Below the pieces are notes generated by a model. That model had not been told where the DNA came from. It saw only the letters and a program-made list of their open reading frames with translations, and did no database searches. Below, piece by piece: positions 1-64,000 of a stretch of DNA of 64,000 nt. Location: the NCBI RefSeq assembly GCF_964355755.1, contig NC_092676.1, positions 11,020,288-11,084,287 on the forward strand. The letters are read 5' to 3'. Origin of the DNA: Antedon mediterranea. Taxonomy: Eukaryota > Echinodermata > Crinoidea > Comatulida > Antedonidae. Numbering within the stretch: the first letter of the stretch is position 1; each line of letters opens with the position of its first letter. Made by a program: the position numbers and the translations under genes.

Positions 1-1097
1 ATAAAATGTGATGTATACATCACATTCTACACACAATCCTTAGTACATTCTCCGATTTTGAGTCCAGTCCGACTTAAAATAACGGTATACGAGCACGTTA
101 AACATGACAAAATGCGCACATTAATTGTACAAAAGTGCTAAAAATGGTAAAAAGTAGGGCCCTTTTAAAATGAATATAACTCTTCAGAATGGAAGATGAC
201 CCCCAATTTTTTTAACTTAATATGGAAGCCAATGAGTTGTAGATATAAATGTATATACACATTAGACGTACAAAATGGTATGACGTCATCAAATGGCCAC
301 TTGAATTTAAAAATTATTAATTTTTATCTTTTTGTGTGGGTTATCACATTCAATAGAGCGCATCTCCGTTATTTGAACCCAATTTTAGCTCAACTTTTAG
401 TATGTGCTTGCTCAATTAATTATCTTTCTCATGAGTTGTCAACATTTTCATTTTGATGACGTCATCATGCGTAAAAACTTGAATAACCTAGGTCGTGTAT
501 TTTCAGCTACACCATACATTTGAATATCTTACAGCTCTTCAGAATTAAAGGTGACCTTGAAGATTATAACTTATTATGAAAGCTGATAAAATGTAGATAT
601 GAATTCATATAAAAATTAAGCCTATCGGATGTTGTGACGTTATCTTATGGCCAGTTGAAGTTAAAAAGTAGTTTTTAAATTTCTTTAGTTGAAGTTATAC
701 AAATTTCAAAGAGCGCGCATTGCGCTTCTACGTGTCAAATTCTCTTCCAATCCTTATATTTATTTGCTCAATTCATTATCTTTCGAAATTTTCATCTTTG
801 AGTTTATTTTGATAATTCCATCATACCAAAAATTTAGAACACGATGTGGGTCCCGTAATTTCACCTATGCTACACTGTATATAGATATACAGTATATACT
901 GTACATATTGTATATGAAACATAATAGGTACAACTCAACTCAGTGCTATAAGTGTATATGCAACATGTCATAGGATGGCGTACATCAACTTTTTACGATC
1001 GTATGTTAACGTACGTGCATGTTTAAAAAATGTTAATTTCATTAAAATAATAAAAATGATCACCTATAATTCGTCAAAGTGACGAATTAAATTCTAG
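1..1097 (+). mobile_element. Non-autonomous Helitron, family N1, 3' part
   Basis: The 3' end shows a Helitron terminus: a hairpin ATTCGTCA-AAG-TGACGAAT, then a short AT spacer, then CTAG followed by T. The sequence aligns over its whole length with 52741-53808, for example the CTTAGTACATT, GACGTCATCA and TATACTGTACATATTGTATATG segments. The 5' end lies beyond the window. No Rep/helicase coding is present, so it is a passenger copy. The small ORFs inside it are not conserved as frames in the other copy and I do not call them genes. Confidence 0.75.
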
Positions 1098-1627
1098 TTA
1101 TTATTATTCCTGCACATCTACAGTTAGATGTCAATTTTCTGACAAAGTTAACAATGTTAGGTTGAGTTAGCGATACAGCTGCAACAAAATTCGTGGAAAG
1201 AAAGTAGAATAAGATAGAAGAAAAAAAAGATCCTGACAATAACAAGGGGTTATCCGCAAATTGCAGATAGCCAAAAATCCAAGTTGAAATTTAGTGTGAA
1301 ATAATAATTGTGAAATTAATCTATTTTTGTTTTTAGTTTGAATTGGCCAAGTTGCTTAATACTTGCATGTGCATGATAGTCTTGCAGTTAGGGTCCCCTT
1401 CAACTAGTTGGATAATACTACTTTTACTGCCAAACAGAGATATTCGTGTTTAGAAACATCGCTTGACTGCCGGTGGATATTTTCTTATTGTGGTGTCTTT
1501 CACAAAATTGTGAATATCTCGACTTTCATGCACGAAATTACGGAAAACTCAAAAAGTGAAACCATTTTCTATGTCTTGAAATCTGTCATTTGATCTTTAA
1601 TGATTTTAATAATCAAAACTAAGCTAT
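1098..1627. other. Unannotated AT-rich DNA, probably intronic
   Basis: No convincing coding potential, RNA gene or repeat boundary was seen. It lies between a Helitron 3' end and the TSD of the next transposon. It is probably part of a large intron or upstream region of the NHS-like gene at 4763. Confidence 0.4.
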
Positions 1628-1634
1628 GTTCGCT

Positions 1635-3279
1635 CATGGATTAAAGAATAGAAGGATATGCATCGACGTGAGATCAAGGGTTCCTTGACTCTCGCCGACA
1701 GACCGCGGACCGCCCACAATGTTACAGTTTAATTAACCGCATGGTAACAACGAAACGGTCGCGTGCCTAATATATTGTTTACTGCACATGTGCAACGACA
1801 TTTAACCTTGTTGTTGACTACGCTTCTTTCGCGCGTTCTTTGTTGCACTGTATGTATTCATACATATTTGAACAGTATAATCAGTGGCGTAACGGCTATG
1901 TGCGCTCACTGGCTAAACCGAAGCTTGGGGCCCATGAGCAGTGCCCAGAGGAACAGGCATAAAATATGTCGAAAATGCTAAAAACGTCCGAGGCCTCGAT
2001 CTTTGAAACTTGGAGGGCCACTTAGGTTTCCTAAGTGGCTTCAGGCCTCTGCCTCACGCCACTGAGTATAATTTTTATTGAAAACAGTTATTAAATTACA
2101 TTGTATGTTATTGTGAAGACCCTAGTGTAGGCCTACTACATCAATATACCAGATAAAAACAATACTATATTGTTATTGGCTTAGAATTGTAGATGCTATA
2201 ATTGTAATTAGTATAGGTTTCTGCCGCGATTGATCTACGCTAATGTTTTTATGACATTAAAGTAGCATTTTATGACCTGTAGTAGCCCTACATCTGAGAC
2301 AATAACTATTTATTTGTTGTCTCAGCCTACATACATGTAAAATTATAAAATCAGCAAGGATACTAGGCCTAGGCCTTCTAGGCTTACTAGTAACCTATAT
2401 GATTTGCCGACATTGATACTGCCTAGTAGGCCTAGGCTAATCTTAAGTGTAGTAGATACAACGTGTAATCATGATCTATATACTCACCGTTGTCTTACTT
2501 CTTGTGTGAATAATAATAGGTACTTTGTTTGTTCGTGATTAAGTTTGCCCTGCGTGTACTTTTCAAAACGACCGCTAGGTAACGAATCTAAACTATACAT
2601 AGCCAGCCAATCCCGGATCAGGGATCGCTGTTTTCATTCAATTAGACCCGGTGATTGGATGTGATGTGGATGACGTAACCACTAGCCAATCACCAGGCAC
2701 TACAATTTAAATATAATCACATCGATAATTAAGGAGATTTATGAAGAAACCACTGCTTAATAGCCATATATTAAAAACACGATTGTTGTATGGGTGAACA
2801 CCGGCCACGCTAACAACATACATGGTCAAGTGCATAATTTAATATTCTATAGATTAACGCAATTTTTAATGACAGAAGATGGCAGGCAAATAATGATAAT
2901 TCAAATATAAAAATTGCATATTTTATTACTATTACCAACTACTTAAAATTACCAGTCGTAAGAAAGTGAACTTTTCGTAGTCCGATTGTGATGAAACTAA
3001 AACAGAATTATTCAGCAATATATTTTGTTGTCAATTAATCATCGACGCAGACATGTCAATAGAACATTCAGACTGCGCATACGATTTCTACATGGTTACG
3101 TTTTGGTCTCAAGAAATGTAACAGTTGATTCGCAGCGTTTTAGAGAGGGCCGCGGTTAGAGACACGGAGTTCAATGAGCGTGTTTGTTTGATTGGCAGCA
3201 GTGCTTTAGTATAGGCAAGCGCGTTGTAAAATCGTTTGATGTCACCGTCGATGCATATCCTTCTATTCTTTAATCCATG
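1635..3279 (+). mobile_element. Non-autonomous DNA transposon T1 with TIRs and 7-bp TSD
   Basis: The ends are inverted repeats of over 30 bp: CATGGATTAAAGAATAGAAG at 1635, its complement ending at 3279, both continuing to the ATGCATCGACG segment. Identical GTTCGCT copies flank it at 1628-1634 and 3280-3286, a target-site duplication of 7 bp, or 8 bp with one mismatch. No transposase frame is visible. A partial inverted copy lies at 41512-42508 and a fragment at 49255-49440. The TSD length fits hAT- or Mutator-like enzymes, but the superfamily is not decidable by eye. Confidence 0.8.
1882..2064 (+). mobile_element. hAT-type MITE nested in T1
   Basis: The element starts CAGTGGCGT and ends ACGCCACTG, typical short hAT termini. 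It is bounded by a perfect 8-bp TSD, AGTATAAT, at 1874-1881 and 2065-2072. It is 183 bp long and has no coding capacity. It inserted after T1, since it interrupts T1 sequence. Element ends and TSD are read directly; the superfamily follows from the 8-bp TSD and terminal motif. Confidence 0.85.
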
Positions 3280-3299
3280 GTTCGCTGTATTCTTATCTT

Positions 3300-3745
3300 A
3301 GTCTAATTTACCTCCGCCAAGGAAGTATATGTAGTCGATTGTGTGTATTTGTTTGTTAGCAGGATTACTCAAAAAGTAATTGCATAATCTTTACCAAAAT
3401 GAAAATACAGATACATATCTGTCAAGGACCATTCCATTAAATTTTGGAGGCAATCTGGACCAGTGTCCCAATTCTTTTCAATTTTCAAAAGCCGGTGAGC
3501 AGTCTCAAAGTAACAAGTAAACTGAAATTTCTTTTCAAATTCACCTGTTTGTTTTTGGCGTTGTTGGTCTATTGTTAGTCAACTGAAACTATATTGTTAG
3601 TTGAAAGACTGGTTACATAACCATTACACCAAATTCGCATACACATTTTTGTAGTGAAATTAGCTTAATCACACATAGCATTAAGACACAACAGTTAAAA
3701 AAATTTGTTTTTTTCCGGTGAAATATCATGTAGGAGAATATATAG
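3300..3745 (+). mobile_element. Helitron family N2 fragment
   Basis: The segment beginning CCTCCGCCAAGGAAG, the block AGCCGGTGAGCAGTCT-CAAAGTAACAAGTAAACT, and the TATTGTTAGTCAACTGAA block all recur around 63190-63626. That copy ends in a clear Helitron hairpin and CTAG. Here the 3' terminus is missing after the GTAGGAGAATAT segment, so this copy is truncated. No coding sequence. Confidence 0.6.
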
Positions 3746-4762
3746 GTTTACAGCAATGAAACATTCAATAAACAATTTGTTTTGTTAAAATAAAATACAA
3801 TATAATGTACTGTAACTAAAAAATAACCACTCAAATAAATAAAACCCTGCACAAATGTGTAAGTCCTTGTTCGATCCCTTACTTTTACCTAATAATTATA
3901 TTGTTATCACAATTATTAATTTGCTTGAAATTGGTTGTTTTTATTTTCCTCTCTGCATGTTTACCTACCTGTCTGTCTGATTCAACCTTCACCTGCACAT
4001 CTTCTTTATGGCTGTTATCCGGTCTTCTTCCCTTGTGGTAGGTACCTTCATATAATATATATTCCAAGGAACCAGTATAGTTTATGGTACATCCAATTTT
4101 TTTAGTTGCATGAAATTAAAAGGCATAACATATATTAGATTGTCTCAAATGTTTACATCTCGTAAATTCCAAATTTGCAAAATACTGTTTGGAGCAACGA
4201 TAAATATACATTTTTTACTACAGAAAACAAACAATTCAATAAAATCGTTTTTTTAACTTTCTTTTATATGAGTATGGTAACATTAACACTGTTAAAAACC
4301 TTGGAAAAAACATTATCCCCTGCTCTCTGTCAGTATTGAAAGCATTATCTTGAGACATTAAGGATATAATGTCTCCTGAAAAAAAATGTTTTTGTTGAAT
4401 ATGCCATTTTAATGTCATCTAATGCCTATTAGATGGCCCTTTATTTTGCACGTTTTTTTGGTTAGCATTATGTTAAATGTAACCAAATTTAAGAAAAAAA
4501 CAGTGACAAATTGCAATGTACTTTCAACTGATACTACTGTAAAAAGGCAAGAAAATGATGTCACCGGTTAAATTGTATTTGAATAATGATTTATTATGGA
4601 CTAGAAAGTTCACTGCAGATATTGTCTGTGAATAAACACCTTGCACAGATACAGATATCTAGAATAATCTTTACATATGAACTTTGCACGAAACTTCAGT
4701 TAATTGTGCAACAAAATGCTATATATGAGTGCAATTTATCATTTTTTTGTTGTGTTTTATAG
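3746..4762. other. Probable intron with a small MITE fragment
   Basis: Noncoding DNA ending in a polypyrimidine-rich stretch and TATAG acceptor at 4762. From about 4358 to 4430 it matches the left part of the TTAA-flanked MITE at 54425 (TTAA, GTCTCCTGAAAAAA, TTGTTGAATATGCCATTTTA). The 60-residue minus-strand frames at 3885-4067 and 4236-4418 show no family features and are not called. Confidence 0.5.
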
Positions 4763-5447
4763 CACGTCACCCATGTTCTTCCGAAACAGCGCAGGAAACC
4801 AACTACATCAACAGGCTCACCAAAAACTTCAAGGCCTTTATCGGATGGTGATATTCAAGAAGATATTTATACACGTTCAAAAACACCTTTACCAACTCCA
4901 GAAGAAATAGCTCGACAAAATGTACTGCCATCAGCTGTTGTCAGCATTGATGTCACAGGATGTAGCTTTCAGCGGATGTCCAGCCTTCGTAGGTTTGATT
5001 CAAAGAAAAATAAAAGATCTAGCCTACGAAGGCGGACAATCGGAGGTACAGCTGCACCATCAATTGACCAGTACAGTGCTTTGCCAATTGTCGGCCTAGA
5101 TTTAAATCAAGATAATTTATCAAAGACTCAAAGCTTAGATAGAAGTTTAATTCTAAGGCGACAATCCTTCAATGATGGACAGTATGCTATTGTTCAGCCA
5201 ATTGGAACGAGGAAACGACCCTTTTCGCTACGTTTACAAAAACGTCCAAAATCACTTGGAAAATATGAAGTAGTTCCTGAAGGAAAGCATGTCGATTTTC
5301 ATGGAAATGGAACAAGTACTGTAGTCAGACGAAGTAATAAACGTGAAGAAGGTACCCGGAAAGGAATCCGAGTAACTATGCCTGATCATCATGAAACACC
5401 TACAAGTTGTCAAAGCTGTGAAACCCTACCTCCTTACAATTCAGCAG
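4763..5447 (+). CDS. NHS-like: NHS-like gene, exon a
   Basis: The acceptor TTTTATAG is at 4755-4762 and the donor CAG|GTAATG follows 5447. The exon enters in phase 0 with no start codon needed: the open frame runs through the acceptor-adjacent codons (His-Val-Thr) to the conserved PTPEEIARQN block. The first methionine of the long frame, at 4976, is internal, so it should not be taken as the start. It is 685 bp and leaves one base for the next codon. Confidence 0.75.
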
Positions 5448-8400
5448 GTAATGATTTCAGAAAAATGTGTACTTTTTAATTTGAGCAGGAATGATAATCA
5501 AAAAATAGGTATTGCATTGATTCTGTTTGCAGCTTATTGCCAAACAGATAGTTAAGAACTTAATTGTTATTACAAAATAAAGATCCAGAAAGTTTTGTCT
5601 TTGCATTTCAACACTTTAATATTGTGTGTTCTTTATGTATATTAAAACAATCATTGTATACAATATATTGTATTTACTTTACTTATTTTAAATTTTGGTT
5701 TTTTTTAAAGATTCATTGAATAGTGCCCTTGAAAAAGGCTGGTCCGAATCTTCACCAGTTCGTCCAAAATCTATGGAACTGGATCGAAAATATTTGCAAG
5801 TTGGAAAGATCCCAAAGTCTGCATCAGCTGAGCACATTAAAAGGAATGGTGCATATCCGCTAAATAAAACCAACTCTTCAACCATGATGGAAAATGTATC
5901 CAGATCTCCAAAAAAGAATGTTGCTGAAAACAGTTATATAACAACTCATCATTCCCATACATTAGATGCTAATGTAAAGCTAAGATCGAGTAATCGACGT
6001 CAAGATGAGAGACAATCAAGTTCAGGAAATTGGAGTGAATCAGACAGTAATAGAAATTCTCTACAATCTGATACCAATCAATCATGGATTTCGGATGCCT
6101 CTAGCTCAATGATCTCCACTTGTGACTCGGCCGTCTCTATGAATTGTCCAGAAAAGTCACAGAGTCCAGAGCATGATAGGAGTTCTTCTGATGTCAGTCA
6201 AGCATCTGATTCAACAATAACCAACAATGGGAGTCAAGAAAGATTAGACATTTCTGCTAACAAAAATATAGATAGTTCACAAACAGAAGTTAATTTGAAC
6301 ATAACACATATGGACACTGAATCTTGGCTTCAGTCAGTTGGAGTGATGCATCCTGTACTAGAGAAAGCTTTTGGAAACCAGGCACCCATGCAAAAATATG
6401 ACTATGATCCAGCTATATTGTCAGACACATGTAGTTCTTCATTAACTTCAATAGATAAATTTGAAAATTCAAGTGATATTTCTGATGATTTAGAATTTTA
6501 TTTAGGCCAGTCGGGAAGTGATGTATTTGATTCTAGCAATTCTCTTTGTTCGATTGATACTGATGGTTATTGGACATCTATGCATTCTGATTGTGGTTTA
6601 CCAAGTATGAGCCGTAGACAACCAAAATACATGCCTCCAGCTTCTATTCCAATTGGATATACTTCAGAAGAATCAGAGTCAGGTTCAAGACACTCAACTC
6701 GTACGCCTCCAAGAAGAACAAGTCCAAAGATGCGCTTAAGAAAGAAGAAGAATGGTTCTCCGGCATCTGAGAGAGGTAACAATTCTCCTAAGACACTTCC
6801 TGGTGTTGTATCTCCAAATTCAGGCACAGATAAAGGTATTGTGATTTTTTTTGTAAATGAAAGTAAATTAGAATACTACTTATACAATCATCTGAATTCC
6901 AATAAAATGTCTGTATATTATCAGGTTAAACTTTAATTAAGAAAGAAATGATGTTGTTCATTTAGCACTTTGAAAGTGGCAAAAACATGAAATTATAATA
7001 TATGTCCAAACAGGTGGACATATAATACTCTAATTTTGAAAACATTAACATTTTATAGTTTCATAATAATGTAATTAGTGCACTTATTATACCCTATTAG
7101 GAAATTGATCGAACATTGGAATATAAACATGAAAAATGCTTAATATATACTTTGCGTTTTTTTTTTAAAGGAACAAAAGTCAGGCCAACCAGCCTAAAGC
7201 TACCAACCAGTGGCCCACTGTCTCCCAATAGCAGGAGTTCATCACCTGGATGTTCTGATACAACCTCAGATGCCAGTAGTTATGATCTCCCAGAACCAAT
7301 GAGGACTCCTACCAGTGGGGGACTGTACACAATCTGTTTCACAGGTAGTATGCATCTGGATGACATGATAAAATGTACATCAGAAAGAACGCAGCAGTAC
7401 ACAGATAGATCAAATTCACCAAGTTCAGTATCTTCAGCAAGCTACGATGATTCTCCAAACAACACTCTCACAAGAGGCAGTAGCATGTTGATGCAAACTT
7501 CAACACAAACTGCATCAGAATCATTGACACAAACATCTACAATACCTGTTGACAATCCCACCCATAGTGACCTTTGGAAAGAATTTGAAAATAGAAGTAT
7601 AGTTGAGAATTTTGAAGAGATTCCTCCTGGAAACCAAAACAGTGCATCAAAAATTAGTGAAGACCACCAAACAACTACACAATTGGTTAGAGCCACAAAG
7701 ACAGAGGACCAGCTTAGTCCAAGAAAAAGCTACTATGATCATCGATATGGAATTTTTGTTGTAGAAACACCAGAACACCATGAGAATATAGCATCACCAC
7801 CATTGTCTGCTGATAATGGAAAATATAATGTAACAAAAGACACATCTGATGGAACAACATGTTTCACTTTGACAACTGATGGGAAATATTTAGTTAAACC
7901 TAAGTCAAGCATTCCCACTCAAGAAAAAGTATCCAATGGCGGAAGACTTAGCCCTCCAAAGTTTGTAACACCATCGCCAAGGCTACAAAGAAAGACTGTC
8001 ATGACAACTGATTTAGATAGAGTATTGGAATGGAATGAAACAAGCTGTGGTCAGCCTGTTGTAATGGTTACAAAAACAAACCAACGGAAACCAAAGGAGC
8101 CCAGTAGACCTGCCATTAGCCAAGCTTCTACATCACAGATTGAAAAGTCGTCTCACAATTCAACATTACAGAATACTCTTCAAGAAAGAACAGAACCTAG
8201 TAACAAATCAAATGATATCTGGAAACGAAAGCTATCAGATGAAAAAAGAACAGAGACCGATATCGTTTGGCAAAAGCAGAGTCCTACACAAATGAGAGCA
8301 AATAAAATTATCAACAAAGATGTTCCAGATATAGCAAGTCCAAATGGATTTGGATCTGAAGGTTATGATACAATTAAACGATCACCTAGGCAAAAACAGC

Positions 8401-10433
8401 CTTCCACTAATTCTCAAACAAAATATACATCTGAGAGCATTCATGTTTCAATACCAACAATCCATTTTGGTGACAATTATACTCCTCTTCAGACAACTAT
8501 AAATACAAACCAGAACATAGCCAATCTTCAACAAAGTGATCAGCATGTTGAACAACCTAATTTTCTTGTTAACAATAATGACATTCAAAAGTCTACTAAT
8601 AATGGTCTCTTAAATATAAGTACTTCACCAAATCAAATTTCAGATGCACATATATCAAGTACACAGAATGAAGTAACTCATCAGAGTCCACTAGCATCAC
8701 CAGTCAAAGGTGATCGTACCTTGTTAGATTCCCCAGATTCAGATATTAACTCAGTCCAGAGTTCACCTTGCAATGCCTTGCCTGCAATAAATAATACTCT
8801 ATGTTCTAATCCAGAGCCAAGTCCGTCTGGGTCACCTGTAAAAAACAAAGACAATTTAGAAAGCAAACAAATAAAATCAAATTCAAATGCTACTAATAAC
8901 AGTACATTAAAAGAAATTAAGCAACCACCAATGATACACATACAACTACCTGGAACGAACCAAATTCTTCAGAGTGATAGCTACATTGAATTTGAAACTG
9001 GTTTTGGGATATCTAGTGACAAATTGTCAGGAAATGTATACTCATCGCTACACCAATCAAGGCGACATGACATATTTGTACAAGCAGAACCAAGTTTACA
9101 GTTGATATCACCAGTTGAAAAGAAAGCAAAAAATGATTCAAAAAATTCATTTAGAAACTCATATAAAGAAGAGCTTCAAAACAGTAACAATGACCCTGAT
9201 TTGGCAATTATTAGAGCTGCTGGAAAGATAGAACACGTCAGGCAACTAAGTATTACACCTCCTAAAACTAAACAGGATCAATCAAGTCACAGGATACCTT
9301 GTGAAATTAATTTTATAAATGGACTTGAAGCATCTAAATATCATAGTCCTTCAAAGAGAAGTGAGCAAGACAGTTCACCTAGACCCAATCGTAATAATAG
9401 TAATCATGTAGAGGAAGGAACACCATCATCTCCAACACAATATGTATTTGATCCGCACCGAAAACCTACTTTTTCAATTTTAAAGAAAAGGAATGGAGAG
9501 TCAGATAAATATTTTAAAAGTACTAGGAAAGAACGTTTATCGTTTTTGCAAGCAAGTAAACACAAGGTTAACGTTAAAAATGAAGATCTTTATAGAAAAG
9601 CTGTTATGGCATCTTTAAGCAATGCAAAGGGACCATTTGGATCTGATAACTCCATTAATTTGAATTCTATACCAACACGAGGTATCACATTTTCAGATAC
9701 AGTTATTGTTGATCATACTCCAGTCAAAGTTTGTCAGGTGTCTGGAAAGCCTCAGACATCCCTTGAAGATTTTCGGTTTCTTCTTCAACAACAATCTCTT
9801 TCACCTAGAACAGAATCGGCAGCTTCTGCCCTTAATGTCAGTGGTAAGAATAACCGGCACAATGCTACAGAATTACTAGTGAAGTCTGCATATATGGATC
9901 GTAGTCAGGTGAATGGATTCCCAGAAACTTCAGGTGGAATTAAAGTAGTTTCAATGTTTGACAGGAAGTTTATGGATGGGTCTGGAAATAGTAATTTAAA
10001 ATTTATACCAAACCCACCATCACTTGAATCTCCAACAGAAGGAACAAAGAATTTTCCAATGTTGTCTATTGAAGACTTGAAATGTCAGTCTAGACAGTCC
10101 TTACCTATTCCACCTCCAGATGCAACATTTAATTGGTTAAAAGGAGTTACTGCTTCTTCATCAGTGCCAGATAGGCCATCACCTGGTCCGTCAAGATCTC
10201 TACTCATGGAGGAGATAAGAAGGCAATCTGGATCAGTATCACGTCTGGTTGCAATTAATCACATAGATCAACAAGTAGATAAAAAGCAAACACTATCTGG
10301 GAATGAGAATGATGGCGGAAAACCTGAATTTCATGGTTTGTTTAATTCAATTTCAACTAAAGTCAAGAGATTGCCATTAGCAGAGAATGTGACAGAAAGT
10401 GAACATGAATATCCAACAGATGCATGGGATTGA
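4763..10433 (+). CDS. NHS-like: NHS/NHSL (GUK-holder) family protein, C-terminal exons
   Basis: Three exons (4763-5447, 5711-6835, 7171-10433) join in phase and give about 1690 residues ending at a TGA; the N-terminal exons lie upstream. I place it in the Nance-Horan syndrome/GUK-holder family, known as WAVE/Arp2/3-linked regulators of actin and cell junctions. The diagnostic features are TPEEIARQNVLPSAVVSIDV followed by a basic RRRTIGG patch in exon 1, a DGYWTSMHSDCGL motif in exon 2, and a TSLEDFRFLLQQQS motif near the end. The rest is low-complexity, Ser/Pro/Asn-rich and probably disordered, as expected of this family. The WAVE-homology N-terminus is not in the window. Family assignment is from remembered motifs and could be tested by a profile search. 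Confidence 0.72.
5711..6835 (+). CDS. NHS-like: NHS-like gene, exon b
   Basis: The acceptor TTTTTTTTAAAG ends at 5710 and the donor AAAG|GTATTG follows 6835. It takes up the single leftover base of exon a to make an Asp codon. It encodes a serine-rich segment and the family motif CSIDTDGYWTSMHSDCGL near its end, then basic SPKMRLRKKKNGSP. The apparent frame continuing to 6936 is intronic read-through. Confidence 0.75.
7171..10433 (+). CDS. NHS-like: NHS-like gene, large terminal coding exon
   Basis: The acceptor TTTTTTTTAAAG ends at 7170, and G plus GA restores a Gly codon in phase with exon b. At 3263 bp it is a very large uninterrupted coding exon, with the stop at 10431-10433. The protein is Ser/Asn/Thr-rich with many Ser-Pro sites. 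Towards the C-terminus it has a segment around ITFSDTVIVDHTPVKVCQVSGK followed by an LEDFRFLLQ motif, and then IPPPDATFNWLKG. The frame at 7116-7170 upstream of the acceptor is intron. Confidence 0.75.
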
Positions 10434-11213
10434 AGTGGTCCATCAACAATTCTATAAAGTAATTGAAAGTACCACATGTTTCTTGTATTATTTTTATTTT
10501 AATTGTGTTTTAACAGTTATCATAGAAAATTTTGTTTAAACACAAACAGTCCAGTCTAAATATAATTGGAAGGAAGATAAAGTATGTATCATAATTGATT
10601 TCAAATACAGTAATGTGACAAGCAGGATAATTTTAAATTCAATTATGTTATGTGTTATTCAAATGAAACTAACGGTGCCCAATATTGTGAATGTATAATG
10701 AGCCAAATTAATGTAAAACTATAAACGCATTATCTTAAAGTTCCATTGTGAAATAAGGTGCACAATAAATAGGATTAGGTGTATGTTTTTCATTATTTTT
10801 AGAATAATGAAGAAAAATGGTGTATAAATAATTAATAAATTTAATTTTCTAATTGCCTTTTAAACTCCACAAAAAGAATCTTTACTATTAAGGCTAGTAT
10901 TAAATCTGTTGATTATTGTTATTTTATCAAATGTCCCTAGTAATAGTAAATAAATGTTTTGTAAACATACTGTTAAAACTTCCCTTAAAACCCACTATAA
11001 TTGTCAGTACATACATTTCTCTAGTTCTTTTCTTGCACTGTTTAATATTAACATGATTTGCATTTTGTTAAAAATATTTCTACTTTCTAACCACACTTAA
11101 TTAAATACAATTACATTAATTCCACCACAATACAACACTGTAATTCATATGATCCAAGAAGTATTAGTTTATATTTTTTTTGTTTTGATCCTCCAACTAC
11201 AATAAAAGCATAG
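10434..11213 (+). other. 3' UTR of the NHS-like gene, with candidate poly(A) signal
   Basis: AT-rich noncoding DNA follows the stop codon. The first good AATAAA is at 10764-10769. Other AATAAA-like words occur near 10950 and 11200, so longer 3' ends are possible. No repeat boundary was seen until the minisatellite at 11226. Confidence 0.55.
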
Positions 11214-11225
11214 CAACAACAAAGT

Positions 11226-11344
11226 AGAGAAACATCAACAGCAGAGAAACATCAACGGCAATGAAACATCAACAGCAGAGAAACATCAACAGCAATGAAA
11301 CATCAAAAGCAGAGAAACATCAACAGCAGAGAAGCATCAAAAGC
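11226..11344 (+). repeat. 17-bp minisatellite, about seven copies
   Basis: Tandem units of AGAGAAACATCAACAGC, alternating with AATGAAACATCAACAGC, run for about 119 bp with few mismatches. The reading frame at 11295-11498 is a product of this repeat and not a gene. Confidence 0.85.
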
Positions 11345-11490
11345 AGAAAATTGTTTTAGGCAAATTGGAAAGCAAATTAAACACAAGCACAAAAACTGTT
11401 TAGTTGACAGTCCATTGAGCACCAGTTTATTAGAATATGAATGCTGCACATACCAAACTCTGGTGTTATATTTACATGTAATCTTTCATA

Positions 11491-12784
11491 TTACATAAAA
11501 TTTCTTTTTGAACAACCAAAGATAGTATAAGCGAACTTACAGTACGTTTCGAAACCTATCAGGTTTCATTCTCAACTGGCGTTTCATCGTCTAGCGTTGT
11601 TAATCCCATGACGACGATGAGTTGGTATAGCGTCACCAATAGGTCCAAAAGGACGTGCCCCCCCCCCCCCCCCTTCTCCAATAGTTGATCATAAATGTGT
11701 GACAATTCGTGGGCTCCTTCATCTCTGTTCATGATTTTTCCATGTTTTCTGATGTTGATCGACTCTTTTATTTGCCTTTTTTGAGTGTTGCATTCTTTCT
11801 CAAGGATAGCAGCGTTCCAATCAATGAGGTGATTGTGTTGTAGTGCATGATCTGTTATTGCGGATTTATGTATGATTGATGATGTAGACGATCTTTGAGC
11901 CCTGGTTAAAATCCCTCCCGTGTTGTTTTCTGTGTCTGTGCGATGTTCTTTTATGCGTGTTTTTAAAGCCCTCCCTGTTTCCCCTATGTAAGCTTCGGGA
12001 CAGTTCAAACATTGTAGTTTGTAGATGCAACCGCATACTTGGTCTTTTTCGATGCGGTCTTTCGGATGAACGAGGTTTTGCCTGATCTTATTAGATGGGA
12101 TGAAAAAGGTGTCAATTTGATGTTGGTTGAAAATTCTTTTTATGCGTTCAGACAGACCTTTAGTGTATGGGATCCCGATGTTACAACGTGACTTATCTGT
12201 AGTAGATGTTGTACCTTTGCTGCGATTTTGATCAAGCTGTCGTTGCTGTTTTTGGAGTCGTTGTTTTTCTACCTTCTTGAATGTCCAATCTGGGTAGTCG
12301 CATTTCTTCAAAGCCTGTCTGATGTGATCCATTTCCTGTTTCTGTCCTTCAGGTTTTGAAACTATGTTTTCACATCTGTCCACACGCGTATTAATAACAC
12401 TGAGTTTGTGTTGTAATGGGTGATTTGACTTGAAATTTAAATACTGATCTGTGTGTGTCGGTTTTCTGTAGACTGAAGTTGTTAATGATCGGTTGCTTTG
12501 TAGTGTTATGAGAATGTCCAAAAAAGGAATGGTGGTGTTGGACATGCATTCGGTGGTGGATTTAATGTTTTGGGTAGTATCAATGTTGTTTAAGTGAGTG
12601 TTTAGATCGGGGCACGTCCTTTTGGACCTATTGGTGGCGCTATACCAACTCATCGTCGTCATGTGATTAACAACGCTAGACTCGACGATGAAACGCCAGT
12701 TGAGAATGAAACCTGATAGGTTTCGAAACGTACTGTAAGTTCGCTTATACTATCTTTGGTTGTTCAAAAAGAAATTTTATGTAA
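11491..12784 (-). mobile_element. Penelope-like element, 5'-truncated, between inverted repeats
   Basis: About 173 bp at the left (11491-11663) recurs inverted at the right (12610-12784), including CGTTTCGAAACCTATCAGG and the GGTCCAAAAGGACGTGCCCC tract. Between them lies a minus-strand frame with the RT C-terminal region and a GIY-YIG endonuclease. This arrangement is known for Penelope-like elements, whose copies often carry terminal repeats in inverted order. Most of the reverse transcriptase is missing. I could not fix a target-site duplication. Confidence 0.75.
11559..12662 (-). CDS. Penelope RT C-terminus plus GIY-YIG endonuclease (partial)
   Basis: The 367-residue frame starts with FLDILITLQ and VYRKPTHTDQYLNF, the conserved region just after the RT core in Penelope-like elements. 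A basic linker follows, then CGCIYKLQCLNCPEAYIGETGRAL and KTRIKEH, the GIY-YIG-type endonuclease, with a later His/Glu-rich conserved segment (IIHKSAITDHALQHNH). The catalytic RT domain is absent. Both ends of the frame run into the inverted repeats, and a poly-C run at 11660-11673 is read as Gly, so the true protein ends are uncertain. Likely a dead 5'-truncated insertion although its remaining frame is open. Confidence 0.8.
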   Translation of the reverse strand: MTTMSWYSATNRSKRTCPDLNTHLNNIDTTQNIKSTTECMSNTTIPFLDILITLQSNRSLTTSVYRKPTHTDQYLNFKSNHPLQHKLSVINTRVDRCENIVSKPEGQKQEMDHIRQALKKCDYPDWTFKKVEKQRLQKQQRQLDQNRSKGTTSTTDKSRCNIGIPYTKGLSERIKRIFNQHQIDTFFIPSNKIRQNLVHPKDRIEKDQVCGCIYKLQCLNCPEAYIGETGRALKTRIKEHRTDTENNTGGILTRAQRSSTSSIIHKSAITDHALQHNHLIDWNAAILEKECNTQKRQIKESINIRKHGKIMNRDEGAHELSHIYDQLLEKGGGGGHVLLDLLVTLYQLIVVMGLTTLDDETPVENET

Positions 12785-13694
12785 TACCTATTCCACAACC
12801 AGATGAAATTCTTCTAATAATCTTTCATAGTCATTCCAATTATTTAATTTTTGTTTATATTTAATTTAATTTATATGGTAGCAAATTAAATGTTTATAGT
12901 CCATTTACAGTGCTCATATGCAAAAATGTATTTTATTTGCATATTAATATTCAGGTGGATAACAAAACTAAAACTACTGTATCTGTATATTGGGGAAAAC
13001 CATGTTTAAACTTCCAAACGCCAGATGTTTCAGGAGGACAATCCATAACTTTTAATAATAAGTATATAGTAGTATTGTGATCACTTTTGTGCAATGAATC
13101 AGTACATAATTATATGTGGTGATGATGACACATATTCATAAAATCTACATCATCTTTTTGAGGTCATGTGGATATGTTACTTAAATTACTTGGATATTCC
13201 CAAAATGATGATAAACTAAAGTTGTTCAAATTGCAATGTTGTGTTCTACTCAAAACAGTTTTCAGTGCAATTGTAAGTTTAAAGTTATTATCTATTTCCC
13301 ATTAAAAGTGCAGAATATCCAGAATATCATAAACTGTGTGCTGTTTGTAAATACAAAAAATGACATGCTATTAAATTAGTAAGTACATATAGAATATTGA
13401 CCGAAATATAATTTTAAAAAAAAACCTTGATGTGAAACTGGTTGTGGACATGCTTGTGCAAAATATTTTTTATTTTGGAGGTTGTAGTCCAATCTATTAG
13501 TGATATATTGTATTGTATAACTATGTGTCCAAAAGTCACCAGTACTACAAACCAGACCTTTATATTGGGCCTACTTCAATGTTCATGCCTCTAGACAATA
13601 AAAGTATGTCAATATTTAAATATACTGTACATTGGTATTTCAGTCCTTTGACTTTCAAAAGCTTACAGATAATTTACAATGATTGTTTTTTTAG
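12785..13694. other. AT-rich noncoding DNA
   Basis: No coding frame, RNA gene or repeat structure was recognised between the Penelope element and the mariner-type MITE. Confidence 0.4.
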
Positions 13695-13696
13695 TA

Positions 13697-13885
13697 CAGT
13701 CAACTCTCCCAATACCGGACACATTTGGGCCGGCCAAATAAGTCTGGTTTTCCGGAAAGTCTGGTATCATTCGGAATGTGTTTTTAATGGTAAATATAAA
13801 TTTGGGACCTTTTGGTCCTCAAAAAAAGTCTAGTATTGGGAGAGTTTCTGGTTTTCAGAGAGTCCGGTATTGGGAGAGTTGACTG
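13697..13885 (+). mobile_element. Tc1/mariner-pogo-type MITE
   Basis: CAGTCAACTCTCCCAATACC at the left is matched by its inverted complement at the right, giving TIRs of about 24 bp, with TA at 13695-13696 and 13886-13887. It is 189 bp long. The CAGTCAACTCTC start and TA duplication are typical of pogo/Tigger-like MITEs. The 106-residue frame across it is incidental. Confidence 0.85.
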
Positions 13886-13887
13886 TA

Positions 13888-16135
13888 CATGTAGTTATAA
13901 TATTCCGATATTTATTGTGCAATTTATAAATATTAAGAAGTGTAATTTGTTGTAATTTTGAATGTTAACTTCTTTTGACTAAATTAATACAAAATATGGA
14001 AGTATTTTTAATAATGTGTTACTGCTAATTACCATTAAAAGGGGAATTGCTGAGTTTAAAATCATTATTGTTTAATAAGAAAATATGAGCATACAACCAC
14101 ATAACTCCTCGGTGAAAATAAGACTGTTCAGTGGCTACATGTTTTCATTTGTTAGAGAAGATAAAATAAAAATATAACCTTCAATTATCAAGTTTTACAT
14201 TATTACTATTACTACCAAAGACATGTTAAGGTCTTCTCTCATTATGCAGCTCCTTCTGTTTCACTAATGTTGGAAGACTAGTGACAGTATTCAATGTGGT
14301 ATAAGTTATATTTTGTGATAAACAATAACAATTTTGATCATAGAGAGGTACCCAATAGGACAACAAGTATGAATGTTAGTGTAGAAAGCATTATTCATGT
14401 ATAATCACTGTTGCAATTTCTATTTTATTTTGACAAAAATATGTACTTTGTTATACATTTTATATTAGCACAATATATTGATTTTATTACAGTGTAGATG
14501 GTAGCAAGAATTACATTGAGTAATTTCTGATAATTTATTATTGTTTTAATTAGAAAATTTAAAGATCTTCATGAAGATCAACATTTAGCTATGGTCGGTA
14601 ATTAGTAACTAATATCTGTGCTATTTAAACATGATTCAATTTTAGTAGATTTGAATGTTATCTCTATATTTTATACGAATAATAATATCTGAAGCGTGGT
14701 GTTTAAAGCATGTATTAGTGTAGTAAGTAATTCTTAAGACTATTATACTATCTACATATTATACAATCATTTGAAATATAGTTCCATTGTAAAAGAAAGC
14801 TTCAAGATTTGCCAACAATTCCTTTCTGGTAATAAGCACACAAAATTGCCTTATTAATAAAGAACAATATACATTGGTCAAGTTGGTAATTGGTTAAATT
14901 ATAGTTTTGTAGATATTTTGGTCAATAGTCTCAACACTGTAGAAAGAAACCACACTCCGGACTCTCGGATCAGTGGTAGTATTTTTAGTAAAATCTTTTT
15001 AAAGAAATGTTTGATAATGTGATTAAGGTGTCAAAATGAATAGAGACAATGCTCCGTTTCGGTCTATTGGAGATACATTTACCAAGTTTTGATTTTTTTT
15101 TCCCATCTACTATCATTCCTTGTAGATATTTTAACAAAAATTGTAAATATAATTGTTAACTATACAATATATTGACATTTTATTGTGTGTGATATTTTTT
15201 GTCTATGTTGTTAATTTCCAAAGAAATCAATTACGGTAATAATATTTAAAAATAAACTGTATGTTGTATGAATAAATATGTAAACAGTTAATATAAATTT
15301 ATGTATAGATATAGTCGATTTTATGCAAGCTTAATTGTAAATCATGTTATAAACTATAGTGATAAATGTATCTATAGGGCTATTGATAGAATGTTTGATA
15401 TCCATATCACAGCGATTAGAAGTAAGAGATTATGTAATCTAATTGTGAAATGCATTTAAACATCGTATCTTCGTATCTCAAAGATTACCTGAGATTTATT
15501 TTATTAGATTTGTCTTGTTTTTAACTTATTTAAGCACTTTGTTTACATTATGATTTAAGTTATGTTATTTACTTATTTTTATCTTGGGCCATTTTTAATT
15601 CTTGTATAGTTGAATAGTACTGTATACAGTACTTTTTGAATATAAAGAAGTCCTGTAGAAGAGTTTACTCGAATAGGAGAAAATAAAGGATACGGATCAA
15701 TACGTTGTTTGATAATATGTTTGAATGCTGTATTGTCACTTTAGGCCATAGTAAAATACAATAAAAATAGTGTTGTGCTTAAAAGAAATATTTGCACCTC
15801 TAATCTATATTGACAACAGGACATACATTAAGCGTGAGGTAACTTATTATCGACCGATGATTTTGTCATGGCTTTTCTGGGCATTGATTTTATTGAAATG
15901 TTAATATTTTTGGTTTTCCGCACTTTTCTATCTTATTCTTAATTCTTTCCCAGAATTTTGTTCCACGTGTATCTCAAATTTTTGTGGACATAACATCGTT
16001 CATGATGTGCAGGAAACGTTGTTATATGACGTTAGAGTCGCGCAGCGTAAGTTATGGTTGCTCATAAATTCTGAGCAAAAATATGGAGCAACTTTTGACA
16101 TGATAAAAATGGCGAGCTACGCAAAAAATTACGCG
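13888..16135. other. Long AT-rich noncoding stretch
   Basis: I see no gene here. An AATAAA at 15682-15687 followed by a GT-rich segment could end a transcript, for example a very long 3' UTR of the NHS-like gene, but nothing else supports that. Confidence 0.35.
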
Positions 16136-16139
16136 AGTA

Positions 16140-16248
16140 CGGTAGTTGTCCTAGAGGGTAGTTGTCCTAGGGGGTAGTTGTCCTAAGAGGGTGGTTGTCC
16201 AGGGGGTTATTGTCCGGGTGGTAGTTGTCCAGGGGGTAGTTGTCCTCT
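16140..16248 (+). repeat. GTAGTTGTCCTAGGGGG minisatellite, block 1
   Basis: About six degenerate tandem units of roughly 17 bp. The same unit forms a second block at 17330-17480 with a further unit near 17570. The two blocks bracket a Helitron 3' end. Confidence 0.8.
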
Positions 16249-16379
16249 TTGATCAAGCACCCTCTCTGTTAACACGATCACATTAAGTTGAAGACAATTT
16301 TTCGTATTTTTCCGTCACCGATTTCCATCCTAACACAACATTTTTACAAGTAGTACAAAATTAATTTCTAATCAATTTC

Positions 16380-16685
16380 GCGTTCATTTTAGGTCATTTT
16401 GAGCATTTCAAATTTGTTTAATTTTTGCGTTTTGCGTACGCGCTGGTGCGCACAAATTTGTTTTTCATACAACCTGTAGTAGATTTCATTCATTTTGATT
16501 AACGTTAATTCCAAAATAACGACGCATGTACACGTTAAACTTTAATAATCGTGTGCTAAATAATAGGGAACTTAATGAAAATTTGTGCAAAAATATACCT
16601 ATTTTTAATCAGTTATAGCTCCTCATGATGGCTGGTTACCCAATTTTTTAACCCGAACTCGTCAAAGTGACGAGTTCAAATCTAG
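16380..16685 (+). mobile_element. Helitron 3' end (family related to N1)
   Basis: A hairpin AACTCGTCA-AAG-TGACGAGTT at 16655-16675 is followed by CTAG at 16682-16685 and then T, the Helitron 3' signature. The stem has compensating changes relative to the N1 hairpin (ATTCGTCA/TGACGAAT). The body shares short blocks with N1, such as GCATGTACACGTTAAAC. The 5' limit is uncertain. Confidence 0.65.
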
Positions 16686-16689
16686 TTTA

Positions 16690-17329
16690 CTGTTTAAAAT
16701 TGTATTTTCAGTATTCGTATAGAAAGGATTTCTTTTCAAAATACAAAGAGGTCTTTAAATGATTATAGGTGTCGAAATACTGGTATAGGCCCGATTAAAG
16801 TAAATTGGAAGGCTAATCCATGTATTGCGCTATACGACAAATGGTGGACGCACATTTTGATCATGAATGATTATTATAAAACACTAATTGTTTAAATAAT
16901 CCATTTCTTGTAATGGGAATCGTTGATGGTACCAACGAACTTGTTTTGATAGTGAAAACTATTACAAGTTCCCCTTTTCAATGTATTTATTTTGAAAGGT
17001 TAATTAGAACTAGATTCTAGTTGGGGTAGCAAAGTGCTCATTTAGCCGTTAAAACGCTGTATTTAGTCGCGTGCAACGCGACTCTACAGGTCACTATGTC
17101 GGTCGGTTGATCGGTAAACACTAACTTGAGCACGCGACTGCCATGTATTATGGCCTTTAGTTCAACTGCTATGCCCCTAGGACAACAACACCCTCTTAAC
17201 AACCACACCAATATCATGACATCTACATCTCGTTCACACACAATTTGATTTTACAATATAATTGGCACCAAAGGAAGCAGCTTGTTAATTTGGTTGCCAA
17301 TCGTAGTTGTCCAAAGCTGTTGTTGTAAT
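16690..17329. repeat. Dispersed repeat DNA, no gene
   Basis: Part of this stretch recurs elsewhere in the window. CATGTCGGTCGGTTGATC-type sequence with GTAAACACTAA appears here (17095-17125) and at 58630-58665. An AGTCGCGT-GCA-ACGCGACT hairpin followed by CTAC lies at 17066-17088 and resembles a Helitron 3' end. No coding signal. Confidence 0.45.
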
Positions 17330-17585
17330 TTTCCTAGTGTGTAGTAAGAGGGTAGTTTTCCTAGGGGGTAGTTTTCCTAGGGGTTAGTTTTCCTAGGGGG
17401 TAATTGTCCTAGAGGGTACTTGTCCTAGAGGGTAGTTGTCCTAGGGGATAATTGTCCTAGGGGGTAGTTTAGTTTAGTTTAGTTATAATGGGAAAGTTTA
17501 GGCGAGTGCCTTTTTAACCCCGTATCAACTACATTGTGTCGATGCGATTCTTGAAGGTGTTAGGGGGGTAGTTGTCCTAGTAGGG
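17330..17585 (+). repeat. GTAGTTGTCCTAGGGGG minisatellite, block 2
   Basis: Repeated GTAGTTTTCCTAGGGG and GTAGTTGTCCTAG units run to about 17480, then a short GTTTA run, then one more unit near 17565-17582. It is the same unit as block 1 at 16140. Confidence 0.75.
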
Positions 17586-17589
17586 TGAT

Positions 17590-17910
17590 GATGATGACGT
17601 TATCAAACAAAAACTTGAAGATGACAATTTCGGAAGATAATGAATTTAACAAATAAATATAAGATTTGGAAGAAAATTTGGCACGTAGAAGCGCAGTGCG
17701 CCCTATTTAAAAATTGTTTAACTTTGACGAATAGATGAAAAAAACTACTTTTTAACTTCAACTGGCCATTATGATAACGTCACAACATCCGATAGGCTTA
17801 ATTTTTATATGAATTCATATCTACATTTCATCAGCTTTCATAATAAGTTATAATAACCAACCAACCTTTAATTCTGAAGACCTGCAAGATATCCAAATAT
17901 ACGGCGTGTG
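17590..17910 (-). mobile_element. Helitron N1 fragment, inverted
   Basis: This is the reverse complement of sequence found at about 490-810 and 53230-53560. Shared blocks include ATATGAATTCATATCTACAT, AACTTCAACTGGCCAT and CGTAGAAGCGCAGTGCG. Both ends are broken. The gypsy element inserted about 80 bp to its right. Confidence 0.7.
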
Positions 17911-17991
17911 CATGTTCTGCATAGAAATTAACTACTGTAACAATAGCTAGAACTAGCTGATTAAAAGTTGAAGATTTCATGTCTAAGTGGC

Positions 17992-18267
17992 TGTAATGTA
18001 CCGATTTACAATACAAATAAGTGAGAGAGACAAGTTCTGTTATAGTTGAAAGCTACAACTGAAGTGTTTATTCTTTATTCTACTATATATAATAATATAT
18101 GTAATGGGTAATTAATCTGTCAAGGTGGAATGTTTAGTGGTCTCAGCAGAGGGTCTACTTTAGCCATTAGTGACCATTAAGTAGCCAAGGATTAGGAGTA
18201 TAGAAGTGGGTTAACATAATATATATGGCAACAGGTGAAGGAAGTATAAATAAATGGTAGCAAGTAA
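17992..18267 (-). repeat. 3' LTR of the gypsy element (truncated inside)
   Basis: It matches the right LTR from TGTAATGTACC to GCAAGTAA, then diverges. The last roughly 30 bp, including the TTCAATACATTACA end, are missing at the inner edge. Small indels distinguish the LTRs, for example GAGAGAGA length and an extra CATTAAGTAGC here, so the insertion is not recent. Confidence 0.85.
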
Positions 18268-18412
18268 AACAATTCTAAGCTATTTATTTATAATTTGATT
18301 AAAGCACTCACTTTAAATGTATATGGTATAATGCACTGTATAAAGTAAAATATAAGATAAAAATTTTAAATTTCCAGTAATAATGTCCATAAAAGTTTCT
18401 ATATTTCAGTTA

Positions 18413-18677
18413 TTAAGAATGTCCATATCTTTCCGGCGGTTTTCTATCGCGAGTAAGGTATACTCTTCGCTGAGCAGTCATAAGCTGTGCTTCGACAGTT
18501 GATTGTGATGTTTCCACTGTTCTATTTGGATTAATGAGCATTGGAGGTAATTTTGCAGGATCATCTTTGTTATTTAAGCTGTTTTTCCTGAGGTTGAACA
18601 GGCCTATAACGCTTCCTGATATGGTCGGCATGACGACGACAAACTCGTCCATCTTCTAGTTTTATCTTGAATGAGAT
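18413..18677 (-). pseudogene. Gypsy integrase C-terminus (distal piece)
   Basis: Reading leftwards from 18677, the minus strand gives a FKIKLEDGRV segment followed by RRHADHIRKRY, the typical tail after the GPY/F module of gypsy integrases. Then, after a frame change, it ends with RKPPERYGHS and a stop. The LINE insertion separates this piece from the upstream GPY/F part at 21108-21182. Confidence 0.8.
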
Positions 18678-20810
18678 ATATAGATATAGATATCGATTGG
18701 TCAGTAGTTACCTCTATCGGAGATGTAAATGAAGCTCTGTATAAATTTAATGCATTACTTTTGGCTGCTATTGATTCCATTGCCCCCCTTAAAAACATTA
18801 GGATGAAACAAAGAACGGAACCATGGTTAACTAGAGAAATATTACAAGACATTGAAACCAGAGATAAATTATTAAATATGTATAATAAAAACAAGAATAA
18901 TACCGACTTATTAATACAATTTCGCAAACTAAGAAATAAAATACAGCGTGATATAAATAAAGCTAAATCAAATCATTTGTTAAACAAGGCTGAAGAAAAT
19001 AAAAATAACCCTAAAAAATTATGGAAAATGTTTAAAGGTCTAGGCTATAGTAATACATCTAAGGATAGTGATAAAACGGTTATTGACCTGCCCAATGGTA
19101 CTAAATGTTTCGACCCAGCCAAAATTGCTTCTTGCTTCAACGAATATTTTACTACTATTGCAGCCAATTTGGTCAGTAAACTTCCATCCCCTAAGAATGT
19201 GTATGACTGTGCGTCGTCCAAACTTAAGGATTTCTATAGAACCGTTAGTGGCAATAACTTTATGCTCAACTCAGTGGACGAAGACTTTATATATAGTGAA
19301 TTAAACAAACTTAATGCGACAAAAAGCACGGGTGTCGATAAGATACCTCTCCGCTTCATAAAAGATGGGGCTGAAATTCTAAAAGTTCCCATTACCTACA
19401 TAATTAATTTATCAATTAGTACCAGTACAGTCCCAGAAGACATGAAAAAGGCCAAGGTCATACCTCTTTATAAAAAAAGGTAGTAGAACCGATATTGGAA
19501 ACTATCGCCCTATAAGTATACTCAGTACAATGTCTAAAATTTTAGAGAAGGCTGTTTTTATTCAAATCGAAAAATACCTTACTGAAAACAACGTATTGTA
19601 TAAATATCAATCTGGATTTCGAGCTGCCGTCTCTACTGACACATGTTTGATAGACTTAGTTGATTCCCTTAAAACCCAAACTTCTAAGGGAAATTTCTCG
19701 GGTATGGTGTTGGTCGATTTAAAGAAGGCATTTGACACTGTAGATCATGACATTTTATGTAATAAGCTTAAATTAATGGGTATTGGATCTATTGAATGGT
19801 TCAAATCTTACTTATCAATAAGAAAGCAAATAGTAACTGTTGATGATCATCAATCTTGTACTGTTACATGCGGGGTTCCTCAAGGAAGTATCCTTGGACC
19901 CCTTTTGTTCTTATGTTTTGTTAATGACATGGTAACTTGTATTGATCCTGATTGTAAACTCCTTCTATACGCTGATGACAGTGCAATTGTTTATTCACAC
20001 AGAAATCCAGATATTATTTCTAAGAAGCTAGGGTCAACACTAGACTCCTTGTGTGATTGGCTTGTAGACAATAAATTAACAATTAACCTGGATAAAACTG
20101 AGTGTATACTATTTGGTTCTAAGAGAAAAACTAAACATGTTAACAATTTTAATGTCTCAACAAATGGTAACAATATCAACACTAGTAATTGTGTCAAGTA
20201 TCTGCAGGGTATTGAAATTGATCAAAATTTAACGTGTTCTGAATATGCATGTAAAACCATTGAGAAAATTAATAATAGGCTTAAGTTTATGTACCGCCAA
20301 CGTAAGATACTAAGTTGTAAGAATCGTAAACTATTATGCTCTGCTCTCATCCAATGTGTTTTTGATTATGCTGCATCTTCTTGGTTCTGTGGAACCAGTA
20401 AAGCTATCCAAAGAAAACTACAAATTGCTCAAAACAAAATGGTTAGACTCATAAAAGGAGTTGAACCCAGAAGACATATAGGTGCTGATCAATTAGACGA
20501 TTATGGATTGTTAAATGTAAAATATCGAGTAAAGTTCTTGCAAATTAGCCAAGTTCATAAAATATTTATGGGCAGAAGTGCTTCATACCTAAACGAAAAC
20601 TTTCGTAGAGTTAATAACTTACATGGTCACTTCACTCGTGGTAGTAAACTCAATTTTGTTGTACCTAAAGTCCAAGGCATAGAATGTAATACATTCTATT
20701 TTAATGCAATCAGAGAATGGAATAACCTTCCTGACTATATTAAACAAATTTCCAACACATATAAATTTAAAACTGAATTGAAACAATATTACAAAATTAA
20801 ACATAGATAA
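18678..20810 (+). pseudogene. LINE ORF2 remnant: reverse transcriptase
   Basis: Two frames carry it: up to 19483, ending at KVIPLYKK, and from about 19486 onward with DIGNYRPISILSTMSKILEK. A run of seven A at 19470-19476 causes the shift. RT landmarks are KKAFDTVDHDIL, CGVPQGSILGPLLF and LLLYADDSAIV (catalytic YADD). The C-terminal AIREWNNLPDYIK motif is typical of Jockey/CR1-type elements. Apart from the single shift the frame is open, so the copy may be fairly young, or the extra A may be a sequencing error. Confidence 0.85.
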
Positions 20811-21107
20811 ATTATTATTGTGCCATTATATCAGATGTTTTGTTTATATGCTTATTATGAACCCCGTCTTATAATGTTTGTTTTGTTAAAATTATAATTA
20901 CTATCTTTTTAGGGACCACATTGGAATTAAGTTGTTTTACTTTAAACGACTTTATGTGTTTTCCCGTGCATCGTCAGACTTCATTAATCCCGCCATTTTT
21001 ATTTGCTTTTTTAATGTATATTAATATTTAAGGTGATTATATATATTATTGATGTATTTTTAATGTTATTTATTGAGATGCCAAATAAATTAAAGAAAGA
21101 AAGAAAG
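18678..21107 (+). mobile_element. 5'-truncated Jockey/CR1-group LINE inserted in gypsy
   Basis: It starts within the linker before the reverse transcriptase and ends with a 3' UTR and an AAAGAAAGAAAG tail at 21092-21107. Sequence on each side (AATGAGAT left, GATGGGACC right) rejoins into the gypsy integrase frame, sharing only GAT, so any TSD is very short. The endonuclease domain is missing, as expected from incomplete reverse transcription. Confidence 0.85.
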
Positions 21108-21182
21108 ATGGGACCGGATTTTAATATTATTGTTCCGGGTAACCATTTTGAATTTTGTCCTCTAAAGTTCTTTATATACACC
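21108..21182 (-). pseudogene. Gypsy integrase GPY/F module fragment
   Basis: The minus strand encodes VYIKNFRGQNSKWLPGTI followed by a Gly-Pro, the GPY/F module that follows the integrase core in many gypsy elements. This 75-bp island is stranded between the LINE and the solo LTR. Its right end, ACACC, is one copy of the solo LTR's TSD. Confidence 0.8.
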
Positions 21183-21208
21183 TGTAATTGGACCTGGGGA
21201 GCCGGGAC

Positions 21209-22107
21209 GCGATTTTTTTTTTCGTACATAAGTTGGGGGCCCCCTCATGAAACGTCACAAAATAAACATGAATACTTCATCATTTAAATGTTCTTGTTCC
21301 GTGTGCACCCAAGCGTATAGCAACCAGAAGTGATTACAGTTTACACAAGTGCGGTACGATTCTAGGCCTATCTCCGCTGTGGTTGCCGCGTGCGATTTCA
21401 TAATAGAATAGCGGCGTTTTGTGTAGATTGTCGAAATAATCAGCCTTTAGTTTATGGTGTTTTTAATATAATTTATTACTAAAGAATTACGTGTTAAAAT
21501 TATAGTTTCTATTGATACTATTAGGCCTAATTACTAGTCTCTAAACCCATGTCTATTCTAGTAGTAGCTGTGTTGGTGTGTGTGACGTGTGTGTTAGTTT
21601 AGTTATGACACAGTCAGAGTAATAAGTCAGCAAAATTAAACAATAAACATTACACAAAAATACATTTTTTATTCTCGTGGGTCTAATCTTCCCATCTCAT
21701 GTGTTGATATACGCGCATTTTTTAAGTTCCTTTGAGTACATGCATATTGTTTGATAATAAAATAGCAGAATTAAAAAATTACAGCACACAAATTATACAC
21801 ATTCTTTATTCTTGTGGGTCTAAGCTTTCTTTGGGCTATGTCCAATGAATTACTACTTAGTTTAATGTCTTGCCTAGCAGCTGTCGATTAGCCTCGACTC
21901 GAAGAAGAGTGCGCGAAGGCAATCACGTGAATTGACTTAAAATCCTAGGCCTACTGTAGAAAGTATCGTATCGCAGTTGTGTAATCACTTCTTGTTGCTA
22001 TACGCTTGGGTGCACACGGAACAACAAATTGAACTGATGAATTATTCATGTTTATTTTGTGACGTTTCATGAGGGGTCCCCAACTTATGTACGAAAAAAA
22101 AAATCGC
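21209..22107. mobile_element. Non-autonomous Mutator-like element, 9-bp TSD, long TIRs
   Basis: The ends are GCGATTTTTTTTTTCGTACA and its complement. The TIRs run about 140 bp, through ACTTATGT, TTTATTTTGTGACGTTTCAT, and TGCACCCAAGCGTATAGCAA. AGCCGGGAC stands on both sides (21200-21208 and 22108-22116), a perfect 9-bp TSD, as for MULEs. There is no transposase. A second copy, interrupted by a Helitron, lies at about 52050-53870. Confidence 0.85.
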
Positions 22108-22646
22108 AGCCGGGACGCCCTCTATACCAATGAGTATAACCAAGGAACACAAACACTTGAGTACGGGTACTTCTTTGTCTTTATTCCAAAGCGGTAAAAC
22201 TGCAAACAAACATAATCGATACATAGTCTAGTCACAAACATCATGAATAAAATGATTAATGGATTTAAATAGTAAATATGTCAGAATGGTGAAATATTAC
22301 ATTCTCTACAAACAGAGATTATCAACTGTTTGCAAACTTCAATTCCTTACAATAAAGTTTAGCGTTACGCATAACACACTTCAGTTACATCAAAACCTAT
22401 GAACAATCGAATGTAAACATAATAACAGATTATTACAAATAAACTTACAGAGTGTGACTCAACATAATACGGATTCAATCTGAGGAAGCTTCGGGAAATA
22501 ATGTCTAAAAAGAAACATATTATCACTAAATAATAACGTTGGTAAACACCGCCCTCAATCTCTAAACTAACTCATAAATATTCATGACTAAGAAAAATCG
22601 GCGAGTGGAGGTCCTTTAGCAGAAGCTATAAATGACCAGAAACTAA

Positions 22647-23757
22647 GGGCCTGTTCAGACCTACGGAGTTATGCTTTCGTATTGTACGCGGCGTACAAGT
22701 CCATAGGTCTGAACCAGGAAAAGATTAGTGGAAGCCACCTCGTACGACACTGATATTTCGTACGCTACGAAAGCTCAAGGTATGAGTTTAGTGGACGTCG
22801 CCACATCACATCGTGACATGTGCTCCTCATCGCGTATAGCCAAGCTGATCCATTTGTTGTGATCGGTGAACGTGCGAAAAAATCATACCTTTTGTTGTTA
22901 CCCTATACAGTATTATTATTATTATATTAATTAATTTAAAATGTCATCAAAGCGTGCGCATTGACGAGAAACCGAAGTAAAATACCTTATTTCATTGTGG
23001 GGAAGCCCTGAGTTCAGAGATCGGTTGGAAGTGAAAAACTGGCGTAAAAGCACCGGCGGCAACAAGATGTCTGTGTTCAACGACATGGCGGACACGTTAG
23101 CAGATGGGCCATCCTCATAAAGAAGGATTTAATATCCAAACGAAATTGAAGTGGTCGTCGTATAAAGCGGCAAAAGACCGAGTAAATAAATCTGGAGCCG
23201 GTGCAAGTACGGGATTTGAACATTTTTCTGCCATAAATGATATTTTAGGTCATAGACCAAATATAAACCCAAACCCAAAAACGATCGGCTGGTTGGTATG
23301 CCTGACAACCAATCGATAATGCCGAGCCCAAGTGTTTGGTCTAGGCCTGTAACTTCTAAACCAACCACTACTACTTTTAATAACAACGAAGGTAGGTCTA
23401 TGCGTGCGTTAGAATTTGGTTAATCGCCAGCGAGTGATATCATATCCATTTGTAACGCAACTTCGTTGCACTTGTGGTATTCGATTGGGAACTTTCGTTG
23501 TCAACGTAAAGATTCGTTGAGTACTTTTTGTATTCGAATTGTAAATTTGTGCTCTACAGAAAGTCATTCGAATAGAAAACGTTGACAACGAAAGCTTTTT
23601 CGTTAAGAACAATCTCAAACGCTCAAATAGTACTCCGTTAAAGAAGTACTCAACGGAAAAACTGTACTCAACGGTGAAGGTCTAAATCGAATACGACAAT
23701 TAAAATATGACCTTGGCTGTGATACGAAAGCATAACTCCGTAGGTCTGAACATACCC
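22647..23757 (+). mobile_element. PIF/Harbinger element with Myb-like ORF remnant
   Basis: The TIRs are GGGCCTGTTCAGACCTACGG and its near-complement at 23722-23757, with TAA at 22644-22646 and 23758-23760, the 3-bp TSD of PIF/Harbinger elements. The TIR continues into GAGTTATGCTTTCGTA. Length 1111 bp. The DDE transposase gene is absent. Confidence 0.88.
22941..23320 (+). pseudogene. Harbinger Myb/SANT-like DNA-binding protein remnant
   Basis: From the ATG at 22941 the frame reads an early stop after five codons, then a Trp-containing segment (SLWGSPEFRDRLE, KNWRKSTGG). A shifted frame gives KWSSYKAAKDRVNKSGAGAS, FEHFSAINDILGHRPN, the pattern of the Myb/SANT-like protein that PIF/Harbinger elements encode next to their transposase. 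At least one stop and one frameshift make it non-functional. Confidence 0.65.
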
Positions 23758-24206
23758 TAAGAAAATTATACGATTAAATTATAACCTTCTAGTGCTTAAA
23801 ATATATATGGATAAACGCTAGTTGTATTTTAGGCTTAACATACGGCATACAGTGCTAACATATGGCATACAACGTTAACATAGGTGTACATTCTTCGTTA
23901 ACAACAACAACGACGAGCCACACCTTGTCATCCTCGTGGTAACATGTTGGACCAAAGATCCATAACATTCTTCTAATATAATAAGTAACAGCTAACAAAA
24001 TAACAACTATCAGATTCTAAGGTAAAAACATAACTACTATATATAGGTTCCGAAACTCACCAGAAAACATAAAGACGGTGATAAACACAGGTAACTTTGC
24101 ATAATTTGTTAAAAAGAACATAACCTTGCGGTCGGTAGAGCTAACCTTAGTTGACCCCAGAGGGCGCTACGATCAATAAAACTCCTCAAACGGACAGCAC
24201 AACACC

Positions 24207-25296
24207 TCCTCCCCTTCTACAAAAGTGCGTTCTTTTGCATGACGACCATGGGCTAATTTCTGTTTTTCAAGGGTGTAAAAGATCAAATGCGTTTTCAAAT
24301 TTCGACCGTTAAGTAATTCTGCTGGTGTTTTGCCAGTTGTGCTATGAGGTGTATTTCTATATTTAAATAGTAATCTTGTGACTTTTGTTTCGGTAGATCC
24401 GTCTTTCAAACGTTTCATTGCTTCTTTAAATGTGCGTACAGCACGTTCCGCAAGACCATTCGATGATGGGTGATATGGGGCTGTTAAAGAATGTCTTATT
24501 CCATTTCGCTTTATGAATGTGTGAAATTCATCACTGGTGAAACATGTTTCACTGTCGGATACTATTTTATCTGGCAATCCATGCGATGCAAATATAAGCC
24601 TGAGCTTATCCACTGTGGTATTTGTCGTTGAGGAATTTACCGGAATTACCTCAAGCCATTTTGAGTATGCGTCGACAAGTATTAAAAAACATTTTTCCCA
24701 TAAATGGTCCAGCATAGTCGATGTGTAATCGTGACCATGGTCTATTTGACCAATTCAATAGGTGCAATGGTTCTTTAGGTGGTAAAGTTCGATTGGATTG
24801 GCATGTATCGCACTGTTTTGTCCTTAATTTGTTTGTCCATATTAGGCCACCATAACGAATCCCGAGCAAAACTTTTCATTCTGACAATTCCAGGATGACC
24901 GTCATGTAGTGCTTGTAGCAACTGTTTTCTACCAGGCTGTGGAACAACAATTCTATTTCCCCACAAAATACATCCATCTTGTGTAGAGAGTTCTCTTTGT
25001 CGGATCCAAGATGGTTGCAAGTTTTCAATTTTTGGATTAGTATTGGGCCAACCCTTTTCAATGTAGTAAAGAACTCGAGAAAGTGTTGGATCTTTAACTG
25101 TCCAACCTGTAATATCTGCTGTGGAAACTGGAGATTGGTTCATTGAATCCATCAATAGAACAGTTTCGGCAGCTTGTGTGGAATTGATTCTGGTTTTCCT
25201 GGCAATAGTAATCTGCTTAAGGCATCCGCATTGGCATGGGACTTTGTCGGTTTGAATCTTAATGTATATTTGTATGTACCTAATTTCAGCGCCCAA
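24207..25296 (-). pseudogene. Gypsy integrase: zinc-binding and catalytic core
   Basis: The minus strand shows HDGHPGIVRMKSFARDSLWW, the end of the HHCC zinc-binding region, then the core. LHIDYAGPF holds the first Asp, with LILVDAYSKWLEV next. FTSDEFHTFIKRNGIRHSLT and APYHPSSNGLAERAV give the second half of the D,D-35-E triad, with the Glu in the last. Frame changes near 24700 and 24860 break it. It stops at EGEEV where the solo LTR inserted. Confidence 0.88.
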
Positions 25297-26465
25297 CGTT
25301 GGATTCTAGCTGATGCTTGGCTAGGCACAAGTCTGTCCTCATTAATAAGACCCAGCAATGGCTTATGGTCTGTTACCAATGTGAAATGTCACCATAAATG
25401 TAAGAATGAAATCGGGTTACTCCGAAAACGCATGCAAAACCTTCTTTCTCAATTTGCGAATACTTTTTTCCGCTTCTGCAAGTGTTCTAGATGCAAATGC
25501 GATCGGTCTTTTTGTACCGTCACTTAGTCGATGTGCTAACACAGCCCCAATTCCATATTGAGATGCATCACACGGTAGTATTATTTCCTTTTTTGGATCA
25601 TAATGTGCAAGTACTCTGGAGGAAAGTAGCAATTCATTTGATTTATCAAAAGTAGATTTTTCTAAATGTGTCTAGTTCCAAGCTTTATCCTTACGAAGTA
25701 AGGCATATAACGGAGCAAGCGTGTTGGATACGTTTGGTAAAAACTTTCCATAATAAGATAACAATCCCAAATAAGCTCTCAGTTCTGTCAAGTTTTGAGG
25801 CGCTGGAGCATCTTTAATTGCTCTCACTTTGGCGTTTGTGGGATGCAATTCCTCTTTGTCGATCGTGTGTCCCAAATAATCTACAGATTTAACCATAAAA
25901 ACACACTTTTTTTTAGACGAAGTCCAGCATCTGCCAGTCGATTTAGGACGGTTTCAAGAGTTTTGGAGTAATTTTTTCCTGTAATTAATATATCGTCCAG
26001 GTATACTGTAACACCTTTAATTCCTTGTAATAGTCTTTCCATGACACGCTGGAAAATTGCTGGTGCTGAAGATACTCCAAACGGCAACCGTGTTTATTGG
26101 TAAAGTCCCTTTTGAGTGTTGATTACAACATATTTTCGAGAATCTTTGTCTAAGAGTAATTGTTGGTACGCTTGTGACATGTCCAATTTAGTAAATTTTT
26201 CTCCGTTAGCTAACGATGAAAAGATATCTTCAATCCTGGGCAAAGGATACTGATCAACTTTGGCTGGTTTATTTACAGTAATTTTGTAGTCACCACAGAT
26301 CCTAACGGTAGATTTATCCGCCTTAAGTACCGGAACTATTGGTGCAACGCAGTCTGAAAACTGTATAGGTTCAATAATGCCTTCTCGTTGTAAGCGATCA
26401 AGTACGTCATCTACTTTCTGTCGCAAAGCATACGGAACATTTCTGGCTTTGCAAAATGTTGGCAT
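25152..26465 (-). pseudogene. Gypsy reverse transcriptase and RNase H
   Basis: RT landmarks in order on the minus strand: KADKSTVRICGDYK, FTKLDMSQAYQQL, MPFGVSSAPAIFQR, and the catalytic YLDDILITG. The connection LGLLSYYGKFLPN follows. RNase H is seen as [23 protein letters not shown] and VTDHKPLLGL, ending with SHANADALSR. The frame is broken at about 26090, 25880, 25640 and 25400, so at least four lesions. Confidence 0.9.
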
Positions 26466-26540
26466 TGTCTCTTTATCAACGTAAATTTTTGCTTCAGTAC
26501 CCTTAAGGGTACCTAGTTCGTCTCTAAATATTTCTTGGTA

Positions 26541-26933
26541 TTAACCAAGCAGTGAACTTAAATCTAATTGGTTTATTACCTTGATTTTTTGCCAGTCCAA
26601 CTTTATAAACTGAAGCCAGTCTCGACCAATTAGGGTAGGTCCATCTGTTCGCACAATCGTTAATAGTAATATTGTAGTAGTACTCTGGTATGTAACTTCA
26701 GCATTAATTTTACCAAAAACATCCATTATTTGTCCAGTGTGTGTACGTAGCTTAATTGACGATGGTTCAAGTTCTCTTTTAGGCCATAATTGCCTAAATT
26801 TTGTCTGCGACATTATTGATACCGAGGCTCCTGTGTCAATTTCCATTTCAGTATCCAAACCATCTAACAGTATCTTAACTTTCATAGGTGGAAGACTAGA
26901 CATGGTCTTTATTCCAAATAATTCTTCATACAT
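26541..26933 (-). pseudogene. Gypsy aspartic protease
   Basis: The minus-strand frame contains MEIDTGASVSIMS, the retroviral-type aspartic protease active site, and TLIGRDWLQ, the LLGRDWL-like motif near the protease end. This domain order before RT is typical of gypsy pol. Confidence 0.85.
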
Positions 26934-26989
26934 TTCTGTACGTAGCTATGTTTGCTTGGTTCATCGCTTGTTGGCTCATCTGCCACAAC

Positions 26990-27720
26990 ATTTTTAACCG
27001 TTTGGGGCTTCCCCTTTTTTTGCTAAGACAAACAAATTGAATGTGTCCTACCTTGTTACAATAATGGCAAGTTGTTTACTTAAAATAACATTTGTCTGGC
27101 AAATGGTTATTCTTTCCACAGCGAAAACATCGTTTCGACTTCTTATCTGTATTTGATGTAAATTTTGACTTCTTTTTGTAAGCAATCTTGTTTACTGCGC
27201 CAGATCTCTTACATTTCTTGTTGCAGTCTCGATGCTAGTTGCAATTTCAACAGCTTTTTTCCAGTGTCAGTGCTTTTTCTGCAAAAAGACTTCTTTGAAT
27301 TCCGTTATTACGGACGCCACAAACTAGACGATCTCGTAACATTGTATTGAGCGAGGCTCCCAAGTTACAGAATTCTGCCAGCGATCAAAGTGATGCCATA
27401 AATTCAGGCACTGTTTCATTATCACGTCGAAGGCGTGAGTTGAATTTGTATTGCTGTACAATTTCACTTGGCACTAACTGGACTGTGATGCCCATTCACA
27501 GCTGTTACCAGCTCATCGAATGTTTTATCCTTGGGTTTTTTCTGGTGTAACCAAATTTCGTAACAGCTTATAAGATGATGGGCCAATAACTGTTCGCAGC
27601 TTGTTTCTTCTCCTCTGTAGTAATTTCGTTTGCCTCGAAATACAAGTCTAAACGCTCAACATACTGTGACCAATCTTACCTTCCTTCAATAAATTCTTCA
27701 ATTTTGCCAATAAGGGTCAT
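26990..27720 (-). pseudogene. Gypsy gag remnant with CCHC zinc knuckles
   Basis: Minus-strand frames give VERLDLYFEANEIT near the start of gag, then QYKFNSRLRRDNETV and FMASL, and RLVCGVRNNGIQ. Two zinc knuckles follow: CFRCGKNNHLPDKC and CHYCNKVGHIQFVC. Several frameshifts split it. It starts close to the 5' LTR, with a possible primer-binding site between. Confidence 0.8.
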
Positions 27721-27732
27721 TCTCGTCACCAG

Positions 27733-28036
27733 TGTAATGTACCGATTTACAATACAAATAAGTGAGAGAGAGAGACAAGTTCTGTTATAGTTGAAAGCTA
27801 GCACTGAAGTGTTTATTCTTTATTCTACATCTACTATATATAATAACAATATATGTAATGGGTAATTAATCTGTCAAGGTGCAATGTTTAGTGGTCTCAG
27901 CAGAGGGTCTACTTTAGCCATTAGTGACCAAGTATTAGGAGTATAGAAGTGGGTTAACATAATATATATGGCAACAGGTGAATGGAAGTATAAATAAATG
28001 GAAGCAAGTAATATTACTCAAGTTCAATACATTACA
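27733..28036 (-). repeat. 5' LTR of the gypsy element (complete)
   Basis: 304 bp from TGTAATGTACC to TTCAATACATTACA, with TG..CA ends. GTGGC follows at 28037-28041. This is the upstream LTR because the element reads on the minus strand. Confidence 0.88.
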
Positions 28037-28041
28037 GTGGC

Positions 28042-28524
28042 GAAGCTATTTCTAACCTTCATCTCTCAAGAGCCCTATGTGATGCAAATGGGTACCTATT
28101 AAAGGCAAATAAAGCCAATGCCTCGAAGGTCTTTAAAACAATGTATCCTGATGCTTTTGACAGTAAACTAAGGTTTCTAGCATAGGGAGTCTAGTATACA
28201 TAATAGATGGTATGTTTATAATCAATAGTGATCCACTTTCATCGTATACAAACATAAAATAATACATCCAGTTTTTTTATGATATGTGGGTAAATTCTAT
28301 TATTAGGTTTTATGATGCTAGCTACAGAGGTTCACATGCTCTTTGATGATCAAAATAGACAAGGAGTTAGCCCTAAAGATTTTAAACGAGCTACTGTAGA
28401 CGCGATAAACATAACAACAGTGATGAAGTTCAATATGATGGTTTCGAGTTGACAAAGTGACAAAGTGTCCATCTAGATGAGCAACATTTATAGGTGTTAG
28501 GAGCAACAAGCGTCTTCTTGTCAC
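28042..28524 (+). pseudogene. Degenerate coding islands, unidentified
   Basis: Plus-strand translation shows protein-like stretches: ANKANASKVFKTMYPDAFDS near 28095-28175 and LFDDQNRQGVSPKDFKRATV near 28335-28400. Stops and frame changes separate them. I do not recognise the family. The composition looks like decayed coding sequence, perhaps from a transposon or a decayed gene. Confidence 0.25.
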
Positions 28525-28974
28525 ATTAAAATCAAGGCAATTTTTGAAATTGACGTTGGTTACATCTGGTGGATTTGATGGCGAGCATAGAGACAGGGCA
28601 TTTGCTTCTAGGAACGGCGAGGCTGTTAGTTGTTCTTAATACAAAAACAGCCATGAAGAATTGATAGCAGGGTATGGTGTGGTAGGGTATGTATTTACAG
28701 TCCAGATAGGAATACATTTCATGTAGGGTTGCCTTTATTACAACATTTGACTGGCAAAGAAATGCTTGTAATTAACTTTAAATTTAAATAATCCTGAATA
28801 TTTGAACCTCAACAAATTGAGTGCAGTCACTCAATTCATCTTTAGATACACAGGCACTCGGTAGTAACTTACCGAAAGACACAGCTTTTTATGAAAATTG
28901 TTTACATTGTTTGTGGTTGTGACTTTGTGTCCTTCTTTATTCAAAGATGACTTTTTTCTCTAGAACAGGTTAAC

Positions 28975-29310
28975 ATTGATAGCTGTGAGGAATGTCTACT
29001 TGCTTTTTATAGATTTGTAGGAGCTGTGTATTTCCATTGACATCGTAGTGCTTTCAAACAGGACAGTCCGTCAAATCTATTTGATGATATTACAGATAAG
29101 TGTGAAGGGATTACAGGACATGTAACTTTTGTTAACAACATAAGAAATGCTACATTCCATATTATTTCTTCCGAGAGTGAATGGATGCCAACATCTGAAG
29201 CTTGACGCTTCCATTGGTTAGGCTTCATGGTCAACTTGTGGACAGAAGCATTTGAATGTAATCCAGCTTCTTTAGACGAAGTTTGGACGGTCTGTGCAGG
29301 ATGGTAATGT
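28975..29310 (+). pseudogene. Degenerate coding island, unidentified
   Basis: Plus-strand frames give DSCEECLLAFYRFVGAVYF, then DSPSNLFDDITDKCEGITGH, NNIRNATFHIISSESEWMPT and a Cys/Trp-containing end, broken by at least two stops. It looks like a decayed conserved domain but I cannot name it. The minus-strand frame at 29007-29318 is its shadow. Confidence 0.3.
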
Positions 29311-29319
29311 ATTGACAAA

Positions 29320-29864
29320 TTGACAAAATATACTGTAGCCTTTGATTGCCCTTGTTTTGGCCTAACCTACCACTAGTAATTTTTTTTCTTGCACTATTTT
29401 TAATACCGGTTGGAGCCAATTTAGTCTGGAAAATCTTTTTAGAAAAACCTGCTTGAGAACACTGAAATTAATTAAACGGTAACATTAAAAATATAAAGTT
29501 AAAAAAAACACATTTAAAACATTGATATTCTTAGTTTGATCATTTTTACCTCCATTGTTTGATAGTCATATACCTTATATAATAATTGTGCAATGTTTGA
29601 TATTGGCAATTTTAAAATTAAAACAACTGTTTGAAACTTTAATATTCTTTGTAAGCTCTGTCTACACTATCAAACTTTGTGATAAAAAATGTGATGTACC
29701 TGTATGTGAACATGTTAATGTCTTTTGGGAGGCATCCTTTCATCATTTTGTTATGGTTTTATATTAATAAGGAATTTAACGTTAAAACAGCCGTTTTTTA
29801 AGTTGGTAGGTGTAATGATATGTCAAATGAATAAAATATTAAATGAAAAAACACGATTTTGTGA
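29320..29864. other. AT-rich spacer before the Polinton derivative
   Basis: No gene or repeat was recognised. It ends with GAGATG at 29865-29870, one copy of the Polinton target-site duplication. Confidence 0.4.
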
Positions 29865-29948
29865 GAGATGAGTAGTAAAATAAGTTGGCCTAGCCCTCAT
29901 AGAGGGCGTTTGAGGGGATGACATTAGTTAATCCTATTATAATTAATA

Positions 29949-30563
29949 CAATGGTAAACAATGGTAAGGGAGTAAGACAATGGAGTTGTTATTTAATTTG
30001 AAAAAGACAATGGTTAACGATGGTAAGGAAGTAAGACAATAGAGTTGTTTGGTTTTGGAAGTTAATCAATGACAATATTAAAAAGACAAGAATATAATGA
30101 AGTGATATTTAAGTATGTCTTTATTGAACTATACTATTTCCTTTTAAAATAAAACAAAAAGGAGGTAAAGAGGGACGCTACTATTTTAATGTGTATAAAT
30201 ATAGGGTAAAATTTATACTGAACTCATCAGTATCAGTTTTCAAAGCGTTGTAAGTTATTTGATCCGGATATTATAACAATGACTAAAACATCGGCCTAGT
30301 CAGTCGTGATTATAATATTGGTTAACAATGGAGGTAGTATAAGACAATAGAGAATATCATTTCACTAGAATTGTTATATAGAATTGTTATATATTAATAT
30401 ACATTATAATATAAAATTATTAAATAATAAATAAAAAATATTTGGTGATGATTTAGTCGTTTGTGATGAGAACAAATGGTTTACAATGGTTGAAGTCAAT
30501 AGGTGTTATGTTTCGGATATAATAATACAATGGTTAACATTGGGTAAGGAAGTAAAAGATTGT
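29949..30563 (+). repeat. Subterminal repeats of the Polinton end (left)
   Basis: The unit ACAATGGTTAACAATGGTAA-GGAAGTAAGACAATAGAGTTG recurs in degenerate form at about 29949-29990, 30006-30050, 30318-30358, 30474-30504 and 30528-30563. A second direct repeat, AAGTTATTTGATC-GGATATTATAACAATGACTAAAACA, lies at 30252-30290 and 30658-30696. Mirror copies sit in the right arm. They could be binding sites for the integrase or for replication proteins; this is inference. Confidence 0.7.
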
Positions 30564-30731
30564 TGTAAGATTTGAATTAGTCATGTACTTGGCGGTATTT
30601 TTAAAAAGGGGTACAATAAAAGATGCACCTGGTTTAATTAAAACAACGTAACAACATAAGTTATTTGATCAGGATATTATAACAATGACTAAAACAAAAA
30701 GTTAAGAGAATTTAGTACAGTTTTCATCAGT

Positions 30732-30836
30732 ATGAACTTCTACAAACCAACAGCTGATTACGCCGATTCTAAATTAGCTGATAAGGCTAAGGCTACTATG
30801 CAGCGAGTTATGAGAAAACGGTTTGATCTTCGATGA
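30732..30836 (+). CDS. Short 34-residue frame, left arm
   Basis: Starts MNFYKPTADYADSKLADKA and ends in a basic stretch with a TGA. The mirror copy is at 39972-40076 on the minus strand. It may be the start of a decayed longer gene; the sequence beyond the stop still reads like protein for a few codons. Function unknown. Confidence 0.25.
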   Translation: MNFYKPTADYADSKLADKAKATMQRVMRKRFDLR

Positions 30837-30993
30837 TCTTGGATCGGAAATTTTTTAAATTGAATGACATTGGGGAAGCTACTTAATGAAACAAAAGATA
30901 CACGGCGCTTCGACACAATGTTCCGACAGGAAATACAACAATGACAATTGGCTGAAACAAATTTGGTAAATGCCGAATGTAATCTTTTGACTG

Positions 30994-31000
30994 TATATAA
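30994..31000 (+). promoter_or_regulatory. TATA box upstream of the acidic-protein gene (left)
   Basis: CTGTATATAACTCTC precedes the ATG at 31085 by about 85 bp, with a pyrimidine-rich possible initiator between. The same sequence is kept in the right arm at 39808-39814 in front of the ATG at 39721. Confidence 0.5.
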
Positions 31001-31084
31001 CTCTCGAATATTTTGTAATATTTACCTCATTCTACAACGCTACAGAGCTCGACAAGACAGACAAAAAACCAACAACTAGTTACT

Positions 31085-31814
31085 ATGGGTTCCGTGATTG
31101 AAATCATTGATCTTACTATGGACTCTGATGTCGAAGAAGAAGTTATATATATATAAGCAGTGATTCAAAATTTGAAGACGAAGACATACTAGCTATGACT
31201 GGTGCCTATTTTACAGCAAAGGAGGAGGAAGAGATGAGGGAAGAGATGGGGGATATGACGTGTTTAATGGCGATTCAACCCCACCTCCAATGAACGTTGA
31301 TTTCAATAATGTATCTAATACTGAAGAAGACGAACATTATAGATCGAGAATAATTTCTGAAGAGGAGAGGATTGTATACGATGACACGTCATCGGTAGTT
31401 GACTACCACCTATTTCTGGCAAGAAAAGCCGATGTAGAAGATGAGGTAGAAGATGAGGTGTTTGCGGAAGAGTACCTGAACCCTGTGCTGGAGGCGGAGA
31501 TTAAGAAAGAAACTACCGAACTTGAGTACAAAGAGATAATGAGAACAATTGAGAAGGTTTTCATAGAAGAATTTATATTCATTCTGAAGGACATGGTTGA
31601 ACGTTATAACTTTCACGGCTCAAGATATGAACAACTCCTAACATTTTTTCGACCAATTCTGGCATTGCAACTTGTGGACAATAGCGCTACTCATTTTGAA
31701 TGGGCGCTAAACTACTTTCATTTACGTTGTATCAATGTTGATGCGTTCGATAAAGCCATAAAGTTGATTACAAATGATTCAGAACTTTTTAATAAGATTC
31801 TTTACCAATTGTAA
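31085..31814 (+). pseudogene. Acidic SIM-containing protein gene, left copy, frameshifted
   Basis: The start region (31085-31160) encodes a segment with the SUMO-interacting-like core VIEIIDL. A two-base TA expansion in GTTATATATATATAAG near 31145 then breaks the frame before the second such core. The long downstream frame (31260-31814, 184 codons) remains open: acidic, with EVEDEVFAEEYLNP, then a predicted helical part ending FHLRCINVDAFDKAIKL. An AATAAAG near 31946 can serve as poly(A) signal. It differs from the right copy by two residues in the 184. Confidence 0.55.
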
Positions 31815-32062
31815 TTTGTACAAATTAAAAATAATATCTTAACACTTTTTTAATTAATGTTACATAATTTTGTAATTCTTATTTCTTTTCGGTAAATTTA
31901 TTATTATTATGGTTGTAAATTATATTGAAATAGAATGTGTGTTAAAATAAAGGTTGTGTTTTTTCTTTTAAAAGCAAAAACAACGAAAATGAAATTTGAT
32001 CTTTGCGTGTTATTTAAGTATCTGATTTATTTTTTTAATTTTCATTTGGGTGAATGAGAGTA
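31815..32062. other. 3' flank with poly(A) signal, left arm
   Basis: AT-rich DNA with AATAAAG near 31946 and the first copy of the AATGAAATTTGATCTTTGCG module (31985-32010). No gene. Confidence 0.4.
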
Positions 32063-32308
32063 ATGAGTATGAATGAGTACTTAAGAAAAGTATATTACAA
32101 TTCTAAGCATCCTGATAGTTTTGGTGGTGTGGACCGACTTTATCAAAATGTAAAAGACGATTTAAATATTACCAAGAGACAAGTTCAAGACTGACTGAGC
32201 AAGCAAGATACATATACATTACACAAATCCATTCAACGTAAATTCAAACAAAACTGGGTACTTGTAAGTGCTATTGATGAACAATGGGGAATGGATTTGG
32301 AAAAATAA
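32063..32308 (+). pseudogene. Polinton integrase N-terminal remnant, left arm
   Basis: 82 codons from ATG to TAA with one internal TGA at 32192-32194. The pattern YLRKVYYNSKHPDSFGGVDR, then KQDTYTLHK, RKFKQNWVLVSAIDEQW, is the start of the retrovirus-like integrase of Maverick/Polinton elements, just before its catalytic core. The TGA stands where the family has Trp. The catalytic core is missing. The mirror copy carries the same TGA. Confidence 0.8.
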
Positions 32309-33319
32309 CGTTTTATAAAATTTGATTCAGACAAACTGTTTGCAAAATCAAAGGTTTGACTCTAGATTTCCAAAAATCAAAGGAAGTCAATTTTGAAATA
32401 GTTGGTAGCATGGTACGAGGAATCGGACTGGAAAAAATAACAACAACTAATCCTAACAAAATAACCCGTAAACCAAAATCTCACTTAATATTTATTTTTT
32501 ATTAGAAATTTGTAAAAGTAGTTACCCTATTTTAATTCATGGTAAATTTATTTTTCGAATTAATTTAATTTGTTTTATTTTCTGTTGAATTTTTATTATT
32601 ATTATGTTTGTAAAGTGTATTGCAATAGATTTGTTTAATAAAATAAATAAATTAATTATGTTTTGACTTAATTTATGTCAGTGTAAATTTTGTAAAAGTA
32701 GTTTTCCTATTTTAATTCATGATAAGTTTATTTCATGACTTTACTTAATTTTTTCTTTTCTGTTAAAGTAGAATGTGTATTGAAATACATTTTGTTTTTT
32801 AACATCAACAACAAAAAAATGAAATTTTATCTTTGCGTGTTGTTTAATTCGTGTATGATGTTTTTCTAATTTATTTATACAAAAAAAAAAGAAAACAAGT
32901 TTTTGAATTTGTTAAATGTAATTGCAAACATACATAATAAATTATTGCAATTAAAAATTATATTTTGTAAAGTGTATTACAATAGAATGTGTATTGAAAT
33001 ACATTTTGTTTTTAACATCAACAACAAAAATGAAATTTGATCTTTGCGTGTTGTTTAACTCGTGTATGAAGTTTTTGAATTTGTTAAATGTAATTGCAAA
33101 CATACATATTAAATGATTGTGATTAAAAATATTCTGTTTACTTTTTATTTTTTATTTTAAACAGTAGTATTTTTAACAGTAGTTATATTTTATATATAAT
33201 AAGTAATATTACAAAAATAAACATACAAAATGTATAAAGCATAGACTTATTAAATTTAAATACACTTTCTTTATTTCAAAATGAATTTCATTTTATACGT
33301 GTTTTCAATTTTAAATCTT
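32309..33319. repeat. AT-rich stretch with repeated 3'-end-like modules (left)
   Basis: A module of about 75 bp (TTTTTAACATCAACAACAAAAATG, AAATTTGATCTTTGCGTGTT, GTTTAA-TCGTGTATGA) occurs near 32798-32875 and 33008-33085, with a related copy near 31970-32010. No convincing gene remains, although 32390-32480 gives a short protein-like string on the plus strand (GIGLEKITT, NKITRKPKSH). Confidence 0.5.
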
Positions 33320-33520
33320 TTAAGAAAGACACAATACGTACTGATATAAAAACGCACACAAAAGAAAACAAATTTGAGACGCACGGTTTGTAACGACACT
33401 TTCAATAAGAAGGCATATTATAAATGTATTTTTACCAAATTTATAAAGTAAATGCTTATTATTGAGAAATATACATTTTAGATAAATGATAACACATCTA
33501 AAATTAATTAGAGAGATCAA
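33320..33520 (-). CDS. Small hydrophobic frame, left arm
   Basis: 66 codons, rich in Ile, Leu, Phe and Cys, open in both arms with one residue changed. AT-rich DNA easily gives such frames, so coding is doubtful. No family recognised. Confidence 0.15.
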   Translation of the reverse strand: MISLINFRCVIIYLKCIFLNNKHLLYKFGKNTFIICLLIESVVTNRASQICFLLCAFLYQYVLCLS

Positions 33521-33874
33521 TACAATATGGTGTTCATAATAATTTGTTTTTGATGACTAGAGGAAACATCTGAAGACATTCAACGAAAAACAAGCGTTAT
33601 CACCATACCAGTCACTAAGAATGCTACTATTCTGAAGAAAAAAACATCTCCCTTCCTACACAGAAACAAATTCTGAACGAAAATAAAAAATAAAAAAATA
33701 AAAAATAATTAGTAAACAAAACACGCGCATTATAAATAAAATGAATAATTTAAGAATATTTGTTAAACTACCCACGAACAAAAAACGAAACATACTAACC
33801 GATTCATCGTCATTACGAAGTTCAAATAACGAAAACTTTTCCTTGAAAAATCCACAGGAGACACGTTTTACATT

Positions 33875-34156
33875 TTATAACTGCAATTCAGTGTCACATT
33901 GTGTCGCAACACATGTACATACAACGAGTCCTGTCACAAGTCTGCCGACATTTATTTTTCTATCGCTCATCATTTGTTCTAATACATAATACAGCGCTTC
34001 CAAAGAAATATCTTTACACAATTCTAACACATTAAAATTGTTTTCCAACTCTTTACAAGCACGAATAGTACTCTGGAGGATGGGTGAATCCAAAACAACT
34101 AACCCCGTCAATTTATATTCGATGTATGCTAAAACTACTTCCTCTAAATCAACCAT
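33875..34156 (-). CDS. Bcl-2-like protein, left arm copy
   Basis: 93 residues from the Met at 34156; an in-frame Met 14 codons upstream (34198) is less likely because the Bcl-2-like part begins at the inner one. The start LEEVVLAYIEYKLTG resembles a BH4 helix (VVDFLSYKL-type). TIRACKELENNF lies where a BH3 would be. KINVGRLVTGLVVCTCVA matches the BH1 pattern around NWGRxVA, with Val replacing Trp. The protein stops soon after BH1, so BH2 and the membrane anchor are absent. Between arms only one silent difference (ATC/ATT) was found in 282 bases. It would block host cell death if functional; that is inference. Confidence 0.55.
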   Translation of the reverse strand: MVDLEEVVLAYIEYKLTGLVVLDSPILQSTIRACKELENNFNVLELCKDISLEALYYVLEQMMSDRKINVGRLVTGLVVCTCVATQCDTELQL

Positions 34157-34198
34157 AACGCTCGACAAAACAAATGATAATGGATGTATAATTACCAA

Positions 34199-34839
34199 GA
34201 AAGTTACAACTTAAAACCTTTATTTTTGCTTTTAAAAAGAAGTTGTAACATAGAAACTAATTTTGTCAGGAAATTTGTTTTTATTATTTATGTGATTTAT
34301 TTGTGTTTAGAAAGTTACAACATTAACATTTAATTTGGTAAAAAAATGTGAATATACGGATCCGATTGTAATTTTTAATCCTTAGTATAGTGAGAGATTT
34401 TATAAACAAAAAAAGAGCGAACGGAAATTAATGATTGCAGATTAGACATATAGTAGAAATGGATTGAAATTGGAAATCTACATGATCAAAGAAAAGAAAC
34501 CCATTGTTCCGACAGAAGCTAATGACATTTACAAAGGATGACACACTTTGAATTGAGTAAATACCGTATAACATAATTAAATTTTGTCAAGATAGTTGTC
34601 AAAAAGAAATAAAATATATTATACTGAATTTACTTTGTACATTTATTTAATTTAGGCCGTAATTAGGTTTGTTGTTCATTTATGATTGTGACAAAAAAAA
34701 AATACATACTAATAAAACAGCTATAGGCCTATAAAAAAAGTTTAAAAAAATAATGATTCAGTGTTATAATTTTATTTACCTGTCATTATGTTAATAAAAC
34801 ATATTCTAAATTTAATTTATGTCATGTTAGATATATTTT
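34199..34839. other. AT-rich noncoding DNA, left arm
   Basis: Mirrored at about 36015-36655. It may hold the promoter of the Bcl-2-like gene. No gene seen. Confidence 0.4.
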
Positions 34840-35060
34840 CAAGGACATTTGTTACATACAAATAATTTTGTAAAGAAATTTGTTAAGAAGTTTGTTTCAT
34901 AAAAATATTTGTGAAGATAAATTTATTACATAAAAATAATTTTGTAAAGAAATTTGTTACATAAATTTATTTTTACAAGAAGTTTGTAACAGAAAATTAT
35001 TTTGCAAAGAATTAGTTGCATCAATTGATTTTATCAAACGTATGTAACATAAAAAAATTA
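34840..35060 (+). repeat. About 30-bp AT-rich tandem array, left arm
   Basis: Degenerate units like ACATAAAAATAATTTTGTAA followed by AGAAATTTGTT recur about seven times. The array is mirrored at about 35790-36030, and further weaker units occupy the central loop at 35335-35470. Confidence 0.7.
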
Positions 35061-35252
35061 TGTTGTTGAATAAAATATTTTGTAATTCAGTCCATTTGCT
35101 CAGTAGTTTGTTTAAGTCTTGTTTGTGTAATATTCTTGTAAATAAAAGAATTTATTTTTAACCTTTGTAATTATTTTGTAAATATCATTTATGCATTTTT
35201 TTTGTCGTAAATAATTGAATTTATTTATACTTTTTGTACGGGAATCAATATT

Positions 35253-35598
35253 TGTTTATAAATTTAATTATTATTATAGATTTCTTCTTTATTTAGTATG
35301 TCGATTAATTTCAGATTCAGAAACATGTTACACAAGAAACAAAAATTGTCATGAAATTCGTTACATAAAAAATAATTTATCAAGAATTTTTTTTTACATA
35401 AATTTTAATTTATCATTAATTTTGTTATAAAATTTATTTTGTCATTAAATTTGTTAGATAAAAAATAGTTGTTTCATGATTCTAGTTCCTTTTGTTCAGT
35501 ACTTATATGGAAATTCAAGTTAAGAATGCAATGACAATGACTGGGTGTTTAGCGTGATTAGCGGACCGCTTTCCTCCGGTAAATCGGTATTTGTTAAC
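35253..35598. other. Unpaired centre of the palindrome
   Basis: 346 bp with no inverted partner. It holds more degenerate TTACATAAAAAATAATTTAT-like units and a GC-richer end (GCGTGATTAGCGGACCGCTT). It is the only single-copy part of the element and would form the loop if the arms paired. Confidence 0.75.
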
Positions 35599-35789
35599 AA
35601 TATTGATTCCCGTACAAAAAGTATAAATAAATAAAATTATTTACGAAAAAAAAATGCATAAATGATATTTACAAAATAATTACAAAGATTAAAAATACAT
35701 TCTTTTATTTACAAGAATATTAAACAAACAAGACTTAACAACTTAAACAAACTACTGAGCAAATGGACTGAATTACAAAATATTTTATT

Positions 35790-36030
35790 CAACAACATAA
35801 TTTTTTTATGTTACATACGTTTGATAAAATCAATAGATGCAACTAATTCTTTGCAAAATAATTTTCTGTTACAAACTTCTTGTAAAAATAAATTTATGTA
35901 ACAAATTTCTTTACAAAATTATTTTTATGTAACAAATTTATCTTCACAAATATTTTTATGAAACAAACTTCTTAACAAATTTCTTTACAAAATTATTTGT
36001 ATGTAACAAATGTCCTTGAAAATATATCTA
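35790..36030 (-). repeat. About 30-bp AT-rich tandem array, right arm
   Basis: Inverted partner of 34840-35060, with units like TTACAAAATTATTTTTATGT. Confidence 0.7.
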
Positions 36031-36697
36031 ACATGACATAAATTAAATTTAGAATATGTTTTATTAACATAATGACAGGTAAATAAAATTATAACACTGA
36101 ATCATTATTTTTTTAAACTTTTTTTATAGGCCTATAGCTGTTTTATTAGTATGTATTTTTTTTTGTCACAATCATAAATGAACAACAAACCTAATTACGG
36201 CCTAAGTTAAATAAATGTACAAAGTAAATTCAGTATAATATATTTTATTTATTTTTGACAACTATCTTGACAAAATTTAATTATGTTATACTGTATTTAC
36301 TCAATTCAAAGTGTGTCATCCTTTGTAAATGTCATTAGCTTCTGTCGGAACAATGGGTTTCTTTTCTTTGATCATGTAGATTTCCAATTTCAATCCATTT
36401 CTATATGTCTAATCTGCAATCATTAATTTCCGTTCGCTCTTTTTTTGTTTATAAAATCTCTCACTATACTAAGGATTAAAAATTACAATCGGATCCGTAT
36501 ATTCACATTTTTTTACCAAATTAAATGTTAATGTTGTAACTTTCTAAACACAAATAAATCACATAAATAATAAAAACACATTTCCTGACAAAATTAGTTT
36601 CTATGTTACAACTTCTTTTTAAAAACAAAAATAAAGGTTTTAAGTTGTAACTTTCTTGGTAATTATACATCCATTATCATTTGTTTTGTCGAGCGTT

Positions 36698-36979
36698 ATG
36701 GTTGATTTAGAGGAAGTAGTTTTAGCATACATTGAATATAAATTGACGGGGTTAGTTGTTTTGGATTCACCCATCCTCCAGAGTACTATTCGTGCTTGTA
36801 AAGAGTTGGAAAACAATTTTAATGTGTTAGAATTGTGTAAAGATATTTCTTTGGAAGCGCTGTATTATGTATTAGAACAAATGATGAGCGATAGAAAAAT
36901 AAATGTCGGCAGACTTGTGACAGGACTCGTTGTATGTACATGTGTTGCGACACAATGTGACACTGAATTGCAGTTATAA
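36698..36979 (+). CDS. Bcl-2-like protein, right arm copy
   Basis: Encodes exactly the same 93 residues as the left-arm copy, transcribed away from the centre. The BH4-like start, BH3-position segment and BH1-like KINVGRLVTGLV are unchanged. An upstream in-frame Met at 36656 would add 14 residues. No intron signals are needed. Adenovirus-like and other large DNA viruses and some Polinton-related animal viruses are known to carry Bcl-2 homologues, which supports the reading, but sequence identity to any Bcl-2 protein will be low. Confidence 0.55.
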   Translation: MVDLEEVVLAYIEYKLTGLVVLDSPILQSTIRACKELENNFNVLELCKDISLEALYYVLEQMMSDRKINVGRLVTGLVVCTCVATQCDTELQL

Positions 36980-37302
36980 AATGTAAAACGTGTCTCCTGT
37001 GGATTTTTCAAGGAAAAGTTTTCGTTATTTGAACTTCTTAATGACGATGAATCGGTTAGTATGAAATATTCTTAAATTATTCACTTTATTTATAATGCGC
37101 GTGTTTTGTTTACTAATTGCTTTTTATTTTTTTATTTTTTATTTTCGTTCAGAATTTGTTTCTGTGTAGGAAGGGAGATGTTTTTTTTCAGAATAGTAGC
37201 ATTCTTAGTGACTGGTATGGTGTTAACGCTTGTTTTTTGTTGAATGTCTTCAGATGTTTCCTCTAGTCATCAAAAACAAATTATTATGAACACCATATTG
37301 TA

Positions 37303-37503
37303 TTGATCTCTCTAATTAATTTTAGAAGTGTTATCATTTATCTAAAATGTATATTTCTCAATAATAAGCATTTACTTTATAAATTTGGTAAAAATACATT
37401 TATAATATGCCTTCTTATTGAAAGTGTCGTTACAAACCGTGCGTCTCAAATTTGTTTTCTTTTGTGTGCGTTTTTATATCAGTACGTATTGTGTCTTTCT
37501 TAA
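37303..37503 (+). CDS. Small hydrophobic frame, right arm
   Basis: Mirror of 33320-33520, with Ser instead of Cys at residue 9. Open in both arms but without family features. Confidence 0.15.
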   Translation: MISLINFRSVIIYLKCIFLNNKHLLYKFGKNTFIICLLIESVVTNRASQICFLLCAFLYQYVLCLS

Positions 37504-38506
37504 AAGATTTAAAATTGAAAACACGTATAAAATGAAATTCATTTTGAAATAAAGAAATTGTATTTAAATTTAATAAGTCTATACATTTTGTATGTTTATT
37601 TTTGTAATATTACTTATTATATATAAAATATAACTACTGTTAAAAATACCACTGTTTAAAATAAAAAATAAAAAGTAAACAGAATATTTTTAATCACAAT
37701 CATTTAATATGTATGTTTGCAATTACATTTAACAAATTCAAAAACTTCATACACGAGTTAAACAACACGCAAAGATCAAATTTCATTTTTGTTGTTGATG
37801 TTAAAAACAAAATGTATTTCAATACACATTCTATTGTAATACACTTTACAAAATAAAATTTTTAATCGCAATCATTTATTATGTATGTTTGCAATTACAT
37901 TTAACAAATTCAAAAACTTGTTTTTTTTTTTTTTTGTATAAATAAATTAGAAAAACGTCATACACGAATTAAACAACACACAAAGATAAAATTTCATTTT
38001 TTTGTTGTTGATGTTAAAAAACAAAATGTATTTCAATACACATTCTACTTTAACAGAAAAGAAAAAATTAAGTAAAGTCATAAAATAAACTTATCATGAA
38101 TTAAAATAGGAAAACTACTTTTACAAAATTTACACTGACATAAATTAAGTCAAAACATAATTAATTTATTTATTTTATTAAACAAATCTATTGCAATACA
38201 CTTTACAAACATAATAATAATACAAATTCAACAGAAAATAAAACAAATTAAATTAATTCGAAAAATAAATTTACCATGAATTAAAATAGGGTAACTACTT
38301 TTACAAATTTCTAATAAAAAATAAATATTAAGTGAGATTTTGGTTTACGGGTTATTTTGTTAGGATTAGTTGTTGTTATTTTTTCCAGTCCGATTCCTCG
38401 TACCATGCTACCAACTATTTCAAAATTGACTTCCTTTGATTTTTGGAATTCTAGAGTCAAACCTTTGATTTTGCAAACAGTTTGTCTGAATCAAATTTTA
38501 TACACG
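37504..38506. repeat. AT-rich stretch with repeated modules (right)
   Basis: Mirror of 32309-33319, with the same CGCAAAGATCAAATTTCATT modules near 37770 and 37980. The frame at 38357-38596 is the antisense of the integrase remnant region and not a gene. Confidence 0.5.
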
Positions 38507-38746
38507 TTATTTTTCCAAATCCATTCCCCATTGTTCATCAATAGCACTTACAAGTACCCAGTTTTGTTTGAATTTACGTTGAATGGATGTGTGTAATGTA
38601 TATGTATCTTGCTTGCTCAGTCAGTCTTGAACTTGTCTCTTGGTAATATTTAAATCGTCTTTTTGATAAAGTCGGTCCACACCACCTAAACTATCAGGAT
38701 GCTTAGGATCGTAATATACTTTTCTTAAGTACTCATTCATACTCAT
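38507..38746 (-). pseudogene. Polinton integrase N-terminal remnant, right arm
   Basis: Same remnant as in the left arm, with a 6-base deletion and the same internal TGA. Here the family-typical YYDPKHPDS is kept where the left copy has NS, while the left copy keeps Phe in SFGG where this one has Leu. So each arm has taken its own mutations after a common, already broken ancestor. Confidence 0.8.
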
Positions 38747-38993
38747 TACTCTCATTCACCCAAATGAAAATTTAAAAATAAATCAAATACTTAAATAACA
38801 CGCAAAGATCAAATTCCATTTTCGTTGTTGTTGCTTTTAAAAGAAAAAACACAACCTTTATTTTAACACACATTCTATTTCAATATAATTTACAACCATA
38901 ATAATAATAAATTTACCGAAAAGAAATAAGAATTACAAAATTATGTAACATTAATTAAAAAAGTGTTAAGATATTATTTTTAATTTGTACAAA

Positions 38994-39721
38994 TTACAAT
39001 TGGTAAAGAATCTTATTAAAAAGTTCTGAATCATTTGTAATCAACTTTATGGCTTTATCGAACGCATCAACATTGATACAACGTAAATGAAAGTAGTTTA
39101 GCGCCCATTCAAAATGAGTAGCGCTATTGTCCACAAGTTGCAATGCCAGAATTGGTCGAAAAAATGTTAGGAGTTGTTCATATGTTGAGCCGTGAAAGTT
39201 ATAACGTTCAACCATGTCCTTCAGAATGAATATAAATTCTTCTATGAAAACCTTCTCAATTGTTCTCATTATCTCTTTGTACTCAAGTTCGGTAGTTTCT
39301 TTCTTAATCTCCGCCTCCAGCACAGGGTTCAGGTACTCTTCCGCAAACACCTCATCTTCTACCTCATCTTCTACATCGGCTTTTCTTGCCAGAAATAGGT
39401 GGTAGTCAACTACCGATGACGTGTCATCGTATACAATCCTCTCCTCTTTAGAAATTATTCTCGATCTATAATGTTCGTCTTCTTCAGTATTAGATACATT
39501 ATTGAAATCAACGTTCATTGGAGGTGGAGTTGAATCGCCATTAAACACGTCATATTCCCCATCTCTTCCCTCATCTCTTCCTCCTCCTTTGCTGTAAAAT
39601 AGGCACCAGTCATAGCTAGTATGTCTTCGTCTTCAAATTCTGAATCACTGCTTATATATATAACTTCTTCTTCGACATCAGAGTCCATAGTAAGATCAAT
39701 GATTTCAATCACGGAACCCAT
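38994..39721 (-). CDS. Acidic SIM-containing protein gene(s), right copy
   Basis: A 68-codon frame (39721-39515) starts with two SUMO-interacting-like cores, VIEIIDLTMDSD and EVIYISSDSEFEDED, each hydrophobic followed by acidic/Ser residues. It overlaps by 34 bases, in another frame, with a 184-codon frame (39548-38994) that has an acidic N-terminus and a helical C-terminus. They may be two proteins or one gene with a one-base shift near 39560; I cannot decide. The junction bases are the same in both arms apart from AAT/GAT near the overlap. A TATA box lies about 90 bp upstream. Role unknown; SIM-bearing viral proteins often target nuclear bodies. Confidence 0.5.
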
Positions 39722-39807
39722 AGTAACTAGTTTTTTTTTTTTTTTGTCTGTCTTGTCGAGCTCTGTAGCGTTGTAGAATGAGGTAAATATTACAAAATAT
39801 TCGAGAG

Positions 39808-39814
39808 TTATATA
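39808..39814 (-). promoter_or_regulatory. TATA box upstream of the acidic-protein gene (right)
   Basis: Mirror of the TATATAA at 30994-31000, in front of the start codon at 39721. Confidence 0.5.
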
Positions 39815-39971
39815 CAGTCAAAAGATTACATTCGGCATTTACCAAATTTGTTTCAGCCAATTGTCATTGTTGTATTTCCTGTCGGAACATTGTGTCGAAG
39901 CGCCGTGTATCTTTTGTTTCATTAAGTAGCTTCCCCAATGTCATTCAATTTAAAAAATTTCCGATCCAAGA

Positions 39972-40076
39972 TCATCGAAGATCAAACCGTTTTCTCATAA
40001 CTCGCTGCATAGTAGCCTTAGCCTTATCAGCTAATTTAGAATCGGCGTAATCAGCTGTTGGTTTGTAGAAGTTCAT
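39972..40076 (-). CDS. Short 34-residue frame, right arm
   Basis: Mirror of 30732-30836 with the same start and stop. Function unknown; possibly the stub of a lost gene. Confidence 0.25.
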   Translation of the reverse strand: MNFYKPTADYADSKLADKAKATMQRVMRKRFDLR

Positions 40077-40439
40077 ACTGATGAAAACTGTACTAAATTC
40101 TCTTAACTTTTTGTTTTAGTCATTGTTATAATATCCTGATCAAATAACTTATGTTGTTACGTTGTTTTAATTAAACCAGGTGCATCTTTTATTGTACCCC
40201 TTTTTAAAAATACCGCCAAGTACATGACTAATTCAAATCTTACAACAATCTTTTACTTCCTTACCCAATGTTAACCATTGTATTATTATATCCGAAACAT
40301 AACACCTATTGACTTCAACCATTGTAAACCATTCGTTCTCATCACAAACGACTAAATCATCACCAAATATTTTTTATTTATTATTTAATAATTTTATATT
40401 ATAATGTATATTAATATATAACAATTCTAGTGAAATGAT

Positions 40440-41065
40440 ATTCTCTATTGTCTTATACTACCTCCATTGTTAACCAATATTATAATCACGACTGACTAGG
40501 CCGATGTTTTAGTCATTGTTATAATATCCGGATCAAATAACTTACAACGCTTTGAAAACTGATACTGATGAGTTCAGTATACATTTTACCCTATATTTAT
40601 ACACATTAAAATAATGTATGCATGATGTCAGTAGCGTCCCTCTTTACCTCCTTTTTGTTTTATTTTAAAAGGAAACAAAGAATTCTCTATGTAAAACGTA
40701 AACCATTTAAATGAAAATGAAAGTTAATTTAAAGTTAGAAATAATAATTATTTGTTTTACTTTTTTTTTGAAAAATAGTGAAACTTAACATCTTGCTTCA
40801 CGTTACACCAATCATTCATTGCGAATCCCCATTGTTAAAATTTTCCGGAAGAAATTAAGTACATGTTGGTATAGTTCAATAAAGACATACTTAAATATCA
40901 CTTCATTATATTCTTGTCTTTTTATTATTGTCATTGATTAACTTCCAAAACCAAACAACTCTATTGTCTTACTTCCTTACCATCGTTAACCATTGTCTTT
41001 TTCAAATTAAATAACAACTCCATTGTCTTACTTCCTTACCATTGTTTACCATTGTATTAATTATA
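40440..41065 (-). repeat. Subterminal repeats of the Polinton end (right)
   Basis: Mirror of the left subterminal repeats, interrupted by about 195 bp of unshared sequence at roughly 40673-40867. Confidence 0.65.
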
Positions 41066-41138
41066 ATAGGATTAACTAATGTCATCCCCTCAAACGCCCT
41101 CTATGAGGGCTGGGCCAACTTATTTTACTACTGAGATG

Positions 41139-41511
41139 CTACTTCATTAGCCAAGCGCGACACATCCCTCCTATGTTTAAATATAAACCTTAGGATAGGT
41201 TTCGATATAATAATAAATATATATAATATAATATAATATATAATATAATTTTAATAATATAATTTTGATGTCAAAGTTCAAATTTAGCCAATTACAACAA
41301 TGTGTTATATTAATGTATTATAACCAATTTATTGGAGCATAATTTGGTCTTTTATTACTTTTTCATGGTAAAAAAATTCGAAGGGTCAAAGGTCAATATA
41401 TATATATATATACCAATCAAATAATTTAACTATAAAAAAACCCAATAAAATCTAACAAATAACATAAAATGTGACGACCCAAAGCAGATCACATAATGTC
41501 GTCAGTTGGCA
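41139..41511. repeat. AT-rich spacer with TATAA/TA microsatellites
   Basis: ATATAATATAATATAATATA at about 41218-41255 and a TA run at about 41397-41413. No gene. Confidence 0.6.
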
Positions 41512-42508
41512 CATGGATTAAAGAATAGAAGGATATGCATCGACGGTGACATCAAACGATTATCCAACGCGCTTGCCTATAAAGCACTGCTGCCAATCAA
41601 ACAAACACGATCATTGAACTCCGTGTCTCTAACCGCGGCCCTCTATAGAACGCTGCGAATCAACTGTTTTTTAGAACAAAACGTAGCCATGTAGAAATCG
41701 TATGCCCAGTCTGATTGTTCTATTGACATGTCTGCGTCGATGATAAATTGACAACAACAATATATTTCTGAACAATTCTGTTTTAATTTCCTCACAATCG
41801 GACTACGGAAAGTTCACTTTCTTACGACCGGTAATTTTAAGTAGTTGGTAATATTAATAAGATATGCAATTTTTATATTTGAATTATCATATTGACCTTC
41901 CACCTCCTGCCATTAAAATTAATCTATTGAATATTAAATTATGCATTTCACCATGTATGTTTTTACCGTGTCTTGTGGTCTCAAGTACAACAAACGTGTT
42001 TTTACTATATGGCTAAGCCGTGGTTACTTCATAAATCTCCTTAATTATCGATGTGATTATATTTAAATTGTAGTGCCTGGTGATTGGCTAGTGGATATGT
42101 CATCCACATCACATTCAATCACCGGGCTTAATTGAATGAAAACTGCGATACCTGACCCGAGATTGGCTGGCTATGTATAGTTGCGATACCTTGTCTAATA
42201 CTGTATTATTATTCACACAAGAATTAGACAACGATGAGTATAGATCATGATTACACGTTGGAGCTACTACACTTAAGATTAGCCTACAGTACCAATAGGC
42301 CTGCCTAGGCCTATATCAATGTCGGCAAATCATAGGGTTTACTAGTAAGCCTAGAAAGCCTGGGCCTAGTATCCTTGGTGATTTTGTAATTTTACATGTA
42401 GGCTGAGATAACAACTAGTTGTTGTCTCAGATGTAGGGCTACTACAGGTCATAAAATGCTACTTTAAGGTCATAAAAACATTAGCGTAGATCAATCGCAG
42501 CAGATTTC
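41512..42508 (-). mobile_element. T1 transposon, partial inverted copy
   Basis: Starts with the T1 terminal repeat CATGGATTAAAGAATAGAAG and follows the reverse complement of 3279 back to about 2230 (GATCAATCGC region), where it breaks off. The other end and TSD are missing. The 62-residue frame at its start is incidental. Confidence 0.8.
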
Positions 42509-42675
42509 GAACATGGCAACATTAATGTTTTTTAAACCCAAATGGTACTACAATTTACAAACAATCTTGTAATTACATTTATTAATAATCTTGTAATATA
42601 TCTGGGAGATCGTTTAATTTGAATTCAGAAAAGTTATATTAAAGTTTTGTTCGTCGCCATTGCAGATAGCGCAAA
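42509..42675. other. Short spacer
   Basis: No feature recognised between the truncated T1 copy and the CR1 tail. Confidence 0.35.
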
Positions 42676-43113
42676 AAATATTCAATTCAATTCAATTCAA
42701 TTCACATTTATTTACTCATCGTTTATAAATACAGTTTCATAGCATAAATGATGGCAAGGATCCTGCATAGAGAAGTTTACACTTCTGTTTTCGCAGGACC
42801 CTTTTACATAAAAAACATAAAACAATAAACACAACATAATAGATACAAAATAAAAAAAAAAAAACATTTCCTATATACATTTTAGAGTTGTTCATCATCA
42901 AAAAGCGATACTGTTTTTCTAACATGATTATTTATACATTTTGTCTTAAAAAAGAAGATATTCAGTTTATTACTTCCAGTACATGTGGATTCTTTCTATA
43001 TATATTATAGCAAAAGTATGAATACATATAATATAAAACAGGCTATGTGTGTATACTCGCACACACCAACACAACGCATAATATATGCATCTATATTTTA
43101 TGAGTGAAGCATT

Positions 43114-45045
43114 TTAAGTTCTGTAATTCAATAAAATGTCTCTTTTTACATATTTTTTTAGTATTTTATAATTTTTGTTAACAATATCTAAGTGATTTCT
43201 ACAGAGCTCGTTCCATAGTTTTGGTCCGTGAATACTGATAAAATGTTGACCAGACGTTAACCTAGAGTATGGTTGTTTTACGCTACAAATATTTCGAAGA
43301 TTATGGGTAGTATTTCTGGGTAAAACATTGCTTTTAATCTGGGCCATGAAACCTAGGACGGTAACTCTGTTGATATCTTGTATGTTAAGTATATTTAATT
43401 GCTTAAACAGTGGCTCAGAATGTTGCCATGGCTTTTTAAATAAAATTATTCTAGCAGCCTTTTTCTGGAGTTTAAGAAGGGATTCTAGTGTACTATCATA
43501 TGTACTGCCCCAAATAATGTTTCCATACTGAAGGTGCGGTAGAATTAATGTATTATACAAATTTGTTAAAATATAATTAGGAAAAAAATGTCTAGTTTTT
43601 ATCAATATTCCAATAGACCTAGCGGTTATTTTGCTAATAAGCCTTATATGATTTTTCCAGCAAAGGTTCTCATTTATTACAACCCCAAGAAATGTTACAT
43701 TTTTTTGTTGTTCTAAAGTAATGTTATTCATTTTCAATTCAATGTTGGTTGTAATAATACGCCTTTGGGCAGTTTTAAAGATTACGTAATTTGTTTTGCT
43801 GGTGTTTAATAAAAGTTTATTAGCTTTGAACCACATATTAATTCTATCTAGTTCCACATTCATAGTGTTTGCCAATGCGTTCAGGTTATTTCCACACTTG
43901 AATCCTGTTGTATCATCGGCAAAGCTAATTAATTCAATTTGTGTACTTGAGTTACATATTTCGTTTACATATACAAGAAACAACAAAGGTCCCAAAACGG
44001 ACCCTTGTGGAACACCAATACTAGTCTCCTTAATATTAGACGAAGTACCATTTATAAAAACATATTGCTTTCGTGATTTTAAGTAGTTACTGAACCATTT
44101 TAGTGTAACACCTCTTATACCATAGTGGAATAGCTTGTTCAGTAATATACTGTGGTCAATAATATCAAATGCCTTTGACAAATCCATAAATGTGGCAATT
44201 ACGAACTCTTTGTTTTCAAATGCCTTTAGTATTTTGTGGATCAGATCAATTATAGCGTGGGAGGTTGAATGATTGTTTCGGAAGCCGTATTGCCAATCAT
44301 TTAGTATATTGTAAGTTTTAAAGTAATTATACAATCTGGAATGGACTATCTTTTCAAAGATTTTAGAGAAAATTGGTAGTAGTGATATCGGGCGATAATT
44401 CGAGGCTAAATGACGGTCCCCTTTTTTGTATATGGGAATTACTTTTGCAATTTTTATCTGTTCCGGTATTGAGCCGGAGTGAAGAGATACGTTAAATATA
44501 TAAGTCAAGGGCTTTACAATAGCATCACCAACTGCCTTGATCACCTTTGGTGAAATATCATCAAAACCAGGTGTTTTGTTTGCATCAAGTGATTGAATCA
44601 CTTTTAACACTTCCTCCTCATTTACATGGTAGAAAAACATAGAGTTACTTTGCCTGTTTAGCAGGTTATCAGAGTATTGTGCCGTTGATGGCTCAATACT
44701 GTCTCGTACCTTGAGACCAACATTAATAAAATAATCGTTAATGTGGTTTGCAATAGGCTCACAACCCTCTATGAGTTTGTCACCAGATGTAAAAGTGGAT
44801 GGAACATTATTTTTGCCTCCACCTGGATTTATAATATCATTTATAATATTCCATGTTTTTATTTTATTTCCTTTAGTATTGTTAAAAACATTTTCATAAT
44901 ATGATTTCTTTGCCTTTTTGCATGTACGCATAAATGACTTATTAAACTCTTTATAAATATCCTTATTTTTAGACGAGGGATGTTTTATAAATTTGTTGTA
45001 CAACGCATGTTTTCTTTTGCTAGACTTTAAGAGTCTTGAGCTCAT
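43114..45045 (-). CDS. CR1-like ORF2, reverse transcriptase part
   Basis: 643 codons from the Met at 45045, but the true frame begins further upstream with the endonuclease part. The RT core includes IAKVIPIYKKGD, NYRPISLLPIFSKIFEKI, WQYGFRNNHST, MDLSKAFDIIDHSIL, GVPQGSVLGPLLFLVYVNEI and ISFADDTT (catalytic ADD). The C-terminal FISIHGPKLWNEL motif is the tail segment seen in CR1/L2-type ORF2. The frame is intact throughout this part. A run of A (RC of 45095-45105) shifts it against the endonuclease frame. Confidence 0.9.
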   Translation of the reverse strand: MSSRLLKSSKRKHALYNKFIKHPSSKNKDIYKEFNKSFMRTCKKAKKSYYENVFNNTKGNKIKTWNIINDIINPGGGKNNVPSTFTSGDKLIEGCEPIANHINDYFINVGLKVRDSIEPSTAQYSDNLLNRQSNSMFFYHVNEEEVLKVIQSLDANKTPGFDDISPKVIKAVGDAIVKPLTYIFNVSLHSGSIPEQIKIAKVIPIYKKGDRHLASNYRPISLLPIFSKIFEKIVHSRLYNYFKTYNILNDWQYGFRNNHSTSHAIIDLIHKILKAFENKEFVIATFMDLSKAFDIIDHSILLNKLFHYGIRGVTLKWFSNYLKSRKQYVFINGTSSNIKETSIGVPQGSVLGPLLFLVYVNEICNSSTQIELISFADDTTGFKCGNNLNALANTMNVELDRINMWFKANKLLLNTSKTNYVIFKTAQRRIITTNIELKMNNITLEQQKNVTFLGVVINENLCWKNHIRLISKITARSIGILIKTRHFFPNYILTNLYNTLILPHLQYGNIIWGSTYDSTLESLLKLQKKAARIILFKKPWQHSEPLFKQLNILNIQDINRVTVLGFMAQIKSNVLPRNTTHNLRNICSVKQPYSRLTSGQHFISIHGPKLWNELCRNHLDIVNKNYKILKKYVKRDILLNYRT

Positions 45046-45102
45046 CCATGGTTGTTTGAACTTTTTATACTTTTTGTGATTTTCTTGAACTTTTTCTTTT
45101 TT

Positions 45103-46164
45103 TTAAAAGTTTTTATTATATAATTTTTTGAAAGTGTTGATAAAAGCATTGTAAGCATCATCAGGGTTTGTCCTTACATATACATCAGCCCAATCAACAG
45201 GTAATAAGTCATTATATAGTTTATTTATGTTTCTTTCGTTTATTGCATATTTATGAGGTTCTATATTACCGGTTTTTACTTTAATATGTTTGTCGGGCAC
45301 GGAGTGGATAATTTGGTATACCGGTAAATGATCAGATATGTCTGAGATTAGTATACCAGATAACATTTGTTCAGAAAGTGTATTGGAGAAAATGTTATCA
45401 ATTAATGAAGATGTGTTGTTTTGTATTCTAGTGGGTCTTGAAATCGATGGGTAGAAGGAATGCGACATCATTACTTCTAGAAAATTATTTACAAAATCAA
45501 TCGATGCATGCTTAAGTAAATTAATGTTAAAATCACCCATAATGTGGCATGATTTTCCCTCGATATCAATAGTATTAAGAATATCGTCTAGTGATCTATT
45601 AAAAAGTTCTATATTCGAATCGGGAGGTCTATATATTATACCAACAATCGTATTGTTACATTTTTTTTCAATTATTTCAATAAACATACATTCACAAGAT
45701 TCAATAAATAGATCTTTTCTTTCTTTTATGTCAATTGTAGCAGAAACAAACATACCAACTCCCCCTCCTTTACGGTTCTTTCTATCTAATGCGAGGAAGT
45801 CATAGCTCGGTAAATATGGTTTGCACGATGTATTGTTTAACCATGTTTCCGATATACCAATAACTGTAAAGGGGTGGTTGATTAAGTTTAGATATGTAGT
45901 TAGTTCACCAATGTGTTTATTGATACTTCGAATATTATAGTGAAGAAATGAGTAGCCAATATTTTTTAATTTCTTCACAGATTCATTCAAGTCATATGGA
46001 CTCATATAAGAACATGTCTCAATAGCATTTAGTTTGTTTCTGACACTATATTCAATGAATTCGTCATGGTCATTATTACCATTATCAATAGATATTGGAT
46101 TAAATAGTATATCCATTGGATTTGATATTTCGTTTTCATCACCGTTATTTTTATTGTTATCCAT
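45103..46164 (-). CDS. CR1-like ORF2, APE-type endonuclease part
   Basis: 353 codons. LHYNIRSINKHIGEL, VIGISETWLN (catalytic Glu), IVGIIYRPPDSN, HIMGDFNINLL (catalytic Asp-Asn) and ISDISDHLPVY (SDH) are the blocks of the apurinic-type endonuclease that nicks target DNA for LINE integration. It begins MDNNKNNGDENEIS. It ends at a homopolymer shift just before the RT part. Confidence 0.9.
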   Translation of the reverse strand: MDNNKNNGDENEISNPMDILFNPISIDNGNNDHDEFIEYSVRNKLNAIETCSYMSPYDLNESVKKLKNIGYSFLHYNIRSINKHIGELTTYLNLINHPFTVIGISETWLNNTSCKPYLPSYDFLALDRKNRKGGGVGMFVSATIDIKERKDLFIESCECMFIEIIEKKCNNTIVGIIYRPPDSNIELFNRSLDDILNTIDIEGKSCHIMGDFNINLLKHASIDFVNNFLEVMMSHSFYPSISRPTRIQNNTSSLIDNIFSNTLSEQMLSGILISDISDHLPVYQIIHSVPDKHIKVKTGNIEPHKYAINERNINKLYNDLLPVDWADVYVRTNPDDAYNAFINTFKKLYNKNF

Positions 46165-46390
46165 GCTTTGATTTGGTATGTTTATTGATTGTATTTGTCT
46201 ATAAAAAACTATTTTAATTAATATAATTTATAATACTATGCTTATGTCTACTGCTTAATTTCAGTTACAATAACTTTCTGAATTTGTGTTACCTTACAAT
46301 TGTTGAAATTTGTGGTAACGTGGTCTACCTCTTCCCGTGTTAGCTTTTCTGCGAGATAGATCTAGAACGTTTTCAACTTTGTATCTGACA

Positions 46391-47811
46391 TTACTGGCCA
46401 ATAGGCTGTGTGTCGACCAGCTCGCCGTTTCGTAAGAAGTTGCTATTGTCGCAGAATGTTAGGTTTGGTATTTTGTCTGTGCGTATCTTGTGCTTTATAC
46501 ATGAGTTTGCTATTTCAACTCTGAAATTTAGTGGGCCTGCTCGTGGTAAGCCATGTGATATCAAACATTTAGTGTCTGGATGTTTTGTGGCATACTCACT
46601 GACTGTGTTGTATAGCGTTTCTGCGCACTTTTCTGGAGCTGATTCCTTTACAGAGTTAGTTATTTCGTGGATTACTATACAGTCGAGTGTTTCGTGGATT
46701 TCATCGAGTGCATTTCCAATTTGGTCATTAGTGTATGCGTGTGTAATGCTTACATCTGCTTTTGGTAAAATACGACTTGCTTCGACTTTTTTTAAGTGCG
46801 AATTTCCTAATAGTAATACAGATGGTTTCTTGCTTTCGTAGGCTCGATGTGTGTCATTATTTTTCATTAGACTTTCTGCATACGACAATTTCTGACTGTC
46901 TTTTTTTGAGTTAACAGTTTGGAAGTCTGACGCGTCGATGGCTACCTGGGTTCGTTTTGCTTCGTACGCGTACTCCCTTGCTTTTTCTGTTTCGTGTATT
47001 GCTGTCTGTAGTTTGTCCTGGAGATTTGTTATTTGTTTATCTTTCTGCAGGATCATATCGTTGTTTCGCTTGACATCAATGAAAGCATTAGCTGTTAGTT
47101 TGTTTTCTCTTTTTGTTTTTTGATTTTTTCTTTCATTTTTTCCATTTCTACCTTATTTCTTGTAGGCCGGTAGCGTTGGGTTGTCTGTTGTTTTCTGTGT
47201 ACTTTAGCTCCTGTCTTAGGAGTTTTATTTCAGCCTTTAGTTTGGTGTTTTCAATGAGGTTGTTGTTACTTTTTTATTTAGTTCATGTCGCAGACATTCT
47301 ATTTCTTTTTTCATTGACTCACTGTTTATGAGAAGTTGTTTTTTTCCTGGGTCTTGGTCACTTCATTGGTTGAATCAGGTTTCTTTTTGGTCAGCCTTTC
47401 ATCAATATATCTTAAACGTTGGTCAAAAACTAAGATAGTCTCTGTTAGAGTTGATAGTATGCTAGGAATACGTTTGCACACTAAGCATATCCATGGGCCT
47501 TTTTTTCCTTTTGCGTCTGCACATGTCCTGTGGTACTGCTTTGAACAAAGAGTACATGCTATTGTGTTTTCGTTTTTTCCTGTTGAATCACACCCTGCTA
47601 TACATTCTATTGTGCCTCTTTCTTCCACAAGGTATTGTTCAAGTTTATTTTTAACTGGATTTTGTGTGGTAGAGACCGGTGACAGTATCGGAGGCGATTT
47701 CGTTGAGTTGTTGTAAACAGGATCTGGAGAAACCGGTGATAATACCGGGGGCGATTTCATTGATTGAAATAATTCAATCAAGTCAGCGCTATCATTTGGT
47801 GACAATGCCAT
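46391..47811 (-). pseudogene. CR1-like ORF1: PHD finger, coiled coil, SGNH esterase
   Basis: The first frame (47811-47326) has a PHD finger, with pairs in CIAGC, CTLC, HRTC and CLVC. A coiled-coil stretch (47325-47060) is split by at least two frameshifts. The last frame (47056-46391) has an esterase-like domain with PSVLLLGNSHLKK (GNSH nucleophile block), then LPRAGPLNF, and ends in NGELVDTQPIGQ. A downstream catalytic His block is not clear. This domain set is known from CR1-group ORF1 proteins, which bind RNA or membranes/chromatin. Confidence 0.8.
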
Positions 47812-47830
47812 TGTTTGTGCTTGCTTAGGT

Positions 47831-48425
47831 GTGACGACCGCGTTTGGATTTGAACCTTGACGATCAAGATTATGTTGTTCAAATTAAGTAAAGCTTTAGA
47901 AAAAACTCAGTTACAGCACTTTTTTGTATATAAAATAGTATTTTAGACGGTCGTATAACAATCAGCACTAGTTGAGTTGTAGTTTGCTTTGTAGACGATA
48001 TAATAAATCGCGAAGTTTAAGCCTATGCAATACGTAGTCCACCGTACAATAGGCCTACTTGGCTCGTCTTGGTTGGCGTCCCTAGTTACCGGTGGGTGGC
48101 AACCAGTGTACTTGTGGCGCGAAGGCCTAGCTGATCAAGATTTTGAGAAGAATGGTTTTGACTTACAAATTATAGATTTTTGTCGTTTTCTTCAATCAAT
48201 AACGATTTTTTGTTAGTTTATGAGCTGTTTCACGTCAAATATATCCAAAAAAGCCGGAAATTAGTCCCTTTTAGAGTCGGTTTGGTGTAGAGAAAAAAAA
48301 TCGGATCTTTGCTGTGTGACGCCACCAACCGCAGTTGATAAATAAAAATATTTATTATATTGATAAATAAAATATTAATCACGCCACCAAGATAAGAGCG
48401 CGCGAAAGCATAGCCAACAAGGTCA
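47831..48425. other. No gene recognised
   Basis: May contain the 5' UTR of the CR1 element. Contains GGCCTACTTGG and GGCCTAG words but no coding family. The frame at 48025-48216 is not supported. Confidence 0.35.
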
Positions 48426-48767
48426 CTAAAGGTTGTTGAGCATGTACAGTAAACAATATATTAGGCAAGCGGCAGTTTCGTTGTTAAGCATGGTTAGTTG
48501 ATATTTAGTAAGATCTAATAATTTTCGGCCCTTCCCACTGCTATTGTCAATAATTATCTTTTTACGTTCGTTGGCTAGTAAGATGATCGGAATATCAGTA
48601 TCACCGGAACTGGAACGCACTACACAGATAGTGAGATTACCAGAGTTTTCATCAAGAGCATGGTAGGTCAGATAAGATCTTTTTGTATCAGCTTCAATAT
48701 GGTCGCTGGACAAAGATGGTACTTCTGTGCAACTGTTTGATGTTATCTTCGTACAAATATTTCCCAT
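48426..48767 (-). pseudogene. Fragment of a repeat-borne protein family (EADT/SGDTD type)
   Basis: 113 codons. SSDHIEADTKRSYLTYHAL and VVRSSSGDTDIPIILLA, then IIIDNSSGKGRKLLDL, follow a pattern I know from many uncharacterised multi-copy invertebrate proteins (HEEADTR...VRSPSGDTDIL). These are probably transposon-derived; their function is not established. It starts and stops without the rest of the protein. Probably a broken copy. Confidence 0.4.
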
Positions 48768-49254
48768 TGCAAAGTTCGGTCCACAAGAAGACTGGCCCCT
48801 TCTTCACAAGAAACCTTCTCAATAAGCTCCATCATTCTTTCTTTATTTCTACCATTGCACATAAACTGTAAGTATACTCTAATAGCGCTCGTCCGTGGAG
48901 ATCCACAGATTTATTTAAAATAACCAATAAAAATCACAGTTTGCAAATAATATAATTTAACTGAAATTCACTCTATTCACAGAAAATCATTGCGAGATCA
49001 TCCTCCGCCATGGTTTTGGTAAACGTTGCCAGTGTTATGGCATCATACGTCCACTCGCACCCATGTCCAGAGAGCGAACGGCACAATGCCACTAAACAAG
49101 TTCTCAAATTTGGCAGTCGACGTACCAGCATGTGCATATAATAAACATGACGTCACTTGGTAGAAGTTGACATAGTCGAAGTGAAAATCTAAAAGTTCCT
49201 ATTGTAAATCAGGGGATCAGCAATTACAAAACTACATATATATATATATATATA
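48768..49254. other. No gene recognised; TA microsatellite at the end
   Basis: A (TA)n run of about 24 bp at 49233-49257 precedes the T1 fragment. Confidence 0.4.
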
Positions 49255-49440
49255 TATTGTATGTCTGATTGCTCCGTTGACATGTACAGTATGCGTCGAG
49301 GATTAATTGACGACAAAAATGTATTGCTGAGCAATTTTTTTTAATTTCATGAAAATCTGAAACCAGGAAGTTCCCTTTCTTACAACCATGCTTTGAGTAT
49401 CAAAATATGCAATGTTTATATTATTTGCATTATCATTTTG
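49255..49440 (-). mobile_element. T1 transposon fragment
   Basis: TCTGATTG-TCC-TTGACATGT, GCGTCGA-GAT-AATTGAC and TTTCTTAC-ACC blocks align with 41705-41835 of the second T1 copy and, inverted, with 2960-3090. Confidence 0.6.
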
Positions 49441-49529
49441 TTCGTAAAACTTCTAAAGCTATACGGGTTTGCTGTCTGGTTCTAGATCGAATTAGTAAAA
49501 GGATAAATATTGCGTCTGAAATATCCAGA

Positions 49530-50220
49530 TGAACTAGTAACAACAACCATACAGAACTTTAAACCAACAGAGAGCAATAACAACACTTCAGAAGGCGAAA
49601 CAGATAATAAAACCGAAATACCAGTGCGAATCATCCTGCCATTCTAAGACCAGAAATCTGCGAACTCCGTCAAGCGACAACTATGCCAACTAAGTCACAA
49701 GATAAACAAAAACATTGTCCCTGTATTCATAAGTAAAAAAGTTAAAGATAACATTAGGAAAGTTGAAAAGAAACCAACTATTATAAGTCAATAATGTGGT
49801 GTGTATAAATTTAAATGTGATTTGTTTGATGCAAGTTATGTTGGATATACATGCCGACACCTCTACCAACACATTGTTGTGAACATAGTAGATGCTTAAT
49901 AGGACAGCATTTAAAGGATCATAACGTGATTTGTTAATCCAAGTAAAATTAATTCATGTTTTAGTATACTTAGAAAATGCAAAAACTAATTTGACTGCCT
50001 TATCTATGAAATGTTGTATATCAGACAATTAAAACCTAGTCTGAATAAACAAAGTGACTCTGTAAAAGCTAAGCTTTTCATTTGACAGGATAGTCTTTTG
50101 TTATTTAAACTTTGACCCTTGGCTTGTGCTATTTAATTAGTTGGTATTTTAAATTTATTCATTGGACTTGATAATGACCCCATGATGGAGTCGAAACGTC
50201 GTTCTTTTTTAAGCGTTATT
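49530..50220 (+). mobile_element. Penelope-like remnant 1
   Basis: Plus-strand frames give YKFKCDLFDASYVGYTCRHL, the core of a GIY-YIG-type domain, with stops soon after, and KPSLNKQSDSVKAKLF near 50030-50080. It ends with GATGGAGTCGAAACGTCGTT, a 3' motif shared with remnant 2. Decayed. Confidence 0.65.
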
Positions 50221-50399
50221 TTATATTATGTAAATATTGTTTCATACGTATAATACTTTAGCTCACAATTTGTAGTTTTCAGACAAAAATCAAAACGCCG
50301 ACTGGTGGACTAACATAAACAAGAAATATTTCTTCCAAAAAACGCCGCTCGACTTGAACTATTGTTCTTTCTTCACAAATAGGATTTATTATCAATTAT

Positions 50400-51000
50400 T
50401 AGTTTGATCCTTGTACGGTAGTTACTTGTTGTAACACGGTTACTAAACAACTTAAACAACTTAGTGCGAAGATTGAAAATGATATTTTACCAGTATTTAC
50501 TAGTCGTAAGATAGGTGACACCTTAAAACCTAAAGAAATGAAACCCAGAATCATTAATTCACAATGCGTTGTGTAGAAATTTCAATGTGGTTTGTGTGAT
50601 ACAAACTATGTCGGTTACACTTGCCGACACCTTTACAAACGCATTAATGAACATAACAAAAGTATTATAGGTGATCACCTAAAACAACATGGCATAACTG
50701 GTGATATCTCAGAATACTTTAGAGTCTTATCTAAATGCAACAATAAGTTTGATTGCCTAATTAAGGAGATGTTGTGGATCAAAGAGATAAAACCTACATT
50801 CAATAAACAATCGGATTCCATCAAAGCTAAATTGTTTATCTAACTCAGTAGGAGGAGCTAATTACTTAATTAGCCCTCAATTAGCATTTCCTGTCACCAA
50901 CTTTGGTGCTTAGTGCACATAATTATTATTGTTTTGTATTCACTTGATCTTGAAAATTGTTCTATGATGGTACCGAAACGTCGATCTCTCTTTTTGTCAT
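50400..51000 (+). mobile_element. Penelope-like remnant 2
   Basis: Related to remnant 1 but better kept; it contains the 83-codon endonuclease frame at 50592-50843 and ends in GATGGTACCGAAACGTCGAT. The two lie in tandem, about 180 bp apart. Confidence 0.7.
50592..50843 (+). pseudogene. GIY-YIG endonuclease fragment of a Penelope-like element
   Basis: Upstream in-frame codons KFQCGLCDTNYVGYTCRHLY complete the zinc-like CxxC and NYVGYT (YIG-position) motifs. RINEHNKSIIGDHLKQHG and LIKEMLWIKEIKPTFNKQSD (catalytic Glu in KE) follow. The Met at 50592 is internal; the RT is missing. Confidence 0.75.
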
Positions 51001-51216
51001 TACATTTTATATTGAAATTATATAGTAAAGGTCTTTTAATTCGTAATAATTGAACTGTAAACATAATTCTTTTGAGTGTTTGTTTATTTACATAATTATC
51101 ATATCATTCCCTTCAGATCAACTATTTTTTATTTTCATTACATCTAACCAAACACGTAACAAAAGTGGTTAAAATATCTTATCATCTAACACGTACGGCC
51201 GTACGCGCTAGATTGT

Positions 51217-51453
51217 TTTTGTAGTTGAGCCTCTCATGACCTGGGATTTGTATGTCTTCCTACGCTAAGATTATATAGTTCCACATGCCATGTGCTTTTT
51301 TCCCTAAAATATATTTCCCAAAAGCCCCGTTTTTTTTCTTGATATGAGGCCTTTATTATTCAAATTTTTTAAAGAAAAAGCACACATACCATAAAAAGTA
51401 TCCATGTATTTCATTTTTTGGAACAGAATATTCCGTGAGGCTCAACTACAAAA
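51217..51453. mobile_element. MITE with 17-bp TIRs
   Basis: TTTTGTAGTTGAGCCTC at 51217-51233 is exactly complementary to GAGGCTCAACTACAAAA at 51437-51453. No coding. I could not define a TSD; superfamily unknown. Confidence 0.7.
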
Positions 51454-51759
51454 CCACCATTTTGTGATATGATGTCATCGTAAGCCAATCAAAGCTGAGC
51501 TTTCTCGTGATTGTCTTTGCTCACGGTTGAATGATTTTGGATTCTGGCTGATTTGATTGGTGGATGCGAATCACCCGCAGCGGAATGTTTTCTCTCGCGC
51601 GTGTACCATGAAGTCGATCATACGGTCTCTCTGATCGTTACTACACAAAGTTAGAGCAATGAATTTGTCCGAATTCCGTTAAGTAAACAACTTTATATAT
51701 TTTATAAGCATTTAATAACATGTTTTATTGATATTTCCAATGGTGATATATAAAATAAA
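51454..51759. other. No gene recognised
   Basis: Noncoding stretch between two repeat units. Confidence 0.35.
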
Positions 51760-51949
51760 TTACTAAAAAATGTAATTATATGTAATTATTTTAACCAAAA
51801 ATTAGAATTGTCGACTGAGGCCGCAAATTGTTTTATTTTCGGCGATGTTTTAGACCCTATATTTCGAAAACTACAAGTCAGATTTTCGTGATTCTTTCTT
51901 TATTGTAATATTAATACAGCATACTATGCAATTCTAGAACATATATTGA

Positions 51950-52045
51950 TCAGGTGTATGTACAGGTAATGACACTAATTTTGTCGGCAAATTGGCAATT
52001 CCCGCCCCCCCCCCCCCCCCAACTTCAAAATCCTGGATACGCCAC
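51950..52045. mobile_element. hAT-type MITE fragment
   Basis: Ends in GGATACGCCACTG, a common hAT MITE terminus, preceded by a poly-C run at about 52005-52020. The other terminus is missing. Confidence 0.45.
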
Positions 52046-52049
52046 TGAA

Positions 52050-53870
52050 TGATATTATACATTCTTTATTCTCGTGGGTCTAATCTTTCCATCTCATGTG
52101 TTCATATACGCAACAGATGTGTAACAGCAACCGTTCTTCTTTTGAACGATCCGAACAGGCAGGGGAGCAAGAGAGAGAGCTAGCTAAGGCCTAGGAGTAC
52201 AGTGTAGATGCATGGTAGATGCAGGTACGTGGTGATGTGTGTGAAGAAGAATACGCGAAGGCAATCACGTGAATTGTGAACAACTAATGAATTATTAGGT
52301 GATCATTTAGAATAAAATGATCACCTATTCTTATTGTATAAAATCTTTAATTAAATGTCAATCACAAATATTTCAGAATATCTTTAAAATAATTTAATTT
52401 AGTCATAGTTAGCTTTTCAGCGTTATCACTTATCCGTGACGTCATTTATACGCCATTTTGTGAAATCACATTATTAATCATATCTCCATAACTCTTTATC
52501 ACATATCAATAAAATTCACTATACGTAAAATTCAGGTAAAGGGTAAAAATATTAGCCAATAAAATGCACGCGCACGTAGCGTCATGCGCGTAAAATCGCG
52601 CGTTAAAAATTTAAAAAGCTCAAAATTAAGTTTTGATCAATTTAGAGCATGAATTAGGCCATTTGCGAGTTTCAAAAAATTACTGCGCAAAAAAAAATTG
52701 TGCGCGCGCGATACTTAAAAAGCCTAAAAAATATGATTTTTACAAATCGCATTCTACTCACTATCCTTAGTACATTTACCAAATTTGAGTCTGTCCCGAC
52801 TTAAAATGGCGCTATACGAGCAGGTTAAAAATTACAAAATGCGCAAATAAATTGCATCAAAGTGCTGAAAATGATGAAAAATAAGGTATTTTTAAAATGA
52901 AAATACTTCTTCAGAATGCACGATGACCCCCATTTTTTTTTTTACGTATTCTGGAAGCCATTGAGTTGTAGATATGAATTCATGTACACATTTTACGTAC
53001 AAAATGTTGTGAGGTCATAAAATGGCCACTTGAATTTAAAATTAAGTTTTTTTTCTCTTTCGTCATATTTGATCACATTCAATAGAACGCATCTCTATTA
53101 TTTTGTGCCCGATTTCGCTCAAATTTTAGTATGTAATTACTCAATTAATTGACTTTCTCATGACTTGCCACTATTTTTATTTTGATGACGTCATCACGCA
53201 TAAAAACTTGAATAACTTAGGTCGTGTAATTTCAACTTCGCCGTAAATTTGAATATCTTACAACTCTTCAGAATTGAAGGTTACCTTGATGATTAGAATT
53301 TATTATGGAAGCTGATGAAATGTAGATATGAATTCATATAAAAATCAAGCCTATCGAATGTTGTGACGTTAACATATGGCCAGATGAAGTTAAAAAGTAG
53401 TTTTTTCATCTTTTTCGTCAAAGTTATACAAATTTCAAAGAGCGCGCACAGCGCTTCTACGTGCCAGATTCTCTTCCAATTCTTACATTTAATTGCTCAA
53501 TTCATTATCTTTCGAAATTGTCATCTTCGAGTTTATTTTGATAATTCCATCATACCAAAAAATTAGAACATGATGTGTGTCCCGTAATTTCACCTATGCT
53601 ACACTGTATATAGATATACAGTATATACTGTACATATTGTATATGGCATATAATGGGCACAACTCAGCACTATAAGCATATAATAGGATGGTATACATCA
53701 ACATTTTTTGATCGTATGTTAACGTACGTGCATGTTTTAAAAAAATAATTCAGTAAAAGGATAAAAATGATCACCTATATTTCGTCAAAGTGACGAATTA
53801 AATTCTAGTTCATGTTTATTTTGTGACGTTACATAAGGGGTCTCCAACTTATGTACGAAAAAAAAATCGC
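52050..53870. mobile_element. Second Mutator-like element copy, split by a Helitron
   Basis: 52056-52294 matches the interior of the 21209-22107 element (TTCTCGTGGGTCTAATCTT, CGAAGGCAATCACGTGAATT). 53809-53870 matches its right TIR (TTCATGTTTATTTTGTGACG to ACGAAAAAAAAATCGC). Its left end is lost. The intact sister copy gives the empty site for the Helitron. Confidence 0.75.
52295..53808 (+). mobile_element. Complete non-autonomous Helitron N1 (1514 bp)
   Basis: It starts TTAGGTGATC and ends with the hairpin ATTTCGTCA-AAG-TGACGAAT (around 53780-53798), then AATTCTAG and T. The flanks ...GAATTA and TTCATG... rejoin to give the uninterrupted GAATTATTCATG seen at 22038-22049, so insertion was between A and T with no duplication, as for Helitrons. 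The start TT instead of the usual TC is unusual. A GATCACCTAT segment near both ends forms an internal inverted repeat. Confidence 0.82.
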
Positions 53871-54115
53871 GACCCGGCAAACATACTCTAGGGATAATGA
53901 CGCAAAATTAAAAGTTAATATTTTTCAAACAAATTATACATTAGTATTTTGTATCTATATTATAATAAAAAAATAATTATGAAAATCCGACTTGTAGTTT
54001 TCGAAATAAATAAGATCTAAAACATCGCTGAAAAATGCGCCCTCAGTCGGCAATTATATGAACTACGTCATTTTTCGATAAAATAGCGACATAAAAATAA
54101 TTACAGTTTTTAGTA

Positions 54116-54424
54116 ATATACTCTCTTTTCCCAAACATTCTTTAGGTCGTTGGACCTATAAATTGGTCGAGTTTACAAATTCTCATTTCTGTCAGCTGTA
54201 GTAAGTTAAAGCTTCGCGTGTGGTAACTGCTTCTGAATGCTTATGTCCTCGGAGAATATAGCTGAATGTAGCTGTAGTAACACTGTACCAATAATTGTTC
54301 AGTCAGAGAATGGGGTGGATGAATAATAATGAAAAGATTTAAAACACTTTGTGTGCACTGTCAATATTTATTCTGCGTATGTGATACATTATTAGCTGCT
54401 TCAAAATTAAACACCAAACATTAA
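54116..54424. other. No gene recognised
   Basis: Noncoding; ends in TTAA, one TSD copy of the next MITE. Confidence 0.35.
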
Positions 54425-54755
54425 AGATGTATTGTCTCCCTGAAAAAATAATTCTTAAACAATTTTTTGTTGAATATGCCATTTTAATGTCACCTAATAG
54501 TTATCCACTTTGACCAACAATTGGATCGAAAAAAAAAATTTTTTTTCTAAAAAAACTGTAATTTAAAGCAACAATTAGTCAAATTGGCTGCCAGCCAATG
54601 GGTTTGTGGTTGAATTTAACTATTTATTTTGTCATTTTATAAGTGAAAGCATTAATTCACGGAAGTGATTAACTTTATTAAAACTTCAAAATAATATATT
54701 CAAAGTCCGATTTTATTAATCTTTATACTTCATGTTTTTAGGGGACAATACATCT
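54425..54755. mobile_element. TTAA-flanked MITE (piggyBac/Kolobok-like)
   Basis: AGATGTATTGTCTCCC at the left pairs with GGGGACAATACATCT at the right, with TTAA at 54421-54424 and 54756-54759. 331 bp, no coding. TTAA duplication points to piggyBac or Kolobok enzymes. A related fragment lies at 4358-4430. Confidence 0.8.
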
Positions 54756-54759
54756 TTAA

Positions 54760-56925
54760 GCAATGCTTATCAATAATGGTAAAGATCTATTAATTAATGT
54801 AAATGTGTTTACAATGCGAAAAGTAATGAACTTATTCATTATTAATACATTCAAATGAATGTTTCAGTTATAGGCCTAATTATAATACCAAATTTGTTCC
54901 GGAACTGGACTTGCCGTATGATCTTTCGAAACCTTTAAGATTATACATATGAGAGAGTACATGTTAACAGTTTTTTTTTTAAAGTGATTATATTGTCAGA
55001 AAAAATCTAAGCAAGTATTTGTTATGCAAACAATTCTTTTTTTACGCAAAGAGTTTTTGAAGCATGACATGATATGCCTGAAGATATTATCTCAGCTCAG
55101 TCTCTATTAATGTTTTTTAAAAACCGCTTGGACAATTTCTGGAGAGAATAAGATATGGGATCTAATAGAATAAAACCTAAACAAACCCCATATGTTTAAT
55201 CTTTAATCTAATTTAATTAACATTATGATGAGTAATTGCTTTGTGTATATAATTTTCTCTGCTGCTGAGAAGACATTTCAAATAACAAAACCAAAACGAA
55301 CGAAATATTAATTAGTTAAATGTTATGCAATAAAGGAAAGGATAACTACAATTCTTAAACATCTTCAACAAATGATTGTTTCGGGTATTAATACGGTACA
55401 TCATGCTTGAATGTTTGCATTGCGTTGTTAGATGCTATCTGTAAAAAAAGTAAAACGTGAATTGTTTTAAATGTGATGGAAGATAAATGTTTTATGCGAT
55501 GTTGTACAAAAGCCACCCTTTCCTGACGGACTGTATTAATTCAAGCTTCAACGGTGAAGCCTGTTTTGCAGAAAATCTACAAATTCCAGCACTGGTCTTA
55601 CAATTGATTATTTGTCTGGTCCACAGGTCACCATCTCGGACATTCTCCCCTCAACCACTAAATATTCAGGTTTGACATCCGTAAAGCAGGATGCTGCTCC
55701 AGTAGTTAAAGATGTGCTTAATGATAACTGTCTTATGAACAGTTTCGTATTAAATATGATATACGTTTGGCTTCCTTGACATACCATGATATAATTGTAG
55801 CTATTCCTAAAATATGGAGAGATGCCATGCAATCTAAGAACTATGATATAATTTTAAAACAAAAAAGTGAAGTAATTATAGCATCGGATTTAAAATTAAT
55901 AACAAAACTTGCATACACATTAATAATTAATCGTATTAGTACTCTTATCTCCCGCATACCTGTATCAAATTGGAAAACGAATTTTTACATATAGCTGACT
56001 GGGATGTGTTATATAAATTAACATACAAAAGTACAATAGACACGACAAGACTGATATATTTTCAGTACAAAATATTAAATTGTTCTTGACTACAAATGTT
56101 TTACTAAAAAAAGATTCTTTTAAGGAAGAGCCAGGGTGTTTGCAATATCTTTTTTGGAAATGCAAAAATTAATATCATTTTGGAAAGACGTCCAACTCTG
56201 GTTGAACAATAGAAATATGAAAATAGTTTTTAATGCAAAAATTATATTATTGGATTTTCCAAAACTTTCTGTAATAAATTTCATTATTTCGATAGGAAAA
56301 TACTATATTTATAGATGTAAATGGAGAAATATAGCAGTAACACTAAAATATTTCCTAGTCGAACTAAAATATCTCCAAAATATGGAATGGCACATTGCAC
56401 AAAAAAGGATAAAATAGATATGCACTTGAAAAAGTGGTTACATATCGGACAGAATGGGTAGTTGAAAACCAATGTTAGGTAATAGCTCGAAATCTGATCG
56501 CTTATATATTTTTTACATATTCACATTTGGTTATTGGTTAATGTATAGTATTATGTAAGTTGTGTATATATGGTGTTTTTGTGGGTTTTTTTAAACTGAA
56601 AACAAAGTTATTAAAGACATACTGTTTTTGGTACCATGAAATATGAAATCAATAATTAAAATAAAAAACGGATGCTGCCCAAAAAATTTGCAAAATACGG
56701 CTTTAATTAACTTGCTTTTTTAATTGTCGTAACAAACTGGTGTATTTAGTATCTAGTAATTTTATTACTGTAGCTTATTAGCCGTGGCACTAAGTGGGTT
56801 AGGCAGTGTTGGCGAATATTTATGACTATACCAAAATAACCTAAGCATTTACGCTTGAAGTTTTTATAAAAAAGTTACCATCACACACTTACAAATACCT
56901 TAGACCTTTGTGATTTAACTTTCTT
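54760..56925. other. AT-rich DNA, possibly intron of the TSP gene
   Basis: I found no convincing exon or repeat. Frames near 55767-56417 are AT-rich and unsupported. Downstream exons of the minus-strand TSP gene might lie here but I could not locate them. Confidence 0.35.
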
Positions 56926-56945
56926 TTAATGATTATAATTTTTAC

Positions 56946-57564
56946 CTGGACAAAAATCTTCATTTGAACAACTTCTATGTTCTTCAGATGACCCAATGCA
57001 ATGTGTACCACCACAAAATGCTGAAGTTACTTCACTCCGAGTTCTTGATTGTGAACCACCACTCCCACAAGTTACAGAACATGATGACCAGTTTTGCCAG
57101 TCACTCCAAACACAATTAACCTGATCTTCATCGACGCACTGTCTCGATTCTGTAGGTGATCCACTGCTGCAATCCGTGCCTCCACATACTGCCGATGTCT
57201 TCACACGTGTTCTTGTTGATGTACCCATTCCGCAAGAAACAGAACAGGCTGCCCATTCCTGCCAGTTTCCCCAAACACAATTTACTGAATTTCCAGGATT
57301 ACAAGTTCTTGTTTCGTATGATGGTCCACTACATCCTCCTCCGCCACATGATGCATGGACTCTAATAGTCCGGCTTCTCGATTGTATTCCTCCGCTTCCG
57401 CAGGTTATTGAACAAGATGACCATGCTTGCCAGCTGTTCCACTGGCAGTTTCCTGGACTGCACGATCGTCTACGTCGTCTACGTCGTCTAACTCTAAAAC
57501 CCGCGTCAACGAGTAGTAATTCTAATACAACTAAGCATACCAAAAATACCAGAGTAGCTTGCAT
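56946..57564 (-). CDS. Secreted protein with three thrombospondin type-1 repeats (exon)
   Basis: From the Met at 57564: signal peptide (residues 1-22, MQATLVFLVCLVVLELLLVD), a run of eight Arg at 26-33, then three TSP1 repeats (about 40-95, 96-150, 151-205). Each repeat opens with the W..W..W pattern (WNSWQAWSSC, WGNWQEWAAC, WSDWQNWSSC), followed by C..(S/T)CG and R.R motifs and CGG..C. A donor CCAG|GTAAAA follows at 56946, so further exons to the left are likely. A polypyrimidine AG lies just before the start, which suggests a 5' UTR intron. The Arg run could be a furin-type cleavage site. Extracellular; partner unknown. Confidence 0.82.
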
Positions 57565-57579
57565 TTCTCTAAAAAAAAA

Positions 57580-58080
57580 ACAAGAAAACAAAAATGTAAC
57601 ACTGTACACTATCATTTTTAATTTGATTTAATCAACAGTTGCAGTAAAGATTTATCAAGAAAACTGTTATATAAAGAGTTTGATAACGGTGGATTTAAAA
57701 TGCCTCATATTCTTAGTTTTATCGATAGACTCAAAACGTGCAGGATTAAATAATATATTCCTAGATAATAATAATAATAGAAAATGTTGTTGTTTTCACC
57801 ACCAAGCTGAGAAATATTTTCGCTTGTAATTTCTCAACAAAAGTCTCTTCTTATAACAAAACTATCTCCTTGTTTAAAAGATGTAGGCTACTGTTAGCTT
57901 GGGTTGTATCCCATTTTTTACAAATCTAGATTATAGATTCGCTAGATTATAGAGCAATTGCGGTTTTGTGAATAGATCGATTATTATCCAAAGATCTTTT
58001 CAGTTTCAAATCATTCCTTTATTATTAACTCTCTCTCTATCTAACCACAATAACGGAAACTAAAATTAGTGACATAATAT
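57580..58080. other. No gene recognised
   Basis: Upstream of the TSP exon; may hold its promoter or first intron. Confidence 0.35.
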
Positions 58081-58084
58081 TATA

Positions 58085-58640
58085 GCTCAACGACAAAAAA
58101 GTCCAGGATCTGATGGCTTTTCCAATCGAGTTATCAAAAACATAATATACTTTATTTCCAAGCTTTTAGCCCATATTTTTAACCTGTCATTTCAAACGGA
58201 AATGTTCCCAGACTTTATTAAAAAGTGTCAAAGTTATTTCTATATTTTAAAAAGGCGGTCAACATCACTATTTACAATCGACTTTATAATTTTTTTTCTA
58301 AAAATATTATATCTTGTTTAAACATCAGTACGGTTTCAGAAAAGCTTCTTTTAACTGATCTCGCAATAATTGATCTTACAATAAGCACACGGTTGGTATT
58401 TTTCTTGACTTGAGTAAGGCTTTTGACACATGAATCATGATATACTTCTTGATAAACTACAACATTAAAGTGTCAGAGGCCTTCCTCGTTAACTCTCAAG
58501 TAGTTACCTTACTAATCGACAACAATTTACTGCTTTTCGTCCTTTCAATTCCCAACCTTCCATTCAATGCGGCGTTTCACAAGGTTCTATACTTGGTCCA
58601 TTATTATTTTTATTTACTCTACAGCTCACCATGTCGGTCG
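58085..58640 (+). pseudogene. LINE reverse transcriptase remnant, plus strand
   Basis: Broken frames show KSPGSDGFSNRVIKN, FNLSFQTEMFPDFIKK, QYGFRKASF, FLDLSKAFDT and CGVSQGSILGPLLFLF. These are RT blocks 0 to 5 of a Jockey/CR1-like LINE with many stops. It ends where a dispersed repeat (CATGTCGGTCGGTTGATC) begins. Confidence 0.75.
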
Positions 58641-59704
58641 GTTGATCAGTAAACACTAATTGTATATGGCCTTGTTTTGATATCAGGGCCACGGATTCCG
58701 TAGTGAGATAATTTGAATAAGAGTATATTGTGATCAATTGTATCGAAAGCCTTGGAGTGGTCTATAAAAATTCCTAATGTGAGGTGACGGTCTTCGAAAC
58801 CATCAACAATTTGATTAGTTAGGTCGATTAGAGCTGATGCAGTATTATGGCGTTTTCTGAATCCAAATTGTTTTTTTGTAGAATGTTGTATTTATTTATG
58901 AATGAGGACGTACGTTCATAAATCACTCTCTCCAAGGCTTTCGAGAAAATTGAAAGAATTGAGATAGGACGATAGTTGGAGAGATCAGATTTGTTGCCGG
59001 TCTTATAAATAGGAGTAACACGCGCTATCTTCATCCTGTCTAACCTGTTTAACCATTAGATAAAACAAGATTAAAAATATGGGATAATGAAAAGGAGATC
59101 AAATTTGCAACATATTTAATGGGTTTTGTTTTAAAATCGTCAATGCCAGGGGATTTGTTTGTTTCAAAGGATGTCATAATTTTTATTATGTTTATACTTC
59201 CGTCTGGATTAAGGAATAACAATTATCAGTTGGGTTTGGCAGAAAGTCTTTAAATGACTTATTGACATGGGAAATTTTGTTAGCAAGGGAAGGACCAATT
59301 TCTACAAAGTATTTGTTAAAAGCATTACATATTGTATTGGGATCTTTAGTCAGTTCACCGTTACAGTTGATAGAGATATCAGAGTTTCGATTATTGGGGT
59401 TTTTGAGTAGTGAATTGATGGTTTTCCAGGTTGCCTTGATATTATTTTTATGTTTAATGAAAGTGTCCGTAATTTTTTAGCCAGTTTGATCAAAGTATTT
59501 GATTTATTGCGAAATTTTTTGTATGTTTTTTCATTGGCGACAGAAGGACAGTGGAGGAATTTAGAATAAAGTTTGTGTTTATATTTAACTGAATTTAGCA
59601 ATCCATTAGACATCCAGGATTTTTATTTTTTTTATATTTTTTTTTCATTTTTGGAGGGGAAAGTGTTTATTATAAAGTGATTTTAATTTATTGTAAAAAT
59701 TATT

Positions 59705-59789
59705 ATATGCAGTGTTGGGATCGTCAGTGTTTATATGCAGTGTTGGGATCGTCAGTGTTTATATGCAGTGTTGGGATCGTCAGTTTTTA
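59705..59789 (+). repeat. Three tandem 28-bp units inside the LINE
   Basis: TATATGCAGTGTTGGGATCG-TCAGTGTT occurs three times in a row, the last slightly changed. A local expansion within decayed LINE sequence. Confidence 0.85.
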
Positions 59790-60050
59790 TAACTTCAAGC
59801 CATTGTTGTGTAGCCACATCAATGCGAAAGTTTTCCAGGGATGTATAGTTTATTTACTCATTTACTCATGCATTTCTTCCCTTTTTGAGCCAGTTGGAAC
59901 ATTATTAATAAAAGAAATATTGAAAACAGGAAGATGCTCAGAGATATCACAATACAGTAAACCACTTATGTTGTGATGATTGAACTGATTTGTAAAAATG
60001 TTGTCAAGCAGAGTAGCAGTGGTTTTAGATATACGTGATGGTTTGTGAAT

Positions 60051-60365
60051 TCATGGAAGGTAATGGTTACTAACCAGTGAATTTATAAAATGGCGGGCTT
60101 CGTTATCAAATTCATATTTAAGAATGTCAATATTGAAATCGCCAAGGATATACACAATCTTGTTTTCTTTGGATAATGTGGAAAGACCAGAATCTAGTTC
60201 ATCTGAAAATGTGTTTGGGTCAAAAGAGGGGGGCCTATAAACCGTTCCAATTACGATGTTTTTTAAATTTGGTATGGTAATTTCGATAAAAATTGATTCG
60301 CATGTAGAGGGGTGTAGAGTCAAGTCATTTCTTGTAGAATACTGAAGGCTATCACGAATATACAT
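60051..60365 (-). pseudogene. APE endonuclease fragment of the minus-strand LINE
   Basis: 104 codons: MYIRDSLQYS, CESIFIEI, IVIGTVYRPPSFD, and YILGDFNIDIL (catalytic Asp-Asn). The frame stays open here although the rest of the element is broken. Confidence 0.8.
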
Positions 60366-60593
60366 GGCAACGCCACCATCGACTTTATGGTCTCTGTGAT
60401 TTGCAGTAAAATGGCAATTTGGGAGCTGTACAAGAGGGTTATCATATTTAAGGCAAGTTTCACTTACACCAATGACATCAAACTGATGCTTTGTTGTTTC
60501 TCTAAGAGTTGTTTAATTTGATCAGTGTTTTTAAGGATACTTCTAGAGTTAAAATGAATTGTAGAAAAGCAGTCAGATTTAGTATTCGGGAAT

Positions 60594-61790
60594 TCATTCA
60601 TTCATTCATCTTTTATTGCGGAAAAAAAAAATTCTCCATAGTTCAGCAACAAATTAGTGTACATTATTGCAAATATAACAAATACATATAAATATATATG
60701 TAGAGATATATATAAAAAAAACCTATGCTACATAGTCACAGTTAGAACAATAGATTCATCCATCTACTATGTAGATTGGATGAAGGAAAAGCAAATTCAT
60801 GAATACATTTTATGACAATATTGTCTGACCTCCCTAACCTGCACAACATGCCAAACACCACCTTACGTTGTAGTTCGTAGAACGAGCAGATGTGGTTTTC
60901 TACAAACATGGTGCTGGCACTGCATGACCTAGGTTTATTAAGGAGCAGGCGTAAGGCATTGTTGAAGCACACCTTTAGTGCTTCCATAGATTTTACATTA
61001 AAATTTGCCCACAAAGAAGCACAGTATAAGTTACTACAATATGTTTTAAACAAAAAACACTTTATGTTTTTAGAGCATTTTGAGAAAGTTCTACATAGTG
61101 TATTAGCTCTAATGCACAATGACCTGTACTGTCGTTTGATATCCGTATCATCTTTCAAATCGGGTGTCAACGTGTGACCCAAGTATTTAAAAACTCTAAA
61201 AAAGTCAAGTTCCGACTCAAATAAGTTTAAAGTGGGAAGCTTTGTCAATTTCCTGACTGTAGGACAGAATAACATACATACAGATTTTTTTCTTGTTATA
61301 CAATATATCATGCGTTAATGAGTATTTTTCACACATATGAATTAGATGTTGTAATGCGGAGGCAGATGGTGCAATAAGTACCATATCATCCGCGTAACTA
61401 AGGTTGTTTAGTTTTATACCTTGTAATTCGCATCCATTGCGAGACATACTGAGATTGACAATTAAATCATCCATATAAATATTAAAAAGTAAAGGAGACA
61501 TAACTCCACCTTGTCTAACACCATTGGTAACTGGGAAGTCTCTAGACAATGACTTTCTCCACCGAACATGAAACCTTTGATTGGTATACCAAGATACAAG
61601 AACTCTAACTACACATGAGTTGGGGTAGTAGTATTGAGATAATTTTTGGTTTTTAGAGAAAAAATGTGTATCAGGATCAATATTAGTAGTAAAATTGTCA
61701 AAATCATTTAAAAAGGGTGAAAAAATGAAGTTGGTTAGTCGGTCATGTTGCGAGGTGCTAGAGGCTATATCAGTTGCATAGTACATACCA
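60594..61790 (-). mobile_element. LINE of a different clade, 3' half, minus strand
   Basis: It ends in a (GAAT)n tail (60594-60612). Two overlapping frames (61786-61217 and 61311-60742) give RT: VRVLVSWYTNQRFHVRW, GVRQGGVMSPLLFNIYMDDL, LSYADDMVLIAPSASALQ (catalytic YADD), then FKYLGHTLTPDLKDDTDIKR and a Cys-rich C-terminal part. The VRQGG...MDDL pattern differs from the VPQGS pattern of the CR1-like elements here. One frameshift near 61300. Confidence 0.8.
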
Positions 61791-62537
61791 AAAAAAAATA
61801 TGTGTTACAAAAACAGTATACGACTTAACGTATTTAAAGAGAGGGGAAAAAAAGAAAAAAAAAGAATCAAAATTGAAATTTTTGGTTAAAATTAACTGAT
61901 ATTGATAAAAATATGATGTGATGAATGAAAACAACAAAATAAAAAAATTAAAAATTAAAAATTATGGAACGTGTATTTATTTTTAAAGTGTTTAATTATT
62001 ATTATTTTCCTTTCAAAAAGTATATAAGTTATCTTGATGCTTGGCATTGTTTCCCTGGCTGACCACTTCCTCTTCTCTTCTGTCCACTTCATCTTCTTCA
62101 TGCTTCTCATCCGTGATCCACACTCTCACCAGTTTAATAATAAAAACATTGTCAAACAAAAGTTAATGATGAAAATAGAAGTAATAATAGTTATGATTAT
62201 CAAAATAATAATTGATAAATAAAAAAAAAATTGATATGATGGAAAAAGAAAAAGAAAAACGTCTTAGCTTTTATGAATGTTGTTTTCAGTTATGACTTAA
62301 TGTTATGTAAGGAGTACTTAGCTGTTCGTTGATTGTTCCTGATTTGGGTGGAAACTCAAAGATGGTTGAGGTCAGAAACTGATCTGATGACGATCTTTTT
62401 CTTGTTCTTTAGCAGACAGTGTACTCTTCCATCTGTGGACCAGGCAGCTTTAACTGCTTCATTACGTGTTGCTAGATGTAATTACAGATTTAAGCGTCTA
62501 GATGTTAGGTTCTCAGTAATTGAGTAACCAGATTTTG
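61791..62537. other. AT-rich DNA without recognised gene
   Basis: Possibly remains of the LINE upstream region. No clear domain. Confidence 0.35.
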
Positions 62538-62795
62538 TTAGTTGTCGTTTATTGCGAAAAAAATCAGAGCGAGTGCGATATGAGGTGACTTGGATTTAGA
62601 TACTGGTAATACATCGGTGCCAGGATTTAGTTTCTTCCTGCCTAAACGATGTGTGCGATCAATATCACAAATTTCAACCCCTTCTGAGATCCTCGTTGTT
62701 ATTACGTCTATCCCCATTGCTATGTTTTCAGCTAATAAAATGTCATTCTGTTCACGAAGATTAGAAATGTTTGCCGCCGTTACTCCGTTGTCCAT
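62538..62795 (-). pseudogene. LINE ORF1-like remnant
   Basis: 85 codons: NISNLREQNDILLAENIAMG resembles a coiled-coil/linker, and VEICDIDRTHRLGRKKLNPG resembles the RRM-linked motif (I..CHR.G...) of LINE ORF1 proteins. Only this part remains. Confidence 0.5.
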
Positions 62796-62939
62796 GGCAA
62801 CGCTGTCATAAACACTGTCAGTAACCTGATCAATTATAGATTTACTGATTTCAGCAATTAGCGTTTTACTATCACATAGGCTACAGCTTTAAGTTCAGGT
62901 GACGATAATATATGATTACTAATGCTTGTTGCCACAATT

Positions 62940-63626
62940 GAAATTAGTTGAGGATCGTCGGCCAGAAGGTCATGAAGGGGTCCGACTCTCAGACCTAGCG
63001 GTGATACCGGCTTTTGTTTGTTTGTTTGTCATCACTCTAGCGCTCACAATTTTAATTCGAATGACTCCAAATTACTACGATACATGTCGCCTGGTGCAAG
63101 AACGACATTGCCCAATTTTGACCACGGTCTCAATTCTGGACCACTTTTTAGAATTATTTTCAGACCTGCTAGTGTTAAAAGAAGGGACATAATTTTCACA
63201 AGCCGGTGAGCAGTCTTAAAGTAACAAGTAAACTAAAATTGCATTTTTTGAGAACTACTTGTCCAAAAAACTTCATTTTTGTACAAGAGGCAAGAGTTAT
63301 TATTTGTAATTTTAAAACATAATTAGATAAGGTTTTTGATGCGAGTAGGCCTAGTTTAAAAAACATATTTCTTTTTAAATTCACTCGTTTGATCTTCGCG
63401 TTGCTGTTCTATTGTTAGTCAACTGAAGCTATTGTTAATTGAAAGGCATGTTAAATAACCATTAAACCAAACTCGCATAGACATGTTTATAGTGAAATTA
63501 GCCTAAATCACAAACCGCATTAAGACACACACAAATATACATATATATATATTTTTTCCCGGAGAAATCTTATGTAGGAGAATGTTACATTAGGCGGAGG
63601 TATGCACTCTCGGAGTGGCTTTCTAG
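62940..63626 (+). mobile_element. Helitron family N2, 3' part
   Basis: It shares blocks with 3300-3745 and ends in a CACTC-TCG-GAGTG hairpin (63604-63616), then GCTTT, CTAG (63623-63626) and T, the Helitron 3' signature. The 5' limit is uncertain. The 88-residue frame at 62926-63192 is incidental. Confidence 0.7.
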
Positions 63627-64000
63627 TTTAATTTGTTTCCCTTTCTTAATTTCTTCGGCCATCATTGGTTTCAGTTTTTTTCTAATTGCTCTAACTGCTG
63701 CTGTGAAATCTTCACTGACGCTTGCTTCTGCTTGAAAACCATAATAATTAATTTGATTACTACATTTTTATTATTTCTCTGATACCTGCTTATTACTATT
63801 ATGTGTATTTGAAGTGTGAAAAAAAAAATAAAAGAAAAGAAAAAAAAAGGATAAAATGATTGGATCAACAATCATTATTGGCAGTGGAAAGGGTCTGAGA
63901 CTAATAGAACCATGTCAATTCCAACTAATATAAACAAGGCCATATACATGGCTGCATTTTGTACGCGACTAAAAAGCAATGCTTGGAATGATTCACTCTC
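63627..64000. other. No gene recognised
   Basis: AT-rich DNA. A CAAGGCCATATACATGG and ACGCGACTAAA segment near 63937-63972 resembles, inverted, the repeat at 17050-17160. Confidence 0.35.

What the first reader, a model, noticed from the sequence alone, without database searches (positions are those of the whole stretch)
29865..41138. A Maverick/Polinton derivative that is almost entirely one giant palindrome
The element has exact AG..CT ends and a perfect 6-bp TSD (GAGATG), so it moved or was inserted as a unit. Yet over 95% of it is inverted repeat with a 346-bp centre. Ordinary Polintons have TIRs of at most about 1 kb. A snap-back copy during protein-primed replication, as described for defective adenovirus genomes with enlarged terminal duplications, would explain it. 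The product was still recognised by an integrase. This may be a defective-interfering-like form fixed in a genome.
Basis: partly seen in the sequence, partly recalled or inferred. Interest (0 to 1): 0.92.

Follow-up and report, generated by a model that had tools for sequence, protein, structure and literature searches.

The report
Mobile palindromic satellites of Maverick viruses
This animal chromosome carries an 11 kb jumping element that is a mirror-image double copy of one end of a virus-like Maverick, and the same genome holds many more such palindromes beside full-length Mavericks, so a 'snap-back' defective form of a virus seems to have become a mobile family of its own.

Summary
The element is 29871-41132 (11,262 bp), with AGTAGT/ACTACT ends and GAGATG target duplications at 29865-29870 and 41133-41138. 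96.9% of it lies in two arms (54 substitutions in 5,316 sites) around a 346-bp loop.

It is not alone. In its 354-Mb genome, 16 of 18 neighbouring pairs of the arm's 242-codon ORF point at each other. I read 15 of about 31 candidate inverted pairs; all 15 have long inverted arms. Perfect 6-bp duplications flank 12 of 13 whose outer ends I looked at.

Each window arm reads: end, 242-codon ORF, polB C-terminal relic, Bcl-2-like gene; the loop holds the start of a packaging ATPase. Nine full-length Mavericks of about 15.4-16.3 kb share the genome; the one partly read has the order polB-Bcl2-ATPase and short terminal repeats. Arm differences are private to one arm in 132 of 141 informative cases, so arms were identical at insertion.

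Best reading: a snap-back replication product became a non-autonomous, probably helper-dependent mobile family whose second arm is recopied from the first. The window copy looks like a later central-deletion member. Helper dependence, packaging and function are inferred. No full-length parent with this element's exact ends was found.

The parts
29865..29870 (.). target site duplication GAGATG, left
41133..41138 (.). target site duplication GAGATG, right
29871..35252 (+). left arm of the palindrome; begins AGTAGT
35599..41132 (-). right arm of the palindrome; ends ACTACT; 98.98% identical to the left arm over 5,316 aligned sites
35253..35598 (+). 346-bp unpaired centre (loop); contains the start of the packaging-ATPase relic
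31085..31814 (+). left copy of the 242-codon ORF (acidic N-terminus with EIIDLT, which resembles a SUMO-interacting motif as recalled); frame broken here, open at some other loci
38994..39721 (-). right copy of the same ORF, frame broken
32314..32490 (+). relic of the C-terminal part of a Maverick-type DNA polymerase B, left arm (49% identity over about 60 codons)
   Evidence: tblastn E 4.9e-13 in a small local search
38326..38514 (-). the same polB relic, right arm
   Evidence: tblastn E 8.6e-14 in a small local search
33659..34189 (-). Bcl-2-like gene, left arm, 98% identical to the 174-aa open frame of another palindrome, one stop inside
36665..37150 (+). Bcl-2-like gene, right arm, 86% identical to the same frame, two stops inside
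35551..35604 (+). relic of the packaging ATPase, Walker A region (SVISGPLSSGKSVFVNNI; 67% identity to the ATPase of a full-length Maverick; weak alone, E 0.072)
   Evidence: for the Pfam Pox_A32 match of the full-length ATPase

Best explanation
The element belongs to a family of non-autonomous, palindromic derivatives of Maverick (Polinton) virus-like elements. (1) Origin, inferred: during protein-primed strand-displacement replication of a polB-Bcl2-ATPase Maverick lineage, a nascent or displaced strand folded back in or just past the ATPase gene and was copied back to its own end. The product carries the polB-side terminus at both ends. (2) The DNA then inserted as a unit, making 6-bp target duplications (shown). 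The enzyme was probably an integrase supplied in trans (inferred). (3) It spread as a palindrome. Several members share the same ~40-nt centre, and the two arms of each copy were identical at insertion (both supported by comparison). (4) The second arm is regenerated from the first, most likely because the displaced strand folds into a full-length hairpin whose mismatches are repaired or recopied. Duplications, inverted blocks and exchanged gene blocks are therefore mirrored in both arms (mirroring shown, route inferred). (5) The window copy later lost its centre, probably through a deletion with about 3 bp of microhomology, then gathered ~1% divergence between its arms (comparison with C1a).
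For: Palindrome family: the 103 protein-level hits of the 242-codon ORF merge into 52 loci; of 18 neighbouring pairs within 16 kb, 16 face each other and 2 run the same way, both in one cluster (C6:14383570-14394826) (hits). All 15 candidate pairs read, of about 31, have inverted arms of 1.9-6.9 kb: 12 of the window's lineage, C9 polB and C10:20262036, C6:27398223. TSDs at 11 of 12 of the window's lineage and at C6. Maverick descent: polB relic in both arms; ATPase relic; order end-polB-Bcl2-ATPase in C11, where the ATPase passes Pfam's Pox_A32 and the protease passes its Peptidase_C5 cut-off; nine elements of about 15.4-16.3 kb with the C11 end at both sides, polB and Bcl2. The palindrome C6:27398223-27412024 carries that end on both sides (97%; 96.5% over 430 bp on the left). 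Same loop in C3c, C6b, C8a, L028 and C1a, and a shared stop in the ATPase relic of C1a, C3c, C6b, C8a and C4. Arms identical at insertion: 132 of 141 informative differences private to one arm, 68 more uninformative; arm divergence 0.05-2.1%. Mirrored changes: a duplicated block in both arms of C3b, inverted blocks on both sides of C4.
Against: No full-length polB element with the window's own terminal sequence was found (23 hits; the only polB near one, C4:31885018, lies ~13 kb away and probably outside the palindrome there), so the helper of this lineage is unidentified. No integrase or capsid gene was sought in the full-length elements. The window's lineage seems to go back to one founder, so the snap-back step itself was not seen repeatedly in it; different junctions can equally be central deletions. 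C3b and C4 have other centres, and C3b lacks the first of the two ATPase stops. In C1a, C6a and C5 the unpaired centre is 5.9, 6.2 and 2.0 kb. Chromosomal gene conversion between arms would also mirror changes. C10:17600519 has no resolved ends or duplication. Two Bcl-2-like pairs and two ORF pairs do not fit the expected orientation. Bcl-2 similarity stays below Pfam's curated cut-off (16.6-22.0 against 31.4 bits). dN/dS of the Bcl-2-like gene among palindromes is mostly 0.5-1.2, little sign of constraint.
Confidence: 0.72

Rival explanations
1. An ordinary DNA transposon with very long terminal repeats (foldback type) whose arms are kept alike by gene conversion in the chromosome; no replication snap-back is involved.
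For: Mirrored duplications and inverted blocks; the foldback habit is known in other transposon families (listing and starts of abstracts).
Against: 132 of 141 informative arm differences are private to one arm, and divergence reaches 1-2% in some copies without correction. The arms contain truncated viral genes in the Maverick order, and one palindrome shares its end sequence with full-length Mavericks.
Confidence: 0.15
2. Each palindrome arose after insertion, by inverted duplication of half of a resident Maverick in the chromosome.
For: Half-palindromes exist, with breaks at or near the centre (L028, L029), so rearrangement at the centre does occur.
Against: 6-bp target duplications flank both outer ends in 12 of 13 cases looked at. 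Copies at different places share the same centre.
Confidence: 0.04
3. Assembly artefact: inverted-duplicate reads or a mis-resolved repeat.
For: Near-perfect palindromes are hard to sequence and assemble; no raw reads could be seen here.
Against: The arms differ by up to 2% with private changes; the 12 read copies of the window's lineage have different flanks; loops and indels are copy-specific.
Confidence: 0.02
4. The host keeps the palindromes as natural hairpin-RNA loci that feed RNA interference against Mavericks.
For: A transcript through any of these loci would be a kilobase-scale hairpin with polB, Bcl2 and ATPase sequence. Snap-back genomes of AAV were proposed to make regulatory double-stranded RNA (PMC8235507, abstract and discussion read).
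Against: No expression data here. Identity to the full-length polB element C11 is only 71-75% over short stretches, poor for small-RNA targeting of that type. Copies differ in age and place, as expected of a mobile element.
Confidence: 0.07

Closest known systems
Maverick/Polinton elements (and the adintovirus-like animal viruses)
   Same: AGT-repeat ends, 6-bp target duplications, polB and ATPase in one module (PMC8097293, passages)
   Different: the end bearing 242-ORF, polB relic, Bcl2 and ATPase relic is present twice; only relics of polB and ATPase were found; inverted arms of over 5 kb instead of terminal repeats of 46-1,447 bp
Snap-back genomes of adeno-associated virus (symmetric and asymmetric)
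   Same: one genome end plus nearby genes doubled head to head around a loop; asymmetric forms occur (PMC8235507, abstract and discussion read)
   Different: those are packaged subgenomes of a parvovirus; these are chromosomal, with target duplications, and spread as a family
Defective adenovirus genomes with duplicated left ends
   Same: protein-primed replicon with one terminus at both ends (recalled; the listings showed no paper on it)
   Different: as recalled, not integrated, not inherited, not a multi-copy mobile family
Foldback and Galileo transposons
   Same: very long inverted repeats with internal repeats (listing and start of abstract)
   Different: Galileo belongs to the P-element superfamily (start of abstract); these have Maverick ends, 6-bp duplications and viral gene relics

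Membership tests
Maverick/Polinton (as a non-autonomous derivative) | AGT-repeat termini with ACT at the other end | tested here: met
   AGTAGT...ACTACT in the window; AGTAGT or AGTAGA ends in 10 of 11 other copies of the lineage, C10:17600519 not resolved
Maverick/Polinton (as a non-autonomous derivative) | 6-bp target site duplication | tested here: met
   GAGATG in the window; 10 of 11 others of the lineage; CACCCC at C6
Maverick/Polinton (autonomous) | intact protein-primed DNA polymerase B | tested here: not met
   only a C-terminal relic of about 60 codons found in each arm; no polB hit of the genome-wide family search falls in the window element
Maverick/Polinton (autonomous) | packaging ATPase | tested here: not met
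   only an N-terminal relic at the centre; the full gene is in C11
Maverick/Polinton (autonomous) | retroviral-type integrase | tested here: inconclusive
   none among six ORFs and ten stretches of the element scanned with Pfam, which do not cover all of it; not sought in the full-length elements, to avoid reading one through
Maverick/Polinton (autonomous) | major and minor capsid genes | not tested
   no capsid profile was run; C11 has an adenain-type protease (Pfam Peptidase_C5) and a 441-aa ORF without a Pfam name
Snap-back defective viral genome | same genome end at both termini around a loop | tested here: met
   long inverted arms at 14 further loci
Snap-back defective viral genome | made by replication of a full-length helper genome | tested here: inconclusive
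   full-length relatives coexist, but none with the window's own ends was found
Snap-back defective viral genome | packaged and interferes with the helper | not testable with these tools
   needs particles or expression data
Adintovirus | OTU-domain polB, recognisable hexon, rve integrase with chromodomain (PMC11071296, passages) | not tested
   only the ATPase, the protease, a few ORFs and part of polB of C11 were read
Viral Bcl-2 family (arm gene) | score above Pfam's gathering cut-off | tested here: not met
   16.6-22.0 bits against 31.4 in seven versions scanned; the only PDB match is the poxvirus Bcl-2-like FPV039, E 0.19-0.32, and none for the C11 version

The most novel reading that the evidence does not exclude
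Palindromic Mavericks are a separate class of virus satellite with its own way of reproducing: a half-genome with one replication end and a central hairpin, from which the second arm is rebuilt in every round. Any change to one arm, such as a captured gene or a new polB arm, is then copied to the other. The arms would act as vehicles for cell-modulating genes (Bcl-2-like and SUMO-motif-like proteins, and in a sister lineage PC4-like and AlkB-like proteins), supported by full-length Mavericks in the same genome.
Probability: 0.4. Interest if true: 0.92.

Novelty: new variant of a known kind. Interest (0 to 1): 0.82.

Why it matters
Snap-back genomes are known as by-products of viral replication. 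Here such a form appears to have become a heritable, multi-copy mobile family, with full-length relatives, half-copies and a recombinant in one chromosome-scale genome. It gives a record, datable by arm divergence, of how a protein-primed virus-like element makes and propagates palindromic genomes, fits the view that Mavericks replicate like adenoviruses, and makes virus-satellite evolution inside an animal genome testable. My literature searches for palindromic or non-autonomous Polintons listed nothing of the kind, but they cover only an open-licence library, and the listings showed 25 of 44, 15 of 67, 15 of 73, 9 of 9 and 12 of 106 matching papers, mostly as titles and starts of abstracts.

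Tried and rejected
Protein homologues: none scored in 5.8 billion proteins for the 212-aa frame or for the Bcl-2-like protein of C11. Viral contigs: no relative of the 212-aa frame by patterns plus tblastn. Structure: the Bcl-2-like piece folded without an alignment gave pLDDT 48 and was not used. The SUMO-motif-like ORFs of the two lineages do not align. Loop orientation differs between copies, but a symmetric element can insert either way round, so I drew nothing from it. At first I read the different junctions as many independent snap-backs (note); the shared loop and ATPase stop point to one founder for most of the window's lineage, so I dropped that. Half-palindromes: the outer 6-mer AATCAT of L028's copy is absent at its inner break; the outer 6-mer TATTTT of L029's copy does occur about 30 bp beyond the end of similarity, an A+T-rich word that may be chance, so that case is open. 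A first pairing count used a hand-picked set of ORF loci and gave 15 of 15; the count over all hits is 16 of 18 and replaces it. Never answered because the machine was busy: own-genome searches for the ATPase (as family PF04665 and as protein), for the centre loop of the second lineage, for its 184-aa protein, and for window:33740-34700.
Full report
WHAT IS THERE. The element occupies 29871-41132 (11,262 bp). It starts AGTAGT, ends ACTACT and is flanked by GAGATG on both sides. The arms are 5,382 and 5,534 bp, 98.98% identical over 5,316 aligned sites, with 54 substitutions and 15 indels; 96.9% of the element is inverted repeat around a 346-bp loop. An earlier run gave 58 substitutions because it included the target duplications.

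GENES IN THE ARM. From the end inwards each arm has a 242-codon ORF, broken in both window arms but open at C3b, C5 and the right arm of C8a among the loci looked at; a relic of about 60 codons of a Maverick-type polymerase B C-terminus; and an antisense Bcl-2-like gene. The loop holds the Walker A start of a packaging ATPase (weak alone in the window at E 0.072, strong in C1a, C6b and C3c at E 1e-15 to 6e-17). The 242-codon product begins with an acidic stretch holding EIIDLT, which I recall as the look of a SUMO-interacting motif; no tool tested that. The Bcl-2 assignment is weak: 19.6 bits in the window, 16.6-22.0 bits in five other palindromes and 21.0 in C11, against a Pfam cut-off of 31.4, with a single weak PDB match, to the fowlpox Bcl-2-like protein FPV039.

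THE SAME GENOME HOLDS A FAMILY. All counts are lower bounds, because the search scores only its best candidates. The protein of the ORF has 103 matches that merge into 52 loci; of 18 neighbouring pairs within 16 kb, 16 face each other and 2 run the same way, both in one cluster at C6:14383570-14394826; 18 loci are unpaired. The Bcl-2-like gene gives 21 pairs in the expected orientation and 2 in the other among 87 places; polB gives 4 pairs, all facing each other, among 35 places. Merged, these are about 31 candidate palindromes (16 from the ORF, 11 more from Bcl2, 4 from polB). I read 15, and all have long inverted arms: the window and 11 others of its lineage, C9:16692182 with polB arms and C10:20262036, and C6:27398223-27412024. 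Arms are 1.9-6.9 kb. In C1a, C6a and C5 the unpaired centre is 5.9, 6.2 and 2.0 kb, part of it later insertion in C6a, and C4 carries a retrotransposon. Half-copies also exist: L028 carries one arm and ends at the far side of the loop, and L029 carries one arm that stops about 118 bp short of the centre.

INSERTION AS UNITS. Perfect 6-bp target duplications were read at 11 of 12 palindromes of the window's lineage: GAGATG, GATGAA, ACGATG, ACCATG, CGTGTC, GAAGTT, ATTATT, AAACAT, TGTGTT, ACTCTC and GAAACA. At the twelfth, C10:17600519, no matching ends or duplication were found. C6:27398223 has CACCCC. The outer ends of the C9 polB palindrome and of C10:20262036 were not reached.

FULL-LENGTH RELATIVES. 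PolB of the Maverick type is found at about 35 places, 15 of them with the Bcl-2-like gene within 4.5 kb. At C11 the order is end, 127-aa ORF, polB, Bcl2 (antisense), ATPase (Pox_A32 above cut-off), two ORFs, protease (Peptidase_C5 above cut-off), 441-aa ORF. The DNA of C11 is 74% identical to the window arm over 351 bp of the Bcl2 region, and 71-74% to two other palindromes over 115-142 bp at the ATPase start. The C11 terminal sequence recurs at both ends of nine elements of about 15.4-16.3 kb, each with polB and Bcl2; at C11 the terminal repeat is a few hundred bp. Only C11 was partly read; the others are judged by coordinates. The same end stands on both sides of the palindrome C6:27398223-27412024 (97%), and in pairs at three unread loci, C9:17513931, C4:35601509 and C3:31220542. 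So palindromes and autonomous-looking elements share ends in one lineage. For the window's own ends no polB element was found: one search listed 23 matches, and the one polB near a match lies about 13 kb away and probably outside the palindrome there.

ONE FOUNDER PER CENTRE. C3c, C6b, C8a, C1a and the half-copy L028 share the same ~40-nt loop, and C1a, C3c, C6b, C8a and C4 share an in-frame stop in the ATPase relic (C3b lacks that one but has the second). The window's lineage therefore probably goes back to one palindrome whose centre lay just past the ATPase relic. C3b and C4 now have other centres; C4's holds a polB fragment. The window follows C1a up to GTTAACAAT and then turns back, with about 3 bp of microhomology, as expected of a later central deletion. 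C5, C10:17600519, C9:17482121, C3a and C6a turn back earlier still. C6:27398223 and C10:20262036 share a different loop of about 62-66 nt, and the polB palindrome C9:16692182 carries that loop inside polB arms: a likely recombinant whose exchanged arm is present on both sides.

ARMS WERE ALIKE AT INSERTION. Arm divergence is 0.05-2.1%. Of 209 substitutions between arms in 12 elements, 132 show one arm with a state found in other elements and the other private, 9 have both states elsewhere and 68 could not be judged (the window's target duplications were included there). A tree of a 750-bp stretch joins the window's two arms at 99/98; for recently spread copies (C3b with C5, C3c with C3a, C6b with C9) rows of different elements are mixed or unresolved. 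In that stretch elements differ by 0-2.8% and arms within elements by 0-1.35%. A duplication in C3b and inverted blocks in C4 are mirrored in both arms. Divergence reaching 1-2% speaks against continual correction in the chromosome.

MECHANISM. Shown or directly supported: the same viral end on both sides, unit insertion, a shared centre in several copies, arms alike at insertion, mirrored changes. Inferred: origin by snap-back copying during protein-primed replication; replication and integration by proteins of full-length Mavericks; recopying of one arm through a hairpin intermediate. Not shown: packaging, interference, expression. The Bcl-2-like gene shows dN/dS of 0.25-0.37 between C11 and the palindromes (10 comparisons) but mostly 0.5-1.2 among palindromes, so selection on it within the family is uncertain.

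COMPARISON WITH THE KNOWN. Vertebrate Mavericks have AGT-repeat ends, 6-bp duplications, terminal repeats of 46-1,447 bp and a module with polB and ATPase (PMC8097293, passages). Snap-back genomes, symmetric and asymmetric, are described for adeno-associated virus (PMC8235507, abstract and discussion). Left-end duplications of adenovirus are recalled from memory and did not show in the listings. Searches for palindromic or non-autonomous Polintons listed nothing of this kind (capped listings, mostly titles and starts of abstracts).

VERDICT.

Noticed in passing
L038 (C6:27398100-27405100), also L036: The sister palindrome lineage carries PC4-like (Pfam 2e-22) and AlkB-like 2OG-oxygenase (1.4e-19) genes between the end and a Bcl2 relic, plus a 215-aa open frame holding VIIISDDEE.
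   Followed up: partly
C5:19577617/19587612 and C9:13258615/13266162: Two neighbouring Bcl-2-like pairs face the opposite way from the other 21; they may be palindromes of the other end, or two adjacent elements.
   Followed up: no
C6:14383570-14403029: A cluster of three same-direction ORF fragments followed by an inverted one, with an inverted Bcl2 pair; perhaps nested or rearranged copies.
   Followed up: no
window 40677-40867: A 191-bp stretch is present in the right arm only, a large arm difference in an otherwise mirrored element.
   Followed up: no
C3:23741013 and C3:23759661: A lone ORF copy lies 18 kb from palindrome C3b with 100% identical protein, perhaps a local duplication with one arm lost.
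   Followed up: no
window 1-29864: 228 exact 20-mer inverted pairs in the left flank, against 2 in the right flank; cause not examined.
   Followed up: no
window 24176-26945, 18671-20807, 43117-46227, 59195-61804: Open frames that read like LTR (gypsy-type) and non-LTR retrotransposons (my reading; no family search was run).
   Followed up: no
L013:174-4187: A retrotransposon open frame with reverse transcriptase, RNase H and integrase domains is inserted in palindrome C4.
   Followed up: partly
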